From Isoetes taiwanensis (taxonomy: Eukaryota > Streptophyta > Lycopodiopsida > Isoetales > Isoetaceae), in the NCBI GenBank assembly GCA_021234155.1, contig JAJEKV010000039.1:4942745-5006744 (forward strand): 64,000 nucleotides of DNA, read 5' to 3'. Positions 1 through 64,000 of this stretch are shown here, in pieces; the stretch's first letter is position 1; each line of letters opens with the position of its first letter. The notes below the pieces were generated by a model, which saw nothing but the letters and a program-made list of their open reading frames with translations, ran no database searches and was not told the DNA's origin. The position numbers were made by a program, and so were the translations under genes.

Positions 1-1051
1 CCCTTAGTTCCTATTATTATGCGGCCTGTGCATAAGAGCCCACCGGGCTACAGGGGCTATGATGTGACTCAGCACTACACAACGGGGCTAGAGGCAATAC
101 GGAGGGAGGATCCCTGCTGAGCGTGGCTACTGGGGATCTCATAGCGGGCTAGGCCTATGGTCGGTCACTTTGTGTGGGCCGGGCATGGGTCTGACACCTC
201 CTGGGGCAATGGTGTCGCCCTGCCTCTCAGGAGTTGCAAGTGTCGGCTTGGCTCCTATTTTGGGGGGTTAAGTCTGGTAATTTAATCGTGTGTCGCCACG
301 ATTCTCTCTAGCCTGTGGAACCTCTAGACCCAGGGAAGGGGAGATGCAACCCTTCCCGGCCGGGGACGGGGAGATGCAACCTCGGAGTAGTCCCGGATGG
401 GTGATGCCATGGGATTGCGTATCCGGAAGGCTAGAGTCATGCCAGAGCCCGATCTAGCTCATTCTGCAAAGTATGCACAGGAGGGGCGGATGGAGTGGTC
501 AACCCTAGCCATTGTCTCATGCCAGCCCTCGCCATTTTTATGACTCGGTGTGCTCTATCTTGAGGCCTAGCCAGTCAGTCGACCTCCTTATGAGTCGGAG
601 CCATGGGTGGGAGCTCTCATGTTTTATGGCATATGTTTACCTTCTTTGCAGTTGTGGCTATTATGATGTGTTGTTATTGCTAGTTCTGATGTTGTTTATG
701 CTTCTGCTGTGATAGGAGCCCATAGGGGCAGGGCGCGCAAGACACCTTCGTGTCCCCTTCCTGCACTACGGTCATCCCAGAGTGCGGGAGAGACGGAGGG
801 CCTGTACGGTCGAAGGACCAGATGCATGGGGGATTTCCTACGGAGTGTACGGCCGGGTGCCGTATATTTAGTAGGGAGCGTCACAGATTCTTATCTTGGC
901 ATATAGTCTCCTTATTTCTTTGGTTTGTTCTTTTTGTTTGTATATCTTTGCAAAATCCCACGTGACACACTATACTAAGGATTTGTCTGTTGATCCAAGG
1001 GTCCTCACAGAGAGTTGTCTTGCAGACAATCCTGAACCCAAATCCTAAACA
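1..1051 (+). repeat. LTR, 3' part (element P), copy A
   Basis: This is the downstream part of a plus-strand LTR that ends in ...TAAACA at 1051. It is followed at once by a PBS-like sequence and a gag start codon at 1093. The last 150 bases or so (around 'gggtcctcac' and 'cttgcagacaatcctgaaccc') are homologous to the end of the LTRs of element M, so P and M are relatives. No coding sequence is credible here; the short open frames are chance. The left end is outside the window. The same sequence recurs at 42513-43563. Confidence 0.7.
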
Positions 1052-1070
1052 CTGTCGACACCGTTGGATC
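1052..1070 (+). other. Primer-binding-site-like sequence of element P
   Basis: The sequence right after the LTR end starts CTGTCGACACCGTTGG. The matching site of element M reads CTGTCGCCGCTGCCGGG, which resembles the tRNA-Asp type of plant gypsy PBS (TGGCGCC...). The assignment to a tRNA is weak because the first bases do not fit exactly. Confidence 0.4.
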
Positions 1071-1092
1071 TTTCTTTTTTTCCAATTTCAAC

Positions 1093-1182
1093 ATGTCTGT
1101 ACGTGCTTTTACCCAGGAGGAGCTTCTCTCCCAAACTGCAGCTAGATTGGATCGCCATCAAGGCAGGGAAGTTGCTCAAGAT
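1093..1182 (+). pseudogene. gag N-terminus of retroelement P (5' piece), copy A
   Basis: Thirty codons from ATG 1093 encode a protein starting MSVRAFTQEELLSQTAARLD. The gag of element M starts MSVRNFTLEELLSQTASRLE, so this is the start of a related gag on the opposite strand. The reading frame is cut at 1182 by the LTR of M. The frame resumes after the far LTR of M at 10157, where residues matching M gag (SAPP.PRV and CSQPQSPH) continue. The gene is dead through insertion. Confidence 0.8.
1178..1182 (+). repeat. Target site duplication AAGAT (left), element M copy A
   Basis: AAGAT directly precedes the LTR start TGTTTGGGG at 1183. The same five bases follow the other LTR at 10157-10161. Five bases is the usual duplication for Ty3/gypsy integrases. 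Confidence 0.85.
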
Positions 1183-1774
1183 TGTTTGGGGTCTAGGTTC
1201 GGGAACTCCTGCAAGACAGCCCTCGGTGAGGACCCGTGGATCTAACAGAGAACAGGGGACTATGTCACTTGTGGGATTTGCAAGAAGAGAACAAGAAGAA
1301 GGAAACAGAACAAAAGAGAACAATGAGAGGAAAATGATAAGCTTCCTTGATATCAATGATGAACATACATGAGCTCTCACAATCGAGAGAAGACTGAACG
1401 GAGACAAGACTCAAAACTCATCTAAAAATCATGTGCTAGCTCTACTCATATATATAGTACAATGGCCTTTGGCCCAATATAGACACCCTGACTGATCTCG
1501 GTGCCGACTCCTGGAAGGAGGCCTGATTTGCAGGAATGTTGGCGGTGCCTCTTGAAGTGCCTAGAACCACGCTGACGCTGATGCAGGCGGTGACGGGTCA
1601 TCACTTGTGTGGCGCCTCTTCTTGCAGCGCACTGTGTGCTTTGATTTGCGGGTCGGCCGCTTGGTCTCGGGCCGGGCTTTGGACGACCCGACCGCGCACA
1701 ATCTGTGGATCCTTGGACTTGACTTGGTCCGTCAGATGATAAATAGTCCTGTATCAGAGGCCTGGGGACTAACA
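1183..1774 (-). repeat. 3' LTR of element M, copy A
   Basis: 592 bp, TG...CA on either strand, nearly the same as 9567-10156. It holds a TATA-like run (catatatatag, near 1448-1459), as expected for the LTR promoter. Confidence 0.85.
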
Positions 1775-1792
1775 CTCCCCCACCAAACGACA
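1775..1792 (-). other. Polypurine tract of element M, copy A
   Basis: On the minus strand a G-rich purine run (GGTGGGGGAG) sits right before the LTR start TGTTAG. That is the expected place and make-up of the plus-strand primer of an LTR retrotransposon. Confidence 0.7.
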
Positions 1793-4467
1793 CTCGAGTG
1801 AAGAAAAGGAGGAAGTGTTTCGAGGGCGGGGAAGCCATCGGGTCGAAAGTGATCCTCACGGGGAGTGAGGGGCGGGCGCCATTATGGTAAGTGCCAATGA
1901 GATCCTGGCGTATTTGAAGAGCAGGAGGAGTGTTGAGCCCAAGGGCAGGATCGGCGTCAATGAGAAAATGAGAGCGCACCATGTCTTCAAGGGCAGCATG
2001 GGCTTCCGAAGAAACAAACTGGCACTCCATGAGTAGGCAGGTCTGGAGACCGAAGGCACTGACACTGGCATTCGGATTGCAGTGAAAGATGGGACGCTGC
2101 CGATTTAAAGAGCTGACCAGGATGCATTTGAGAGCAAGCACGTAAAACCGCTTGACGTGCTTGATCAAGGATCCGGTGAGGTGGGCGCGATTCCCGCAAG
2201 AAGGTGTCAAGACCATGAAGAGCATCAGCAGGGCGTTGCCAACCACGCTCATTGGGAATATAGATCCAATTGGTAGTATGATCAAGGGTAGCACCATCCT
2301 CCCAATTGGAGCGGCGAACGAAACGGGGATCCCACCGGAGATCCGTCGAGATCTGAGGTGGAGTCCATCCAGCATGTCCATCCATGACCTTGGTCCAAAA
2401 GGGGAGACGCCAATCAGGAGGTCAAGAACACGGGGCGTGGAGGAACACCTGGGGAAGCATAGGGAGAGGGGATCATGTGGTGGTGGGCTGGCGAGCCCTA
2501 CGCCAATTCTTGGACAAGAGCCGGATCAAGAGCTTTGCACCAATGGTCCCAAACGTAAGGTGGAGTCGAGAATTTCTGGGGAGGGCTATCCCAACCCGTG
2601 GGGACCTGTCTTTGCTATCCGTAAGAGCACGCAGATTGATTGTAACCTGCGAGGTGTCGCATATAAACTTGTGCAAAGGGAAGATCCTCGGGATGTCCCG
2701 GATACTTCCTTATCGTTGCGGTACCGGCTTGCCGGGAGAGGCAAATGATGAGCAAGCTTCCGGGCATGTACTCTTGATGAAAGCGTGTGTCTGATCATGA
2801 TCAGCCAGATAGGGGTTGTTATCCAAAAGCAACCATTGAAGGGTGGGGTCACCCTGAAAGTTCTGGTGTGGCCCATCTCGAAATTTGTCCTGTGTATCAG
2901 CCAGATAGAAATCATGGAAAATGTATGCCATTGGCTGAACAACTCGGAAGGTGATGAAATCTGGATCGTCACAAAGATGAATGAGATCAAAGACTAAAAG
3001 GGCTTGAGAATAGACCTTTGTCTTCAATGAGAGAGGTCCGGTCAGATCCGAAGAAAGTCTGCAGTGCGCAGGGGAACATCAACAGGACCATCAGCCCCAT
3101 GCCATTTCAGAAGAAAGAGGTGGCGTCGGGCAACCACATAATCCAGATAACTGGAAGGCACAGGGAAGTCAACAGGCAGGTTGCTAGTTATGGTAACATA
3201 GCCGTCAAGTTTGGTCTGAGCCTCATCAGCAGACTGAATAGCTTGCTGTAGCTGTTGTTCGAGGTCACGGATCCGGTTGTCCTTTTCTAAGAGAAGGCGT
3301 GACTGGTCACGGACCCGTTTCTGAGAAGTCGTGATATGTGAGGAGGATTGCCCAGGAGCATTGAGTCGAAGCACGGCAATCTCGGCGTCATCAAGAATTT
3401 TACGTTCGCGAACCTCCGTAAAGTTTGATCTTGGAGAGATGTGAGCCGAGAGGTCAAGGAGGCAATTTGGCGCCACGCCGTATTTGTAAGGTCTTGTGCT
3501 TGAGTGTTGTAATTTGAGAGAGTTTCAGATCTGCCGTGTTGAGTTTGGCAATATCTTTATCTTTGGCAACCAAAAGAGTCTCTCGTGCCTTGACCTGCTC
3601 CAATAATTCTTGAATGGTGGTCGCAATTGTTACTGCTGTCGGCAAAGTCGAGTAATCCCGAGTTTGGGCAGCCTTGAGATCTTCGGGCCTATAAAAAGAC
3701 TTCGCGGCTTGTCTTGAAGCTGGGTCTCGAGTATGCACTTGCGTGGTAGTAGCTTGAAGGTCACGGTGAACGCGGCCTTCTGAGGCCTCCAGGGCCGTTT
3801 GAACCCCATGCATGAGAGCTTCTTGGGATTCTTGTAACTTGAGAGCGCAGCTTGAACATCCTGGCGACATCGATACAAAAGCCGGCGAGGGTGCGGAGGC
3901 GGAGGGGCCCATTGCCGTGTTTGTGATGTTTGGGAGACATGATGAGAACTGGAGGGCCTCGTTGTCAGAGAGGAAGAGGAGACAAAGGACATGCGTGGTG
4001 TTATGCCGACATGACCGTAAGAAGAAGGGCGTGAAGTGCCAACTGGTTGATTTTAAGGAAGGGAATGAAAGGACTGTTGAGTGGAAGCATGAGAATGAGG
4101 AGGTGAGGGAGGAAAGTAATGAATTAATGATGGCTTGAAGATGGCCTCCACGGAAACTTCAGAGATAGAAGTGGCAGCTCAAGGCGGCCAACTTCTTGGA
4201 GAAGACGCGGTGAGAACAACAATTGGGGCCAATCAATGTGGTGGTTGGAGCGAGTAGCGGTTGGGACCACTATATTATAGAAAGGCTTATTGATATGGGT
4301 GTTCTTGATAGAATACCCATGAATTTATGCCACGTAAACTTAACAAAAGTTTCATGGGGCTTGTCAATATTTGTCAGGCGATGCACGTTTGCTTGATAAG
4401 CAGGAGCACCAAACTCAGTGACATCTAGATCCTGTATGGCAGACCAAGATAAACAAGGGGTTTGCAA
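1793..4467 (-). pseudogene. ORF3 of element M, unrecognised coiled-coil protein, copy A
   Basis: Broken frames on the minus strand together cover about 850 codons between the integrase zinc finger and the LTR. In order: an N-terminal piece (IQDLDVTEFGAPAYQANVHR), a proline-rich linker, a predicted coiled coil (KLQESQEAL..., then DNRIRDLEQQLQQAIQ near 3300), a segment with PVDFPVPSSYLDYVVARRH near 3150, FRVVQPMAYIFHDFYLAD near 2930, and a C-terminal part with NWIYIPNERGWQRPADALHG near 2250. I recognise no family. The position matches extra ORFs (env-like or captured genes) of other plant gypsy elements. Copy B has the same protein with damage at different places, so the frame was once open. 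Confidence 0.6.
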
Positions 4468-6237
4468 AGGGATATGGAATTCCCCATTTGCTGAAGGGAA
4501 GTGGCGTGGCGACCGGCGTCAAGGGTAGAGTGTCACGGGCCGTGGGCCGTCCTACACGCTGGCAAGCATCACACGTGCGGGCGTAGGCGTGAGCGTCTTT
4601 GAAGAGCGTGGGCCAAAAATAACCAGCAAGAACGATTTTGCGTGCCGTGGTGTCACCATGAAAATGACCACCACCGAGCCCTTCATGGGCTTCTCGAACA
4701 ATATCGGGGACTTCATGAGGGAGAACACAGCGTCGAAGGACGGTATCCTTACCCTTTTTGTAAAGATGGCCTGCAACCATGGTGTAGTCACGGACCTCGC
4801 GGAGAAATTGATGTCGACGGGATTGTCGCTATTTTGGAGAGGCGTGGCGTCCTCCGGTGGAAGAGCTACTGTAAGGAGATCTTGCTGAAAGTCGTGGAAC
4901 CAATGTGGTGTTGCCGTGACCGAGAAAAGAGTTGAGCATCGGGAAAGGCGTCTCGAGACTCGGTGGAGGATCATCCGTGTGGATGCGTGAAAGATAATCC
5001 GGGACAACATGAGATTTGCGCCTTGTGAACAATTTCAAAGGTGCAAATTCTTGCGAAGGAGGACCCAACGAGCAATGCGGCCCCGGGCGTGGATTTGTTG
5101 ATCAAATAAAGGAGTGCTTGGTGGTCAACAAAAATTTGATCCGACCGCCCAAAAGATAGTGGCGAAGGCGTTGGACACGAAGAAAAATTAAACCCAAGGC
5201 TTCACGTTACGTGGCGCGAGTAGTTGCGCTTCGAGAATTTAGTTTACGGTGGCGATATCTGTTTGGTTTGTCGATTAATGCGCATCATATTCTTGAGAAA
5301 GAACGGCTCAATAGCAAACGCGGGAGACATCTACATGGGCGTGAAAGGGCTTGTCCCATTGAGGAGGAACAAGAACCAGGGGCCGAAAGTAAGCAAGAGC
5401 TTCAAGCGTTGGAAGCGACATCCACTGGGAATTCCAAGCCGGTGGATTCATCACCTGATGAGTTTATGAATGGGATGCGCAATGGTTGTGAGTCCGTCGG
5501 GAGTGAAGGTGGAGTAATAATTGACCTTACCCGGGAAAGAGCGTGTCTCCTTGATATTGGCTAGTGCTTGAGCCTTGAGCACACAAGCCCGATTTTGGCG
5601 GGGATCCGGTGGTGATACCGCTTTGCGACAACGTGTCCCAACGAGAACACTGAAGTGGCGACGCAAAAGGTGCATTTCGGGATTGAGACTAATTGGGACT
5701 CATCACATTTACGAAAGAGGCGAGTTCAATTTATCCAAATGGTGACCATGGAACTGTGAGGCGAGAAGTCATCTTGAAAAATTTGCAAAAAGGGATTTTC
5801 CTTCATAAAATCATGAAAAAGCGAGAGCATGATGCGTTGAAACGTTGAGGAGAGTTTGATAATCCAAAAGGAACCACCTTGTAGGCAAAAGTGCCCCACG
5901 GGGTGGTGAAAGTAGTTTTGAGTTGATCAGATTCTTTGATTGAGATCTGATTGTAGCCAGAAAAACCATCCATGAAGGAGTACATCTCATGGCGGCAACC
6001 TCTTCGAACACAGTGCGTGAAGGGAAGTGGAAAATGATCACGCTCAGTGTGGCGATTGATTTTTTCGGTAGTCCGCAAAGCGGCGGATCTTACCATTGTG
6101 TTTGAGTGCAATGGCGATGGGGCTCACCCATTGAGAATGTTTGACCTCATAGATCAAAGCTGCTGCGGCAAGGAGTTTGTCAATTTCCGCTTTGGCGATC
6201 CACGGTAATTTGGGTTGAGCCGGTACTGTCGTTGCTA
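4415..6237 (-). pseudogene. pol of element M: RT, RNase H, integrase zinc finger, copy A
   Basis: This is the degraded equivalent of 46904-48724 in copy B. The stretch at 4415-4780 keeps the HHCC zinc-finger region (HEGLGGGHFHGDTTARKI and CDACQR). RNase H and RT remain only as frame-shifted pieces, e.g. GHEMYSFMDG written with a changed frame near 6000. The frame ends shortly after PFSKWGI with no catalytic D,D-35-E core. An in-frame amber codon (6235-6237) separates it from the protease part, as in copy B. Confidence 0.8.
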
Positions 6238-8334
6238 AACTGGACGTGCATCAGATTTGGTAGGAATGGTGAGTTCCCCCAAAGTTTTGTTGATTCCCCG
6301 AAGGTCTCGGTAGCTCCAGGCGAAAATGTGTTTGAACTTTTTGAAAAGCGTGACGGCCCTGTTACGATAGGGTGTCGGAAGATTTGCAGCAATGCGGACA
6401 GGCTGATTGTTGCCTACGTCCACAATCTCGACTTCGGGGAGTCCGAATATGGGGATAACTTCCCCGGTCCCGGACAATATGAGCAGGAGGTTGAAGCATA
6501 GCGGGATGCGTGGCACTCTGCATGGTGAAAAAAGAGGTTCTTTGAAGTTTCATCAAGCAGAGGTTGCTTCATGACAGCGTGTACATCGACAGGAGCTGCA
6601 GGAGGTTCCGCATCTGAAAAGTGATCAACACGTTGGATGCGATTGCAAGGAGCCAGGTAAGGGTCAAGCAAAGCAGCCACAGCCTGGTCCTGATCAAGAG
6701 TCATTTCTCCCCAAGGATCAGCATATTCGGGGTAGGATGACAGAGGCAGACTCGCAGGTGGAGCCTGAACTTGATAGATATTCTGGGCGTCCTCAGAATC
6801 GGTGTCGGAGAGAGGGGGTTCCGCATTGTTGACGGAAATGATTTTGCCTGTTCCCAAGTTCATGGTGGCATTGAGGTGACCATCGGTGATGACTAATTGA
6901 TCCGTGGCCCAGGAATGGATACTCTTGGCCTGGCGGAGAAAAGGTCTGCCGACCAACATTTCATAATCACCTGGATCTTCTCCAGCCTTATAAACACCAA
7001 ATTCCAAGGGGAATCGGAGATCACCAATGTTGATGTGAAGAAGAGGCGTGACGCCTTGAGGTCGCGTGATATGGCCATTAGCCAATTTGATGTCATATGG
7101 GGCACGATAGAGTTGTTTGATGCCCATTTGTTTGCGGAGTTTATCCGTGATGAGATTAACTGCGCTACCTCCGTCAATTTGAACATGGTTGACTTGCTGA
7201 TTGCCCACCGTGGCATGTACCGTGGGTGTAGAGGTAGCAACAGCCCCAACCAAAACAGTCGGGAGGGGTAACTTGGCGGTCCTGAGAGCGGGGCGAGTTT
7301 CAAAATTGTGGCAAGACTTAGAGGAATTTTGATTTTTGCCGGCTCCTCTTGGAGTTCGAGGCACATGAGAAAAAGGATCATTTGGATCCACGTGGTCTTT
7401 GGAGTGCGTGGTAATGAAGCGGCAACTTCTTTGAGTAGGTCAACCTCTCTGACTATATTTGGATATGTCCGAGGCGTGGAGGTTGAGACGTGGAAGGTGC
7501 TTCTTGTCTTTGTTGAGCTCTAGTGGTGGCATGAACATTAGCCAACGTGCGGCCTTCAGCAGCTTGCATGAGGTTCAGAATGCTTTGGCGAACTTTAGGC
7601 ATGACATGCGGCATGAGTTTCTCCAAATCAGGTGCAAAGTGAACCTTTTTTTCTTCGTCATGAGGAATTGTGTCATTCGCAAAGGCAGGTTGGGTGCCAT
7701 TAGGAATAATGGTTAAGGGACGTGACGCCCTGGTCTGGCGTGAAACCAAACCAACCCAATTGGATGGCTGAACTGGAGGATTAAGTGCCTGAAAAATTTC
7801 TTCCTGTGCTTGTTGATCCATCGAGGTTGATTGGTGAGCTGGTTGATAAGCGTGATTCTTTGGCCAGCCCGAGGTGGCTTCTAAGAACAGGGCTTGAGGG
7901 CCTTGTTTGCCATTAGCAATCCGAGTTGGTAAGCCGTGAGGCGGACCGATGTGGGTCTGATTGGTGCAGGAAGTCGCACTGCACTTGTGGAAGTTGAGGA
8001 CACGCAGCGTGGTGGTATGACCCCATTCTTGGCGGTGATAACACCGAAGCTTTAAAAGGATCAAAAAAGGAGGGCGTGTGTTGGGTCCCCATTGTTGCGC
8101 TGTTATTGATAGAGTTGGCCCGGGGTTGCGCTGCGGTGGTGGTTGCCGATAGTGCGATTGTGGCTGAGATGTTGTTTGCACTTGATAAACCGGTTTGTGG
8201 CGGAGCGGTGTAGGATGAGTGCGAGTGCACTCTTCCGTGGCATGATTGCACATGTTGCATCTTTTACAATGAGGCGGGCCATTGGTGGAGTTGCACTCAT
8301 TTGCCAAGTGGCCTTGATATTTGCGGATATGGCA
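6238..8334 (-). pseudogene. Zinc knuckles and protease of element M, copy A
   Basis: The equivalent of 48725-50815 in copy B. Minus-strand frames at 6414-7391 keep the retropepsin core with IDGGSAVNLI and LVGRPFLRQA, and 7453-8307 keeps two CCHC knuckles (CKRCNMCNHATEEC first). Several frameshifts interrupt it. The in-frame amber at 8335-8337 lies just upstream, between capsid and knuckles. Confidence 0.8.
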
Positions 8335-9519
8335 CTAGATCGACAAGGCCGCTGAATTGGCGTGTTGAGGTTGGACATCGGTCTGTGGAACCATGACGGG
8401 TGGAATGAAAGGAGCTCTGAAGAGCCATGCCATGGGAGGAAACATTGGCGAAAGTGATTGACAAGGTCGATAGCCTGCTCCAAAGTCTTGGGACGCAGGG
8501 TATTTGATCATGAGTCGGATAGCCTGGAGGAAGTCCTTGGAGAAACCAGACCAAAATCGGCTGCTGTGTGGGGTACTCCTTGAGTTTCTTTGGAGAATGT
8601 GAAGGCGATCCGCAAAATCCGGGTGGACTCCGTGGGCTCTTGTTGAAGGTCATTGAGTTGCTTGAGATGAAGTTGATCATCATCCGTGGTCCCATAGTGA
8701 GAAAAGAAAAGGTTCTCATTCTTGACCAATCTTGTTTCAGTGGTTTTGTTGGACATGAGCCATTGATGAGGAGAGCCACGCAGGTGGTGGAAAAAGATGT
8801 GGAATTTCAGTTGAGGTTGAGCATGACCATTGAGGACAGCTGAGCCTCAAATTCTTCCATGTGGGCTGAGCACTTTGGTCTAAGGGTTTGCCTTTCGTGT
8901 TGCCAAAAGTGGGATAAGTCGGTTTAAGGGTGCGAAAGGTAGAGGTGAAAGTGCTTGGCTGGACGGGGAACAATATAGTGATTATATTGAGGTGGAGTTG
9001 GAGGTGATATGGTGCACGAAAGACCACGATGAAGGGGTTCTTGAGGTGGGAGGCTTGGAGGTGCGATCATTGGTTTTGAGGTGCGTAAGATTGTAAAAGG
9101 AAAGAGCGGTGGGAAATGTAGGAAAGGGAAAGTCACGAGGGAGGAGCAAAAGAGACATGTGGATATCCTTGCCCACCCGGTGGAGATGATGGTTGTGAAA
9201 AGAGGTATGGCGGAAAAGAATGATGGATGTAGGCATGTTCGGGGGTATGAAAGTAAGGTTGAGAAGGGTGAGCGATGGGGCTTCCCGATGATGATGGGGG
9301 CCCGAGGGGTGAGCAATGTTTGCACGCTTGAGGTGGGGAATTTGGGCCGAGACATTACGAGGGATGGGTGGCCGATTGAGCCCTAGACCGAATGTGGCCT
9401 CCCTCAATGTCATAAGCAGATCCATACATATCACGAACAACTTCCCGTCGCTGATGACGCTCCAAGCGAGACGCCGTCTGGGAAAGAAGTTCTTCAAGTG
9501 TGAAGTTCGGACGGAACAT
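8335..9519 (-). pseudogene. gag of element M, copy A
   Basis: Frame-shifted equivalent of 50816-52018. Recognisable capsid pieces include YGTTDDDQLHLKQLNDLQQE, typical of the Retrotrans_gag domain. The start region near 9519 is altered relative to copy B. Confidence 0.75.
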
Positions 9520-9566
9520 GGCGGCGAAAGAAAGGAAAAGCGGGCCGGACCGGCTGGCGGCGGCGG

Positions 9567-10156
9567 TGTTTGGGGTGCGGGTTGGGAACTCGCAAAGACC
9601 CTCGGTGAGGACCCGTGGATCTAACGGGGAGAATCCAGGGGACTATGTCACGCGGGATTTGCAAGAAGAGAACAAGAAGAAGGAAACAGAACAAAAAAGA
9701 GAACAATGAGAGGAAAATGATAAGCTTCCTTGATATCAATGATGAACATACATGAGCTCTCACAATCGAGAGAAGACTGAACGGAGACAAGACTCAAAAC
9801 TCATCTAAAAATCATGTGCTAGCTCTACTCATATATATAGTACAATGGCCTTTGGCCCAATATAGACACCTCGACCGATCTCGGTGCCGACTCACGGAAG
9901 GAGGCTGATTTTGAGGAATGTTGGCGGTGCCTCTTGAAGTGCCTAGAACCCGCTGGCCGATGCGTGCGGTGTGAGGTCATCACTTGTGTGGCGCCTCTTG
10001 GTAGCGAACCCGGGCTTTGGCTGCGTGGTGCTGCTTGCTTGTCTTCTATTTGGGCTTTAGGCGGCCCGACCGATGCACATGCTGTGGATCCTTGGACTTG
10101 ACTTGGTCCGTCATTATGCATAAATAGTCACATGCCGGGAGGCCGCAGGACTAACA
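9567..10156 (-). repeat. 5' LTR of element M, copy A
   Basis: 590 bp, matching 1183-1774. Read on the minus strand it starts TGTTAG and ends CAAACA, followed by a PBS-like CTGTCGCC-type site now altered (ccggctggcggcggcg on the plus strand). Confidence 0.85.
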
Positions 10157-10161
10157 AAGAT
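10157..10161 (+). repeat. Target site duplication AAGAT (right), element M copy A
   Basis: Directly follows the LTR end CTAACA and matches 1178-1182. Confidence 0.85.
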
Positions 10162-10320
10162 TTTATGATGGAGATTATGATATTAAAAGAGGTCGCTTTT
10201 TTGCTCGCGGGCTCATTCAGCCCCTCCTACTCCTCGAGTCTTCTCAGGACTGGGATCATCTCCCAATTGTCGCCATTGCTCTCAACCTCAATCTCCTCAT
10301 TACACTCCTGTGCACCAGAC
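10162..10320 (+). pseudogene. gag of retroelement P (continuation), copy A
   Basis: Continues the gag interrupted at 1182. In copy B (52662-52819) the frame is open and reads RAHSAPPTPRVFSG and CRHCSQPQSPHY, matching M gag RAQSAPPIPRVMS and CKHCSQPQSPHH. Copy A has one T fewer after the duplication, which shifts the frame. The homology stops abruptly at 10320, where the copia-type LTR R starts with TGTTGTGC. Confidence 0.75.
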
Positions 10321-10670
10321 TGTTGTGCATTTTTTTTTGACTATTTTTGCATGATATGCTTAAATTGGTGAAATATGTGCATAAATTGAGAACAATATGG
10401 GTGTAATGTGGAGAAAATATAAAAAGCGTGCCAATATTGTGGAGGAAGCATTTATGATGATGTCTTGAAGTGGAACCTATGGACTTGAAGGAGTATTAGA
10501 GTCCTTAAGAAATATTTTTAACGGTTAATAAGTTAATGATGTGTCATGAATCTGGAAGAGCGTGGTAATTGCAAGGAGTTTAAATGGCCTAGATTTGATG
10601 TTGAGTTGGCAAGATCTAGTGAATGGATCTAAGGTTGAGATTTGCTCAGATCTGGTGGCTAGGATCAAGT
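10321..10670 (+). repeat. Copia-type LTR R, left part, copy A
   Basis: Starts TGTTGTGCATTTTTT and matches 37012-37376. At 37000 the same start is preceded by a purine run (cttgggggggaataa), the mark of a 3' LTR boundary. The LTR is interrupted at 10670 by the giant TIR element and resumes at 31585. Confidence 0.75.
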
Positions 10671-10702
10671 CATTAGGGCGTATTTGGGGTCTCAAAATGG
10701 CC
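10671..10702 (+). repeat. Left terminal inverted repeat of giant element, copy A
   Basis: CATTAGGGCGTATTTGGGGT and on to ...CAAAATGGCC. Two mismatches against the inverted right end over the first 31 bases. Weaker similarity (CACGTCA..TTTCT) continues inward. Confidence 0.8.
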
Positions 10703-11811
10703 TCGTAAGAGCCATTCCACGTCAGATTTCTTATTCTTCTCCCCAATGCCATGTAGATTACCTACCCTTCATAATTATAGATTCTCACGAATTTTGAGAG
10801 ATTGCGCATTTATTGTCCCATTTTCACATATTAGAAACAAATAAAAAATATGTATGGCATTAAAGCATCGCGACTATGACTAATAATGATGGCTTATTGA
10901 CATTCACAAGGTAAAAGAATTTGAATATAAAAAAGTGATGGTTGATGTTGAAAGGAGGGCACTGATGATATCCATTCCTCATTGAGAATGAAACAAGCTT
11001 GAGATGCTCTATCGGACTTGTTCCTATATATATAGCGAATACATCTCAAAGAACAAGATGCAAAGAGGTTTGTGAAAGCCCCTAACAAAATCATTTAAGC
11101 TCATATGGATGCACTCAGTACATGCATACACTATGGGTCATGCACCTCCTAGGGCGCATCCACTTGGTTTTGTTAGAAATGGGACAATTATGAAGTGGAC
11201 AAGGCATGGAGAAATCCTATAAGCATCCAAGGTAGCTTTTTTTCATAGAAAGCGAAAGGGGTGGAGGAAAAATAGTCACCATCCCTCTCGGATATATATG
11301 ACAGAATGTAATAGCTATCACGAAAATAACTTATTGTGTCATTAGAGGAAAAATGAGATCAACTTGTCCCTATAAGAGAAATTCCATGTCATTTTTTTCC
11401 TATTTTCCATGTCATCCTTCCCATGTAGTTAATGCACCATTTTTAACTTACCAACTCAACAACCCATCTATTTAATGAACCTAACTAATGCATCTATTTA
11501 ATGATTTTCGTTAACCCTCTTAGTAGCACCTAACTAAATTAATTACTCATCATCCACGTTTTGCGAAAAATGCCAAATCGTTGACCTCCATTTACGTGAG
11601 CTTCAAGCGGCAAAGCGAGGATTATCCCACAAATCAATTTCAAAGTTGAGCTTCTAAATTCAGACCTCCAAAATCGAAATATGGTGCTGAGCCAAAATTC
11701 AAATATAGGCCTCCACAGTTGCACGGAATTTTGAAGGTTCAATTCCTTCGATTGAAATTTTTGCATTCTATTCTACCTCATCCTATTCTACCTCAATTTC
11801 TTGCTCACACA
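10703..11811. other. Left non-coding arm of giant element, copy A
   Basis: AT-rich sequence with no credible gene and none of the hairpin repeats found at the right end. It should hold the promoter of the transposase-like gene that starts at 11812. Copied at 53199-54303. Confidence 0.5.
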
Positions 11812-12954
11812 ATGTGAGAAATTAGAGTCTCTTTGCCATTCAAAGATTATGCACCGGCTTGGTCGGGGAAAGGAGGTGGATTGAAGCAAAAAGTGGGCGA
11901 GAACCTACTAAGAATTTTAGGTGCAAAACATGCGAGATATATGGGCAAGAGGAGACATATATCCACGGGATCCTATCACGGGCCAATTTCCTGAATTCAA
12001 CTCTGTAAGTGCTTTAGTGAAGTTTAGTTGTGAAGGCAAACGTGGTTTGCTAGGTTACGGTGAGAACATGACAAACTATATTCAACAGCTTTGTTTTAGA
12101 ATTCATCAGTTACATACAGTTGTAAAGGAGAAGGAGCAAGAATTAAGCACGCTAAGAGAACAAGACAAGCAATTGGCATCAAAAGTTGTAAAGCTTGAGC
12201 TGAAACTCTCTAACTTGCAACAAGATTATTCTTTTTGGAGACCTTTGTGATCAATCAAACTAATCGGAATTGAGATCATCCATAAGCATGTGGGAAGGAA
12301 GAATGCAAAGTCAAGACTTTGGAGAAAAGGTTACAGCAGCTTGAAGATGACGCCATTAGGTCTTCGGGAAAGGAATAGGAAAACAAAGCCAATTGAGTCA
12401 CTAAATCCGACTTGCGGTCAGCAAGGAGAAGAATTTATGCAATAAAGAGAGTTCTCAACACAAAAAAGGAGAAGAACAATGTTAGAGGTAACATAGGAAA
12501 GATTGTTAGAAGTATTGCAACAAAAGATGAGGTGCTGGCTATGTTGAATGATCCAAGGAATAGTTCTTTGCGTAGAGGTGTTGTGGACATGATCATGAAA
12601 GAAATTCACTCTAAGATTGATGCAAATGAAGTGCAAGCCCATTGTGACTCATCAGATATTAGTAGAGAAGCATATAGAGTTTTGTTTAAGTCATTTCAAG
12701 ATGCTCTTAAAGTATTGGGAACCAAAAAGGTTGTTGCACCTCGTCCTTATGCATTGAAGTTAATTGAGAAGAAGAAGAAAGCGACTATTGATGATGTTCT
12801 AGGTGGCATGCACTCACTCGAAGTCGGGACTGCCCATTTAATAAAAAGCACAAAGAAGAATAATGCATGTGAAAGTGTTGGCTTAAGCGAGAACAACAAT
12901 GTATGCGGTTTGACATGGAAGCATTGCTAAGATTCATGGTTGTCTTTTTATCAG
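11812..12954 (+). pseudogene. Transposase-like gene, exon 1, copy A
   Basis: Counterpart of 54304-55439 (see there). The start ATG at 11812 is followed at once by a TGA because 'atgacagaa' of copy B reads 'atgtgagaa' here. The open parts still encode the acidic N-terminal region with [20 protein letters not shown], a coiled coil ([20 protein letters not shown]), and [19 protein letters not shown] in a second frame from 12412. The splice donor after 12954 is altered (tcag|ggtatc against tcag|gtatgc). Confidence 0.7.
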
Positions 12955-13191
12955 GGTATCGCATTTGACTCATTTGAAGTCTGATTTTGATTTTATTTGG
13001 ATCACATTTGCAAGTTTTGCCATGCCTTAGTTGGAAAAATGTTTTAAATTTTGAAAGCTTGCACTTTTTGCTGCCATTTGCTTTTGTGACGAGGTTGTAC
13101 ACACCTGAGAGATCTAGGATTGCGAGCATGAACTCTCACTTGGCTTCAATTACCGTGGAATACCCGGATAATACTATATGAATCTTTTTTT

Positions 13192-13330
13192 GGGTTGCCC
13201 CTAGGGGGCAAACCCTCGTTATAATGGGTTTGTGGGATATCACGGTATATGCTAGAATATACTTAGTATATGTTGATATTACTAAAACCCTTTGTTCCCT
13301 GTAAATGCCGCGGTGGGTTCGTTGTGGATC
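13192..13330 (+). repeat. GGGTTGCCCC-motif repeat, unit 1, copy A
   Basis: Starts with the near-palindrome gggttgcccctagggggcaa and continues with a body containing 'tttgttccctgtaaa' and 'gcgttgtgg'. A second long copy lies at 20182-20320 and a short one at 17274-17360. The function is unknown; it may mark the joins of captured segments. Confidence 0.55.
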
Positions 13331-14039
13331 AAGGATGTTACGGGGCCAGGATGGCGGCTCAATCGATGAATCTGAACACATCGGGGGGCGATAAATTTGC
13401 TTATGGCTATATAGAAAAAAGAGTTAGGAATTAGAAAGCGGAGGGTGAGCCATAATCGGTGAGATCACCGGAAGCTGTAAGCTCTATGCATCCTCTCATT
13501 ACGGTGATTTCGATTTATATTCTATGCAAAAACCTATTTATTTAGGGATCCGAGCGGCGTGGAGGAAATATCTTCATTCACTTTGCATCTCGACTTTGAA
13601 CTTCCGTTTCAGCATCGTGTTCTTCAAAGATGCAGCTTCCTCCTCTTTGTTCCACAATTCTTAACAAATTCTTTGTTCTCTCTCTGTTCTAGTTTGCAAA
13701 TTTATTGTTTTACGCCCCTTTCTTCTTGAATTGTTCTCTCTTTTTTTTTCGTCTTTCAGGAGGTCAATGGTTAACAATGGAAGGATTATATGATAAAATT
13801 CCTTTTAGAGTAACCTTATCGGCGTCTTTTCATGAGCTAGCAGCATTTGCATAACCTTAGCAAAAGCGTGTTATTTTTGTGTAGTATTGAATTGCATCGT
13901 GGCCGAACCTTTGCGGTGAGACCATCTGGGACATCATAATCATACGATGTATTGCAGCGGATGAATCCACGGCGTCAGCTCTTTACATGGTGCGGCTTTT
14001 TAGGTGATGTTTAATCATCATGTAAGATACTTATATGTT

Positions 14040-14330
14040 CTAGTATTTGTCTATATTGTACAGATGAATTCTCAGCTAGGTGTCCTATTCTATGTTTTAT
14101 TTCCGTTTTATGTCTCACTAATTGTGGCCTTACTTCCATGCAACTCTTCTACACCAGCATTTTGCTCGAGCCATTTTCGTGCCTTGTTATTCTATCCAAG
14201 GGCTAGATTCCACCTGCAGATGAATTCTCACCTAGGTGTCTTATTCTATGTTTTATTTCCACAAGCATTTTGCTCTGTGCCATTTTACGTGCCTTGCTAT
14301 TCTATGCAAGGGTTAGGTACAACCTGCGGC
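14040..14330 (+). repeat. Tandem duplication around TTCTATGTTTTATTTCC, copy A
   Basis: Two imperfect direct units share 'cagatgaattctca', 'attctatgttttatttcc' and 'cattttgctc...gccttg'. A further pair (14600-14690 and 14705-14800) shares 'ttagttagttttaatctt' and 'aacaataagttttt'. Both recur in copy B (56560-56820 and 57083-57285). Confidence 0.6.
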
Positions 14331-14982
14331 GATGGGGCGCTTTGCACAATCAAAGTCCGTGCTTATTTTTCGCCCGGCCTTTCGGGTCTGATTTCTAACT
14401 TCTGATAGCATGATATTTTTACGCCATGGAGTTTTCAGCGATGTGAAGATATATCTTTGGATAAGGAAAATCCATCTCTGCCTTTGCGCAACATGATTCA
14501 AACACCCTTTTCGCTTTTCGAAGGTACTCTATGAATCACGCCATGTAAAGTAATTGGAAGCCTTGTTTCAAAGTCACTGAAATTGTCATATTTAGGTCTT
14601 TTTTCGTGCCTTACACATCGTAGTTAGTTTTAATCTTCTCTTTGCTTAACAATAAGTTTTTGTACCGGTGTCTTTTCTTGTGCTTGAAAAGATAGAAATT
14701 GTTACTTTTCGGTGTTTTTTTTTTTTGTGCCTTAGATCTTTAGTTAGTTTTAATCTTATCTTGCCCTAACAATAAGTTTTATGTACCAATGTCATTTCGT
14801 TTTTACATCTAGCATGTTACGCAAGATGGGCGTTTTGGCATTTGCGGATAAAGGGATCAATCATCGAAGGAAGTATTCACAGTTGGCATCTATAATCTTT
14901 GCAAATATTAGACATAGTATTGCTATGATTTACAAGACATTGCCTTTAGGGTTTGGATAAAAAGGGTAGCACTTCTTTTCAG

Positions 14983-15929
14983 GAACATTGCTTGAGGGTT
15001 ATTAAAAGAACCTTTGTCGCGTCGTGATGCGGATGGGCATATCATACTGCGTGAATGTTGACACAGATGTGATAATATCAGAGGAGCCTCCATATGGTAT
15101 ACTTTTATACTGCACAAAAACACGTTAAGAACGCATTGTAAGCCAGAAGAGCTCTATCACATAATTGAACGTTTTGCACTTGGTCAACGGCGTCTTGAAC
15201 TGTTTGGGAAAGACCATAATATTCGTGCTGGTTGGGTGACCATTGGAAAGGGGCTCACTTCATCAAACTATAATACCCATTGACTAAGAATTCAAATATC
15301 ATGAACATAATTAATTCAGAGTTGGCTGTTCTCTGAGTCTTATATATTGTTGCAGACTTATTCAAAGTATTTCTCGATGCGAGGAAGGTAAAAGTATGGC
15401 AAGGAGGCTGTGGAAACCCTCCGGTGATGCTCCCCATTTGGTTGGCACAACCCTTGAGATAAGCACTTACCGCCCAAATCACCTCCACTTAGACCACAAC
15501 GGCCGCCCCGGTCCCAAAGGCTGCAAGTGCATCTCGGCCTTGATGACTTCTAGCAATAAGAAGCCTCGGTTGCGGCATCTCCCTACTGTTCCTCAAGATG
15601 GGCAAGTAGCACCATAAAATGGCCTACTACGGTAGAGTCATCACTTTATTCTTTGTGGTGGATGTTGTTCTTTGGGCTGATCTCGATTCCCCTATGGTTC
15701 AAAATCCAAAGGTTGCTTTCGGTATTCTTTTCTTTGGCGGTTACGTAGCAAAGACACATTTGTTGCCTGCATGCGTGATGGTGGCTTGGATAAAGATGTT
15801 TCAGATTATTTAGGGATAGATACCGTTGAGCTTCCAAAAGAAACTACCAGCACTCAAGAGGGGACACCTGTGGAGGTTGTGGAAAGTACCCCAAATGGAA
15901 GTATATCTGATGTTGGGAGGCCAGAATGA
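14983..15929 (+). pseudogene. METTL14/MTB-like m6A methyltransferase fragment, copy A
   Basis: The degraded counterpart of 57473-58424. Exon-like pieces keep [20 protein letters not shown] and the C-terminal frame ending in SISDVGRPE with stop at 15927-15929. CAG/CTG-associated changes break the first and third exons. See the copy B entry for the family argument. Confidence 0.75.
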
Positions 15930-16410
15930 GGCCTTTTATTCATGTCACATGAAATTCAAATTTTGCCTTATCATGTACATTATATTTTGAGATATTGTAA
16001 GCTCAATTCTGTAGTTGGAGCATTACACTCTGTATATAAAAATTTTGTGTACCATTTGGTGCTGGATTTGGTGCCCAAAGGCTCCATCAACGAACATTAC
16101 AAAGTTTTCGTCTTTGCAATTAACCTTTTAAAGATCGATCTTCGACCCGGGGGCCAACCGCGCAATTCAAGTATTGCCGATTCTTGAGAGATAATAATTG
16201 AGATATTTTTGTTGTAGACTAGAAATTAGTAAGATATCTTGTGTGATATTGTATATCACTGTTCTATCTGTTGTGGGTGGTGGTCGTCGTTGTCATGAAC
16301 CCAATTTAGATGGAGATTATGACATTTTTTAAGCCCAATTTTGATGGAAATCAAGGGGAATGTTTTTCCTAGATTAGAAATTGATTTCGATTTAGGCTTC
16401 TTGCTTCATA

Positions 16411-17130
16411 TTCATCCTTAAACCTAAATCTAGAGAATTATATATCGGATAATGGATGTGAATGGCTATTATGTCCAGTAGGTCATTACCTCTGTAAAGG
16501 GTTCTATGACATTTGAGTCCTTTACATGGCATAATGGACCTCCTCATGGGAATTACCTAGTACAAGATTGTCTAGAAGCATCATTAGGATGTCAACTATT
16601 TACATTTTAGAAATACTTCTTAGATGGTTTTCCATGTAGGGTTTCGTCGTAGAAGCAAAGCACATGCCTCTAGATCAAGGCCATTCCCATTTGCTACGTT
16701 CAAGGCTATTCCCATTGCTACGCCACTCTTGAACTTGAGTAATCTCTTGATGAATCCGGTTGCTACATATTCATCCCTAAACCTAAATCTAGCAAATTAT
16801 ATATCGAATAATGGATGTGAATGGCAATTATGTCTAGTAGGTCATTACGTCTGTAAAGGGTTCTAGCAGCATTTTGGAGTCCTTTACATGGCGTAATGGA
16901 CCTCCTCGTGAGAATTACCTAGTATAAGATTGTCTAGAAGCATCATTGGGATGTCAACTATTTACATTTTAGAAATACTTCTTACATGGTTTTCCATGTA
17001 GGGTTTCGTCGTAGAAGCAAAGCACATGCCTCTAGATCAAGGCCATTCCCATTGCTGCGTTCAAGGCTATCCCCATTGCTACTTGCCACTCTTGAACTTG
17101 AGTAAACTCTTGATGGATCCAGTTGCTACA
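16411..17130 (+). repeat. Tandem duplication, two units of about 360 bp, copy A
   Basis: Both units start 'ttcatcc.taaacctaaatct' and end 'gttgctaca'. They share the segments 'tggatgtgaatggc', 'gtaggtcattac' and 'gtagggtttcgtcgtagaag'. No coding potential. Present in both copies of the duplicated region. Confidence 0.85.
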
Positions 17131-17273
17131 AGAAAATGTCTCATGAACATAGACACTAAGAGAAATGATGCCTTCTAACTTTGATTGCCCAAGACTGCCT
17201 CAAAAAAGAACAATAAAAGAAGTTACAGTTGATAAGTACAATTATGGTTATGTATGCTGACTCAACCAATTTT

Positions 17274-17360
17274 GGGTTGCCCCTAGGGGGGCAAACCCTG
17301 GCTTATGTGGATTTGTGGCATATCCTGGGTATGCTAGAATATACCCAGGTACCAGAAATG
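17274..17360 (+). repeat. GGGTTGCCCC-motif repeat, short unit, copy A
   Basis: Contains gggttgcccctaggggggca and a truncated body. It lies just left of the Helitron insertion site. Confidence 0.5.
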
Positions 17361-17379
17361 AATTATCTTATTATTATTA

Positions 17380-19638
17380 CTAGTTAAGGTGCCCAGCGTT
17401 GCTGGGCATAGCTAGAAACTGTGAATGACATACTGGAGCAATTGTGAAATGGATTCTTGTTTTTAAAATTGGATAATCAAGAGTATTTGACCACATTTCG
17501 CACTTCCCCTTATCTTTTCCGTTTTCCTTTTTCATTTTGCCTTTGTCTACTTTTTTTTTTTTTTCCTATTTTCCCCTTGCCCCTTTTCCCTTTTTACATT
17601 TTTCAATTTACTTTTTTTCTTTTTCCATTATTCCATTTCCTCTTTTTCTCTTTTTTTGTTTCTGCTTCCCCATTTTTCCTTTTCTATTTTTCCCTTCCGT
17701 TTTGTGCAATTTGTGGTTGCCCCTTTTCCCTTTCCTTGTGCCCTTCCCCCCCTCTCTTTTTCCATTTCCCTCTTCCCCTTTTCCTCGTGCCCTTCTTTCT
17801 AAGTCTTCCTTTCTGCTTTCCCCTTTCCTTTCCCTTTTCCCTTTCGTTCTCCCCACCTTTTCCTTTTTCCCCTTTTTCCCTTCCTTTTTCCTCTTTTGCC
17901 CAGCCCTTCAGGCTTCCTTTTTTTCTAGTGCCCTTTTCCCTTCCTTTTTCCCCCTCCTTTTTTCTTTTCCCTTTTTCCCTTTCCCTTTTTCCATGTCCAT
18001 TTTTCCTTCGCTTTTTCCCTTTCCATCTTCCCTTTTTTGCCATGTCCCTTTTCTCTTCTATTTTTTCATGCTCTTTTTTCGCTCCTCTTTTCCCCTTTCT
18101 TCACCTTTTTCCTCCTCCCCCTCCTTTTTCCTTTTTTCCTTCTCTTTTTCTTTTTCTATTTTGCTCTTCCTTTTTATTCACCTCCCCTTTCTATTTTTCC
18201 ATTTTACCTCCCGTTTTTTCCCTTTTGCCGTTTTCCATTTGCTTCCACTTTTTTCACGTTTGCCTTTTCCATTTTCAACCTCCTTGCTTTTCCCTTTTTC
18301 TATCCCCTCCCCTTTTCACATTCCTTTTCTCCCATTCCATCCCCTTCGTTTCCCTTTCCCCCTTCCCCTTTACCAATGGCCTTTTTCCCTTCCCTTTTCC
18401 TCCTCTCCCGACCCTTTCTCTATTCCGCTTTTTTTGGGTGCCCTTTTTTCCCTTCCATTTTTCTCTCTTAGCCTCCTTTTTATTTCTTTTTTTCCCTTTC
18501 TTTTTTCTCATGTCTTTTTTTTCCTTCCCTTTATTTCTCTTCCCTTTTCTGAGTGCCATTTTATTCCTTCCCTTTGCCCACCCTTTCCCTCTTCCCTTTT
18601 TCTCGTAGTCTTTTTTCTTTCCCTTTCCTCCCTCACTTGTTCTTTTTCTTTTTTCCCTTTCCCTTTCCTCCCTCCTTTCTCTTTTTTTTTTCCGCTTCTC
18701 TCATTCTTTTCTCTTCCTCTTTTCCCCATGCCTTTTTTCCCTTTTGCCCCTCCCCTCGCTTTTTCCTTTTACCCTTTCCATCCCTTCTCTCCTCCCTTTT
18801 TCTCTTTCCTTTTTTTTTTCGTGTCCTTTTTCCCTTCCTTTTTTCTCCTTTCCCCACCTTTTTTCTCTCCCCCTTTCCCACTGTCCCTTTTCGCTCCCTC
18901 CTTCTCTCCCCTTTTTCCCTTTCCTTTTCCCTTTTCCTTTTCCCTTCCCTTCTCTCTACCCTTTTCCTCATCCCTTTTTTCCCTTCCTTTTACTCCTGTC
19001 CTCACCCTTTCCCTCTTCTCCTTTTCATAGTGTCATTTTTTCCTTTATTTTCTCTCTTACTTTTCCTTTCTCTTTTTTGTGCTATTTTCTATTTCCTTTT
19101 CCCTTTTATCCGTGTCTTTTTTGCCTTTATCTCCTCCCTTTTCCTCCTTTCCCCACCTTTTTACTCTCCCCCTTTCCAAGTGTTCCTTTTCACTCCCTCC
19201 TCCTCCCCCTTTCTTTTACCTTTTCCTTTCCCTTTCCCTTTTCTTTCCTTTTCCCTTTTCCTTTTCCCTTCCCTTTTCTCTACCCTTTTCCTCATCCCCT
19301 TTTCAACTTCCCTTTTACTCCTATCCTCATCCTTTCCATCTTCTCCTTTTCATAGTGTCCTTTTTTTCTTTATTTTCCTTTCCCTTTTTCGTGCTCTTTT
19401 CGCTTCCCTTTTTTCCTTTCTTTCTATCCCTTTTACCCGTGCCTTTTTGCCTTTCACTTCGCCATTTTCTCCTCCCTTTTCCTTATCCCTTTCCTCTTCA
19501 GACATTAGAGCATGGCCAATCATGGTGGAGGGAAGTCGTGCGATAAATCTCGACCTCCGAATGCAATCGGATGATCTCAACCATCCAAATTAGGGTTTCA
19601 TTCATGACATACTTACGCTATAACATTATAATATAAGA
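17380..19638 (-). mobile_element. Non-autonomous Helitron, 2259 bp
   Basis: Read on the minus strand it starts TCTTATATTATAATG at 19638 and ends with the hairpin GCCCAGC-AAC-GCTGGGC (17407-17391) followed by ACCTTAACTAG, the classic Helitron 3' end (stem-loop about 11 nt before CTRR). It sits between A and T with no target duplication. The matching empty site is intact at 59877|59878 in copy B. No Rep/helicase is encoded; the body is a polypyrimidine minisatellite. Confidence 0.9.
17505..19498 (+). repeat. Degenerate polypyrimidine minisatellite inside the Helitron
   Basis: About 2 kb of nearly pure C/T on the plus strand. It is built from imperfect blocks that begin with short 'gtgcc' or 'gtgtc' interruptions followed by tttttcccttcc-type runs. 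The long Phe/Leu/Pro/Ser and Lys/Arg/Gly/Glu open frames it gives on the two strands come from base composition and are not genes. Confidence 0.9.
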
Positions 19639-20181
19639 TTATTTCTATTATCATCTTATTCTAACTGTGTTTATAACAATTGGAATCTATCCATGGCTAG
19701 ATGAAATTCCACTACAATCCTATAGAAAACTTGCAGCTGTAATTACGTTTCATCCCTTTATCACAAAAAGTGACTTGGAACAAAGGTAGATAAGAAAACC
19801 CTTGTGTTCTTTCATTAAATAAGTGGAACGTTTAGCCATCATAAAACACAATTAGCAGGTTTGGAGTGGCAGTTTAAGCCAACGTCTTGGCTCTTGACCT
19901 TGGTTATCAAGGTCTACTCTATGAATGCAATCACAAGCAAGCCTACTGGGCCTACAAAAGACCCCAAAAAATAGATCCGGAGATAGAAGATGACGTCAAT
20001 TTCTGGTGCTTCTTCCATTCTGGCTTCTAACCCGCAAAACCATAGCCAAGGCTAATTCTATCTATGAGTCTTTCAAATTTCGTCTGCAAAAGAAATACTC
20101 TTTATTTGTAGATTTATTTTTTATAGTGGCCCATTATGCTCGAATAATTGTGATGGGAAGAACAAAGAACATATTTCTTTT

Positions 20182-20320
20182 GGATTGCCCCTAGGGGGGC
20201 AAATCCTCGCTTATGTGGTTTGTGGCATATCCTAGGTATGTGCTGGTGACTGCCCCAAACCCATTGTTCCCTGTAAACTGGCGTTAACCTGCGTTGTGGG
20301 CCGCTGATGTTTGAACTGGA
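20182..20320 (+). repeat. GGGTTGCCCC-motif repeat, unit 2, copy A
   Basis: Begins ggattgcccctaggggggca and shares the body 'attgttccctgtaaa...gcgttgtgg' with unit 1 at 13192. It directly precedes the LRR fragment. Confidence 0.55.
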
Positions 20321-20483
20321 TAACTGGAAAAACAGACAGAGCATCTGGCTATGGCGACCTCCAAGAGGCGAAGCCCTCCAACCATTCCTGAGGGCCAAGC
20401 TTTTTGGATTATATGGCTCTATATCCGTTACCATTAGCAGATTCAAGAAAGATTTGTATCAGAAAGGGGATCCAGGCTATTCA

Positions 20484-20697
20484 AGATGAAAGATTCTTGG
20501 TGGAATTGAAGGAAGCTTTGCAAGCTTTAACAGGCAGTGTCCTAGACACATGGGTGTCTGGTACTGATCCATGTTCTTGGACGGGGATCATTTGCACGGG
20601 CAAAAGAATTACAGCTATATTTCTAATCAAAGCTTGTCAGGATCAATATCTCCTGCAAGTTTTTAGCCTAGTTACAAATGTGAAAGTTCGCATTTGA
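20484..20697 (+). pseudogene. LRR receptor N-terminal fragment (LRRNT_2), copy A
   Basis: The translation contains [39 protein letters not shown] and KRITAIFL, the cap domain that precedes leucine-rich repeats in plant receptor kinases (L..FK..L, then W....PC.W.G..C). In another frame [11 protein letters not shown] follows as in a first LRR, so the fragment is frame-shifted. Downstream sequence to about 21150 gives only broken frames. No kinase domain is present. It looks like a captured gene piece inside the intron of the transposase-like gene. Confidence 0.7.
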
Positions 20698-22122
20698 GAT
20701 ACTGATACCAACAAATTAGCTTGGATCAGCTGGGCTAGTGCCTGAGGAGCTCTGCCTGTTTGATTCAACAGTCTCAGGTTGAAAAAGTTTGTGAAATTAG
20801 TGGATTTGGTATTTAGCGCCAAGTATTCCATAAAGTGGGCTAATGGCAAAATTATGTTCTAAAGCTAAAGGCAGAAGACATGACTCCAGTTAGCGACATT
20901 GGTTATGCTTACTCTCCTTGGGGCCTGCCTTCGTAATCTTCTTCCCAGTGTTCTTGGTTCCCCTGTAACCAGATACCTCCAAGCTACAAGAATTCTTGAC
21001 TGATTCACTTCGGACAAAGGTTGCTCTTCGGAGAGCACGGTATGATGAAAGTTGAGGGGGAGTTACCATCTATCGAGACAGGCTGAAACACCTCTACGCC
21101 CAAGGGATCGACCCAACATGGATGCCAATCCAGAAGCCAACATGAACTGCAGCAAGGATGCACAAAATGTCAATGTTTTAAAATAGCAATTTTGATTGAT
21201 TGCAAAAACATCACTTTCAAGTACGATTTAAGCCACTTCAACCTCCGGGCATGGAGGGCAACCCTCTGTGCGCAACACCTTGATTATTTAAGTTTTCATA
21301 GTTTATAGTGGAACAGAATGGCAAGTATTTGTGCGAAGGGGACTGTTTTAATAATGCACTGCATTTGGTTTTCTTTAGAGTAGTAAACTATATTGGATAT
21401 CCCAATCGAGCTGATGTCTTTGTGACTTTTATGTTCTCATGCACTACTAACATCACTATAGACTTGAAACAATTTTATTGCCATGTTGCACTCTAGGAAT
21501 TTCCAGCGTTGCAACTACTGCAAAACAGCATACCAAAGATATGTCCAAGTTAGAGTTCAACAAGCTTGGCTTTATTCAGCCAAAGCTATTTATACAAGGC
21601 CACTATGCATACAGAAATCACAGCCAAAACTAGTTATACAAGGCCACCATGCAGCCAAAACTAGTTACACAAGGCCACTCCAGAATACCTTTAGGAATGC
21701 AAGGATCACTGAGTGTTCTTAGCATGGCCATGGCATGAGTAGATGTCTGATATTTGACCATAATCTTGGCTGTTTTGACTTCTGTATTGCTCCATAATGA
21801 TGTCATGTTTTTCTGCATAAATAATTATAGATGCCTTTTAGCATAAAAGCCAAGTATTCAGACAGCGAATGATAGTAGCAGCTGCCTCCATAAGTTCATC
21901 AAATATACTCATCCTCGTATACTTGAGAATCTCTATGACAGTGACCACAGGTTGCAATTGCAATCCAGTTTAGAATAAGATACCCTGTCCAGCTTATAAA
22001 ACATTATACATTATACAAAATTAATATTACAATAGAATTATACAAAATTAATATTACAATAGGAGCATCAATGATATTACAATATTTCATATCTAATCTC
22101 AAGCTTTTCTCATCATTATTAG

Positions 22123-23553
22123 GTACAGGAGGCTGAAGTTCAAGGCACGCTAGAGATATGTCTTAAACTTGATGAAATGGAACTAACCAACAAGAAGAAG
22201 TTTGAGAGGGTATCAATGGTCTTGATGAATTATGCTCTTCGTTCAGACTATGAGAAGAGAGGACGGAAGCCAAAGAAAGGCGAGAAACCGAGGGATCCAG
22301 AATGGTTTTCAGTGCAGTCAGAAGAGCATACGTGGTGGCTTGTAATGTTCCAAGTGCAAAAAGAAAATTACAGCATATTGAAATGGGTCTTCGATCAGAC
22401 AGAACTACCACGACTAATTGGGTTCTACAAATCAGGAGAATTGCTAAAAGTGGATGGCCACGGTTCCTTCAAAATCAGGTTTCATTTGGCTTAGACCTTA
22501 AAGACTGAGAAGGCAATGTATAACATATCTTCCACACCATTACAAACCCATAGCAATTGCATTTATTGTATGTATAAACTGAAAGAACAGAAGAGAGGCA
22601 GAAGTTCAAGCACCTTGGCATGTAACCAAGAATTGCCACCCAATAGGAACCAGAAGGATTCAAACTTTAATGCTATATTGCCAATTCCCACGAGCGAGTT
22701 CACTTTTTGCACCTTGCATGCATTAGTCGAATTGTGGAGAAAATGATCCATCCACGGTTGTTGCTTTATGCGGAATATTAAAGGTGAGGAAGAAAGAAAT
22801 GAAGGAATAGAAAGAGTGGAGAAGGTTTTATCAGAGGCCGGATTACATGGTGGTTTTGTCACATTGGAGAAGGATGAGAAGAAATCAATGAAGAGTTCAG
22901 TGCCTGCCAAAGTCTCTTTGGGTGGTGACAAAGCGCGACGCTTTTTGAAAAGCGTAGATCCAAAACGTAAAGGTATGTTTGAATTCGGAAAGAAGCTTGT
23001 GCAGGCCGAGAAGGATAGAACAGATAGAGCACGATCTACCATTAAAAAATTAGAAGCATGGAATGCATTTTCTGATTTAAATGCACTGTTGCAGAAGCAT
23101 TCTTTCAACCCAGAAGATGCAAATGCTTTCAAAGATAGGGTCTCAAAGTTTACAACAGCATACATTGCAGCATGGGGAGAAAGCGAGGTTAGTCACTATA
23201 TCCACATATTGCATGCACATGTGCCCTGGTTCGCCAAAACATATGGTAGTCTTGCAGTTTGGAATACTCAAGGTATGGAAAAATCGCATAAACAAGCAAA
23301 AACGTCCTTCCATAGAGCAACGCAGAGAGGTGGCAATAGATTGACATCCAAACCCTTGTACCAAATGAATCAGTGGTTCTATAGGAGACTAATTGCAAGG
23401 CATGAGAGAAATATGAGACGAAGAGCAAATCCTATAACTGAACTATCAAAAAAAAGGAAAAGGGAAGCTTGGATGAAGTCGAATGGCAAGGCAACACAAA
23501 TGGAATGGAGATCAAGAAGACAACGAGTTGGAAGCAGCTGGAAGTTGGAATAG
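22123..23553 (+). pseudogene. Transposase-like gene, exon 2, copy A
   Basis: Counterpart of 62444-63876. Two breaks: a TAG at 22491-22493 where copy B reads 'cttcagacc', and a frame change near 22690-22770. From 22768 to the stop at 23553 the frame is open and intact, including [38 protein letters not shown] and [20 protein letters not shown], where copy B is damaged. Between them the two copies show the exon was open throughout. Confidence 0.75.
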
Positions 23554-24048
23554 ATTCCCGGGGGATTCACCTCTATTGTAGGTATATATGCCATGTGCGT
23601 TCCTTAGGTTGCCAAAAAACCCATTGTATACGACAGTTCCATATGAAAAACCCTTTGTATACGACTACATTATTTGTAAAAGAATGCAACCCATATCATA
23701 TAATTACTTGCCCAAAACACTTTTACTTGACAACCCCTTCCATACATATACGATATCTCTATTATTTTTTATATATAATATATATATTATCATAGTCTTA
23801 TAATATTATCACAGAATCCCCAACAATAGAAGCTCACCAAAAATGACGAACCCTTAGAGTATGAATACGAATCAAACACTGGCGCCACCACAATCCCTCT
23901 GGTATCCGTACCGCATTCAAACTATAAAGACCTTATATTTTTCTTATGTATACGGTACTAGAGAGGCAATAAAAAAACCCATTTGGTGCACTCACATGTT
24001 TCATACCCCATAATCTAGGTGAACCCCCCGGGAATAGATTAACTCAGC

Positions 24049-24440
24049 AAAGTTACAACTCGTACCTAATTGTTTGCATTAATAGGTTGGAATTTTCTTC
24101 ATTGGCTCATACTGCATGATATCTGGCTGCATGCATCAAATCAGTATACTTGTAGGTTGTGTTTGCACCACCGGTTCAAATAACATCGCATATCATCTTT
24201 GAAATCGCCATGTAATCAAAGCGCCATCATTCCCTCTTACAAAGTTACAACTTCATTACCTAATTGTTTTGCGTTAATAGGTGCAAGTTTCTTCATTGGC
24301 TCATACTGTATGATATCTGGCTGCATGCATCAAATCAGTATGCTTGTAGGCTGTGTTTGCACCACCAGTTCCAAATTACCGTCTGCATATCATGCGAAAT
24401 CTGCCATGTAATCAAAATTGCCATCATTCCCTCTTACAAG
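24049..24440 (+). repeat. Tandem duplication, two units of about 191 bp
   Basis: Units start 'aaagttacaact' at 24049 and 24240 and share 'cttcattggctcatactg' and 'catcattccctcttacaa'. Non-coding. Confidence 0.85.
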
Positions 24441-24955
24441 CAAAGTTAACAAAAGCTTTTTGATCTTTAAACAAACCTTTGGGTTGATCTCTAAAACATC
24501 ATTTTCAATGAGCAAACTTCCAGGAGAGCGTTCAATGTAAGCAATTGAAATTTCTCCTGCTTCATCATCTTGATAAGGTAGCTAGGGCTGCAAAAACTAG
24601 TCCAGCCACATGGAACATGGGCAACACCATAGCAAGCAGATCATCTTTGCTTCTATCCATCAATGGAACCACGGCCTGCAAGAAAAAACACCATTCGGAT
24701 CGACTACTTTCTTGCATTAGAGATGTATTAACAATTTCCAAATCGAACAAACAAAACCCTTACATGCACATAACTTAAACCCTTGAAACAAGACTACTAC
24801 AAATTACATACCTTTGGTCTTCATTGTAAAAATCAATCCATGTATGTATAGAAGTAAGAAAATAAAAAAAGTTAGGGCTATATTTGAGCGACAAGTAGCC
24901 TTGATACAACCCATATAACAATCCATGTAATGAGTCACGGAAACCCCAAAATACC

Positions 24956-27267
24956 TCAGATTACGGTCTCATCTTGAAAGGTAGCATTTGGCACGACATC
25001 ATCTTCTATTCCCTTTTGCAATGATTAATATGAAGTATAAAACGGATTGTCAATAACTTCAGCAGGAACTATACATAAAAATGGAGGAACTATATGGTTA
25101 ACACTGAAAAGGCAATACTAGAAGCAAGATATTACCTGGTTAAATTCAACCTCCAAGAAGAGCTTCACTCCATCCTCAATGACCTTCTTGAGTGCCACAT
25201 CTTTCAAGTGAGCAAGCACTGTACCATAAATTATTCTACAACATTCTTGACAAGAAGAAAAATTGATTGTTAAAAGTTCTAAAGATTCTCCTACATCTTG
25301 AGACTCCTCGAGAATCTGTCAATGGTCGTATAGGGCCGGTATGTATGGTTTTGTCTCTTGGCCCGAGCCGATTATCTTTGACAATTGGCGAGGAATGTTG
25401 AACTCCTTTGCAATTTCTTCCTGCAACAATGACAAAATAAGAAGCTACGACAAGTGTAAAAAGTACAACTTTAAATATCATACGGATTAAAACTATTTTA
25501 GATGTCGCACTCTGATTCTCTCTTTTCCCTATGACGAGTTCAAGCTGCTTTGGGGAGGCACTTAAATATGCTTTTTATGCAAGAAAGTTATCAACAATAA
25601 TTATTGACAAAATCTAAATTTGGATAAAACTTTCTTGAGAAATAAGTCAACTAGTGTTTGTTAGATATTCCGAGTCACTAGTTCATACCACAGACCTTAT
25701 TACACAGTTTTAAGTGGTTGAAACGGTTTCTAATTACAAGCTTTTGTATACGACTCTATCCAGACTTTATTCAGACAAAAGGCTCCTCTTTACGATCTTC
25801 CTGCTATTTCATTTAAAGAGATAACGATGGCTGGTGTTGACACATGCCCGGACTTCTTTGGAATGCTTTCGGACACGCATATAATAGTTTAAGAACTCAG
25901 AACTATGCAACAAGACTTTGAAATGAAGGAATGCACACTAAAAACAGTACCCTCGTAGACCACGTTGGGAATCGAACCCAACAGCTGACCATTGTGATCT
26001 TTTTTTTTTGTTTTTCTTTCAAATTCCTTTTTGTTTACTGTAGAATGGCAACTTCCAAATTGTGAGGAAATATGCAATCTTTACATTTGATCAAACATTC
26101 TCTCCTGAAACCAACCTTTTTATTGTTTCTTATGAACTAAAATTCTGAGAATCCAGAAAGAGACTCCAACAACTTTCGGTATTCTAAAAGTGACCACTCT
26201 TCTTCCACATCGATTGTGTATGAGCGATCCTCTCCCATGCTTACTTCTATTTGTATCATTGGAGATCTTATGCAATGTTCTTCTACTGCTTTCCAAGATC
26301 GTTGCCCATTCTCAAAACTTGTTTCTTCCTTTGCACATAAAAATTGCAGTATACTGTCTGCTAACTATATCTGAAGAAAATAAGTTAGAACATTCCAACA
26401 GCATGCACTGTAACAAAAAGGGGTATAAGTACACGAATATCATCTTTGCTTGTGTCAAGCTGCACATTACGTAATTTGACCACCAGTTTCATGAAGCTTT
26501 GTCTTCCAATCACCAAAAAAACTATTACAAAGTTTTTCATCCTTAACATCATGTATAGGGGCAATTTTCAGTGTATTCACATCCTTAAATAGAAATGCAA
26601 ATACTTTCAACGGAAGCATAACCTTCACCCCACATCTAACACCTCCTCTTTCTGTCAGCATCCTTCCCACTTCCATTGCTAACATGCGTCGATATGCTGT
26701 CAGGATTTGAATATCATGAGAACTCCTAGATAAAAGAGTGAGACTTGGAGGGTTCACTAATGTGAGTTTGCCTACTTTACCTTCTCGCTTGGTGTAATGG
26801 TATTTATGGAACCAGATACCATTATTCCGTAGAGTTGACATTGATGTACCAGAAAATAGCAACTGTCCAAGACTAAAATGGTGAACCTCCAATACACTAG
26901 TTATGCACTGGACTGGAACCTTATCTTTGAAGTCAGAAGAGCAAACACAATTAACTTCTAACTTCGGAAATTGTGGTGTCATGGCAATTTCTTCTTTAAG
27001 CATGTCACTAGAGCTCTAAGCATGTTCAACCAAGAGCTGATCCACTGTCCTACCTGCTGGACTAACTATCAATCCAATGACCCTTGCCTTCCAATGACAA
27101 CTAACATCACCTAGTTTTCTCCTTTTGACAGCATGCTCGCCTAATTGACGAGGTCTCATTGTCACCCATGATCCCAAGGAAATATGCATCTCAATCCAAT
27201 TGTCGTTGCTGTCCTTGCAATTCTTTACAATAATGTGACTTATTTGAGATCTACTGCTACCCATGAC
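24956..27267 (-). CDS. Unrecognised multi-exon gene of the giant element (3' part)
   Basis: Three exons can be supported on the minus strand. Exon 27267-26471 follows a pyrimidine-rich acceptor (atgcag) and encodes about 265 residues including QISHIIVKNCKDSNDNWIEM and LLSRSSHDIQILTAYRRML, with one in-frame TAG at 27016-27018 (possibly from CAG). Exon 25420-25136 (95 codons) encodes EEIAKEFNIPRQLSKIIGSG and VLAHLKDVALKKVIEDGVKL, with one in-frame TGA. It splices in phase 0 to the last exon 25012-24956, GIEDDVVPNATFQDETVI then stop. The link between the first two exons is not resolved. It converges tail to tail with the transposase-like gene. I recognise no domain. It is either the second gene of the element or captured cargo. 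Confidence 0.5.
25421..26470 (-). other. Intronic sequence of the minus-strand gene
   Basis: Mostly AT-rich. A possible extra exon near 25500-25560 reads ASPKQLELVIGKRENQSATS on the minus strand, but its splice sites are weak. A T-arm-like motif (TGGGTTCGATTCCCA, minus, near 25965-25980) is isolated and does not fold into a tRNA. Confidence 0.35.
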
Positions 27268-29170
27268 CTGCATTTAAATAGAAAGAAATTATTTTGATTC
27301 CACCAAACCTACGTATCTACAATCTAGCATAAGACAAATTTAAATTGAATCTGAATTTATTCTATTAGAATACTTGCAGCAACAGCAACAGCATAAATAC
27401 GTAAGTCCAAACGTGTCAAACTGCCAAGAACAATGGCGTTTGGAGCGATTCCAAAGACAAGCACAGAAATCAAAGACTTTGCACAGAAAGCCAAAATACA
27501 CTGCAAGACTCCAAGACAATGCTGCACCACTTTATCAATAAAAAATATGACTGAAGAGGATGGCTTCATAAATGGCAGGCATCAGAAAACAGATGCTTGA
27601 TATGCTTTAAGATGAAAGATCTACTTCATCTTTTTATATTATAACAGTGGTTCAAAGATAGCACTTCAACAAAATAAAATACAAAATTCAATCAATTCTT
27701 TAAGAACTTGAATAGAAAGAAAGCTCGCCTTACTAGTTAGATGAACAAACTTGATGCAGATCAATAAGCACCTGCAAAATAGGTATAAAGCCAATAGAGA
27801 TAAATCAATACCTGGAAAAATAGAAATAAGATTTGTCAGGCAACACAAATAGAAACGTTAATGCAAGAATAATCACATATCCATCTGCCAATCTGGAATA
27901 AATTGAAATTGCATCTGACTTTATTCAGAACTAACTTGTTTAAGGTAATATGCCAAATTCAATCTATTATTTAAGAAACTTGAGCTAAGAAATACACTAC
28001 AGAACTTATATACGAAGCTTAACATACTAAGTTGAATACACAGATTTGATGAAGAGCATAAGTTTCTGGAGAGTAGATACGAATCCAACGAAGATGAATA
28101 AATACCTGAAAAAATAGAAAAAAGAAGATTTATAACGGCAAGGCAAGACAAATAGAAACATTTCTGGAATGCAAATAGAATCATTCAATATGACATATCC
28201 ATATGCCAATCCGAAAAACAGATGGTTCAATCGATTAAGAGGAAACCTGCAGTTAAAGCTTTAACAAATCGCTACTGTGTCAATCGCTACTGTGCCATAT
28301 CCACACCGCAGTCAAATTTGGCATTGAATCCGGGAGAACAGAGCTTATCTGCAGTTGACGATGTTCACGTACAGTGCTCCTCCGGTGCTCCTCCATCAAA
28401 CGAAACCCTAATACTAAAGCAATCCCAATTTTGGAGGGAATCGAGGATTCCAAAATTTACGGATTTTCCTCCATTAAAAAAAATAAAATAAAAACCCTAC
28501 CAAACTTTAATGACATAGCATTTAAAGTTATAACAACCAAATTATTTAATGCTTGATAAATTGCCAAGTATATGCCACGTAGGAAGCAAGTGCCACCTAA
28601 TACCGGCATAGATAAAACTAGAGCTATTCTCCTATTGGCTGACACATTTTGCTGACGTATTTTTTTTTATTTATACATTGGGACAGAAGTTGATCTCATT
28701 TTTCCTATAATGTGAAGAGGAGGAGATCACTGGAATAGCATCGATCAAAGAAGTACCCCAAATGTCCGTGAAGATGCTAATAAACGACATTATACTTTGC
28801 AATGCAAAGGGTTTATACATTCTTGAAGTACAAAGGTTGTTTGTGTTCAGATACCTCTAATACAAGAAGTCTTTAACTACTTTTCATAATAGATTCCTTT
28901 AAAAGTCTATTGCTATTTAAATTGTAGTAAAAATGAGTCTTGAAACTCTTTAAGTAGTAGAAGAACTCTTTGACTAGTTATCCATTTGATGACCATTTTT
29001 TAAGAAAATATGATATGTGACATTCTTATATGCAAATATTCATAAAATTTATGAACATTGAAGATCAAAGCCATCCTTGTTTAAAGAGGATCATTATATG
29101 ATGCGAAATATTCATGCGCAGAAGTAATTGCATATAAGAAATTCGCCTGGTGTAGCTATTTTTTTTTCAA
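27268..29170. other. Non-coding or 5' part of the minus-strand gene
   Basis: AT-rich, with no clear coding exon. On the minus strand a 'tagggtttcg' leader at about 28405 precedes ATG 28396 and a short open frame (MEEHRRSTVREHRQLQ) that could be the first exon of the minus-strand gene. The support is weak. Confidence 0.3.
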
Positions 29171-29173
29171 GAT

Positions 29174-30617
29174 GGATCACACCAAGCGAATAATACATAT
29201 GCAAAAAAAAAGGGACACACTAAATTCGCATGGTGTGATCCACTTTCTTATTTGTTGTCAAATTAAAATTAAACACAAGTACTCATTCCTATTTGTATCT
29301 AAAATGCTTTACCACTCTTAAGTACATAAGTCATTATCCCTTTTCAAACAGCATATTTTTTTTCAAGAAGGATCACACCAAGCGAATAGTACATATGCAA
29401 CAAAAATGGAACACACTAAATTCGCATCGTGTGATCCACTTTCTTATTTGTTGTCAAATTAAAATTAAACACAAGTACCCCTTCTCATTTAATGCTTTAC
29501 CACCCCAAGTGCATAAAGTTATTAGTCCTTTTCAAAGAGCATATCTTTTTTTAAGAAGGATCACATCAAGCGAATAATACAATGCAAAAAAAAATAGAAC
29601 ACAATCATTTCGCATGGTGTGATACGCTTTCTTGCTTGTTGTCAAATTAAACTTAAACACAAGTACCCCTTCCTATTTGCATCTAAAATACTTTACCAAC
29701 TCTAGTAGTACATAAAGTTATTAGCCCTTTTCAAAAAGCAAACACTTTATCAATAAATGAGCACGTCACTTATCCACACTTAACTTCAAATAAGACACAT
29801 ATATATTTTTTTTATTTAAAAGATAATCAAAGTAATTTTACTATAGGAAGTCATCTTTTTCCAAAAAGATCACACGACGCGAATTTTGTATAAGCTAAAA
29901 TGTTGGAATATACTAAATTCGCATGGTGTGACCCACTTTCTTGTTTGTTGTCAATAGATAATAACACCAAAGTCCCTCATCAATAGTCTCCCATTTGCAT
30001 GTAAAATATGTATCATTCCAAGTTATATTATGTTTTATGAACTAAACTTTTTCAAAGAGGGTCCCAAAGCAAAATACAAACACTTAATCAATAAGCCAAC
30101 ACTTTACCAACAACCAAAGCTTTATTAAATAAGATTTTTATGTTATTTTATCAAACCTAACAACGTTTCCATATGTGACACTTTGTGTTAACTGATCCTC
30201 TGGGCCGGAAAGCGGCATTTTATATATAATATGTCTTTGGAGCTTTTGTGTCGTGGCATTAGTAAACGCCTCTAATGGAGCAAATATTTTGTAACTCATT
30301 TTTCAACAACCCTCGATGCACGTCTTATCAAACATTTATTCATTGCAAGGACACCATTCTCATAACTTTGAGGCTTGCACAATTCGCTTAAAAGAGGTCA
30401 TGGGACGACTTTCAAGCTCGGCTCCCACAACTTTACAACGTAAAACTAGATGCCCATTGCTCAAATCCCCGACATCTGATAAATATAGGCCAAGAAAAAT
30501 ATTTGATTCAGTGGGTGAATATAAATCAAGAAGGAAGAAAAAAGAAGCAAGGATCACATGACGCGAAATCTCACTACACATTTACAAAGTGCATATGCAT
30601 TTTCGCATGGTGTGATC
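29174..30617. repeat. Five subterminal hairpin repeats of the giant element
   Basis: Each unit has GGATCACACCAAGCGAAT (or a close variant) followed after about 32-34 bp by its inverse ATTCGCATGGTGTGATCC. Arms: 29174/29241, 29370/29437, 29558/29624, 29867/29932, 30550/30617 (outer ends). The first three units are direct repeats with a period of about 190 bp, including the flanking 'cactttcttatttgttgtca'. Clustered inverted motifs near one end resemble transposase-binding subterminal repeats; that role is inferred. Confidence 0.8.
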
Positions 30618-31552
30618 CATGTATTATTGAGGGTGCAAATTTGCAAATATCCTCCTCTTCAAATCCCTTCCCCCCCCTTCCTTCCTTCCCTTTTTTTTTG
30701 CAATATACTATCCATAGCATTTATTTTGAACCCTATAGTTCTACCTATTCATTGCGTATGAATGTCGCTCCGGCGATGTAACTCCATAGTCACCCTTCCT
30801 TAAGGATAGCATTCTCACCCACGAGCCTATGGATAGATATCCTTCCACCGTCATGCCTTTATTGTTTTGTAAGTGATGAACTGCAGAAGCAATGTAGGAG
30901 TACTAGGAGCAATGATGGATGCAATTAGAGATACAGATCGGTCGTTGAATTGTAAGAATGAATGGCTGGGAAGAGCTGAAAAGTAGGAAAACTTCAAAAT
31001 GAAAATTTGGGTAGTAAAAATATGGCATGTAACGTACGTTTGCTTGTCCACACATCGCCTCACCGTTGTTGCTTAAGTCTATGCTCGCCCCTTATTGATG
31101 CTATAACATACTCACCCATGAACCTTTGGAGACATAACCTCCTACTTCTTGATCTTGAGTGTTCTGTAAATGGAGCAAAAACACAGACACTATTGGAGAC
31201 TTGGATTCCAAATGAAGAGTGAAGGCGGAGAGGATGCACGTAGCGGCGCTAATGTGAACAATGGAAATCTTGGTGCCAAAATTTGATAAGGTGGTTGGTG
31301 CATGTGGGCGCATGTGCACAGTAGGCGGGAAAAGTAGCCATTATTTTGGTCCGCGATACGATTTTCGAAAAATGCGGGCCATTAATGTGGTTGCAATGAA
31401 TGCACAGACATGTCCTATGAAATTTCGCCATGTGGATGCCACGTAAGCTTGCTCCTCTTTCTACTTGCCAACTAATACTGACTTTGGAAAAAAATGCGCA
31501 AACATCATTGGTCGCGAGAAACATGACGTGAAATTCTGGCATCCAAGTTATG
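30618..31552. other. Right non-coding arm of giant element
   Basis: No credible gene. Two loosely similar blocks (around 30785-30850 and 31080-31140, sharing 'tcaccca.gaacct' type text) suggest an old duplication. Confidence 0.4.
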
Positions 31553-31584
31553 GGCCATTTTGAGACCCTAAATCCGCCCTAATG
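31553..31584 (-). repeat. Right terminal inverted repeat of giant element
   Basis: GGCCATTTTGAGACCCTAAA and on to CGCCCTAATG, the inverse of the left end with two mismatches over about 31 bases. Confidence 0.8.
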
Positions 31585-31672
31585 GCAGTTTTGTATAAGA
31601 TAGCCAAAATTCGTGTAGAAGGAAAGCCCAATTTTGGAAGATGACATCTGGGCAAAGTTCTTGAAGTTGTGA
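31585..31672 (+). repeat. Copia-type LTR R, continuation
   Basis: Matches 37377-37464 (gcagttttgtataagatagc at the start, ttcttgaagttgtga at the end) and continues the LTR interrupted at 10670. Confidence 0.75.
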
Positions 31673-32584
31673 GTATCTTTCTTGATCAATTGAATGATAC
31701 TATGTTGAAGTATGATATTTTGAGTATGATTATGTGATTCTTATGAATTTTATCTCAATTTCTCTAATCTCAAGTGAAGTTAAGTTTATGATATGATTTG
31801 GTGCAAGAAATTATGATGGAATGATTAAGTTGGTGATGTATGATGCCAGTAGAGTGAGGCTTAGCCTGTCTCATATACCTTGAGATTTGCTTTGGTTCTT
31901 GTCGTTAGCTTTTGATCTTCAGTTTGCCTTGGTTGCATTTACAAGCTAACATTTTTTGGAGGACATTGCGAGAAAGCAATACTTTGCTGGCATAATCTCA
32001 TATTCTCATATGTTTAGATCAAGATGGTGGCTGTGTCAAGTTGGAAGTTATGATGCAATATGTATCTTTAGATTATCATTTGAGTATATTCAAGGAATGA
32101 TGGTGTATATCAAAAGTTTATCAAAGCGAAACGAAGTGGTCATATTGTAGAGAAGGAATTTGTGAATCTGGAGCTGGAGCCAGCCCATTGTGATTGTTGC
32201 ATTATTTCTTTTTTTTTTGCCTGGCCATCAAGATAAGATAAAAGAATTGTGAATCCCTGCGTCCAAACAATGATATTCCTGCCTTATATTAGAAAAAAAA
32301 CACTTTCCCAGGCCCTTTGAATTACCAAGCTACTTTGCTATTTGTCGATTTACCTGCATAATTGCTTCTGTTGCCATCGTTGCCAGCCAAATCCTGCAAA
32401 AGAAGAAGAACAAAGAAAGAAACAGAAAGAACCCTGCATAGCCACTATGACCAAAAAGCCTGTTTTGCATGTATAATGCTTGCCATGAACTCTGCTTCCA
32501 TTTTTCCCTTACCTAAATTTGCCTGATCACATACCTCTTACCAATGTGCCCTCTCTGTAATGTTGTTCTTACCACAATGTGCAG
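31673..32584. other. Unassigned sequence right of R
   Basis: It may be the rest of the R LTR or another element. No gene or LTR end could be fixed. Confidence 0.3.
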
Positions 32585-32737
32585 AGCAAGCTTTTCCATG
32601 ATTTGGCTAATGGAATGCAACCAATCAGTGTGGTTTTTCCTAATCTTCCAATACCAGCACATGGGAGAGACAAAGCTCGTAAACAGTTAGCAGATGTATT
32701 TGCAAGAATCATTCAGAACAGGAGAGTCTCAGGTCGT
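32585..32737 (+). pseudogene. CYP51-like P450 exon fragment
   Basis: After an acceptor (tgtgcag) the frame reads SKLFHDLANGMQPISVVFPN and LPIPAHGRDKARKQLADVFA, then RIIQNRRVSG. This matches the family pattern of plant sterol 14-alpha-demethylase in the region after the B/C helices (LF.DL..GM.PISV.FP.LPIPAH..RD.AR..L). CYP51 demethylates sterol precursors in the ER. Only this piece is present, about 51 of some 490 residues. No heme-binding segment is found nearby, so it is a captured or relic exon. Confidence 0.75.
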
Positions 32738-33480
32738 TGAGTATGATATGATTCAGAGCCTGATATGGTTCAGAGCCCGATCTGTCTGTGAGTTCATGCC
32801 CAAATTTGCTACAAAATGGGTCAGAATGAGATATTTTTATCAGAAATTTATGCTTTGTCCAGATTATATGGCATGCAAGAACGATCCTAAAGAAGGATGA
32901 GCATGATTTGTTCTAGGTACTGCTCTTGTAGGCTCGAAGCTGCCATAGTCGTTTTGTTGCCACAACAAACTCTAAACCACAGCCACTGTCCTTCCGCCAT
33001 CTGCTAAAAATCAGACAAAATCCGACCCTAATCTTCTGCCAGATCTAAGATTAGCTGATTCATCTGCCTTTTGATACCCTAACGGTCGTCATCGCCGCAT
33101 CTGCAAGAGGGAAAAACTTATTAAATCTTTCTTCATGAACAATGGAAGCAAAGGAGCAGATTCCAAGATGCAGCCAGAAGGGAGCAGTGGCAAAATCCAA
33201 TCCGGCAGGAAATATAATGTCATTCTTTCTGATCTTGATTCCATTCCATACCCTAACAGCCGCCGTTCTTACCTTCGCTCCACCATACCCTAACTGCCGG
33301 CCGCGCGCCAATAGTGAAGTGGAGAAGGAAAAAATAAAAAAATAACTAGCAGAACCGCAGAGTTAGGAAGAAGGCTAGGCAGTTAGGTTCGCGTTGGTTT
33401 TTTTTCGTGGTAATTTGAATTTCGGCGGCAACCTTCTTAAGGTTTTTTTTGTAATCTCAGGGCGTACTAGTATGCCTGCA
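32738..33480. other. Unassigned sequence
   Basis: No supported gene. A minus-strand open frame at 33060-33311 has no recognisable features. Confidence 0.3.
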
Positions 33481-33695
33481 ACTGTTGGGCAAATTCCGGG
33501 GTAGAGAGGGTTTGTTCCGGTTGAAACTAAGAATTTCCGGTTGAGTTAGTGCATTGCAGGAAAAATTCCGGTAGATTTTTATGCATATTTGTATAAGAGT
33601 AATGCAAATTTCCGATTGGGAACCCGAAAATATCCGGCTAATTGATAAAAGAGTAGGAAAATTTCCGATTGGGTTTAAAAACTTTGCCCAACACT
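33481..33695. mobile_element. Small TIR element (MITE-like), 215 bp
   Basis: Left end ACTGTTGGGCAAATT, inverted right end AGTGTTGGGCAAAGT (two mismatches in 15). Inside are repeated TTCCGG or TTCCGAT motifs. No target duplication could be seen. Confidence 0.5.
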
Positions 33696-34194
33696 GGGCT
33701 TGAATTCCATTGAGAAATAATATGGAGATTTAAGAATTGCATTGTTGTTGGTCAACATTGTTCAATATTTTTAGTCTTTATATGTATAGGGCATTGTAAC
33801 CTTAATCGCTACATCCTATAATCGCTACATCTCAGCCATCCAAAGATGGCATATTCCCAAAGATATGCCCTACCCTAAAACCACAACCGTCCAACCCAAG
33901 TCAAGATGGGGTCAAAACCTCATTTCCATGTCACCTAAGGTGCATCGAGAAAGTATTCGATTGGAGTCAAATCGCATATATCGAAAGTGCTTAACACCAA
34001 CTACACAGTTATTGCGGGAAAGAGCGAACACACGGGCCGCTTAACAACAAGTACACAAATTGAAGAAAGACCATCCGTTCAACAATGCCCACTTCTAACA
34101 CAAAAACACATGTGAAGACAGATTGCAATAGAGCGAGGATGCACTGCGGCAAAGAACCAACGACACCCAATGAAAGATGTCCCCGATGCCTAGC

Positions 34195-34437
34195 CTAAGC
34201 AACACAGAGGGAGCCTAAATACACACTGCAAAAGAGCAGAGGAGGGCAAAACAAAACAAGGAATGCAAGAATGGGGATTTGAACCCCACCGAAAAGAATC
34301 GGTACCAGAAGCTGAATCCATCCCTGCTTGAAGACACGAAGATTAGAATCCACGAAAAACAGATACAGAATAACAAACACGTATAGAAAAGCCTCCACAA
34401 ATCCTCCTTCAGATTCCTTCAATCCAACAGACTCCAT
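34195..34437 (-). CDS. Possible small membrane protein or first exon, unrecognised
   Basis: 80 codons from ATG 34437. The C-terminal two thirds is very hydrophobic (AFLYVFVILYLFFVDSN, then LLVPILFGGVQIPILAFLVL), compatible with two or three membrane segments. No family is recognised and no second exon is evident. It could be chance. Confidence 0.25.
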   Translation of the reverse strand: MESVGLKESEGGFVEAFLYVFVILYLFFVDSNLRVFKQGWIQLLVPILFGGVQIPILAFLVLFCPPLLFCSVYLGSLCVA

Positions 34438-34564
34438 CTTAAAACTTGAAACTGTTACTCGCTCACAAGGAAATCCGAAGTAGCCATAGCTATTCTTTGA
34501 CAGGTTATGTTGGATTGCTGCGAAGGCCTCCTTCTCTCCAACTTTGCTCTAAATCTCTGCACAC

Positions 34565-34617
34565 ATGCACAGAAGCCACGAAGAGGAAAACATGCACAGA
34601 AGCCACGAAGAGGAAAA
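34565..34617 (+). repeat. 25-bp tandem repeat, two copies
   Basis: The unit 'atgcacagaagccacgaaga' plus ggaaaac is present twice in direct tandem. Confidence 0.7.
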
Positions 34618-35299
34618 CAGAGTGAATGCCACTGTAGAAAAAGCCCCCTGCAACAACCCGGCTCCTCACTCCGCTCAGTTTCCTACGCCGCCATGGGCTT
34701 GCCGCCCTGTCCTGCCGCCCTGTCTTGCCGCCATGGGTTTGCCACGAACCCTACTTTCTAAACAAAGAAATCCGGAAAGCCATCGCCACGACTCCAGTTG
34801 TAAAAATTAATTCCCAAAAAAACCAATACAACCCATTCGACCATTGCCAACCCAAACCCAAATTTCTGAGTCAGCAAAATACCATTTTTAGATACGAATA
34901 CATGCCTTAACCTTGCAAAATCTTATGTTACACGACCCCCCAACAACATTTTGGGAACCTAATGGTATTGTTGACTAGGTGCAATGGACTTGTAGCTTAT
35001 TGTGTTTGGACTAAGCGTTCAATTTGTATGTTAGTTATGTTGCACTTAGCAAGAGAGAACTACAAAGGATCTAGTAAATTAAGGGAGATTTTGCCAAATA
35101 AAACAATGGTAAATACAAGAGTAATAGCAACAATTACAAATTGGGGCATAGGAAAAAAAATAGCTTAGAAGGTTGTAATACAATTGTACAAGAAGGTAAT
35201 CTTCAACATTTGTCTTTCAAGTCCATTACCGATTGTTATATGAATCAATGAAACGAGAATAATATCTTTGGGCATCTCAAGCTTCAACATCGATAATCC

Positions 35300-35880
35300 G
35301 GGATACTCAAATCGATACCAACAGGTTCTAACCTCATCTCCTCCAATTTGGTATTCAAAACTCTCCATTTCATCCTTATACTCCACGATCATCGAGGCTT
35401 AACCCTTTACGATCGAATGTAGAATGAGTAAACGGTGCCCAAACTTGGATAAATTTTGAAGCATTAAATTTTGGACATTATCTTCCCCTTCAATTTCCAC
35501 GAAATCTGCAAGAGCCCCAACAATATTGTCCACAATTTTACGCTTTGCTTCATCGCTACTGAGCATCGATCTGCAATTAAAATCATTCTGAGCCTCTGCT
35601 TTGCAATCTCGGCATTTGAGCCCGCTCTTTTAAGAGGGGTACGAGTAGAAGGGAAAAGAATATTCCAGGCCTTACCAAGCCTCTCAAAGAAACCCTCTTG
35701 TTTCTTTTCCCACTCCGGCGGAGTAGAATTCATTAAGAAATGCATAGCAGCTATGGCGCCTCGCATTGCAGGTTAGATTTAGTGCTCCTGCAAGGTTAGG
35801 ATGCTTCAAGAATAAAAACGAGGCACCGGAGGCAGGCAAAGGGCTTGTTGAAATCGCATCTGAGGGCAACTTTGAATCAT
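35300..35880 (-). pseudogene. minE-like plastid division gene, frame-shifted
   Basis: Minus-strand pieces match plant plastid MinE in order: EGFFERLGKAWNILFPS, NAEIAKQRLRMILIADRCSV (35464-35700), then in another frame DEAKRKIVDNIVGALADFVE followed by IEGEDNVQNL, then RVKP, and finally VEYKDEMESFEY and RFEYPG (35290-35390). MinE is the topological factor that places the plastid division ring together with MinD. A hydrophobic N-terminal frame upstream (35684-36046) could hold the transit peptide. Three frame changes make it a pseudogene, or a gene with sequence errors. An intron upstream of about 35880 is likely. Confidence 0.75.
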
Positions 35881-36049
35881 CTCCAAGAAACCAAAAAAAT
35901 ATCAAATACAAAAGAAAGATAGAAGAAGGAGCATACCGTTGCAGTAGATGTGGCCTAGAAGCAAGTCGAGCAAGCAGAAACAGAGGAGGGAATCGGGATG
36001 GTCGGAGAAGAGGAGAAGTGATTTTCAAGGACTTTCTAATTTTCATGGT

Positions 36050-36751
36050 CGTCCGATGCGAAATTAAGAAATTTAATGGTTGAGATTAAAAACAGCTGAT
36101 GTGGCACGACACGTGGCATATCTAGGAATGCTGGAAATCGGGCAGAGGGGGTTAGGCAACCCTGCTAAAAAATGAGGGTCGTTCAAATGAAAGAAAATAA
36201 GGAAACCTTTAAAAGATAAGAAGAAGAAAATAATAAAATTTCAATATCTTGCTAAATGGTTAGTTGGATAAATGTTTGACTATCAACTATTTGGTCACGA
36301 GTTCAAGTCCATGTAAAGGCGAGAAGTGCTTCATTTTTCAAAGATGTTTGCTTGTGGGAAGATCTTACACACTATTTTTGAAAACTAAATTTTGAAGCCC
36401 CAAAAAATTTGAAGACTAAATGAGGTCGAAGATATATCTATATAATCATGTTATTTTCATTTGAGACTCTATTTTCCAACAAGACTATTTATTCTCCAAC
36501 GAGCTTATTCAAGTCAAGCACCGTATTATGAAGATCAAGATTATATGGTTAGTGCAACTTGATTGGATCTAATTTCCAAGTTTTTTTCAATAATTCAAGC
36601 TATCAAAGGAAGTTGTACAAGTTTTATTTTTTATTTAAATGATTATGGATGGCATGATGGATGTGCTGACCTAGAAAGGCAGCAGCATCCCATGACCAAT
36701 GTAAAATGTGATGAAAAAGTATAAGTGTTGTGAAAAGGATAGAGCGACATA
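36050..36751. other. Unassigned, probably copia internal sequence
   Basis: No gene supported. It borders the plus-oriented copia 3' end that follows. Confidence 0.3.
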
Positions 36752-37465
36752 CCGGGCAGTAGAGCGAGGGTGCCACTGACCTGGATGGGACTTGCCACCT
36801 TATAATTGATGAAGATGAAGTGATGTTAGAAGTTTAGTATTTTTTTTCCCTTGGAAGACTTCTAGGATGTTTTTGAAGACTTGAAGACATTTTGACATTG
36901 GATTTTTGTTAAGTTGTGATGCTATTTTGAGGACCAGGTTGAAGACATGAAGATCAAAGAAAAGATTTTTGAAGAATTCATCGGACGATAAATAATCTTG
37001 GGGGGGAATAATGTTGTGCATTTTTTCTTGACTATTTTTGCATGATATGCTTAAATTGGTGAAATGTGTGCATAAATTGAGAACAATATGGGTGTAATGC
37101 AGAGAAAATATAAAAACTGTGCCAATATTGTGGAGGAAGCATTTATGATGTACTGAAGTGGAACCTATGGACTTGAAGGAGTATTAAAGTCCTTAAGAAA
37201 TATTTTCAATGGTTGATAAGTTAATGATGTGTCATGAATCTAGAAGAGCATGGTAGTTGCAGGGAGTTTAAATGGTCTAGATTTGATGTTCAGTTGGCAA
37301 GATCTAGTGAACTTATGGTAGTTAGAATTTGGATCTAAGGTTGAGATTTGCTCAGATCTGGTGGCTAGGATCAAGTGCAGTTTTGTATAAGATAGCCAAA
37401 ATTCATGTAGAAGGAAGGCCCAATTTTGGAAGATGACATCTGGGCAAAGTTCTTGAAGTTGTGAC
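36752..37465 (+). repeat. Copia-type 3' end: internal tail, polypurine tract and LTR start (R reference copy)
   Basis: The internal tail (36752-37000) is followed by the purine run cttgggggggaataa and an LTR start TGTTGTGCATTTTTT at 37012. The LTR is kept for 454 bp. It contains the undivided sequence aggatcaagt|gcagttttgt (37376|37377) that shows where the giant element inserted in the other copy of R. Confidence 0.75.
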
Positions 37466-37960
37466 TATGCTCTTCTAAATTCATGACACATCATCGGAAT
37501 GTCAACCATTGAAATACTCCTTCAAGTCCATAGGTTCCACTTCAGTATATTATAAATACTTCCTCCACAACATTGGCACAGTTTTTACATTTTCTCCACA
37601 TTACACCCATATAATTCCTCGTTTCTGCATACATTTCAAAGATTTAAGCTCATTATGCAAAGAGGGAGAAGATAACACACACAACATTATTCCCCCCCAA
37701 GATTATTCATCGTCCCGATGAATTCTTCAAAAATCTTTTCTTTGATCTTCATGTCTTCAACTTGGTCCTCAAAATAGCATCACAACTTAACAAAATCCAA
37801 TGTCAAAATGTCTTCAAGTCTTCAAAAGCATCTATAGAAGTCTTCCAAGGGAAAAAAAAATACTAAAAACTTCTAACATCACTTTATCTTCATCAATCAT
37901 AGGGTGGCAAATCCCATCCAGGTCAGTGGCATCCTCGCTCTACTACCTGGTATGGCTTAG
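37466..37960 (-). repeat. Copia-type 3' end in inverse orientation
   Basis: On the minus strand: internal tail (37960-37700), purine run gggggggaataa, LTR start TGTTGTGTGTG at 37686, LTR cut at 37466. It mirrors 36752-37465, so two LTR starts run toward each other and both are truncated at one shared point. Confidence 0.75.
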
Positions 37961-38038
37961 GGTAATACATAAGTTTCTTGCTCCTCCTTTGTTACTTGGT
38001 GCGTCTCCTCTTCTCTCCATAGTGTTTTGGTGTTCAGA

Positions 38039-38242
38039 TCATCTTCTCCACTCAACATTTGGTATCAGAGCAATCACCTTCATGAATTCTTCACTTGGCT
38101 GAAATATTATTGCTTCATCTTCATCAAAGAAAACTTTAAAACCCTTACAAGTGATGCAAGCAACAGAAAGCAGATTCCCCTTTAAATCCGGTACAAGTTT
38201 GACATTTTGAAATGTCACAATAGCATCTCCTTCTCCTTTCAC
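38039..38242 (-). pseudogene. Copia pol fragment (protease-side)
   Basis: 67 codons containing AIVTFQNVKLVPDLKGNLLS and CKGFKVFFDEDE, matching the Ty1/copia pattern (V.YVP.L..NLLSV..L...G..V.F). No other copia domain is present. The plus strand at 38058-38071 reads TTTGGTATCAGAGC, the initiator-Met type PBS, which may come from the same element family. Confidence 0.65.
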
Positions 38243-38359
38243 TCTTACATTTCCATTCCCTTCTAGTGCAAAGAGGGAGAAAGAGGGGCAGGAATAGACA
38301 CAGGAGTAGAAGCAGACTGGCTAGAACCCGAAGCGGCCAAGACTGGAGAGGGATCAATT

Positions 38360-40035
38360 AGATACTGATCACCAGAGCCTCCAGTATCTTTTCACCCAAC
38401 TACTCCTCAATCCAAGGCAAAGGAGGTGGATGGAATTTCTTGAGGAATACGACTTCGACATAGTGTATAAGCCCGACAAGCTAAACATTGTTGCAGATGC
38501 CCTCTCCAGGAGACCATTCGAGACGAGAACGCATTGTAATACTATATCAACTCTTTCGAGTGAGTATGGTAAGAAAATTGAAGAGACATTGCCATCAGAT
38601 GGTGATTTCAAAGAGGTATGAGCAAGCCTCTCTAAGGAGGCAAGAACAGATAAGGAAAAGGGAGGCCTTCAAACATTGTAGGAAGGAAGGCAACCTGTTA
38701 TACCATAAAAATAAGTTGTGTGTACCGGAATCGTCAGGAGTAAGGAAGTTAATCCTTCATGATATACACAACAGCCCAATAGCCGGGCATGTGGGATTTA
38801 TGAAGACATATTTCAAGATAAGAAGTAGCTATTTCTGGCCAGGAATGAAGAAACAGATAGCCAGATATATTCGGGAATGTCAATTGTGCCAGCAGACTAA
38901 GGCAGAGCAGCTTCGAATTCCGGGAGCTTTGGAACCTTTGGCAGTGCCGAATGCAAAATGGAAAGTAATAAGCATGGATTTTATTACAGGACTTCCTAGA
39001 ACTCTACGAGGCAAAGACACACTAATGGTGGTCGTAGATAAATTATCTTAGATGGCACACTTCGTGCCTTGCAAATCTACGGACACAGCCCTAGACACTG
39101 CCGTTCTATTTGTAAAGGAGATTTTTAGACTCCACGGCATGCCTCGAGAGACAATCTCAGATAGGTCTAAGTTCATGAGTGCATTCTGGCAGGATCTATT
39201 TGCCATGATCCAGACCAAGCTCTCGATGGCACGGCCTACCATCCTCAGACGGATGGCCAGACAGAGCAGACGAATCACATCATCGAAGATATGCTCAGAA
39301 GTTATGTTTGGAATAAGCAATCCAAGTGGGATGATTTCATCCACTTGGTAGAGTTCGCCTACAACAGTACGAAGCAGGAGTCATCGCAGATGTCTCCCTT
39401 CATGATCAATTATGGGTACCAGATACTTGGCACAATCTTGTGTCAAAGGTAGAGGTATCCCAGCAAATGCTATCAGATATGCAGCAGCTGGTTGAAGAGG
39501 TAAGGGGATATTTATTAGCAGCAAGAAGTCGGCAGAAGAGTGTAGCCGACAGGCACAGGACCGTAAGGGAGTTCAAGGTAGGCGACAAGGTGGGGTTGAA
39601 GATCAAGGTGAAGCAAGCTAAGCTTTGTATAGGGAATTGCAAGAAGCTTGCCCCTAGGTGGGCCGGCCCCTTTAAGATCTTGGAGAGAGTGGGCTCTCAG
39701 GCCTACAAGTTGGATCTCTCGGCGCACCTCAAAGTCCACAAGGTCTCCCATGTGAGCTTATTGAAAAGGCACGATCCTAACCCTGATGAGGTTTTGTATA
39801 CTCCAACTTTATTGGAACAGTTGAAATTGTGCCTGAATTGCTTCTTGATAAGTCATTCAAGAAGACCAGGAGGTCTCAGTTCCTCTAGTATTTGGCCAAG
39901 TGGAAGCACTTGCCCGTGGAAGACGCGACTTGGATATTGAAGCAGGATTTGGAGAAGCAATACCCGAACTTCATGAGGGAGTTTGATGGGCGAGTCGTCT
40001 CCAAGCTTGTCGACGCCGACTTTCCAGGTGGTTAG
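38360..40035 (+). pseudogene. Chromovirus C: RNase H tail, integrase and chromodomain-like region
   Basis: Plus-strand pol remnant. The RNase H end reads [20 protein letters not shown] and [16 protein letters not shown]. The frame shifts near 38620. Integrase follows: the HHCC finger (HDIHNSPIAGHVG, CQLCQQTK), the first catalytic Asp in SMDFITGLP, an in-frame TAG at 39049 where relatives have K in LSKMAHF, the second Asp in ISDRSKF (the usual G is missing), and the Glu in NHIIEDML in another frame. Then come GDKVGLKIK and KVSHVSLLKRH, and a chromodomain-like end (FL-stop-YLAKWKHLPVEDATW) with another TAG likely from CAG. The stop is at 40033. The left edge at about 38360 joins unrelated sequence. 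Confidence 0.85.
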
Positions 40036-41474
40036 CTTAGTATGTTCTTAGTTAGCCTTAGCTCTGGCATATGTATTCTAGCTAGTAGAGTGCATGTGCC
40101 AGAATCTTGGAACGTGTAGGCGATGATGGGATATGCCCTTAAGGCATTCTCTAGGCCAACACGCACCAAGAGGTGCGCATGACCAATAGGTTCATGTGAG
40201 AGAGGAAGTGAGGCATGGTGGGCAATGATGGGACATCTGTCGGATGCTCTCTATGCCACGATGCGGGCATGCGACCTGACCATAGGGGGGTCATGGTGAG
40301 GTTCAAGTGATCGTGCGTGATGATGGGATCGTGAGACGTTCCCTAGCTTGAAACCCTCGGGGCATGATGCATTGGGGTGTACTCGATCTGGGCAATCGTG
40401 TACAAGGTAGCATTTGATCATGGACGATGATAGGAGCATCTTAAATGTCCCTTAAGCTCAAATCCTTATGGGGCCATGATCGGGTGCAAGGTAGTCAGGG
40501 AATAAATTACTAATCGCATATTTCTTATTAGCCAGAATGACTTTAGCTATACTTGCTCGACATTAATCCCAAAACTTTCTGTAGTTTAGCTAAACTATAC
40601 ACATTTTTCCTCTCATACTTTCTAGTGTTTAGCTAAACTAACCCAAATATCATCCAAAAAATTTCTCTGATGTGGCTAACGAAAAATATTAAGCCAAATT
40701 ACGATACCTTTTTTTAATTGTTTCCACTTATTTTAGTCATTTTCTATTTGAAAACATTCTAAAATAATGCTAACTAGCAAGTCTAGGCCACAAGTTAGTT
40801 TATAATGCTAGAAACTAAACTACTAATCATATATTTCTTATAAACTAGAATGATGTTAGCTAAACTAGCCCGAAATTCATTCTAAAATTTTCTGTGGTTT
40901 AGCTAAACAATACAAAATTTGACTCTTTTACTTTCTAGCATTTGGCTAAAGAGCTCTAGGATTGGTGCAAACCCAAAAAAAGTTAAACTAAAATTATTAA
41001 ATTTTTCCACATTTTTTTCATTTACTTTAGCCAGTTCTTTTTGAAAATGTGCTAAAAAATCGTCAAATAGCTAAGTTTAGCCCTTAAATTATTCCATGAA
41101 GGTAGTAGGGTAACCTTGAGCTAGTAGTTCGGCTCAAGGAGGTAGGTAAGGGGGGTGGTCCCCTAAAACCACAATTATTAACTAAAACTAACGTAATGTG
41201 CTACTCGTGTAGGGCGAGCATAGGGGAGCACCGATGGGAGTGTATTACATGGAGGCGGGGAGCCATAATTTAGACTTAAATTATGAACCCTAATAATTGT
41301 GTGATAATGTTTTGAGTTACTATAGCATTACTATTGTTAAGGCTATATAATTTTGTATAGATATAAATATAGCCTATACTATATGTTAATTGAATAATAG
41401 AAGTCGTATGCATCTTGTTTTGCAGGGGTGTGTAGCAGAATCACCTTGGCGTAATGCTGAGGACAGCATTATCC
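40036..41474 (+). other. 3' untranslated region of chromovirus C
   Basis: No coding sequence. 40090-40500 has imperfect 'gatgatggga' repeats; 40505-41100 holds a two-unit duplication described separately. Confidence 0.5.
40505..41100 (+). repeat. Two-unit direct repeat (about 312 bp) with GTTTAGCTAAAC palindromes
   Basis: Units start with 'actaatc.catatttctta' at about 40509 and 40821. The perfect 12-bp palindrome GTTTAGCTAAAC occurs at 40584, 40627 and 40907, each after a 'ctttctg' or 'ctttctag' lead. It may be a MITE-like pair. Confidence 0.6.
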
Positions 41475-41488
41475 TAAGGGGGGGAGAA
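41475..41488 (+). other. Polypurine tract of chromovirus C
   Basis: taagggggggagaa lies right before the LTR start TGTGACGTTC, a canonical arrangement for plant gypsy elements. Confidence 0.85.
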
Positions 41489-43563
41489 TGTGACGTTCTA
41501 GGGAAATATACGCCATAAATACGTATATTTCTGGACCCGTCATTATACAAGTCTACCCTTGTAGCCTTGTATACCTTAGGATTTGGCAAGGGGGGTAAGA
41601 GCATGTTAGGGCCTACATGTTTTGGAAACTACCTGGAAAATACTCTGGGTAGTCAAAAATCATGATATATTTGGGTTCTTAACATCTTCTTGACATCACA
41701 AAGTACCTTACAACATGTATGTACTACTACTCTTGAACATAACACAATTTCTTTTAGTCAATCTTGTAGTCTAGGTACTTTAAAATACAATTATGTACTT
41801 GCACAGAAGTACACAAAAAAGTACCTTTTTGGTAATTTTTTATGTAGGCCCTAACATGCTTTCACCCAGGGGTGCACATCTAAGTTAAATGCTTAACTTA
41901 GATAACCTTAAGATAAGGCCCATTTCCACATGGCCTTGTCCTATTGGGGCAACCGCCACACGGCCCCACCCCATTGGTGCCACGTGGCATCCCATGTGGA
42001 CCCTAACTTATATTATCCTAAACCCTAACCCTAGACCTCTTTCCTGACCCTAGTACTACTCTGAGACCCATCTACGCACTCAAAACTCCGTTTCGAGCAC
42101 CGTTTGCTGTGGCATAGTCTAGTGCAGCAGCCCCAGGAGTGTGGATTCGATCTTGGAGCAAGTGCAGCTTCGACCACTTCGAAGACCATGGAGATGCCAG
42201 GATTGGGAGGGAGTGCTTCTGGAGCAGGTATGTAGAGTAGTGCTCTTAGTAGTTCATCTGGAAGCAGCACTCCAGATGGGTTAGTATTTCGTCTCTAGAG
42301 TAGAGCCATCCTAGAACCCTTATTCAACATCTTGAACCCTAATCAAGGAACCCTAACTGTAAGTTAGATATGTATGATTAGGTTAAGATGTTCTTATGAT
42401 GATTATCATGATATGATGTTATGTGATGTTGGTTGATCATGTTTGCTCCTCTTGTATTGGGAAGGGAGGTAGAGTCCTAGTAGCCATTACGTAGTATGCT
42501 CTTAGTTTAGACCCCTTAGTTCCTATTATTATGCGGCCTGTGCATAAGAGCCCACCGGGCTACAGGGGCTATGATGTGACTCAGCACTACACAACGGGGC
42601 TAGAGGCAATACGGAGGGAGGATCCCTGCTGAGCGTGGCTACTGGGGATCTCATAGCGGGCTAGGCCTATGGTCGGTCACTTTGTGTGGGCCGGGCATGG
42701 GTCTGACACCTCCTGGGGCAATGGTGTCGCCCTGCCTCTCAGGAGTTGCAAGTGTCGGCTTGGCTCCTATTTTGGGGGGTTAAGTCTGGTACGAATCGTG
42801 TGTCGCCACGATTCTCTAGCCGCCCGTGGAACCTCTAGACCCCGGGAAGGGGAGATGCAACCCTTCCTGCCTCGACGGACGGGGGAGATGCAACCTGGAG
42901 TAGTCCCGATGGGTGATGCCATGGGATTGCGTATCCGGAAGGCTAGAGTCATGCCAGAGCCCGATCTAGCTCATTCTGCAAAGTATGCACAGGAGGGGCG
43001 GATGGAGTGGTCAACCCTAGCCATTGTCTCATGCCAGCCCTCGCCATTTTTATGACTCGGTGTGCTCTATCTTGAGGCCTAGCCAGTCAGTCGACCTCCT
43101 TATGAGTCGGAGCCATGGGTGGGAGCTCTCATGTTTTATGGCATATGTTTACCTTCTTTGCAGTTGTGGCTATTATGATGTGTTGTTATTGCTAGTTCTG
43201 ATGTTGTTTATGCTTCCGCTGTGATAGGAGCCCATAGGGGCAGGGCGCGCAAGACACCTTCGTGTCCCCTTCCTGCACTACGGTCATCCCAGAGTGCGGG
43301 AGAGACGGAGGGCCCGTACGGTCGAAGGACCAGATGCATGGGGGATTTCCTACGGAGTGTACGGCCGGGTGCCGTATATTTAGTAGGGAGCGTCACAGAT
43401 TCTTATCTTGGCATATAGTCTCCTTATTTCTTTGGTTTGTTCTTTTTGTTTGTATATCTTTGCAAAATCCCACGTGACACACTATACTAAGGATTTGTCT
43501 GTTGATCCAAGGGTCCTCACAGAGAGTTGTCTTGCAGACAATCCTGAACCCAAATCCTAAACA
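41489..43563 (+). repeat. LTR region: chromovirus C 3' LTR start to element P LTR end
   Basis: Begins TGTGACGTTCTAGGG after the polypurine tract and ends TAAACA before a PBS-like site and P gag. Either this is one LTR of about 2.08 kb shared by C and P (an LTR-internal-LTR-internal array) or two LTRs of different families lie side by side. I see no internal border that decides it. It contains a 276-bp TIR element (41592-41867), and 42513 onward repeats bases 1-1051. The inverted repeat GAAATATACG...CGTATATTTC sits near the start. Confidence 0.6.
41592..41867. mobile_element. MITE-like TIR element in the LTR, 276 bp
   Basis: Left end GGGGTAAGAGCATGTTAGGG then CCTACAT; the right end inverted is GGGTGAAAGCATGTTAGGG then CCTACAT. 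No coding. The target duplication is unclear. Confidence 0.6.
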
Positions 43564-43582
43564 CTGTCGACACCGTTGGATC
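43564..43582 (+). other. Primer-binding-site-like sequence of element P, copy B
   Basis: CTGTCGACACCGTTGG follows the LTR end, as at 1052. Confidence 0.4.
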
Positions 43583-43604
43583 TTTCTTTTTTTCCAATTT
43601 CAAC

Positions 43605-43694
43605 ATGTCTGTACGTGCTTTTACCCAGGAGGAGCTTCTCTCCCAAACTGCAGCTAGATTGGATCGCCATCAAGGCAGGGAAGTTGCTCAAGAT
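43605..43694 (+). pseudogene. gag N-terminus of retroelement P (5' piece), copy B
   Basis: Same 30 codons as 1093-1182, cut by the LTR of M. The duplicated target AAGAT occupies 43690-43694. Confidence 0.8.
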
Positions 43695-44288
43695 TGTTTG
43701 GGGTCTAGGTTCGGGAACTCCTGCAAGACAGCCCTCGGTGAGGACCCGTGGATCTAACAGGAGAATCCGGGGGACTATGTCACGCGGGATTTGCAAGAAG
43801 AGAACAAGAAGAAGGAAACAGAACAAAAGAGAACAATGAGAGGAAAATGATAAGCTTCCTTGATATCAATGATGAACATACATGAGCTCTCACAATCGAG
43901 AGAAGACTGAACGGAGACAAGACTCAAAACTCATCTAAAAATCATGTGCTAGCTCTACTCATATATATAGTACAATGGCCTTTGGCCCAATATAGACACC
44001 CTGACTGATCTCGGTGCCGACTCACGGAAGGAGGCCTGATTGCAGGTGAATGTTGGCGGTGCTCTTGAAGTGTTTCTAGAACCACGCCGGACGCCGATGC
44101 AAAGTGTGACGGGTCATCACTTGTCGCTGGGCCTCTTGGTAGCGCGCACCTGTGCTTTGACCGGCGGGTCCGGCCGCTTGGTCTTCTCGGGCTTTGGACG
44201 ACCGACCCGCGGCTGCCTCAGGGATCCTTGGACTTGACTTGGTCCGTCAGATGATAAATAGTCCCGCATCAGAGGTACGTGACTAACA
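43695..44288 (-). repeat. 3' LTR of element M, copy B
   Basis: 594 bp, starts TGTTAG and ends CAAACA on the minus strand, with a TATA-like run near 43960-43970. A purine-rich tract (minus strand TTTGGTGGGGAG, 44289-44300) adjoins it. Confidence 0.88.
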
Positions 44289-44300
44289 CTCCCCACCAAA

Positions 44301-46956
44301 CGACACTCGAGTGAAGAAAAGGAGGAAGTGTTTTCGAGGGGGAAGCCATCGGGCCTGAAAGTGATCCTCACGGAGTGAGGACGGGCGCCATTATGGTAAG
44401 TGCCAATGAGATCCCGGGCGTATTTGAAGAGCAGGAGGAGTGTTGAGCCCAAGGGCGTGATCGGCCAATGAGAAAATGAGAGCGCACTCATGTCTTCAAG
44501 GGCAAAGATGGGCTTCCAAGAAACAAACCGCACTCCATGAGTAGGCGTGTCCGAGACCGAAGGCACCGACAATCGCATTCGGATTGCAAAGGAAAGATGG
44601 GACGCCGCCGATTTAAAGAGCTGACCGGGATGCATTTGAGAGCAGCACGTAAAACCGCTTGACGGCAGATCAAGCGATCCGGTGAGGTGGCTGCATTCTG
44701 CAAGAAGGTGTCAAGACCATGAAGAGCATCAGCAGGGCGTTGCCAACCACGCTCATTGGGAATATAGATCCAATTGGTAGTATGATCAAGGGTAGCACCA
44801 TCCTCCCAATTGGAGCGGCGAACGAAACGGGGATCCCACCGGAGATCCGTCGAGATCTGAGGTGGAGTCCATCCAGCATGTCCATCCATGACCTTGGTCC
44901 AAAAGGGGAGACGCCAATCCGAGGTCAAGAACCCGGGCGGAGGAACACCCTGGAAGCAGGGAGAGGGATCATGCCCGTGGGCGTGGCTCGCCGAGCCTAC
45001 GCCTCAATTCTTGGACAAGAGCCGGATCAAGAGCTTTGCACCAATGGTCCCAAACGTAAGGTGGGAGCCGAGAATTTACTGGAGGGCTATCCCAACCCGT
45101 GGGGACCGCCTTGCTATCCGTAAGAGCACGCAGATTGATTGTAACCCGCGAGGTGTCGTGATATAAACTTGTGCAAAGGGAAGATCCTCGGGATGTCCCG
45201 TGATACTTCCTTATTCATTGCGGCGCCTCGCCTTGCCGTGAGAGGCAAATGATGAGCAAGCTCGTGCATGTACTCTTGATGAAGAGCGTGTGTCCGATCA
45301 TGATCAGCCGAGATAGGGGTTGTTATCCAAAAGCAACCATTGAAGGGTGGGGTCACCCGAAAGTTCCGTGTGGCCCATCTCGAAATTTGTCCCGTGGTAT
45401 CAGCCGGATAGAAATCATGGAAAATGTATGCCATTGGCTGAACAACTCGGAAGGTGATGAAACGGATCGCCACGTTGAATGAGATCAAAGACTAAAAGGG
45501 CTTAGAATAGACCTTTGTCTTCAACAGAGAGGTCCGGCCGATCCAAGAAAGTCCGCAGGCGCAGGGGAACATCAACAGACCATCAGCCCCATGCCATTTC
45601 GTAAGAAAGAGGTGGCGCTGGCAACCACATAATCCGCATAACCGGAAGGCACATGGAAGTCAACAAAGCGTGTTGCTAGTTATGGTAACATAGCCGCCAA
45701 GTTTGGTTCGAGCCTCATCACCGCCAGATCAATAGCTTGTCAGAGCCGTTGTTCGAGGTCACGGATCCGTTGTCCTTTTCTAAGAGAAGGCGGATCGGGT
45801 CACGGACCCGCTTCGGAGAAGTCGTGGATATGTGAGGAGGATTGCCCAGAGCATTGAGTCAAGCACGGCAATCTCTCGGCGCCATCAAGAATTTTTCGCT
45901 TTCAACCTCCGTAGTCGATCTTGGAGAGATGTGAGCCGAGAGGTCAAGGAGGCAATTTGAGCGCCACGCTACCGTAAGGTCTTGTGCTTGAGTGTTGTAA
46001 TTTCGGAGAGAGTTCTCAGACGCCGCGGTTGAGTTTGGCAATATCTTTATCTTTGGCAACCAAAAGAGCCTCTCGTGCCTTGACCCGCTCCAATAATTCT
46101 TGAATGGTGGTCCGCAATTGTGCCCGCCGACGGCAAGCTGAGTAATCTGAGTTTGGGCAGCCTTGAGATCTTCACGGGCCTATAAAAAGACTTCGTGCTT
46201 GTCTTGAAGCTGGGTCTCCAGAGTATGCACTTGCGTGGTAGCAGCTTGAAGGTCACGGTGAACCGCGTCGGAGGCCTCCAGGGCCGTTTGAACCCCATGC
46301 ATGAGAGCTTCTTGGGATTCTTGTAACTTGAGAGCAGCAGCTTGAACATCCTGCTGATACTGATACAAAAGCTGGCGAGGGTGCGGAGGCGGAGGGGCCT
46401 GTTGTTGCCGTGTTTGTGATGTTTGGGAGACATGATGAGAACTGGAGGGCCTCGTTGCTGTAGAGGAAGAGGAGACAGTGACATGCGTGGTGTTATGCTG
46501 GACATGACCAGAAGAAGAAGGGCGTGAAGTGCCAACTGGTTGATTTTAAGGAAGGGAATGAAAGGACTGTTGAGTGGAAGCATGAGAATGAGGAGGTGAG
46601 GGAGGAAAGTAATGACGAATGATGGCTTGAAGATGGCCTCCCACGGAAACTTCAGAGATAGAAGTGGCAGCCCGAAGACGGTCAACTTCTTGGAGAAGAC
46701 GGTAGAACAACAATTGGGGCCAATCAATGTGGTGGTTGGAGCGAGTAGCAGTGACCACTATATTATAGAAAGGCTTATTGATATGGGTGTTCTTGATAGA
46801 ATACCCAAGGAACTTGCGCCACAGAAACTTAACAAAAGTTTCATGGGGCTTGTCAATATTTGTCAGGCGATGCACGTTTGCTTGATAAGCAGGAGCACCA
46901 AACTCAGTGACATCTAGATCCTGTATGGCAGACCAAGATAAACAAGGGGTTTGCAA
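44301..46956 (-). pseudogene. ORF3 of element M, unrecognised coiled-coil protein, copy B
   Basis: The N-terminal 136 codons (46956-46546) are open: IQDLDVTEFGAPAYQANVHR, KPHETFVKFLWRKFLGYSIK, NHHIDWPQLLFYRLLQEVDR. Then follow a Pro/His-rich stretch, a coiled coil (MYQYQQDVQAAALKLQESQE, 46368-46180) and the same C-terminal blocks as copy A (44488-44928 with NWIYIPNERGWQRPADALHG). Many frameshifts lie between 44000 and 46100. The product is not recognised. The N-terminal part has a faint look of plant transposon-associated domains, but I would not assign it. Confidence 0.6.
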
Positions 46957-48721
46957 AGGGATATGGAATTCCCCATTTGCTGAAGGGAAGTGGCGTGGCG
47001 ACCGGCGTCAAGGGTAGAGTGTCACGGGCCGTGGGCCGTCCTACACGCTGGCAAGCATCACACGTGCGGGCGTAGGCGTGAGCGTCTTTGAAGAGCGTGG
47101 GCCAAAAATAACCAGCAAGAACGATTTTGCGTGCCGTGGTGTCACCATGAAAATGACCACCACCGAGCCCTTCATGGGCTTCTCGAACAATATCGGGGAC
47201 TTCATGAGGGAGAACACAGCGTCGAAGGACGGTATCCTTACCCTTTTTGTAAAGATGGCCTGCAACCATGGTGTAGTCACGGACCTCGCGGAGAAATTGA
47301 TGTCGACGGGATTGTCGCTTGGCTGGAGAGAGCGTGGCGTCCTCTGGTGGAAGAGCGCCTGTAAGGAGATACTGCTGAAAGTCGTGGAACCAATGTGGTG
47401 TTGCCGTGACCAGAAAGAGTTGAGCATCAGGAAAGGCGTCTGAGACTCCAGTGGAGGGATCATCTGTGTGGATGCGTGAAAGATAATCCGGGACAACATG
47501 AGATTTGCCTGCCTTGTGAACAATTTCAAAAGGTGCAAATTCTTGCAGAAGGAGGACCCAACGAGCAATGCGGCCCGCGGGCGTGGATTTGTTGATCAAA
47601 TAAAGGAGTGCTTGGTGGTCAACAAAAAATTTGATCTGACTGCCCAAAAGATAGTGACGGAAGCGTTGGACACAGAAAATTAAACCCAAGGCTTCACGTT
47701 CTGTGGCAGAGTAGTTGCGCTCAGCAGAATTTAGTTTACGGCTGGCGTATCTGTTTGGTTTGTCAGTGTGCGCATCATATTCTTGAGAAAGAACAGCTCC
47801 AATAGCAAACGCCGAGACATCTACATGGACGTGAAAGGGCTTGTCCCATTGAGGAGGAACAAGAACCGGGGCCTGAGTAAGCAAGAGCTTCAACTGTTGG
47901 AAAGCAGCATCCGCCTGGGAATTCCAAGCCCAGGTGGATTCATCACCCGTGAGTTTATGAATGGGATCTGCAATGGCTGCGAGTCCAGGAATGAAGGTGG
48001 AGTAATAATTGACCTTACCCAGGAAAGAGCGTGTCTCCTTGATATTGGCTGGTGCTTGAGCCTTGAGCACACAACTGATTTTGGCAGGATCCGTGGTGAT
48101 ACCTGCTTTGCTGACAACGTGTCCCAACAGAACACCTGAAGTGACGCAAAAGGTGCATTTCTCGGGATTGAGACTAATGCCGGACTCATCACATTTCTGA
48201 AAGACGAGTTCCAATTTATCCAAATGGTCAGCCATGGAACTGTAGGCAGAGAAGTCATCTTGAAAAATTTGCAAAAAGGGATTTTCCTTCATAAAATCAT
48301 GAAAAACTGAGAGCATGATGCGTTGAAACGTTGAGGGAGAGTTTGATAATCCAAAAGGAACCACCTTGTAGGCAAAAGTGCCCCACGGGGTGGTGAAAGT
48401 AGTTTTGAGTTGATCAGATTCTTTGATTGAGATCTGATTGTAGCCAGAAAAACCATCCATGAAGGAGTACATCTCATGGCCAGCAACCTCTTCCAGAACC
48501 TGGTCTGTGAAGGGAAGTGGAAAATGATCACGCTCCGTGGCCTGATTGAGTTTTCGGTAGTCCACGCAAACGCGGATCTTACCATTGTGTTTGAGTGCAA
48601 TGACGATGGGGCTCACCCATTCAGAATGTTTGACCTCATAGATCAAACCTGCAGCAAGGAGTTTGTCAATTTCCGCTTTGACGCGATCACGGTAATTTGG
48701 GTTGAGCCGGTACTGTCGTTG
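46904..48721 (-). CDS. pol of element M: reverse transcriptase, RNase H, integrase zinc finger, copy B
   Basis: Open for about 605 codons downstream of an amber (48724-48722). From the first Met (48646): RT with catalytic Asp in YSFMDGFSGY (residue 64) and FQDD (128-131, a variant of YxDD); RNase H with HVHVDVSAFAIGAVLSQ, SATEREAL and FFVDHQALL; the HHCC finger in HEGLGGGHFHGD and CDACQR. The frame passes PFSKWGI and ends after 22 unrelated residues (SRCH, stop 46904), so the D,D-35-E integrase core is deleted. It copies RNA to DNA in cytoplasmic particles in intact relatives. This is the best preserved pol in the window. Confidence 0.9.
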   Translation of the reverse strand, partial: QRQYRLNPNYRDRVKAEIDKLLAAGLIYEVKHSEWVSPIVIALKHNGKIRVCVDYRKLNQATERDHFPLPFTDQVLEEVAGHEMYSFMDGFSGYNQISIKESDQLKTTFTTPWGTFAYKVVPFGLSNSPSTFQRIMLSVFHDFMKENPFLQIFQDDFSAYSSMADHLDKLELVFQKCDESGISLNPEKCTFCVTSGVLLGHVVSKAGITTDPAKISCVLKAQAPANIKETRSFLGKVNYYSTFIPGLAAIADPIHKLTGDESTWAWNSQADAAFQQLKLLLTQAPVLVPPQWDKPFHVHVDVSAFAIGAVLSQEYDAHTDKPNRYASRKLNSAERNYSATEREALGLIFCVQRFRHYLLGSQIKFFVDHQALLYLINKSTPAGRIARWVLLLQEFAPFEIVHKAGKSHVVPDYLSRIHTDDPSTGVSDAFPDAQLFLVTATPHWFHDFQQYLLTGALPPEDATLSPAKRQSRRHQFLREVRDYTMVAGHLYKKGKDTVLRRCVLPHEVPDIVREAHEGLGGGHFHGDTTARKIVLAGYFWPTLFKDAHAYARTCDACQRVGRPTARDTLPLTPVATPLPFSKWGIPYPFANPLFILVCHTGSRCH

Positions 48722-48724
48722 CTA

Positions 48725-50815
48725 AACTGGACGTGCATCAGATTTGGTAGGAATGGTGAGTTCCCCCAAAGTTTTGTTGATTCCCCGAAGGTCTCGGTAG
48801 CTCCAGGCGAAAATGTGTTTGAACTTTTTGAAGAGCGTGACAGCCCTGTTACGATGGGGTGTCGGAAGATTTGCAGCAATGCGGACAGGCTGATTGTTGC
48901 CTACGTCCACAATCTCGACTTCAGGAGTCTGAATATGGGGGATAACTTCCGTGTCCTGGACAATATGAGCAGGAGGTTGAAGCATAACAGGATGCGTGGC
49001 ACTCTGCGTGGTGAAAAAGAGAGGTTGCTGAGTTTCATCAAGCAGAGGTTGCTTCATGACAGCGTGTACATCTACAGGAGCTGCAGGAGGTTCCGCATCT
49101 GAAAAGTGATCAACACGTTGGATGCGATTGCAAGGAGCCAGGTAAGGGTCAAGCAAAGCAGCCACAGCCTGGTCCTGATCAAGAGTCATTTCTCCCCAAG
49201 GATCAGCATATTCGGGGTAGGATGACAGAGGCAGACTCGCAGGTGGAGCCTGAACTTGATAGATATTCTGGGCGTCCTCAGAATCGGTGTCGGAGAGAGA
49301 GGGTTCAGCATTGTCGACGGAAATGATTTTGCCTGTTTCCAAGTCCATGGTGGCATTGAGGTGACCATCTGTGATGACTAATTGATCCGTGGCCCAGTAA
49401 TGGATACTCTTGGCCTGGCGGAGAAAAGGTCTGCCGACCAACATTTCATAATCACCTGGATCTTCTCCAGCCTTCCAAACACCAAATTCCAAGGGGAATC
49501 GGAGATCACCAATGTTGATGTGAAGAAGAGGCGTGACGCCTTGAGGTCGCGTGATATGGCCATTAGCCAATTTGATGTCATATGGGGCACGATAGAGTTG
49601 TTTGATGCCCATTTGTTTGCGGAGTTTATCCGTGATGAGATTAACTGCGCTACCTCCGTCAATTTGAACATGGTTGACTTGCTGATTGCCCACCGTGGCA
49701 TGTACCGTGGGTGTAGAGGTAGCAACAGCCCCAACCAAAACAGTCGGGAGGGGTAACTGGTCCTTGAGAGCAGGACAGAGTTTTAAAATTGTGGCAAGAC
49801 TTAGAGGAATTTTGATTTTTGCCAGCTCCTCTTGGAGTTCCAGAGGCACATGAGAAAAAGGATCAGCTGGATCCACAGGTGCTGGAGTGCGTGGTAATGA
49901 AGCAGCAACTTCTTTGAGTAGGTCAACCTCTGCAGCTATATTTGGATATGTCTGAGAGCGTGGAGGTTGAGACGTGGAAGGTGCTTCTTGTCTTTGTTGA
50001 GCTCTAGTGGTGGCATGAACATTAGCCAACGTGCGGCCTTCAGCAGCTTGCATGAGGTTCAGAATGCTTTGGCGAACTTTAGGCATGACATGCGGCATGA
50101 GTTTCTCCAAATCAGGTGCAAAGTGAACCTTTTTTTCTTCGTCATGAGGAATTGTGTCGACTGCAAAGGCAGGTTGGGTGCCATTAGGAATAATGGTTAA
50201 GGGACGTGACGCCCTGGTCTGGCGTGAAACCAAACCAACCCAATTGGATGGCTGAACTGGAGGATTAAGTGCCTGAAAAATTTCTTCCTGTGCTTGTTGA
50301 TCCATCTGAGGTTGATTGGCAGGAGCTGGTTGATAGCGTGATTGCTGAGGCGCGCGAGGTGGCTTCTTAAGAACAGGACGCGGGCCTTGTTTGCCATTAG
50401 CAATCCAGAGTTGGTAAGCCGTGAGGCGGACCGATGTGGTCTGATTGGTGCCAGGAAGCTGCACCTGCACTTGTGGAAGTTGAGGACACGCCGTGGTGGT
50501 ATGACCCCATTCTTGACAGTGATAACACTGAGCTTTAAAAGGATCAAAAGGAGGACGTGTGTTGGGTCCCCATTGTTGCGCCTGTTGCTGATAGAGTTGA
50601 CTGGGTTGCGCCTGCAGTGGTGGTTGCTGATAGTGCGATTGTGGCTGAGATGTTGTTTGCACTTGATAAACCAGTTTGTGGCGGAACGGTGTAGGATGAG
50701 TGCGAGTGCACTCTTCCGTGGCATGATTGCACATGTTGCATCTTTTACAATGAGGCGGGCCATTGGTGGAGTTGCACTCATTTGCCAAGTGGCCTTGATA
50801 TTTGCAGATATGGCA
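48725..50815 (-). CDS. Zinc knuckles and aspartic protease of element M, copy B
   Basis: About 697 codons. Three CCHC knuckles (CHICKYQGHLANEC, CKRCNMCNHATEEC, CYHCQEWGHTTTAC) bind genomic RNA. A Gln/Pro-rich linker follows, then a retropepsin-like domain with IDGGSAVNLI as the active-site loop (DGG in place of the common DSG/DTG) and LVGRPFLRQA near its end. The last residues SDARPV are followed by an in-frame TAG and then QRQYRLNPNYRDRV of the RT lead-in, so protease and RT are in one frame apart from the amber. Confidence 0.88.
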
Positions 50816-52018
50816 CTAGATCTGACTGCGCTGCGAATTGGCGTGTTGAGGTTGGACATCAGTCTGTGGAACCATGACGGGTGGAATGAAAGGGAGCTCC
50901 TGAAGAGCCATGCCATGGGAGGAAACATTGACTGAGTGATTGACAAGGTCGATAGCCTGCTCCAAAGTCTTCGGACGCAGGTATTCAGTCATGAGTCGGA
51001 TAGCTGGAGGAAGTCCTTGGAGAAACCAGACCAAAATCTGGCTCTGTGTGGGGTACTCCTTGAGTTTGCTGAGCAGAATGTGAAGACGATCTGCAAAATC
51101 CCGGGTGGACTCCGTGGGCTCTTGTTGAAGGTCATTGAGTTGCTTGAGATGAAGTTGATCATCATCCGTGGTCCCATAGTGAGAAAGAAAAGCAGTTCTC
51201 ATTGCTGACCAATCTTGTTTCCAGTGGTTTTTGTTGGACATGAGCCATTGATGAGGAGAGCCACGCAGGGTGGTGGAAAAGATGTGGAATTTCAGTTGAG
51301 GTTGAGCATGACCATTCAGGACAGCCAGAGCCTCAAATTCTTCCATGTGGGCCCCGAGCACTTTGGTCTAAGGGTTTGCCTTTCGTGTTGCCAAAAGTGG
51401 GATAAGTCAGTTTAAGGGTCTGAAAGGTAGAGGTGAAAGTGCTTGGCTGGACAGGAACAGTATAGTGATTATATTGAGGTGGAGTTGGAGGTGGTATGGT
51501 GCCTGAAAGACCCTGATGAAGGGGTTCTTTGAGGTGGAGATCTTTGGAGGTGCCGATCATTGGTTTTGAGGTCCGTAAGATTGTAAAATGGGAAGAGCGG
51601 TGGGAAATGTAGGAAAGGGAAAGTCCTGGGGAGGAGCAAAAGAGACATGTGGATATCCTTGCCCACCCGGTGGAGATGATGGTTGTGAAGGCAGAGGCGT
51701 ATGGCCAGAAGAATGATGGATGTAGGCATGTTCGGGGGTATGAAAGTAAGGTTGAGAAGGGTGAGCCTGATAGGGCTTCTGATAGTGATGAGGGGACTGA
51801 GGCTGTGAGCAATGTTTGCACGCTTGAGGTGGGGAATTTGGACGAGACATTACACGAGGGATGGGTGGCGCCGATTGAGCCCTAGACCGAATGTGGCCTC
51901 CCTCAATGTCATAAGCAGATCCATACATATCACGAACAACTTCCCGTCGCTGATGACGCTCCAAGCGAGACGCCGTCTGGGAAAGAAGTTCTTCAAGTGT
52001 GAAGTTTCGGACAGACAT
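50816..52018 (-). CDS. gag of element M, copy B
   Basis: Starts at ATG 52018 (MSVRNFTLEELLSQTASRLE). A proline-rich region follows, then a capsid domain (LKFHIFSTTLRGSPHQWL, YGTTDDDQLHLKQLNDLQQE, ILVWFLQGLPPAIRLMTEYL) of the Retrotrans_gag type. Frame changes near 51550 and near 51350 split it; the second falls where copy A reads gctcagcccac and copy B gctcggggcccac, so it may be a sequence error. The frame ends in an in-frame TAG (50818-50816) directly before the first zinc knuckle. Confidence 0.82.
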
Positions 52019-52039
52019 GGCGACAGAAGAAAGGAAAAG

Positions 52040-52065
52040 CGAATCAGACCCGGCAGCGGCGACAG
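52040..52065 (-). other. Primer-binding site of element M, copy B
   Basis: Read on the minus strand, CTGTCGCCGCTGCCGGG follows the LTR end CAAACA. It resembles the tRNA-Asp type PBS with changes in the first bases. Confidence 0.5.
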
Positions 52066-52656
52066 TGTTTGGGGTCTGGGTTCGGGAACTCCTGCAAGAC
52101 AGCCCTCGGTGAGGACCCGTGGATCTAACAGGAGAATCCGGGGGACTATGTCACGCGGGATTTGCAAGAAGAGAACAAGAAGAAGGAAACAGAACAAAAG
52201 AGAACAATGAGAGGAAAATGATAAGCTTCCTTGATATCAATGATGAACATACATGAGCTCTCACAATCGAGAGAAGACTGAACGGAGACAAGACTCAAAA
52301 CTCATCTAAAAATCATGTGCTAGCTCTACTCATATATATAGTACAATGGCCTTTGGCCCAATATAGACACCCTGACTGATCTCGGTGCCGACTCCTGGAA
52401 GGAGGCCTGATTTGCAGGAATGTTGGCGGTGCCTCTTGAAGTGCCTAGAACCACGCTGACGCTGATGCAGGCAGTGACGGGTCATCACTTGTCGCGGCGC
52501 CTCTTGGTAGCAGACCCAGGCTTTGACTGCGTGGTCTGCTGCTTGGTCTTCTGCTGGGCTTTAGACGACTGACCCGTGCCTGTCTGTGGATCCTTGGACT
52601 TGACTTGGTCCGTCGTATGCATAAATAGTCCTGTACCAGGAGGCACAAGACTAACA
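52066..52656 (-). repeat. 5' LTR of element M, copy B
   Basis: 591 bp, the cleanest of the four M LTRs. TATA-like run near 52330-52342. Confidence 0.88.
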
Positions 52657-52819
52657 AAGATTTTTATGATGGAGATTATGATATTAAAAGAGGTCGCTTT
52701 TGCTCGCGGGCTCATTCAGCCCCTCCTACTCCTCGAGTCTTCTCAGGACTGGGATCATCTCCCAATTGTCGCCATTGCTCTCAACCTCAATCTCCTCATT
52801 ACACTCCTGTGCACCAGAC
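52657..52819 (+). pseudogene. gag of retroelement P (continuation), copy B
   Basis: Begins with the duplicated AAGAT (52657-52661) and stays open: AHSAPPTPRVFSGLGSS, NCRHCSQPQSPHYTPVHQ. Removing M and one AAGAT would restore frame continuity with 43605-43694. It ends at the start of R (52820). Confidence 0.8.
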
Positions 52820-53166
52820 TGTTGTGCATTTTTTTTTGACTATTTTTGCATGATATGCTTAAATTGGTGAAATATGTGCATAAATTGAGAACAATATGGG
52901 TGTAATGTGGAGAAAATATAAAAACTGTGCCAATATTGTGGAGGAAGCATTTATGATGTACTGAAGTGGAACCTATGGACTTGAAGGAGTATTAGAGTCC
53001 TTAAGAAATATTTTCAACGGTTAATAAGTTAATGATGTGTCATGAATCTGGAAGAGCGTGGTAATTGCAAGGAGTTTAAATGGCCTAGATTTGATGTTGA
53101 GTTGGCAAGATCTAGTGAATGGATCTAAGATTGAGATTTGCTCAGATCTGGTGGCTAGGATCAAGT
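52820..53166 (+). repeat. Copia-type LTR R, left part, copy B
   Basis: Same as 10321-10670; interrupted by the giant element at 53167. Confidence 0.75.
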
Positions 53167-54303
53167 CATTAGGGCGTATTTGGGGTCTCAAAATGGCCTC
53201 GTAAGAGCCATTCCACGTCAGATTTCTTATTCTTCTCCCCAATGCCATGTAGATTACCTACCCTTCATAATTATAGATTCTCACGAATTTTGAGAGATTG
53301 CGCATTTATTGTCCCATTTTCACATATTAGAAACAAATAAAAAATATGTATGGCATTAAAGCATCGCGACTATGACTAATAATGATGGCTTATTGACATT
53401 CACAAGGTAAAAGAATTTGAATATAAAAAAGTGATGGTTGATGTTGAAAGGAGGGCACTGATGATATCCATTCCTCATTGAGAATGAAACAAGCTTGAGA
53501 TGCTCTATCGGACTTGTTCCTATATATATAGCGAATACATCTCAAAGAACAAGATGCAAAGAGGTTTGTGAAAGCCCCTAACAAAATCATTTAAGCTCAT
53601 ATGGATGCACTCAGTACATGCATACACTATGGGTCATGCACCTCCTAGGGCGCATCCACTTGGTTTTGTTAGAAATGGGACAATTATGAAGTGGACAAGG
53701 CATGGAGAAATCCTATAAGCATCCAAGGTAGCTTTTTTCATAGAAGCACTGAAAGGGGTGGAGGAAAAATAGTCACCATCCCTCTCAGATATATGACAGA
53801 ATGTAATAGCTATGCGAAAATAACTTATTGTGTCATTAGAGGAAAAATGAGATCAACTTCTGTCCCTATAAGAGAAATTCCATGTCATTTTTTCCTATTT
53901 TCCATGTCATCCTTCCCATGTAGTTAATGCACCATTTTTAACTTACCAACTCAACAACCCATCTATTTAATGAACCTAACTAATGCATCTATTTAATGAT
54001 TTTCGTTAACCCTCTTCGTAGCACCTAACTAAATTAATTACTCATCATCCACGTTTGCGAAAAATGCCAAATCGTTGACCTCCATTTCTGTGAGCTTCGC
54101 GGCAAAGCAGGATTATCCCACAAATCAATTTCAAAGTTGAGCTTCTAAATTCAGACCTCCAAAATCGAAATATGGTGCTGAGCCAAAATTCAAATATGGC
54201 GCCTCCCTGGTTGCACGGAATTTTGAAGGTTCAATTCCTTCGATTGAAATTTTTGCATTCTATTCTACCTCATCCTATTCTACCTCAATTTCTTGCTCAC
54301 ACA

Positions 54304-57300
54304 ATGACAGAAATTAGAGTCTCTTTGCCATTCAAAGATTATGCACCAGCTTGGTCCAGGAAAGGAGGTGGATTGAAGCAAAAAGTGGACGAGAACCTAC
54401 TAAGAATTTTAGGTGCAAAACATGCAGATATATGGGCAAGAGGAGACATATATCCACGGGATCCTATCACGGGCCAATTTCCTGAATTCAACTCTGTAAG
54501 TGCTTTAGTGAAGTTTAGTTGTGAAGGCAAACGTGGTTTGCTAGGTTACGGTGAGAACATGACAAACTATATTCAACAGCTTTGTTTTAGAATTCATCAG
54601 TTACATACAGTTGTAAAGGAGAAGGAGCAAGAATTAAGCACGCTAAGAGAACAAGACAAGCAATTGGCATCAAAAGTTGTAAAGCTTGAGCTGAAACTCT
54701 CTAACTTGCAACAAGATTATTCTTTGCAGACCTTTGTGATCAATCAAACTAATCGGGAATTGAGATCATCCATAAGCATGTGCAGGAAGGAAGAATGCAA
54801 AGTCAAGACTTTGGAGAAAAGGTTGCAACGCTTGAAGATGACGCCATTAGGTCTTCGGGAAAGGAATAGGAAAACAAAGCCAATTGAGTCACTAAATCCG
54901 ACTTGCGGTCAGCAAGGAGAAGAATTTATGCAATAAAGAGAGTTCTCAACACAAAAAAGGAGAAGAACAATGTTAGAGGTAACATAGGAAAGATTGTTAG
55001 AAGTATTGCAACAAAAGATGAGGTGCTGGCTATGTTGAATGATCCAAGGAATAGTTCTTTGCGTAGAGGTGTTGTGGACATGATCATGAAAGAAATTCAC
55101 TCTAAGATTGATGCAAATGAAGTGCAAGCCCATTGTGACTCATCAGATATTAGTAGAGAAGCATATAGAGTTTTGTTTAAGTCATTTCAAGATGCTCTTA
55201 AAGTATTGGGAACCAAAAAGGTTGTTGCACCTCGTCCTTATGCATTAAAGTTAATTCGAAGAAGAAGAAACGCGACTATTGATGATGTTCTAGGTGGCAT
55301 GCACTCACTCGAGTCGGGCTGCCCATTTAATAAAAGCACAAAGAAGAATAATGCATGTGAAAGTGTTGGCTTAAACGAGAACAACAATGTCTGGTTTGAC
55401 ATGGAAGCATTGCTAAGATTCATGGTTGTCTTTTATCAGGTATGCGCATTTGACTCATTTGAAGTCTGATTTTGATTTTATTTGGATCACATTTGCAAGT
55501 TTTGCCATGCCTTAGTTGGAAAAAATGTTTTAAATTTTACGAAAGCTTGCACTTTTTGCTGCCATTTGCTTTTGTGACGAGGTTGTACCTGCAACAGAGA
55601 TCTAGGATTGCGAGCATGAACTCTCACTTGGCTTCAATTACCGTGGAATACTTCAGATAATACTATATGAATCTTTTTTGGGTTGCCCCTAGGGGGGCAA
55701 ACCCTCGTTTATGTGGGTTTGTGGGATATACTGAGTATATGCTAGAATATACTTAGTATATGTTGATGACTGCTAAAAACCCTTTGTTCCCTGTAAATGC
55801 ACGGTCAGTTGCGTTGTGGATCAAGGATGTTCTGGACCGGGTAACTGGCAGCTCCAATCTGATGAATACGAACACATCAGGGAGCGATAAATTTGCTTAT
55901 GGCTATATAGAAAAAAGAGTTCCGGAATTAGAAACAGAGGGTGAGCCATAATCGGCGAGATCCTCAGAACTGTAAGCTCTATGCATCCTCTCATTCTGGT
56001 GATTTCGATTTATATTCTATGCAAAAAACCTATTTATTTAGGGATCCGAACGCGTGGAGGAAATATCTTCTGTTCACTTTGCATCTCAGCTTTGAACTTC
56101 CGTTTCAGCATCGTGTTCTTCCAAGGTACGCTTCCTCCTCTTTGTTCCACAATTCTTAACAAATTCTTTGTTCTCTCCTGTTCTAGTTTGCAAATTTATT
56201 GTTTTCTGCCCCTTTCTTCTTCGAATTGTTCTTTTTTTTTTCTCGTCTTTCAGAGGTCAATGGTTAACAATGGAAGGATTATATGATAAGAATTCCTTTT
56301 TAGAGTAACCTTATCTGGCGTCTTTTCATGAGCTAGCAGCATTTGCATAACCTTAGCAAAACTGTGTTATTTTTGTGTAGTATTGAATTGCATCGTGATG
56401 TGCAATCGCAGTTGAGACCATACAGACATCATAATCATACCTGATGTGTGCAACAGATGAATCCACGACGTCCGCTCTTTACATGGTCTGGCTTTTTCGT
56501 GATGTTTAATCATCATGTAAGATACTTATATGTTCTAGTATTTGTCTATATTGTACAGATGAATTCTCAGCTAGGTGTCCTATTCTATGTTTTATTTCCG
56601 TTTTATGTCTCACTAATTGTGGCCTTACTTCCATGCAACTCTTCTACACCAGCATTTTGCTCTAAGCCATTTTACGTGCCTTGTTATTCTATCCAAGGGC
56701 TAGATTCCACCTGCAGATGAATTCTCATCTAGGTGTCTTATTCTATGTTTTATTTCCACAAGCATTTTGCTCTGTGCCATTTTACGTGCCTTGCTATTCT
56801 ATGCAAGGGTTAGGTACAACCTGCAGCAGTGGAAGCTGCTTTGCACAATCAAAGTCCGTGCTTATTTTCGCCAGCACTCGGGTCTGATTTCTAACTACAG
56901 TAGCATGATATTTTCTGCCATGGAGTTTTCAACGATGTGAAGATATATGCTGGATAAGGAAAATCCATCTCCTGCACTGCAACATGATTCAAACACCCCT
57001 TTTCCGCACTCGAAGGTACTCTATGAATCCTGCCATGTAAAGTAATTGGAAGCCTTGTTTCAAAGTCACTGAAATTGTCATATTTCAGTCTTTTTCTCGT
57101 GCCTTACATCTGTAGTTAGTTTTAATCTTCTACTGCTTAACAATAAGTTTTTGTACCAGTGTCTTTTCTTGTGCTTGAAAAGATAGAAATTGTTACTTTT
57201 CAGTGTTTTTTTTTTGTGCCTTAGATCTTTAGTTAGTTTTAATCTTATACTGCCTAACAATAAGTTTTATGTACCAATGTCATTTCGTTTTTTTACATCT

Positions 57301-60300
57301 AGCATGTTCTGCAAGATGGACGTTTTGGCATTGCAGATAAAGGGATCAATCATCTGAAGGAAGTATTCACAGTTGGCATCTATAATCTTTGCAAATATTA
57401 GACATAGTATTGCTATGATTTACAAGACATTGCCTTTAGGGTTTGGATAAAAAGGGTAGCACTTCTTTTCAGGAACATTGCTTGAGGGTTATTAAGGGCA
57501 CTGTGCGTCGCGGTACAGATGGGCATATCATACACGTGAATGTTGACACAGATGTGATAATATCAGAGGAGCCTCCATATGGTATACTTTTATACTGCAC
57601 AAAAACACGTTAAGAACGCATTGTAAGCCAGAAGAGCTCTATCACATAATTGAACGTTTTGCACTTGGTCAACGGCGTCTTGAACTGTTTGGGAAAGACC
57701 ATAATATTCGTGCTGGTTGGGTGACCATTGGAAAGGGGCTCACTTCATCAAACTATAATACCCATTGACTAAGAATTCAAATATCATGAACATAATTAAT
57801 TCAGAGTTGGCTGTTCTCTGAGTCTTATATATTGTTGCAGACTTATTCAAAGTATTTCTCTGATGCGGAAGGTAAAGTATGGCAAGGAGGCTGTGGAAAC
57901 CCTCCAGCTGATGCTCCCCATTTGGTTGGCACAACCCTTGAGATAGAAGCACTTCGGCCCAAATCACCTCCACTTAGACCACAACAGCCGCCTTGGTCCC
58001 CAAGGCGCAAATTGCAGATCTCGGCCTTCAAGAAGTGACTTCTAGCAATAAGAAGCCTCCAGTTGCAGCATCTCCTACAGTTCCTCAAGATGGGCAAGTA
58101 GCACCGCCAAATGCTGGCCTACTACCGGTAGAGTCATCTGCCTGTTGCTGTGGTGGATGTTGTTGCTGGAGCTGATCTCAGTTCCCCTATGGTTCAAAAT
58201 CCAAAGGTTGCTCAAGATTCTTTTTTTGGCGATTCAGTAGCAAGACCCATTTGTTGCCTCTCAGACGTGATGGTGAGAAACTGGATAAAGATGTTTCAGA
58301 TTATTTAGGGATAGATACCGTTGAGCTTCCAAAAGAAACTACCAGCACTCAAGAGGGGACACCTGTGGAGGTTGTGGAAAGTACCCCAAATGGAAGTATA
58401 TCTGATGTTGGGAGGCCAGAATGAGGCCTTTTATTCATGTCACATGAAATTCAAATTTTGCCTTATCATGTACATTATATTTTGAGATATTGTAAGCTCA
58501 ATTCTGTAGTTGGAGCATTACACTCTGTATATAAAAATTTTGTGTACCATTTGGTGCTGGATTTGGTGCCCAAAGGCTCCATCAACGAACATTACAAAGT
58601 TTTCGTCTTTGCAATTAACCTTACTCCGTCTGAGTACTGACCCAGGGGCCAACACGCAATTCAAGTATTGCCGTTGCAGAGATAATAATTGAGATATTTT
58701 TGTTGTAGACTAGAAATTAGTAAGATATGCTGACTGACGATATTGTATATCACTGTTCTATCTGTTGTGGGTGGTGGTCGTCGTTGTCATGAACCCAATT
58801 TAGATGGAGATTATGACATTTTTTAAGCCCAATTTTGATGGAAATCAAGGGGAATGTTTTTCCTAGATTAGAAATTGATTTCGATTTAGGCTTCTTGCTT
58901 CATATTCATCCTTAAACCTAAATCTAGAGAATTATATATCGGATAATGGATGTGAATGGCTATTATGTCCAGTAGGTCATTACCTTTGTAAAGGGTTCTA
59001 GCAGCATTTCGGAGTCCTTTACATGGCATAATGGACCTCCTCATGGGAATTACCTAGTACAAGATTGTCTAGAAGCATCATTAGGATGTCAACTATTTAC
59101 ATTTTAGAAATACTTCTTAGATGGTTTTCCATGTAGGGTTTGGTCGTAGAAGCAAAGCACATGCCTCTAGATCAAGGCCATTCCCATTGCTACGTTCAAG
59201 GCTATTCCCATTGCTACCTGCCACTCTTGAACTTGAGTAATCTCTTGATGAATCCAGTTGCTACATATTCATCCCTAAACCTAAATCTAGCGAATTATAT
59301 ATCGAATAATGGATGTGAATGGCAATTATGTCTAGTAGGTCATTACGTCTGTAAAGGGTTCTAGCAGCATTTTGGAGTCCTTTACATGGCGTAATGGACC
59401 TCCTCGTGAGAATTACCTAGTATAAGATTGTCTAGAAGCATCATTGGGATGTCAACTATTTACATTTTAGAAATACTTCTTACATGGTTTTCCATGTAGG
59501 GTTTCGTCGTAGAAGCAAAGCACATGCCTCTAGATCAAGGCCATTCCCATTGCTGCGTTCAAGGCTATCCCCATTGCTACTTGCCACTCTTGAACTTGAG
59601 TAAACTCTTGATGGATCCAGTTGCTACAAGAAAATGTCTCATGAACATAGACACTAAGAGAAATGATGCCTTCTAACTTTGATTGCCCAAGACTGCCTCA
59701 AAAAAGAACAATAAAAGAAGTTACAGTTGATAAGTACAATTATGGTTATGTATGCTGACTCAACCAATTTTGGGTTGCCCCTAGGGGGGCAAACCCTGGC
59801 TTATGTGGATTTGTGGCATATCCTGGGTATGCTAGAATATACCCAGGTACCAGAAATGAATTATCTTATTATTATTATTATTTCTATTATCATCTTATTC
59901 TAACTGTGTTTATAACAATTGGAATCTATCCATGGCTAGATGAAATTCCACTACAATCCTATAGAAAACTTGTCCTTCCTTTCCTTCCTTCCTTCCTTCC
60001 TTCCCTTCCCTTCATTTTCCTTCCTTTTCTTTTCCATTCCTTCCTAACCGTGAATTACGTTTCATCCCTTTATCACAAAAAGTGACTTGGAACAAAGGTA
60101 GATAAGAAAACCCTTGTGTTCTTTCATTAAATAAGTGGAACGTTTAGCCATCATAAAACACAATTAGCAGGTTTGGAGTGGCAGTTTAAGCCAACGTCTT
60201 GGCTCTTGACCTTGGTTATCAAGGTCTACTCTATGAATGCAATCACAAGCAAGCCTACTGGGCCTACAAAATACCCCAAAAAATAGATCCGGAGATAGAA

Positions 60301-63300
60301 GATGACGTCAATTTCTGGTGCTTCTTCCATTCTGGCTTCTAACCCGCAAAACCATAGCCAAGGCTAATTCTATCTATGAGTCTTTCAAATTTCGTCTGCA
60401 AAAGAAATACTCTTTATTTGTAGATTTATTTTTTATAGTGGCCCATTATGCTCGAATAATTGTGATGGGAAGAACAAAAGAATATTTATTTTTGGATTGC
60501 CCCTAGGGGCAAATCCTCGCTTATGTGGTTTGTGGCATATCCTAGGTATGTGCTGGTGACTGCCCCAAACCCATTGTTCCCTGTAAACTGGCGTTAACCT
60601 GCGTTGTGGGCCGCTGATGTTTGAACTGGATAACTGGAAAAAACGCATGCAGCATCCGCTATGGCGACCTCCAAGAGGCGAAGCCCTCCAACCATTCCTG
60701 AGGGCCAAGCTTTTTGGATTATATGGCTCTATATCCGTTACCATTAGCAGATTCAAGAAAGATTTGTATCGTAAAGGGGATCCGTGCTATTCAAGATGAA
60801 AGATTCTTGGTGGAATTGAAGGAAGCTTTGCAAGCTTTTTAACAGTAAAGGTCCTAGACACATGGGTGTCTGGTACTGATCCATGTTCTTGGACGGGGAT
60901 CATTTGCACGGGCAAAAGAATTACAGCTATATTTCTAATCAAAGCTTGTCAGGATCAATATCTCCTGCAAGTTTTTAGCCTAGTTACAAATGTGAAAGTT
61001 CGCATTTGAGATACTGATACCAACAAATTAGCTTGGATCAGCTGGGCTAGTGCCTGAGGAGCTCTGACTGTTTGATTCAACAGTATCTCAGGTTGAAAAA
61101 GTTTGTGAAATTAGTGGATTTGGTATTTAGCGCCAAGTATTCCATAAAGTGGGCTAATGGCAAAATTATGTTCTAAAGCTAAAGGCAGAAGACATGACTC
61201 CAGTTAGCGACATTGGTTATGCTTACTCTCCTTGGGGCCTGCCTTCGTAATCTTCTTCCCAGTGTTCTTGGTTCCCCTGTAACCAGATACCTCCAAGCTA
61301 CAAGAATTCTTGACTGATTCACTTCGGACAAAGGTTGCTCTTCGGAGAGCACGGTATGATGAAAGTTGAGGGGGAGTTACCATCTATCGAGACAAAGGTG
61401 AAACACCCTCGCCCAAGGATCGACCCAACATGGATGCCAATCCAGAAGCCAACATGAACTGCAGCAAGGATGCACAAAATGTCAATGTTTTAAAATAGCA
61501 ATTTTGATTGATTGCAAAAACATCACTTTCAAGTACGATTTAAGCCACTTCAACCTCCGGGCATGGAGGGCAACCCTCTGTGCACAACACCTTGATTATT
61601 TAAGTTTTCATAGTTTATAGTGGAACAGAATGGCAAGTATTTGTGCGAAGGGGACTGTTTTAATAATGCACTGCATTTGGTTTTCTTTAGAGTAGTAAAC
61701 TATATTGGATATCCCAATCGAGCTGATGTCTTTGTGACTTTTATGTTCTCATGCACTACTAACATCACTATAGACTTGAAACAATTTTATTGCCATGTTG
61801 CACTCTAGGAATTTCCAAATGGTGTAACCATCTTGCAAAACAAAGATACCAAAGATATGTCCAAGTTAGAGTTCAACAAGCTTGGCTTTATTCAGCCAAA
61901 GCTATTTATACAAGGCCACTATGCATACAGAAATCACAGCCAAAACTAGTTATACAAGGCCACCATGCAGCCAAAACTAGTTACACAAGGCCACTCCAGA
62001 ATACCTTTAGGAATGCAAGGATCACTGAGTGTTCTTAGCATGGCCATGGCATGAGTAGATGTCTGATATTTGACCATAATCTTGGCTGTTTTGACTTCTG
62101 TATTGCTCCATAATGATGTCATGTTTTTTCAAGATAAATAATTATAGATGCCTTTTAGCATAAAAGCCAAGTATTGAGACAAATAATGATAGTAGCAATT
62201 TGCCTCCATAAGTTCATCAAATATACTCATCCGTGATACTTGAGAATCTCTATGACGGTGACCACAAAGTTGCAATTGCAATCCAGCTTTTAGAATAAGA
62301 TACCGGCCCCCGGCTTATAAAACATTATACATTATACAAAATTAATATTACAATAGAATTATACAAAATTAATATTACAATAGGAGCATCAATGATATTA
62401 CAATATTTCATATCTAATCTCAAGCTTTTCTCATCATTATTAGGTACAGGAGGCTGAAGTTCAAGGCACGCTAGAGATATGTCTTAAACTTGATGAAATG
62501 GAACTAACCAACAAGAAGAAGTTTGAGAGGGTATCAATGGTCTTGATGAATTATGCTCTTCGTTCAGACTATGAGAAGAGAGGACGGAAGCCAAAGAAAG
62601 GCGAGAAACCGAGGGATCCAGAATGGTTTTCAGTGCAGTCAGAAGAGCATACGTGGTGGCTTGTAATGTTCCAAGTGCAAAAAGAAAATTACAGCATATT
62701 GAAATGGGTCTTCGATCAGACAGAACTACCACGACTAATTGGGTTCTACAAATCAGGAGAATTGCTAAAAGTGGATGGCCACGGTTCCTTCAAAATCAGG
62801 TTTCATTTGGCTTCAGACCTAAAGACTGAGAAGGCAATGTATAACATATCTTCCACACCATTACAAACCCATAGCAATTGCATTTATTGTATATATAAAC
62901 TGAAAGAACAGAAGAGAGGCAGAAGTTCAAGCACCTTGGCATGTAACCAAGAATTGCCACCCAATAGGAACCAGAAGGATTCAAACTTTAATGCTATATT
63001 GCCAATTCCCCTGAACAGAGTTCACTTTTGCACCTTGCATGCATTAGTCAGAATTGTGGAGAAAATGATCCATCACAGTTGTTGCTTTGTCTGGAATATT
63101 AAAGGTGAGGAAGAAAGAAATGAAGGAATAGAAAGAGTGGAGAAGGTTTTATCAGAGGCCGGATTACATGGTGGTTTTGTCACATTGGAGAAGGATGAGA
63201 AGAAATCAATGAAGAGTTCAGTGCCTGCCAAAGTCTCTTTGGGTGGTGACAAAGCGCGACGCTTTTTGAAAAGCGTAGATCCAAAACGTAAAGGTATGTT

Positions 63301-63876
63301 TGAATTCGGAAAGAAGCTTGTGCAGGCCGAGAAGGATAGAACAGATAGAGCACGATCTACCATTAAAAAATTAGAAGCATGGAATGCATTTTCTGATTTA
63401 AATGCACTGTTGCAGAAGCATTCTTTCAACCCAGAAGATGCAAATGCTTTCAAAGATAGGGTCTCAAAGTTTACAACAAAGATACATTAAAAGCATGGGG
63501 AGAAAGCGAGGTTAGTCACTATATCCACATATTGCATGCACATGTGCCCTGGTTCGCCAAAACATATGGTAGTCTTGCAGTTTGGAATACTCAAGGTATG
63601 GAAAAATCGCATAAACAAGCAAAAACGTCCTTCCATAGAGCAACGCAGAGAGGTGGCAATAGATTGACATCCAAACCCTTGTACCAAATGAATCAGTGGT
63701 TCTATAGGAGACTAATTGCAAGGCATGAGAGAAATATGAGACGAAGAGCAAATCCTATAACTGAACTATCAAAAAAAAGGAAAAGGGAAGCTTGGATGAA
63801 GTCGAATGGCAAGGCAACACAAATGGAATGGAGATCAAGAAGACAACGAGTTGGAAGCAGCTGGAAGTTGGAATAG
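54304..63876 (+). CDS. Transposase-like gene of the giant element, two exons, copy B
   Basis: Exon 1 is 54304-55439 (donor cag|gtatgc), exon 2 is 62444-63876 (acceptor ttattag|gtacag); the intron is phase 0 and both sides are in frame. About 850 residues: an N-terminal domain ([20 protein letters not shown]), a coiled coil ([20 protein letters not shown]), basic [11 protein letters not shown], and [19 protein letters not shown]. Exon 2 has [52 protein letters not shown], and C-terminal [25 protein letters not shown]. The order D...D.K...CxxC...H.LH.L.RI...HVP.F...G.....GMEK is that of uncharacterised RNase H-fold transposase-like proteins; candidate acidic residues are D in KVDG, D in ASDLK and E in GMEK. 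Exon 1 has a frame change near 54885-54905 in both copies, and exon 2 one at about 63477 only in this copy. The exact family is unknown. Confidence 0.6.
55680..55860 (+). repeat. GGGTTGCCCC-motif repeat, unit 1, copy B
   Basis: gggttgcccctaggggggca with the body 'tttgttccctgtaaatgc' and 'ttgcgttgtgg'. A related unit is at 60494-60640 and a short one at 59772-59850. The body is followed by an open stretch ([20 protein letters not shown]) that I cannot assign. Confidence 0.55.
56043..56126 (+). pseudogene. Possible captured exon, unrecognised
   Basis: Flanked by acceptor ttatttag and donor ag|gtacgc, open as [20 protein letters not shown] then FQHRVLPR. It may be part of the same captured transcript as neighbouring pieces; no family is recognised. 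Confidence 0.3.
57473..58424 (+). pseudogene. METTL14/MTB-like m6A methyltransferase fragment, copy B
   Basis: Three exon-like pieces. 57473-57581 (acceptor ttttcag, donor g|gtatac) reads [20 protein letters not shown] then [16 protein letters not shown]. About 57628-57760 reads [39 protein letters not shown]. 57841-58424 reads [20 protein letters not shown] and ends SISDVGRPE plus stop. This is the C-terminal part of the MT-A70 domain and the tail of the plant METTL14-type subunit of the mRNA adenosine N6-methyltransferase. The N-terminal two thirds, with the rest of the MT-A70 fold, is missing, and the third exon has frame changes. It sits in the intron of the transposase-like gene, same strand, so it looks captured. 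Confidence 0.82.
58904..59629 (+). repeat. Tandem duplication, two units of about 360 bp, copy B
   Basis: Same structure as 16411-17130. Confidence 0.85.
59877..59878. other. Empty site of the Helitron
   Basis: Sequence ...cttattattatta|ttatttctatt... is continuous here. The Helitron of copy A lies between the same A and T. Confidence 0.9.
59973..60048 (+). repeat. (CCTT)n microsatellite, copy B only
   Basis: ccttccttccttccttcctt runs with interruptions. Copy A has only 'cagctg' at this place (19733-19738). Confidence 0.8.
60494..60640 (+). repeat. GGGTTGCCCC-motif repeat, unit 2, copy B
   Basis: ggattgcccctaggggcaaa, then 'ccattgttccctgtaaactg' and 'gcgttgtgg'. Confidence 0.55.
60795..61008 (+). 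pseudogene. LRR receptor N-terminal fragment (LRRNT_2), copy B
   Basis: Same fragment as 20484-20697. The frame is broken at 'gctttttaacagtaaaggtcc', where copy A reads 'gctttaacaggcagtgtcc'. It keeps [19 protein letters not shown]. Confidence 0.7.
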
Positions 63877-64000
63877 ATTCCCGTGGGATTCACCTCTATT
63901 GTAGGTATATATGCCATGTGCGTTCCTTAGGTTGCCAAAAACCCATTGTATTACGACAGTTCCATATGAAAAACCCTTTGTATACGACTACATTATTTGT

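Follow-up and report, generated by a model that had tools for sequence, protein, structure and literature searches.

V(D)J recombination has RAG1 as its catalytic subunit, a protein whose descent from transposons has been followed mainly through animals. RAGL (ProtoRAG) transposons carry the RAG1L and RAG2L genes convergently between inverted ends; RAG1L shows the RAG1 core fold and a DDE site with C(2)C and H..H motifs, while the RAG2-like partner has kelch/PHD domains. Transib and RAGL termini resemble the RSS heptamer (CAC..). PMC7204232 gives a 5-bp target duplication for RAGL. Tao 2022 (PMC9435367) lists 39 Transib-like proteins in plants, so that plant occurrence alone would not be new. 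The CMCT group (EnSpm/CACTA, Chapaev, Mirage, Plavaka, ESTA, Lanisha) is described by Kojima 2025 (PMC12730594) as having C(2)C and H(3-4)H motifs, CA..TG ends and target duplications of 2-5 bp; ESTA was recognised through HHpred similarity to RAG1, and 0-bp duplications are reported there for Harbinger-related elements.

Here we describe a two-gene element in Isoetes taiwanensis, found in a window of 64,000 nucleotides (the whole stretch of DNA analysed). Like RAGL/ProtoRAG it combines a predicted RAG1 core fold, a DDE site with C(2)C and H..H motifs and two convergent genes between inverted ends. It differs in that the target duplication is 0 bp instead of 5 bp, the RAG1 match lies below the Pfam cut-off, the convergent partner matched neither kelch nor PHD in Pfam, and the termini (CATTAGAGG and CATTAGGGCG) are of CATTAG type. 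Compared with HzTransib, termini and duplication length differ, and an extra N-terminal coiled coil and a second gene are present. The C(2)C and H(3-4)H motifs and CA..TG ends are shared with the CMCT group, which duplicates 2-5 bp against 0 bp here; this comparison is by published description. EnSpm/CACTA has CACTA termini and a 3-bp duplication, in contrast to CATTAG ends and 0 bp, and the 8-bp duplication of hAT was not seen. KDZ (Kyakuja-Dileera-Zisupton) and Dada were compared through Pfam, where no match of either kind was found. In titles and abstract openings, mostly outside subscription papers and bioRxiv, no plant RAG1-like element with 0-bp duplications was found.

Results

Outer element and its target site

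The first-pass annotation had read the locus as one 20.9-kb element with inverted ends. These ends are real: they form a 32-bp terminal inverted repeat (TIR) with 94% complementarity, and the end pattern matched three times in the window (the third in a duplicate at 53167) compared with no match in 100 shuffles. As first annotated, the flanks are two halves of one repeat, a putative LTR. The undivided copy of this repeat, which sits within a large inverted repeat (36748-37954), breaks exactly at the insertion point with 0 bp gained or lost. Coordinates are given in Table 1.

Table 1. Features of the nested locus and its duplicate in the window.
Feature	Position	Strand	Remarks
Outer non-autonomous element, left part	10671..11339	+	TIR 10671-10702, CATTAGGGCG; collinear with 4 complete copies
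Inner element, 17,373 bp	11340..28712	+	both genes inside; 26-bp TIR; empty site in 4 outer copies
Transposase exon 1	11889..12955	+	approximate limits scaled from copy 2; tblastn with P0001, P0003
Transposase intron (inferred), 9.2 kb	12956..22128	+	GT donor, AG acceptor read from sequence
Cargo insertion, ~8,092 bp	13192..21283	.	edges +/-2 bp; absent from C1035; Pfam hits
Transposase exon 2, catalytic core (predicted)	22129..23553	+	homologs, alignments, predicted fold, frames
Convergent partner gene, main exon	27273-26470	-	whole gene 25118..27273; in-frame TAG 27016-27018
Partner gene, tentative further exons	26364-26140, 25444-25118	-	within 25118..27273
Outer element, right part	28713..31584	+	TIR 31553-31584; 4 direct repeats, each ~163 nt, 29132-29987
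Target repeat, undivided copy	37330..37468	+	empty site 37376/37377
Second copy of nest	53167..64000	+	same flank; reaches window end; inner element from 53834
Duplicate's transposase core	62444-63472 and 63493-63864	+	part of the 53167..64000 copy

The outer left end gave 41 matches in the genome (1.66 Gb searched; best 40 of 964 candidates scored). Of 38 places beyond the window, 10 were searched for right ends 5-25 kb downstream (20 stretches), and four copies had one, at 7.6, 9.9, 10.6 and 15.0 kb; truncation, or a length below 5 kb or above 25 kb, may account for the other six. Junctions of the window copy and these four match over 1 bp or less as judged by eye. The hairpin repeats first noted at one end were found as direct repeats with hairpin motifs (read from the sequence), but they belong to the outer element only.

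A second element nested in the outer one

In four of four complete outer copies 11339 directly abuts 28713 and the segment between them is absent, leaving an exact empty site. That segment has inverted ends of its own (11340-11365 and 28687-28712, 25/26 identical, CATTA[G/T]AGGAAAAATGAGATCAACTT) and is thus a second TIR element nested in the first. The claim of a single giant element did not hold: the size arises from nesting of a 17.4-kb inner element, including 8.1 kb of inserted cargo, in a non-coding outer element of about 3.5 kb. The direct repeats are those of the outer element and the two genes those of the inner; the gene fragments came with the further 8.1-kb insertion. The copy at 53167 shares both nest and flank with the first and is a segmental duplication, with no second insertion event.

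Transposase gene and intron cargo

The two-exon transposase-like gene first annotated is present, as judged by tblastn and splice sites read from the sequence. Exon 1 encodes a coiled coil and the N-terminal part; it carries frame changes in the window copy (copy 1), and in the duplicate (copy 2) it ends in ...MVVFYQ followed by a GT donor. Several relatives among P0008-P0016 begin coding near the intron position, which therefore seems old. Exon 2 has the motifs D, D, C(2)C, H(4)H and E (D411, D508, C528/C531, H761/H766 and E785 in P0003), of which D/D/E are the putative catalytic residues. In copy 1 a stop lies at the second D site (22492), with frame shifts near 22728-22770, and the second D is lost; copy 2 retains all motifs. 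Frame damage was found in the transposase of copy 1, copy 2 and C1035. The 23 pattern matches in viral contigs included no relative.

C1035 is a compact inner element of 8,330 bp with both genes and without the counterpart of window 13192-21283, so the cargo arrived later in the intron. Pfam identified an MT-A70 fragment (15062-15280, E 2.6e-10) and an LRRNT_2 fragment (20392-20694, E 1.4e-10). The PDB sequence matches of these fragments were METTL14/METTL3 and TMK1/TMK3, the latter two being the only matches of the LRR fragment at E<=0.01; TMK1 and TMK3 are plant proteins. The gene-fragment cargo of the first-pass annotation is therefore real and located in the transposase intron. Together with a 2-kb pyrimidine tract, the METTL14-like and LRR-kinase-like fragments are one or more later intron insertions.

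A convergent partner gene

The second gene had been described as an unrecognised convergent partner. Its open frames do lie convergent to the transposase, but it is no stray gene: it belongs to a large genome family, in which the best 150 of 1322 candidates scored show 43-100% identity and many carry open frames of 280-380 aa. Both the window copy and the duplicate have the in-frame stop, and C1035 reads through at that position. Linkage was examined between 144 transposase rows (best 143 of 2531) and 150 partner rows (best 150 of 1322). A partner lies within 10 kb of 65 transposase rows, convergent in 64, on the same strand in one and divergent in none; the 64 rows represent 63 genes (the duplicate's transposase occupies two rows). 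When partner positions were shifted at random, a neighbour in any orientation was found for 0.2 rows on average and two at most. Outside this genome, no partner relative was found among 4576 candidates in a protein collection, and Pfam gave no match. After removal of stop and gapped codons, dN/dS of partner and transposase was <1 in five of six comparisons; with just 1-6 synonymous codon changes each, too few to count as evidence, these values were not used.

Predicted fold of the transposase

Structure prediction was carried out on exon 2, as the first-pass proposal of an RNase H-fold transposase invited, and no fold other than an RNase H type appeared. In the fold search, the predicted transposase core shows an RNase H core embedded in a RAG1 arrangement, with the core covered. 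The match is to the RAG1/Transib type, with TM-scores of ~0.4 (query) and ~0.5 (target) for models of moderate confidence built on shallow alignments (19 and 18 rows). The DDE residues, C(2)C and H(4)H, the set expected of the RAG1/Transib fold group, were all found. Sequence searches gave less. The window piece matched Pfam RAG1 (PF12940) at 12.7 and 13.0 bits, below the 25-bit cut-off, and P0002 and P0003 had no RAG1 match in Pfam. Against the PDB, the A1 profile found unrelated chains only and P0001 coiled coils only; with a three-sequence profile (A4), which performed worse than a single sequence, a transcription-factor subunit outranked RAG1. Since the PDB sequence searches are weak, the RAG1 relationship rests on the fold. 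We know of no solved structure for CACTA, Chapaev or KDZ transposases, so a fold search cannot tell these from RAG1. The initial guess of a cryptic RNase H-fold family is narrowed to a RAG1/Transib-type fold; no test linked it to KDZ, for which the comparison was through Pfam.

Inner family and insertion junctions

The inner left end gave 21 match rows in the genome and the right end 40 (best 40 of 64 candidates). Pairing by strand and distance drew on 18 places for the left end, after fragments among its 21 rows had been merged, and on 21 of the 40 rows for the right end; the 19 weaker or fragmentary right-end rows were set aside, none of them lying near an unpaired left end by eye. Thirteen paired inner elements of 6-31 kb were obtained, ten with a transposase match and three without. 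Open transposase frames in this genome reach 931 aa. Pairs of outer and of inner ends were thus found elsewhere in the genome, which bears out the assignment to a class II element whose ends pair in other copies.

Junctions were read for 10 of the 11 pairs located elsewhere in the genome, all but C1025. All ends are clean, and the flanks are distinct except in C1079 and C1066, which are counted as one insertion event due to their common flank. Direct repeats at the junctions measured 0 bp in six, 1 bp in three (including C1079 and C1066) and 3 bp in one (C1050). C917 splits TTTTGGGTTG/CCCC, a short match that is found unsplit in the window at 13188 and 17270; the string at 20178 has one base altered. 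The C1090 site resembles an insertion with 0 residues added into what we take to be a Ty3-type reverse transcriptase frame and was excluded from the empty-site count. Four other insertions into these outer copies served as a control. Three have duplications: TCCTC and CTATT flank LTR-type inserts in C1027 and C1052, and in C1107 TTAA (2-4 bp, ambiguous) flanks an insert that ends in CACTAG...CTAGTG and provides a CACTA-type contrast; the C1037 insert gave no clear reading. It was concluded that the method detects target duplications where they exist. The absence of a target duplication, remarked on at first, is upheld by the exact empty sites of the outer and inner elements in the window and by the 0-bp junctions in 6 of 10 cases.

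Discussion

The inner element is very probably a transposase-broken copy of an autonomous two-gene DNA transposon that encodes a RAG1-fold enzyme and a convergent partner. We infer cut-and-paste chemistry, zero-stagger strand transfer and a role for the partner. A transposase dimer would bind the CATTAGAGG ends, and the DDE site, with a zinc site (C(2)C/H(4)H) between the second D and E, would excise the element. Both ends would then be joined to exactly opposed target phosphates; with no stagger and no gap to fill, no target duplication would result. Such joining would explain the exact empty sites most simply. The inner element would have landed in a non-autonomous element whose CATTAG end is related to its own, and the outer family is presumably served by a related transposase.

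The outer ends do enclose the whole 20.9 kb, as expected of a single giant element whose shorter relatives are internal deletions. This reading is scarcely credible, given that the segment missing from every complete copy coincides exactly with the span of the second pair of inverted ends, and that the inner ends recur at 10 other sites with unlike flanks (one flank being common to C1079 and C1066). A little less remote, but still very improbable, is a usual staggered insertion with the duplication later removed by repair or decayed, for which the 3-bp match in C1050 and the 1-bp matches at three other junctions might speak. Decay is expected to leave two similar strings and trimming to cost target bases, whereas the empty sites of the window outer and inner elements, and of C917 over its short match, show neither loss nor gain, which disfavours both; three of the four other inserts in the same outer copies have also kept their duplications. 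Concerning the partner, it is unlikely that a captured host gene is carried as a passenger with no part in transposition. The lack of Pfam matches and of relatives in the protein search would fit a passenger, and the codon counts between copies are too low to demonstrate selection. Against this, the partner is kept across the genome family, often with long open frames, and is convergent in nearly every case where it lies close to a transposase row.

A further question is one of placement and leaves the anatomy and fold untouched. With its RAG1-type DDE enzyme, two convergent genes and CA..TG ends, the element stands near Transib, RAGL and CMCT. One of the named CMCT lineages (EnSpm/CACTA, Chapaev, Plavaka, ESTA, Lanisha or Transib) could include it as a diverged member, the absent duplication being a local oddity; this is plausible but rather doubtful. 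All three CMCT hallmarks given in PMC12730594 are found here, and ESTA itself was detected there by HHpred similarity to RAG1; the 2-5 bp duplications of that account stand against 0 bp with exact empty sites, and the RAG1 similarity here is at fold level only. The element was not filed under Transib, RAGL or CMCT because its duplication length differs from all three and its termini from those of Transib and RAGL. We prefer to call it a new RAG1-fold lineage that works like these groups. Harbinger-related elements such as Spy have 0-bp duplications too, and Harbinger-type transposases are not known to have the RAG1 arrangement. It is possible, although we propose it tentatively, that the new lineage is a separate plant superfamily with a RAG1-fold transposase, an obligate convergent subunit in the role of RAG2 and a zero-stagger transfer unknown for this fold. 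If so, the two-gene RAG-like design would have an origin separate from the RAGL line of animals.

This plant family, large, nested and built of two genes with a predicted RAG1 fold in one product, offers an independent case for comparing how a RAG1-type enzyme comes to be tied to a second subunit. Annotation that demands a target duplication would overlook such elements. If confirmed biochemically, duplication-free insertion by this fold would mean that the RNase H core does not dictate the stagger.

Repeats and nested insertions

Positions of the features considered here are listed in the table. The 3.6-kb insert in C1107, a complete copy of the outer element from elsewhere in the genome, appears to be a nested CACTA-like element of the ordinary kind within this outer family. 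The number of ~163-nt direct repeats apparently varies among outer copies. The cargo insertion in the transposase intron of the inner element starts within the first TTTTGGGTTGCCCCTAGGGGGGCAAACCC copy, and this near-palindrome may therefore be the end of another element. A tract of nearly pure pyrimidine was seen on the + strand over ~2 kb; it has no counterpart in the duplicate copy. The undivided target repeat is enclosed by a large inverted repeat with arms of 41 to 203 nt (84 to 99% complementary), an odd setting for a plain LTR.

Positions of repeats and insertions (in the window unless stated)
Feature	Position	Remarks
Insert, 3.6 kb	about 937-4543 of C1107	CACTAGAGT ends, short duplication
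Segmental duplicate	53167-64000 and beyond	~42.5 kb downstream; same nested insertions, same flank
Direct repeats, ~163 nt each	29132-29987	inverted motifs TTCGCATGGTGTGATCC / GGATCACACCAAGCGAA inside
Near-palindrome TTTTGGGTTGCCCCTAGGGGGGCAAACCC	13188, 17270, 20178	three copies, 73-100% alike
Pyrimidine tract	17550-19500	
Large inverted repeat	36748-37954	

Transposase relatives in the genome

Several relatives of the transposase in the same genome have open frames of ~860 to 931 aa, free of stops in the matched part. Judged from these frames, I. taiwanensis has members of the transposase group that are apparently intact and intronless.
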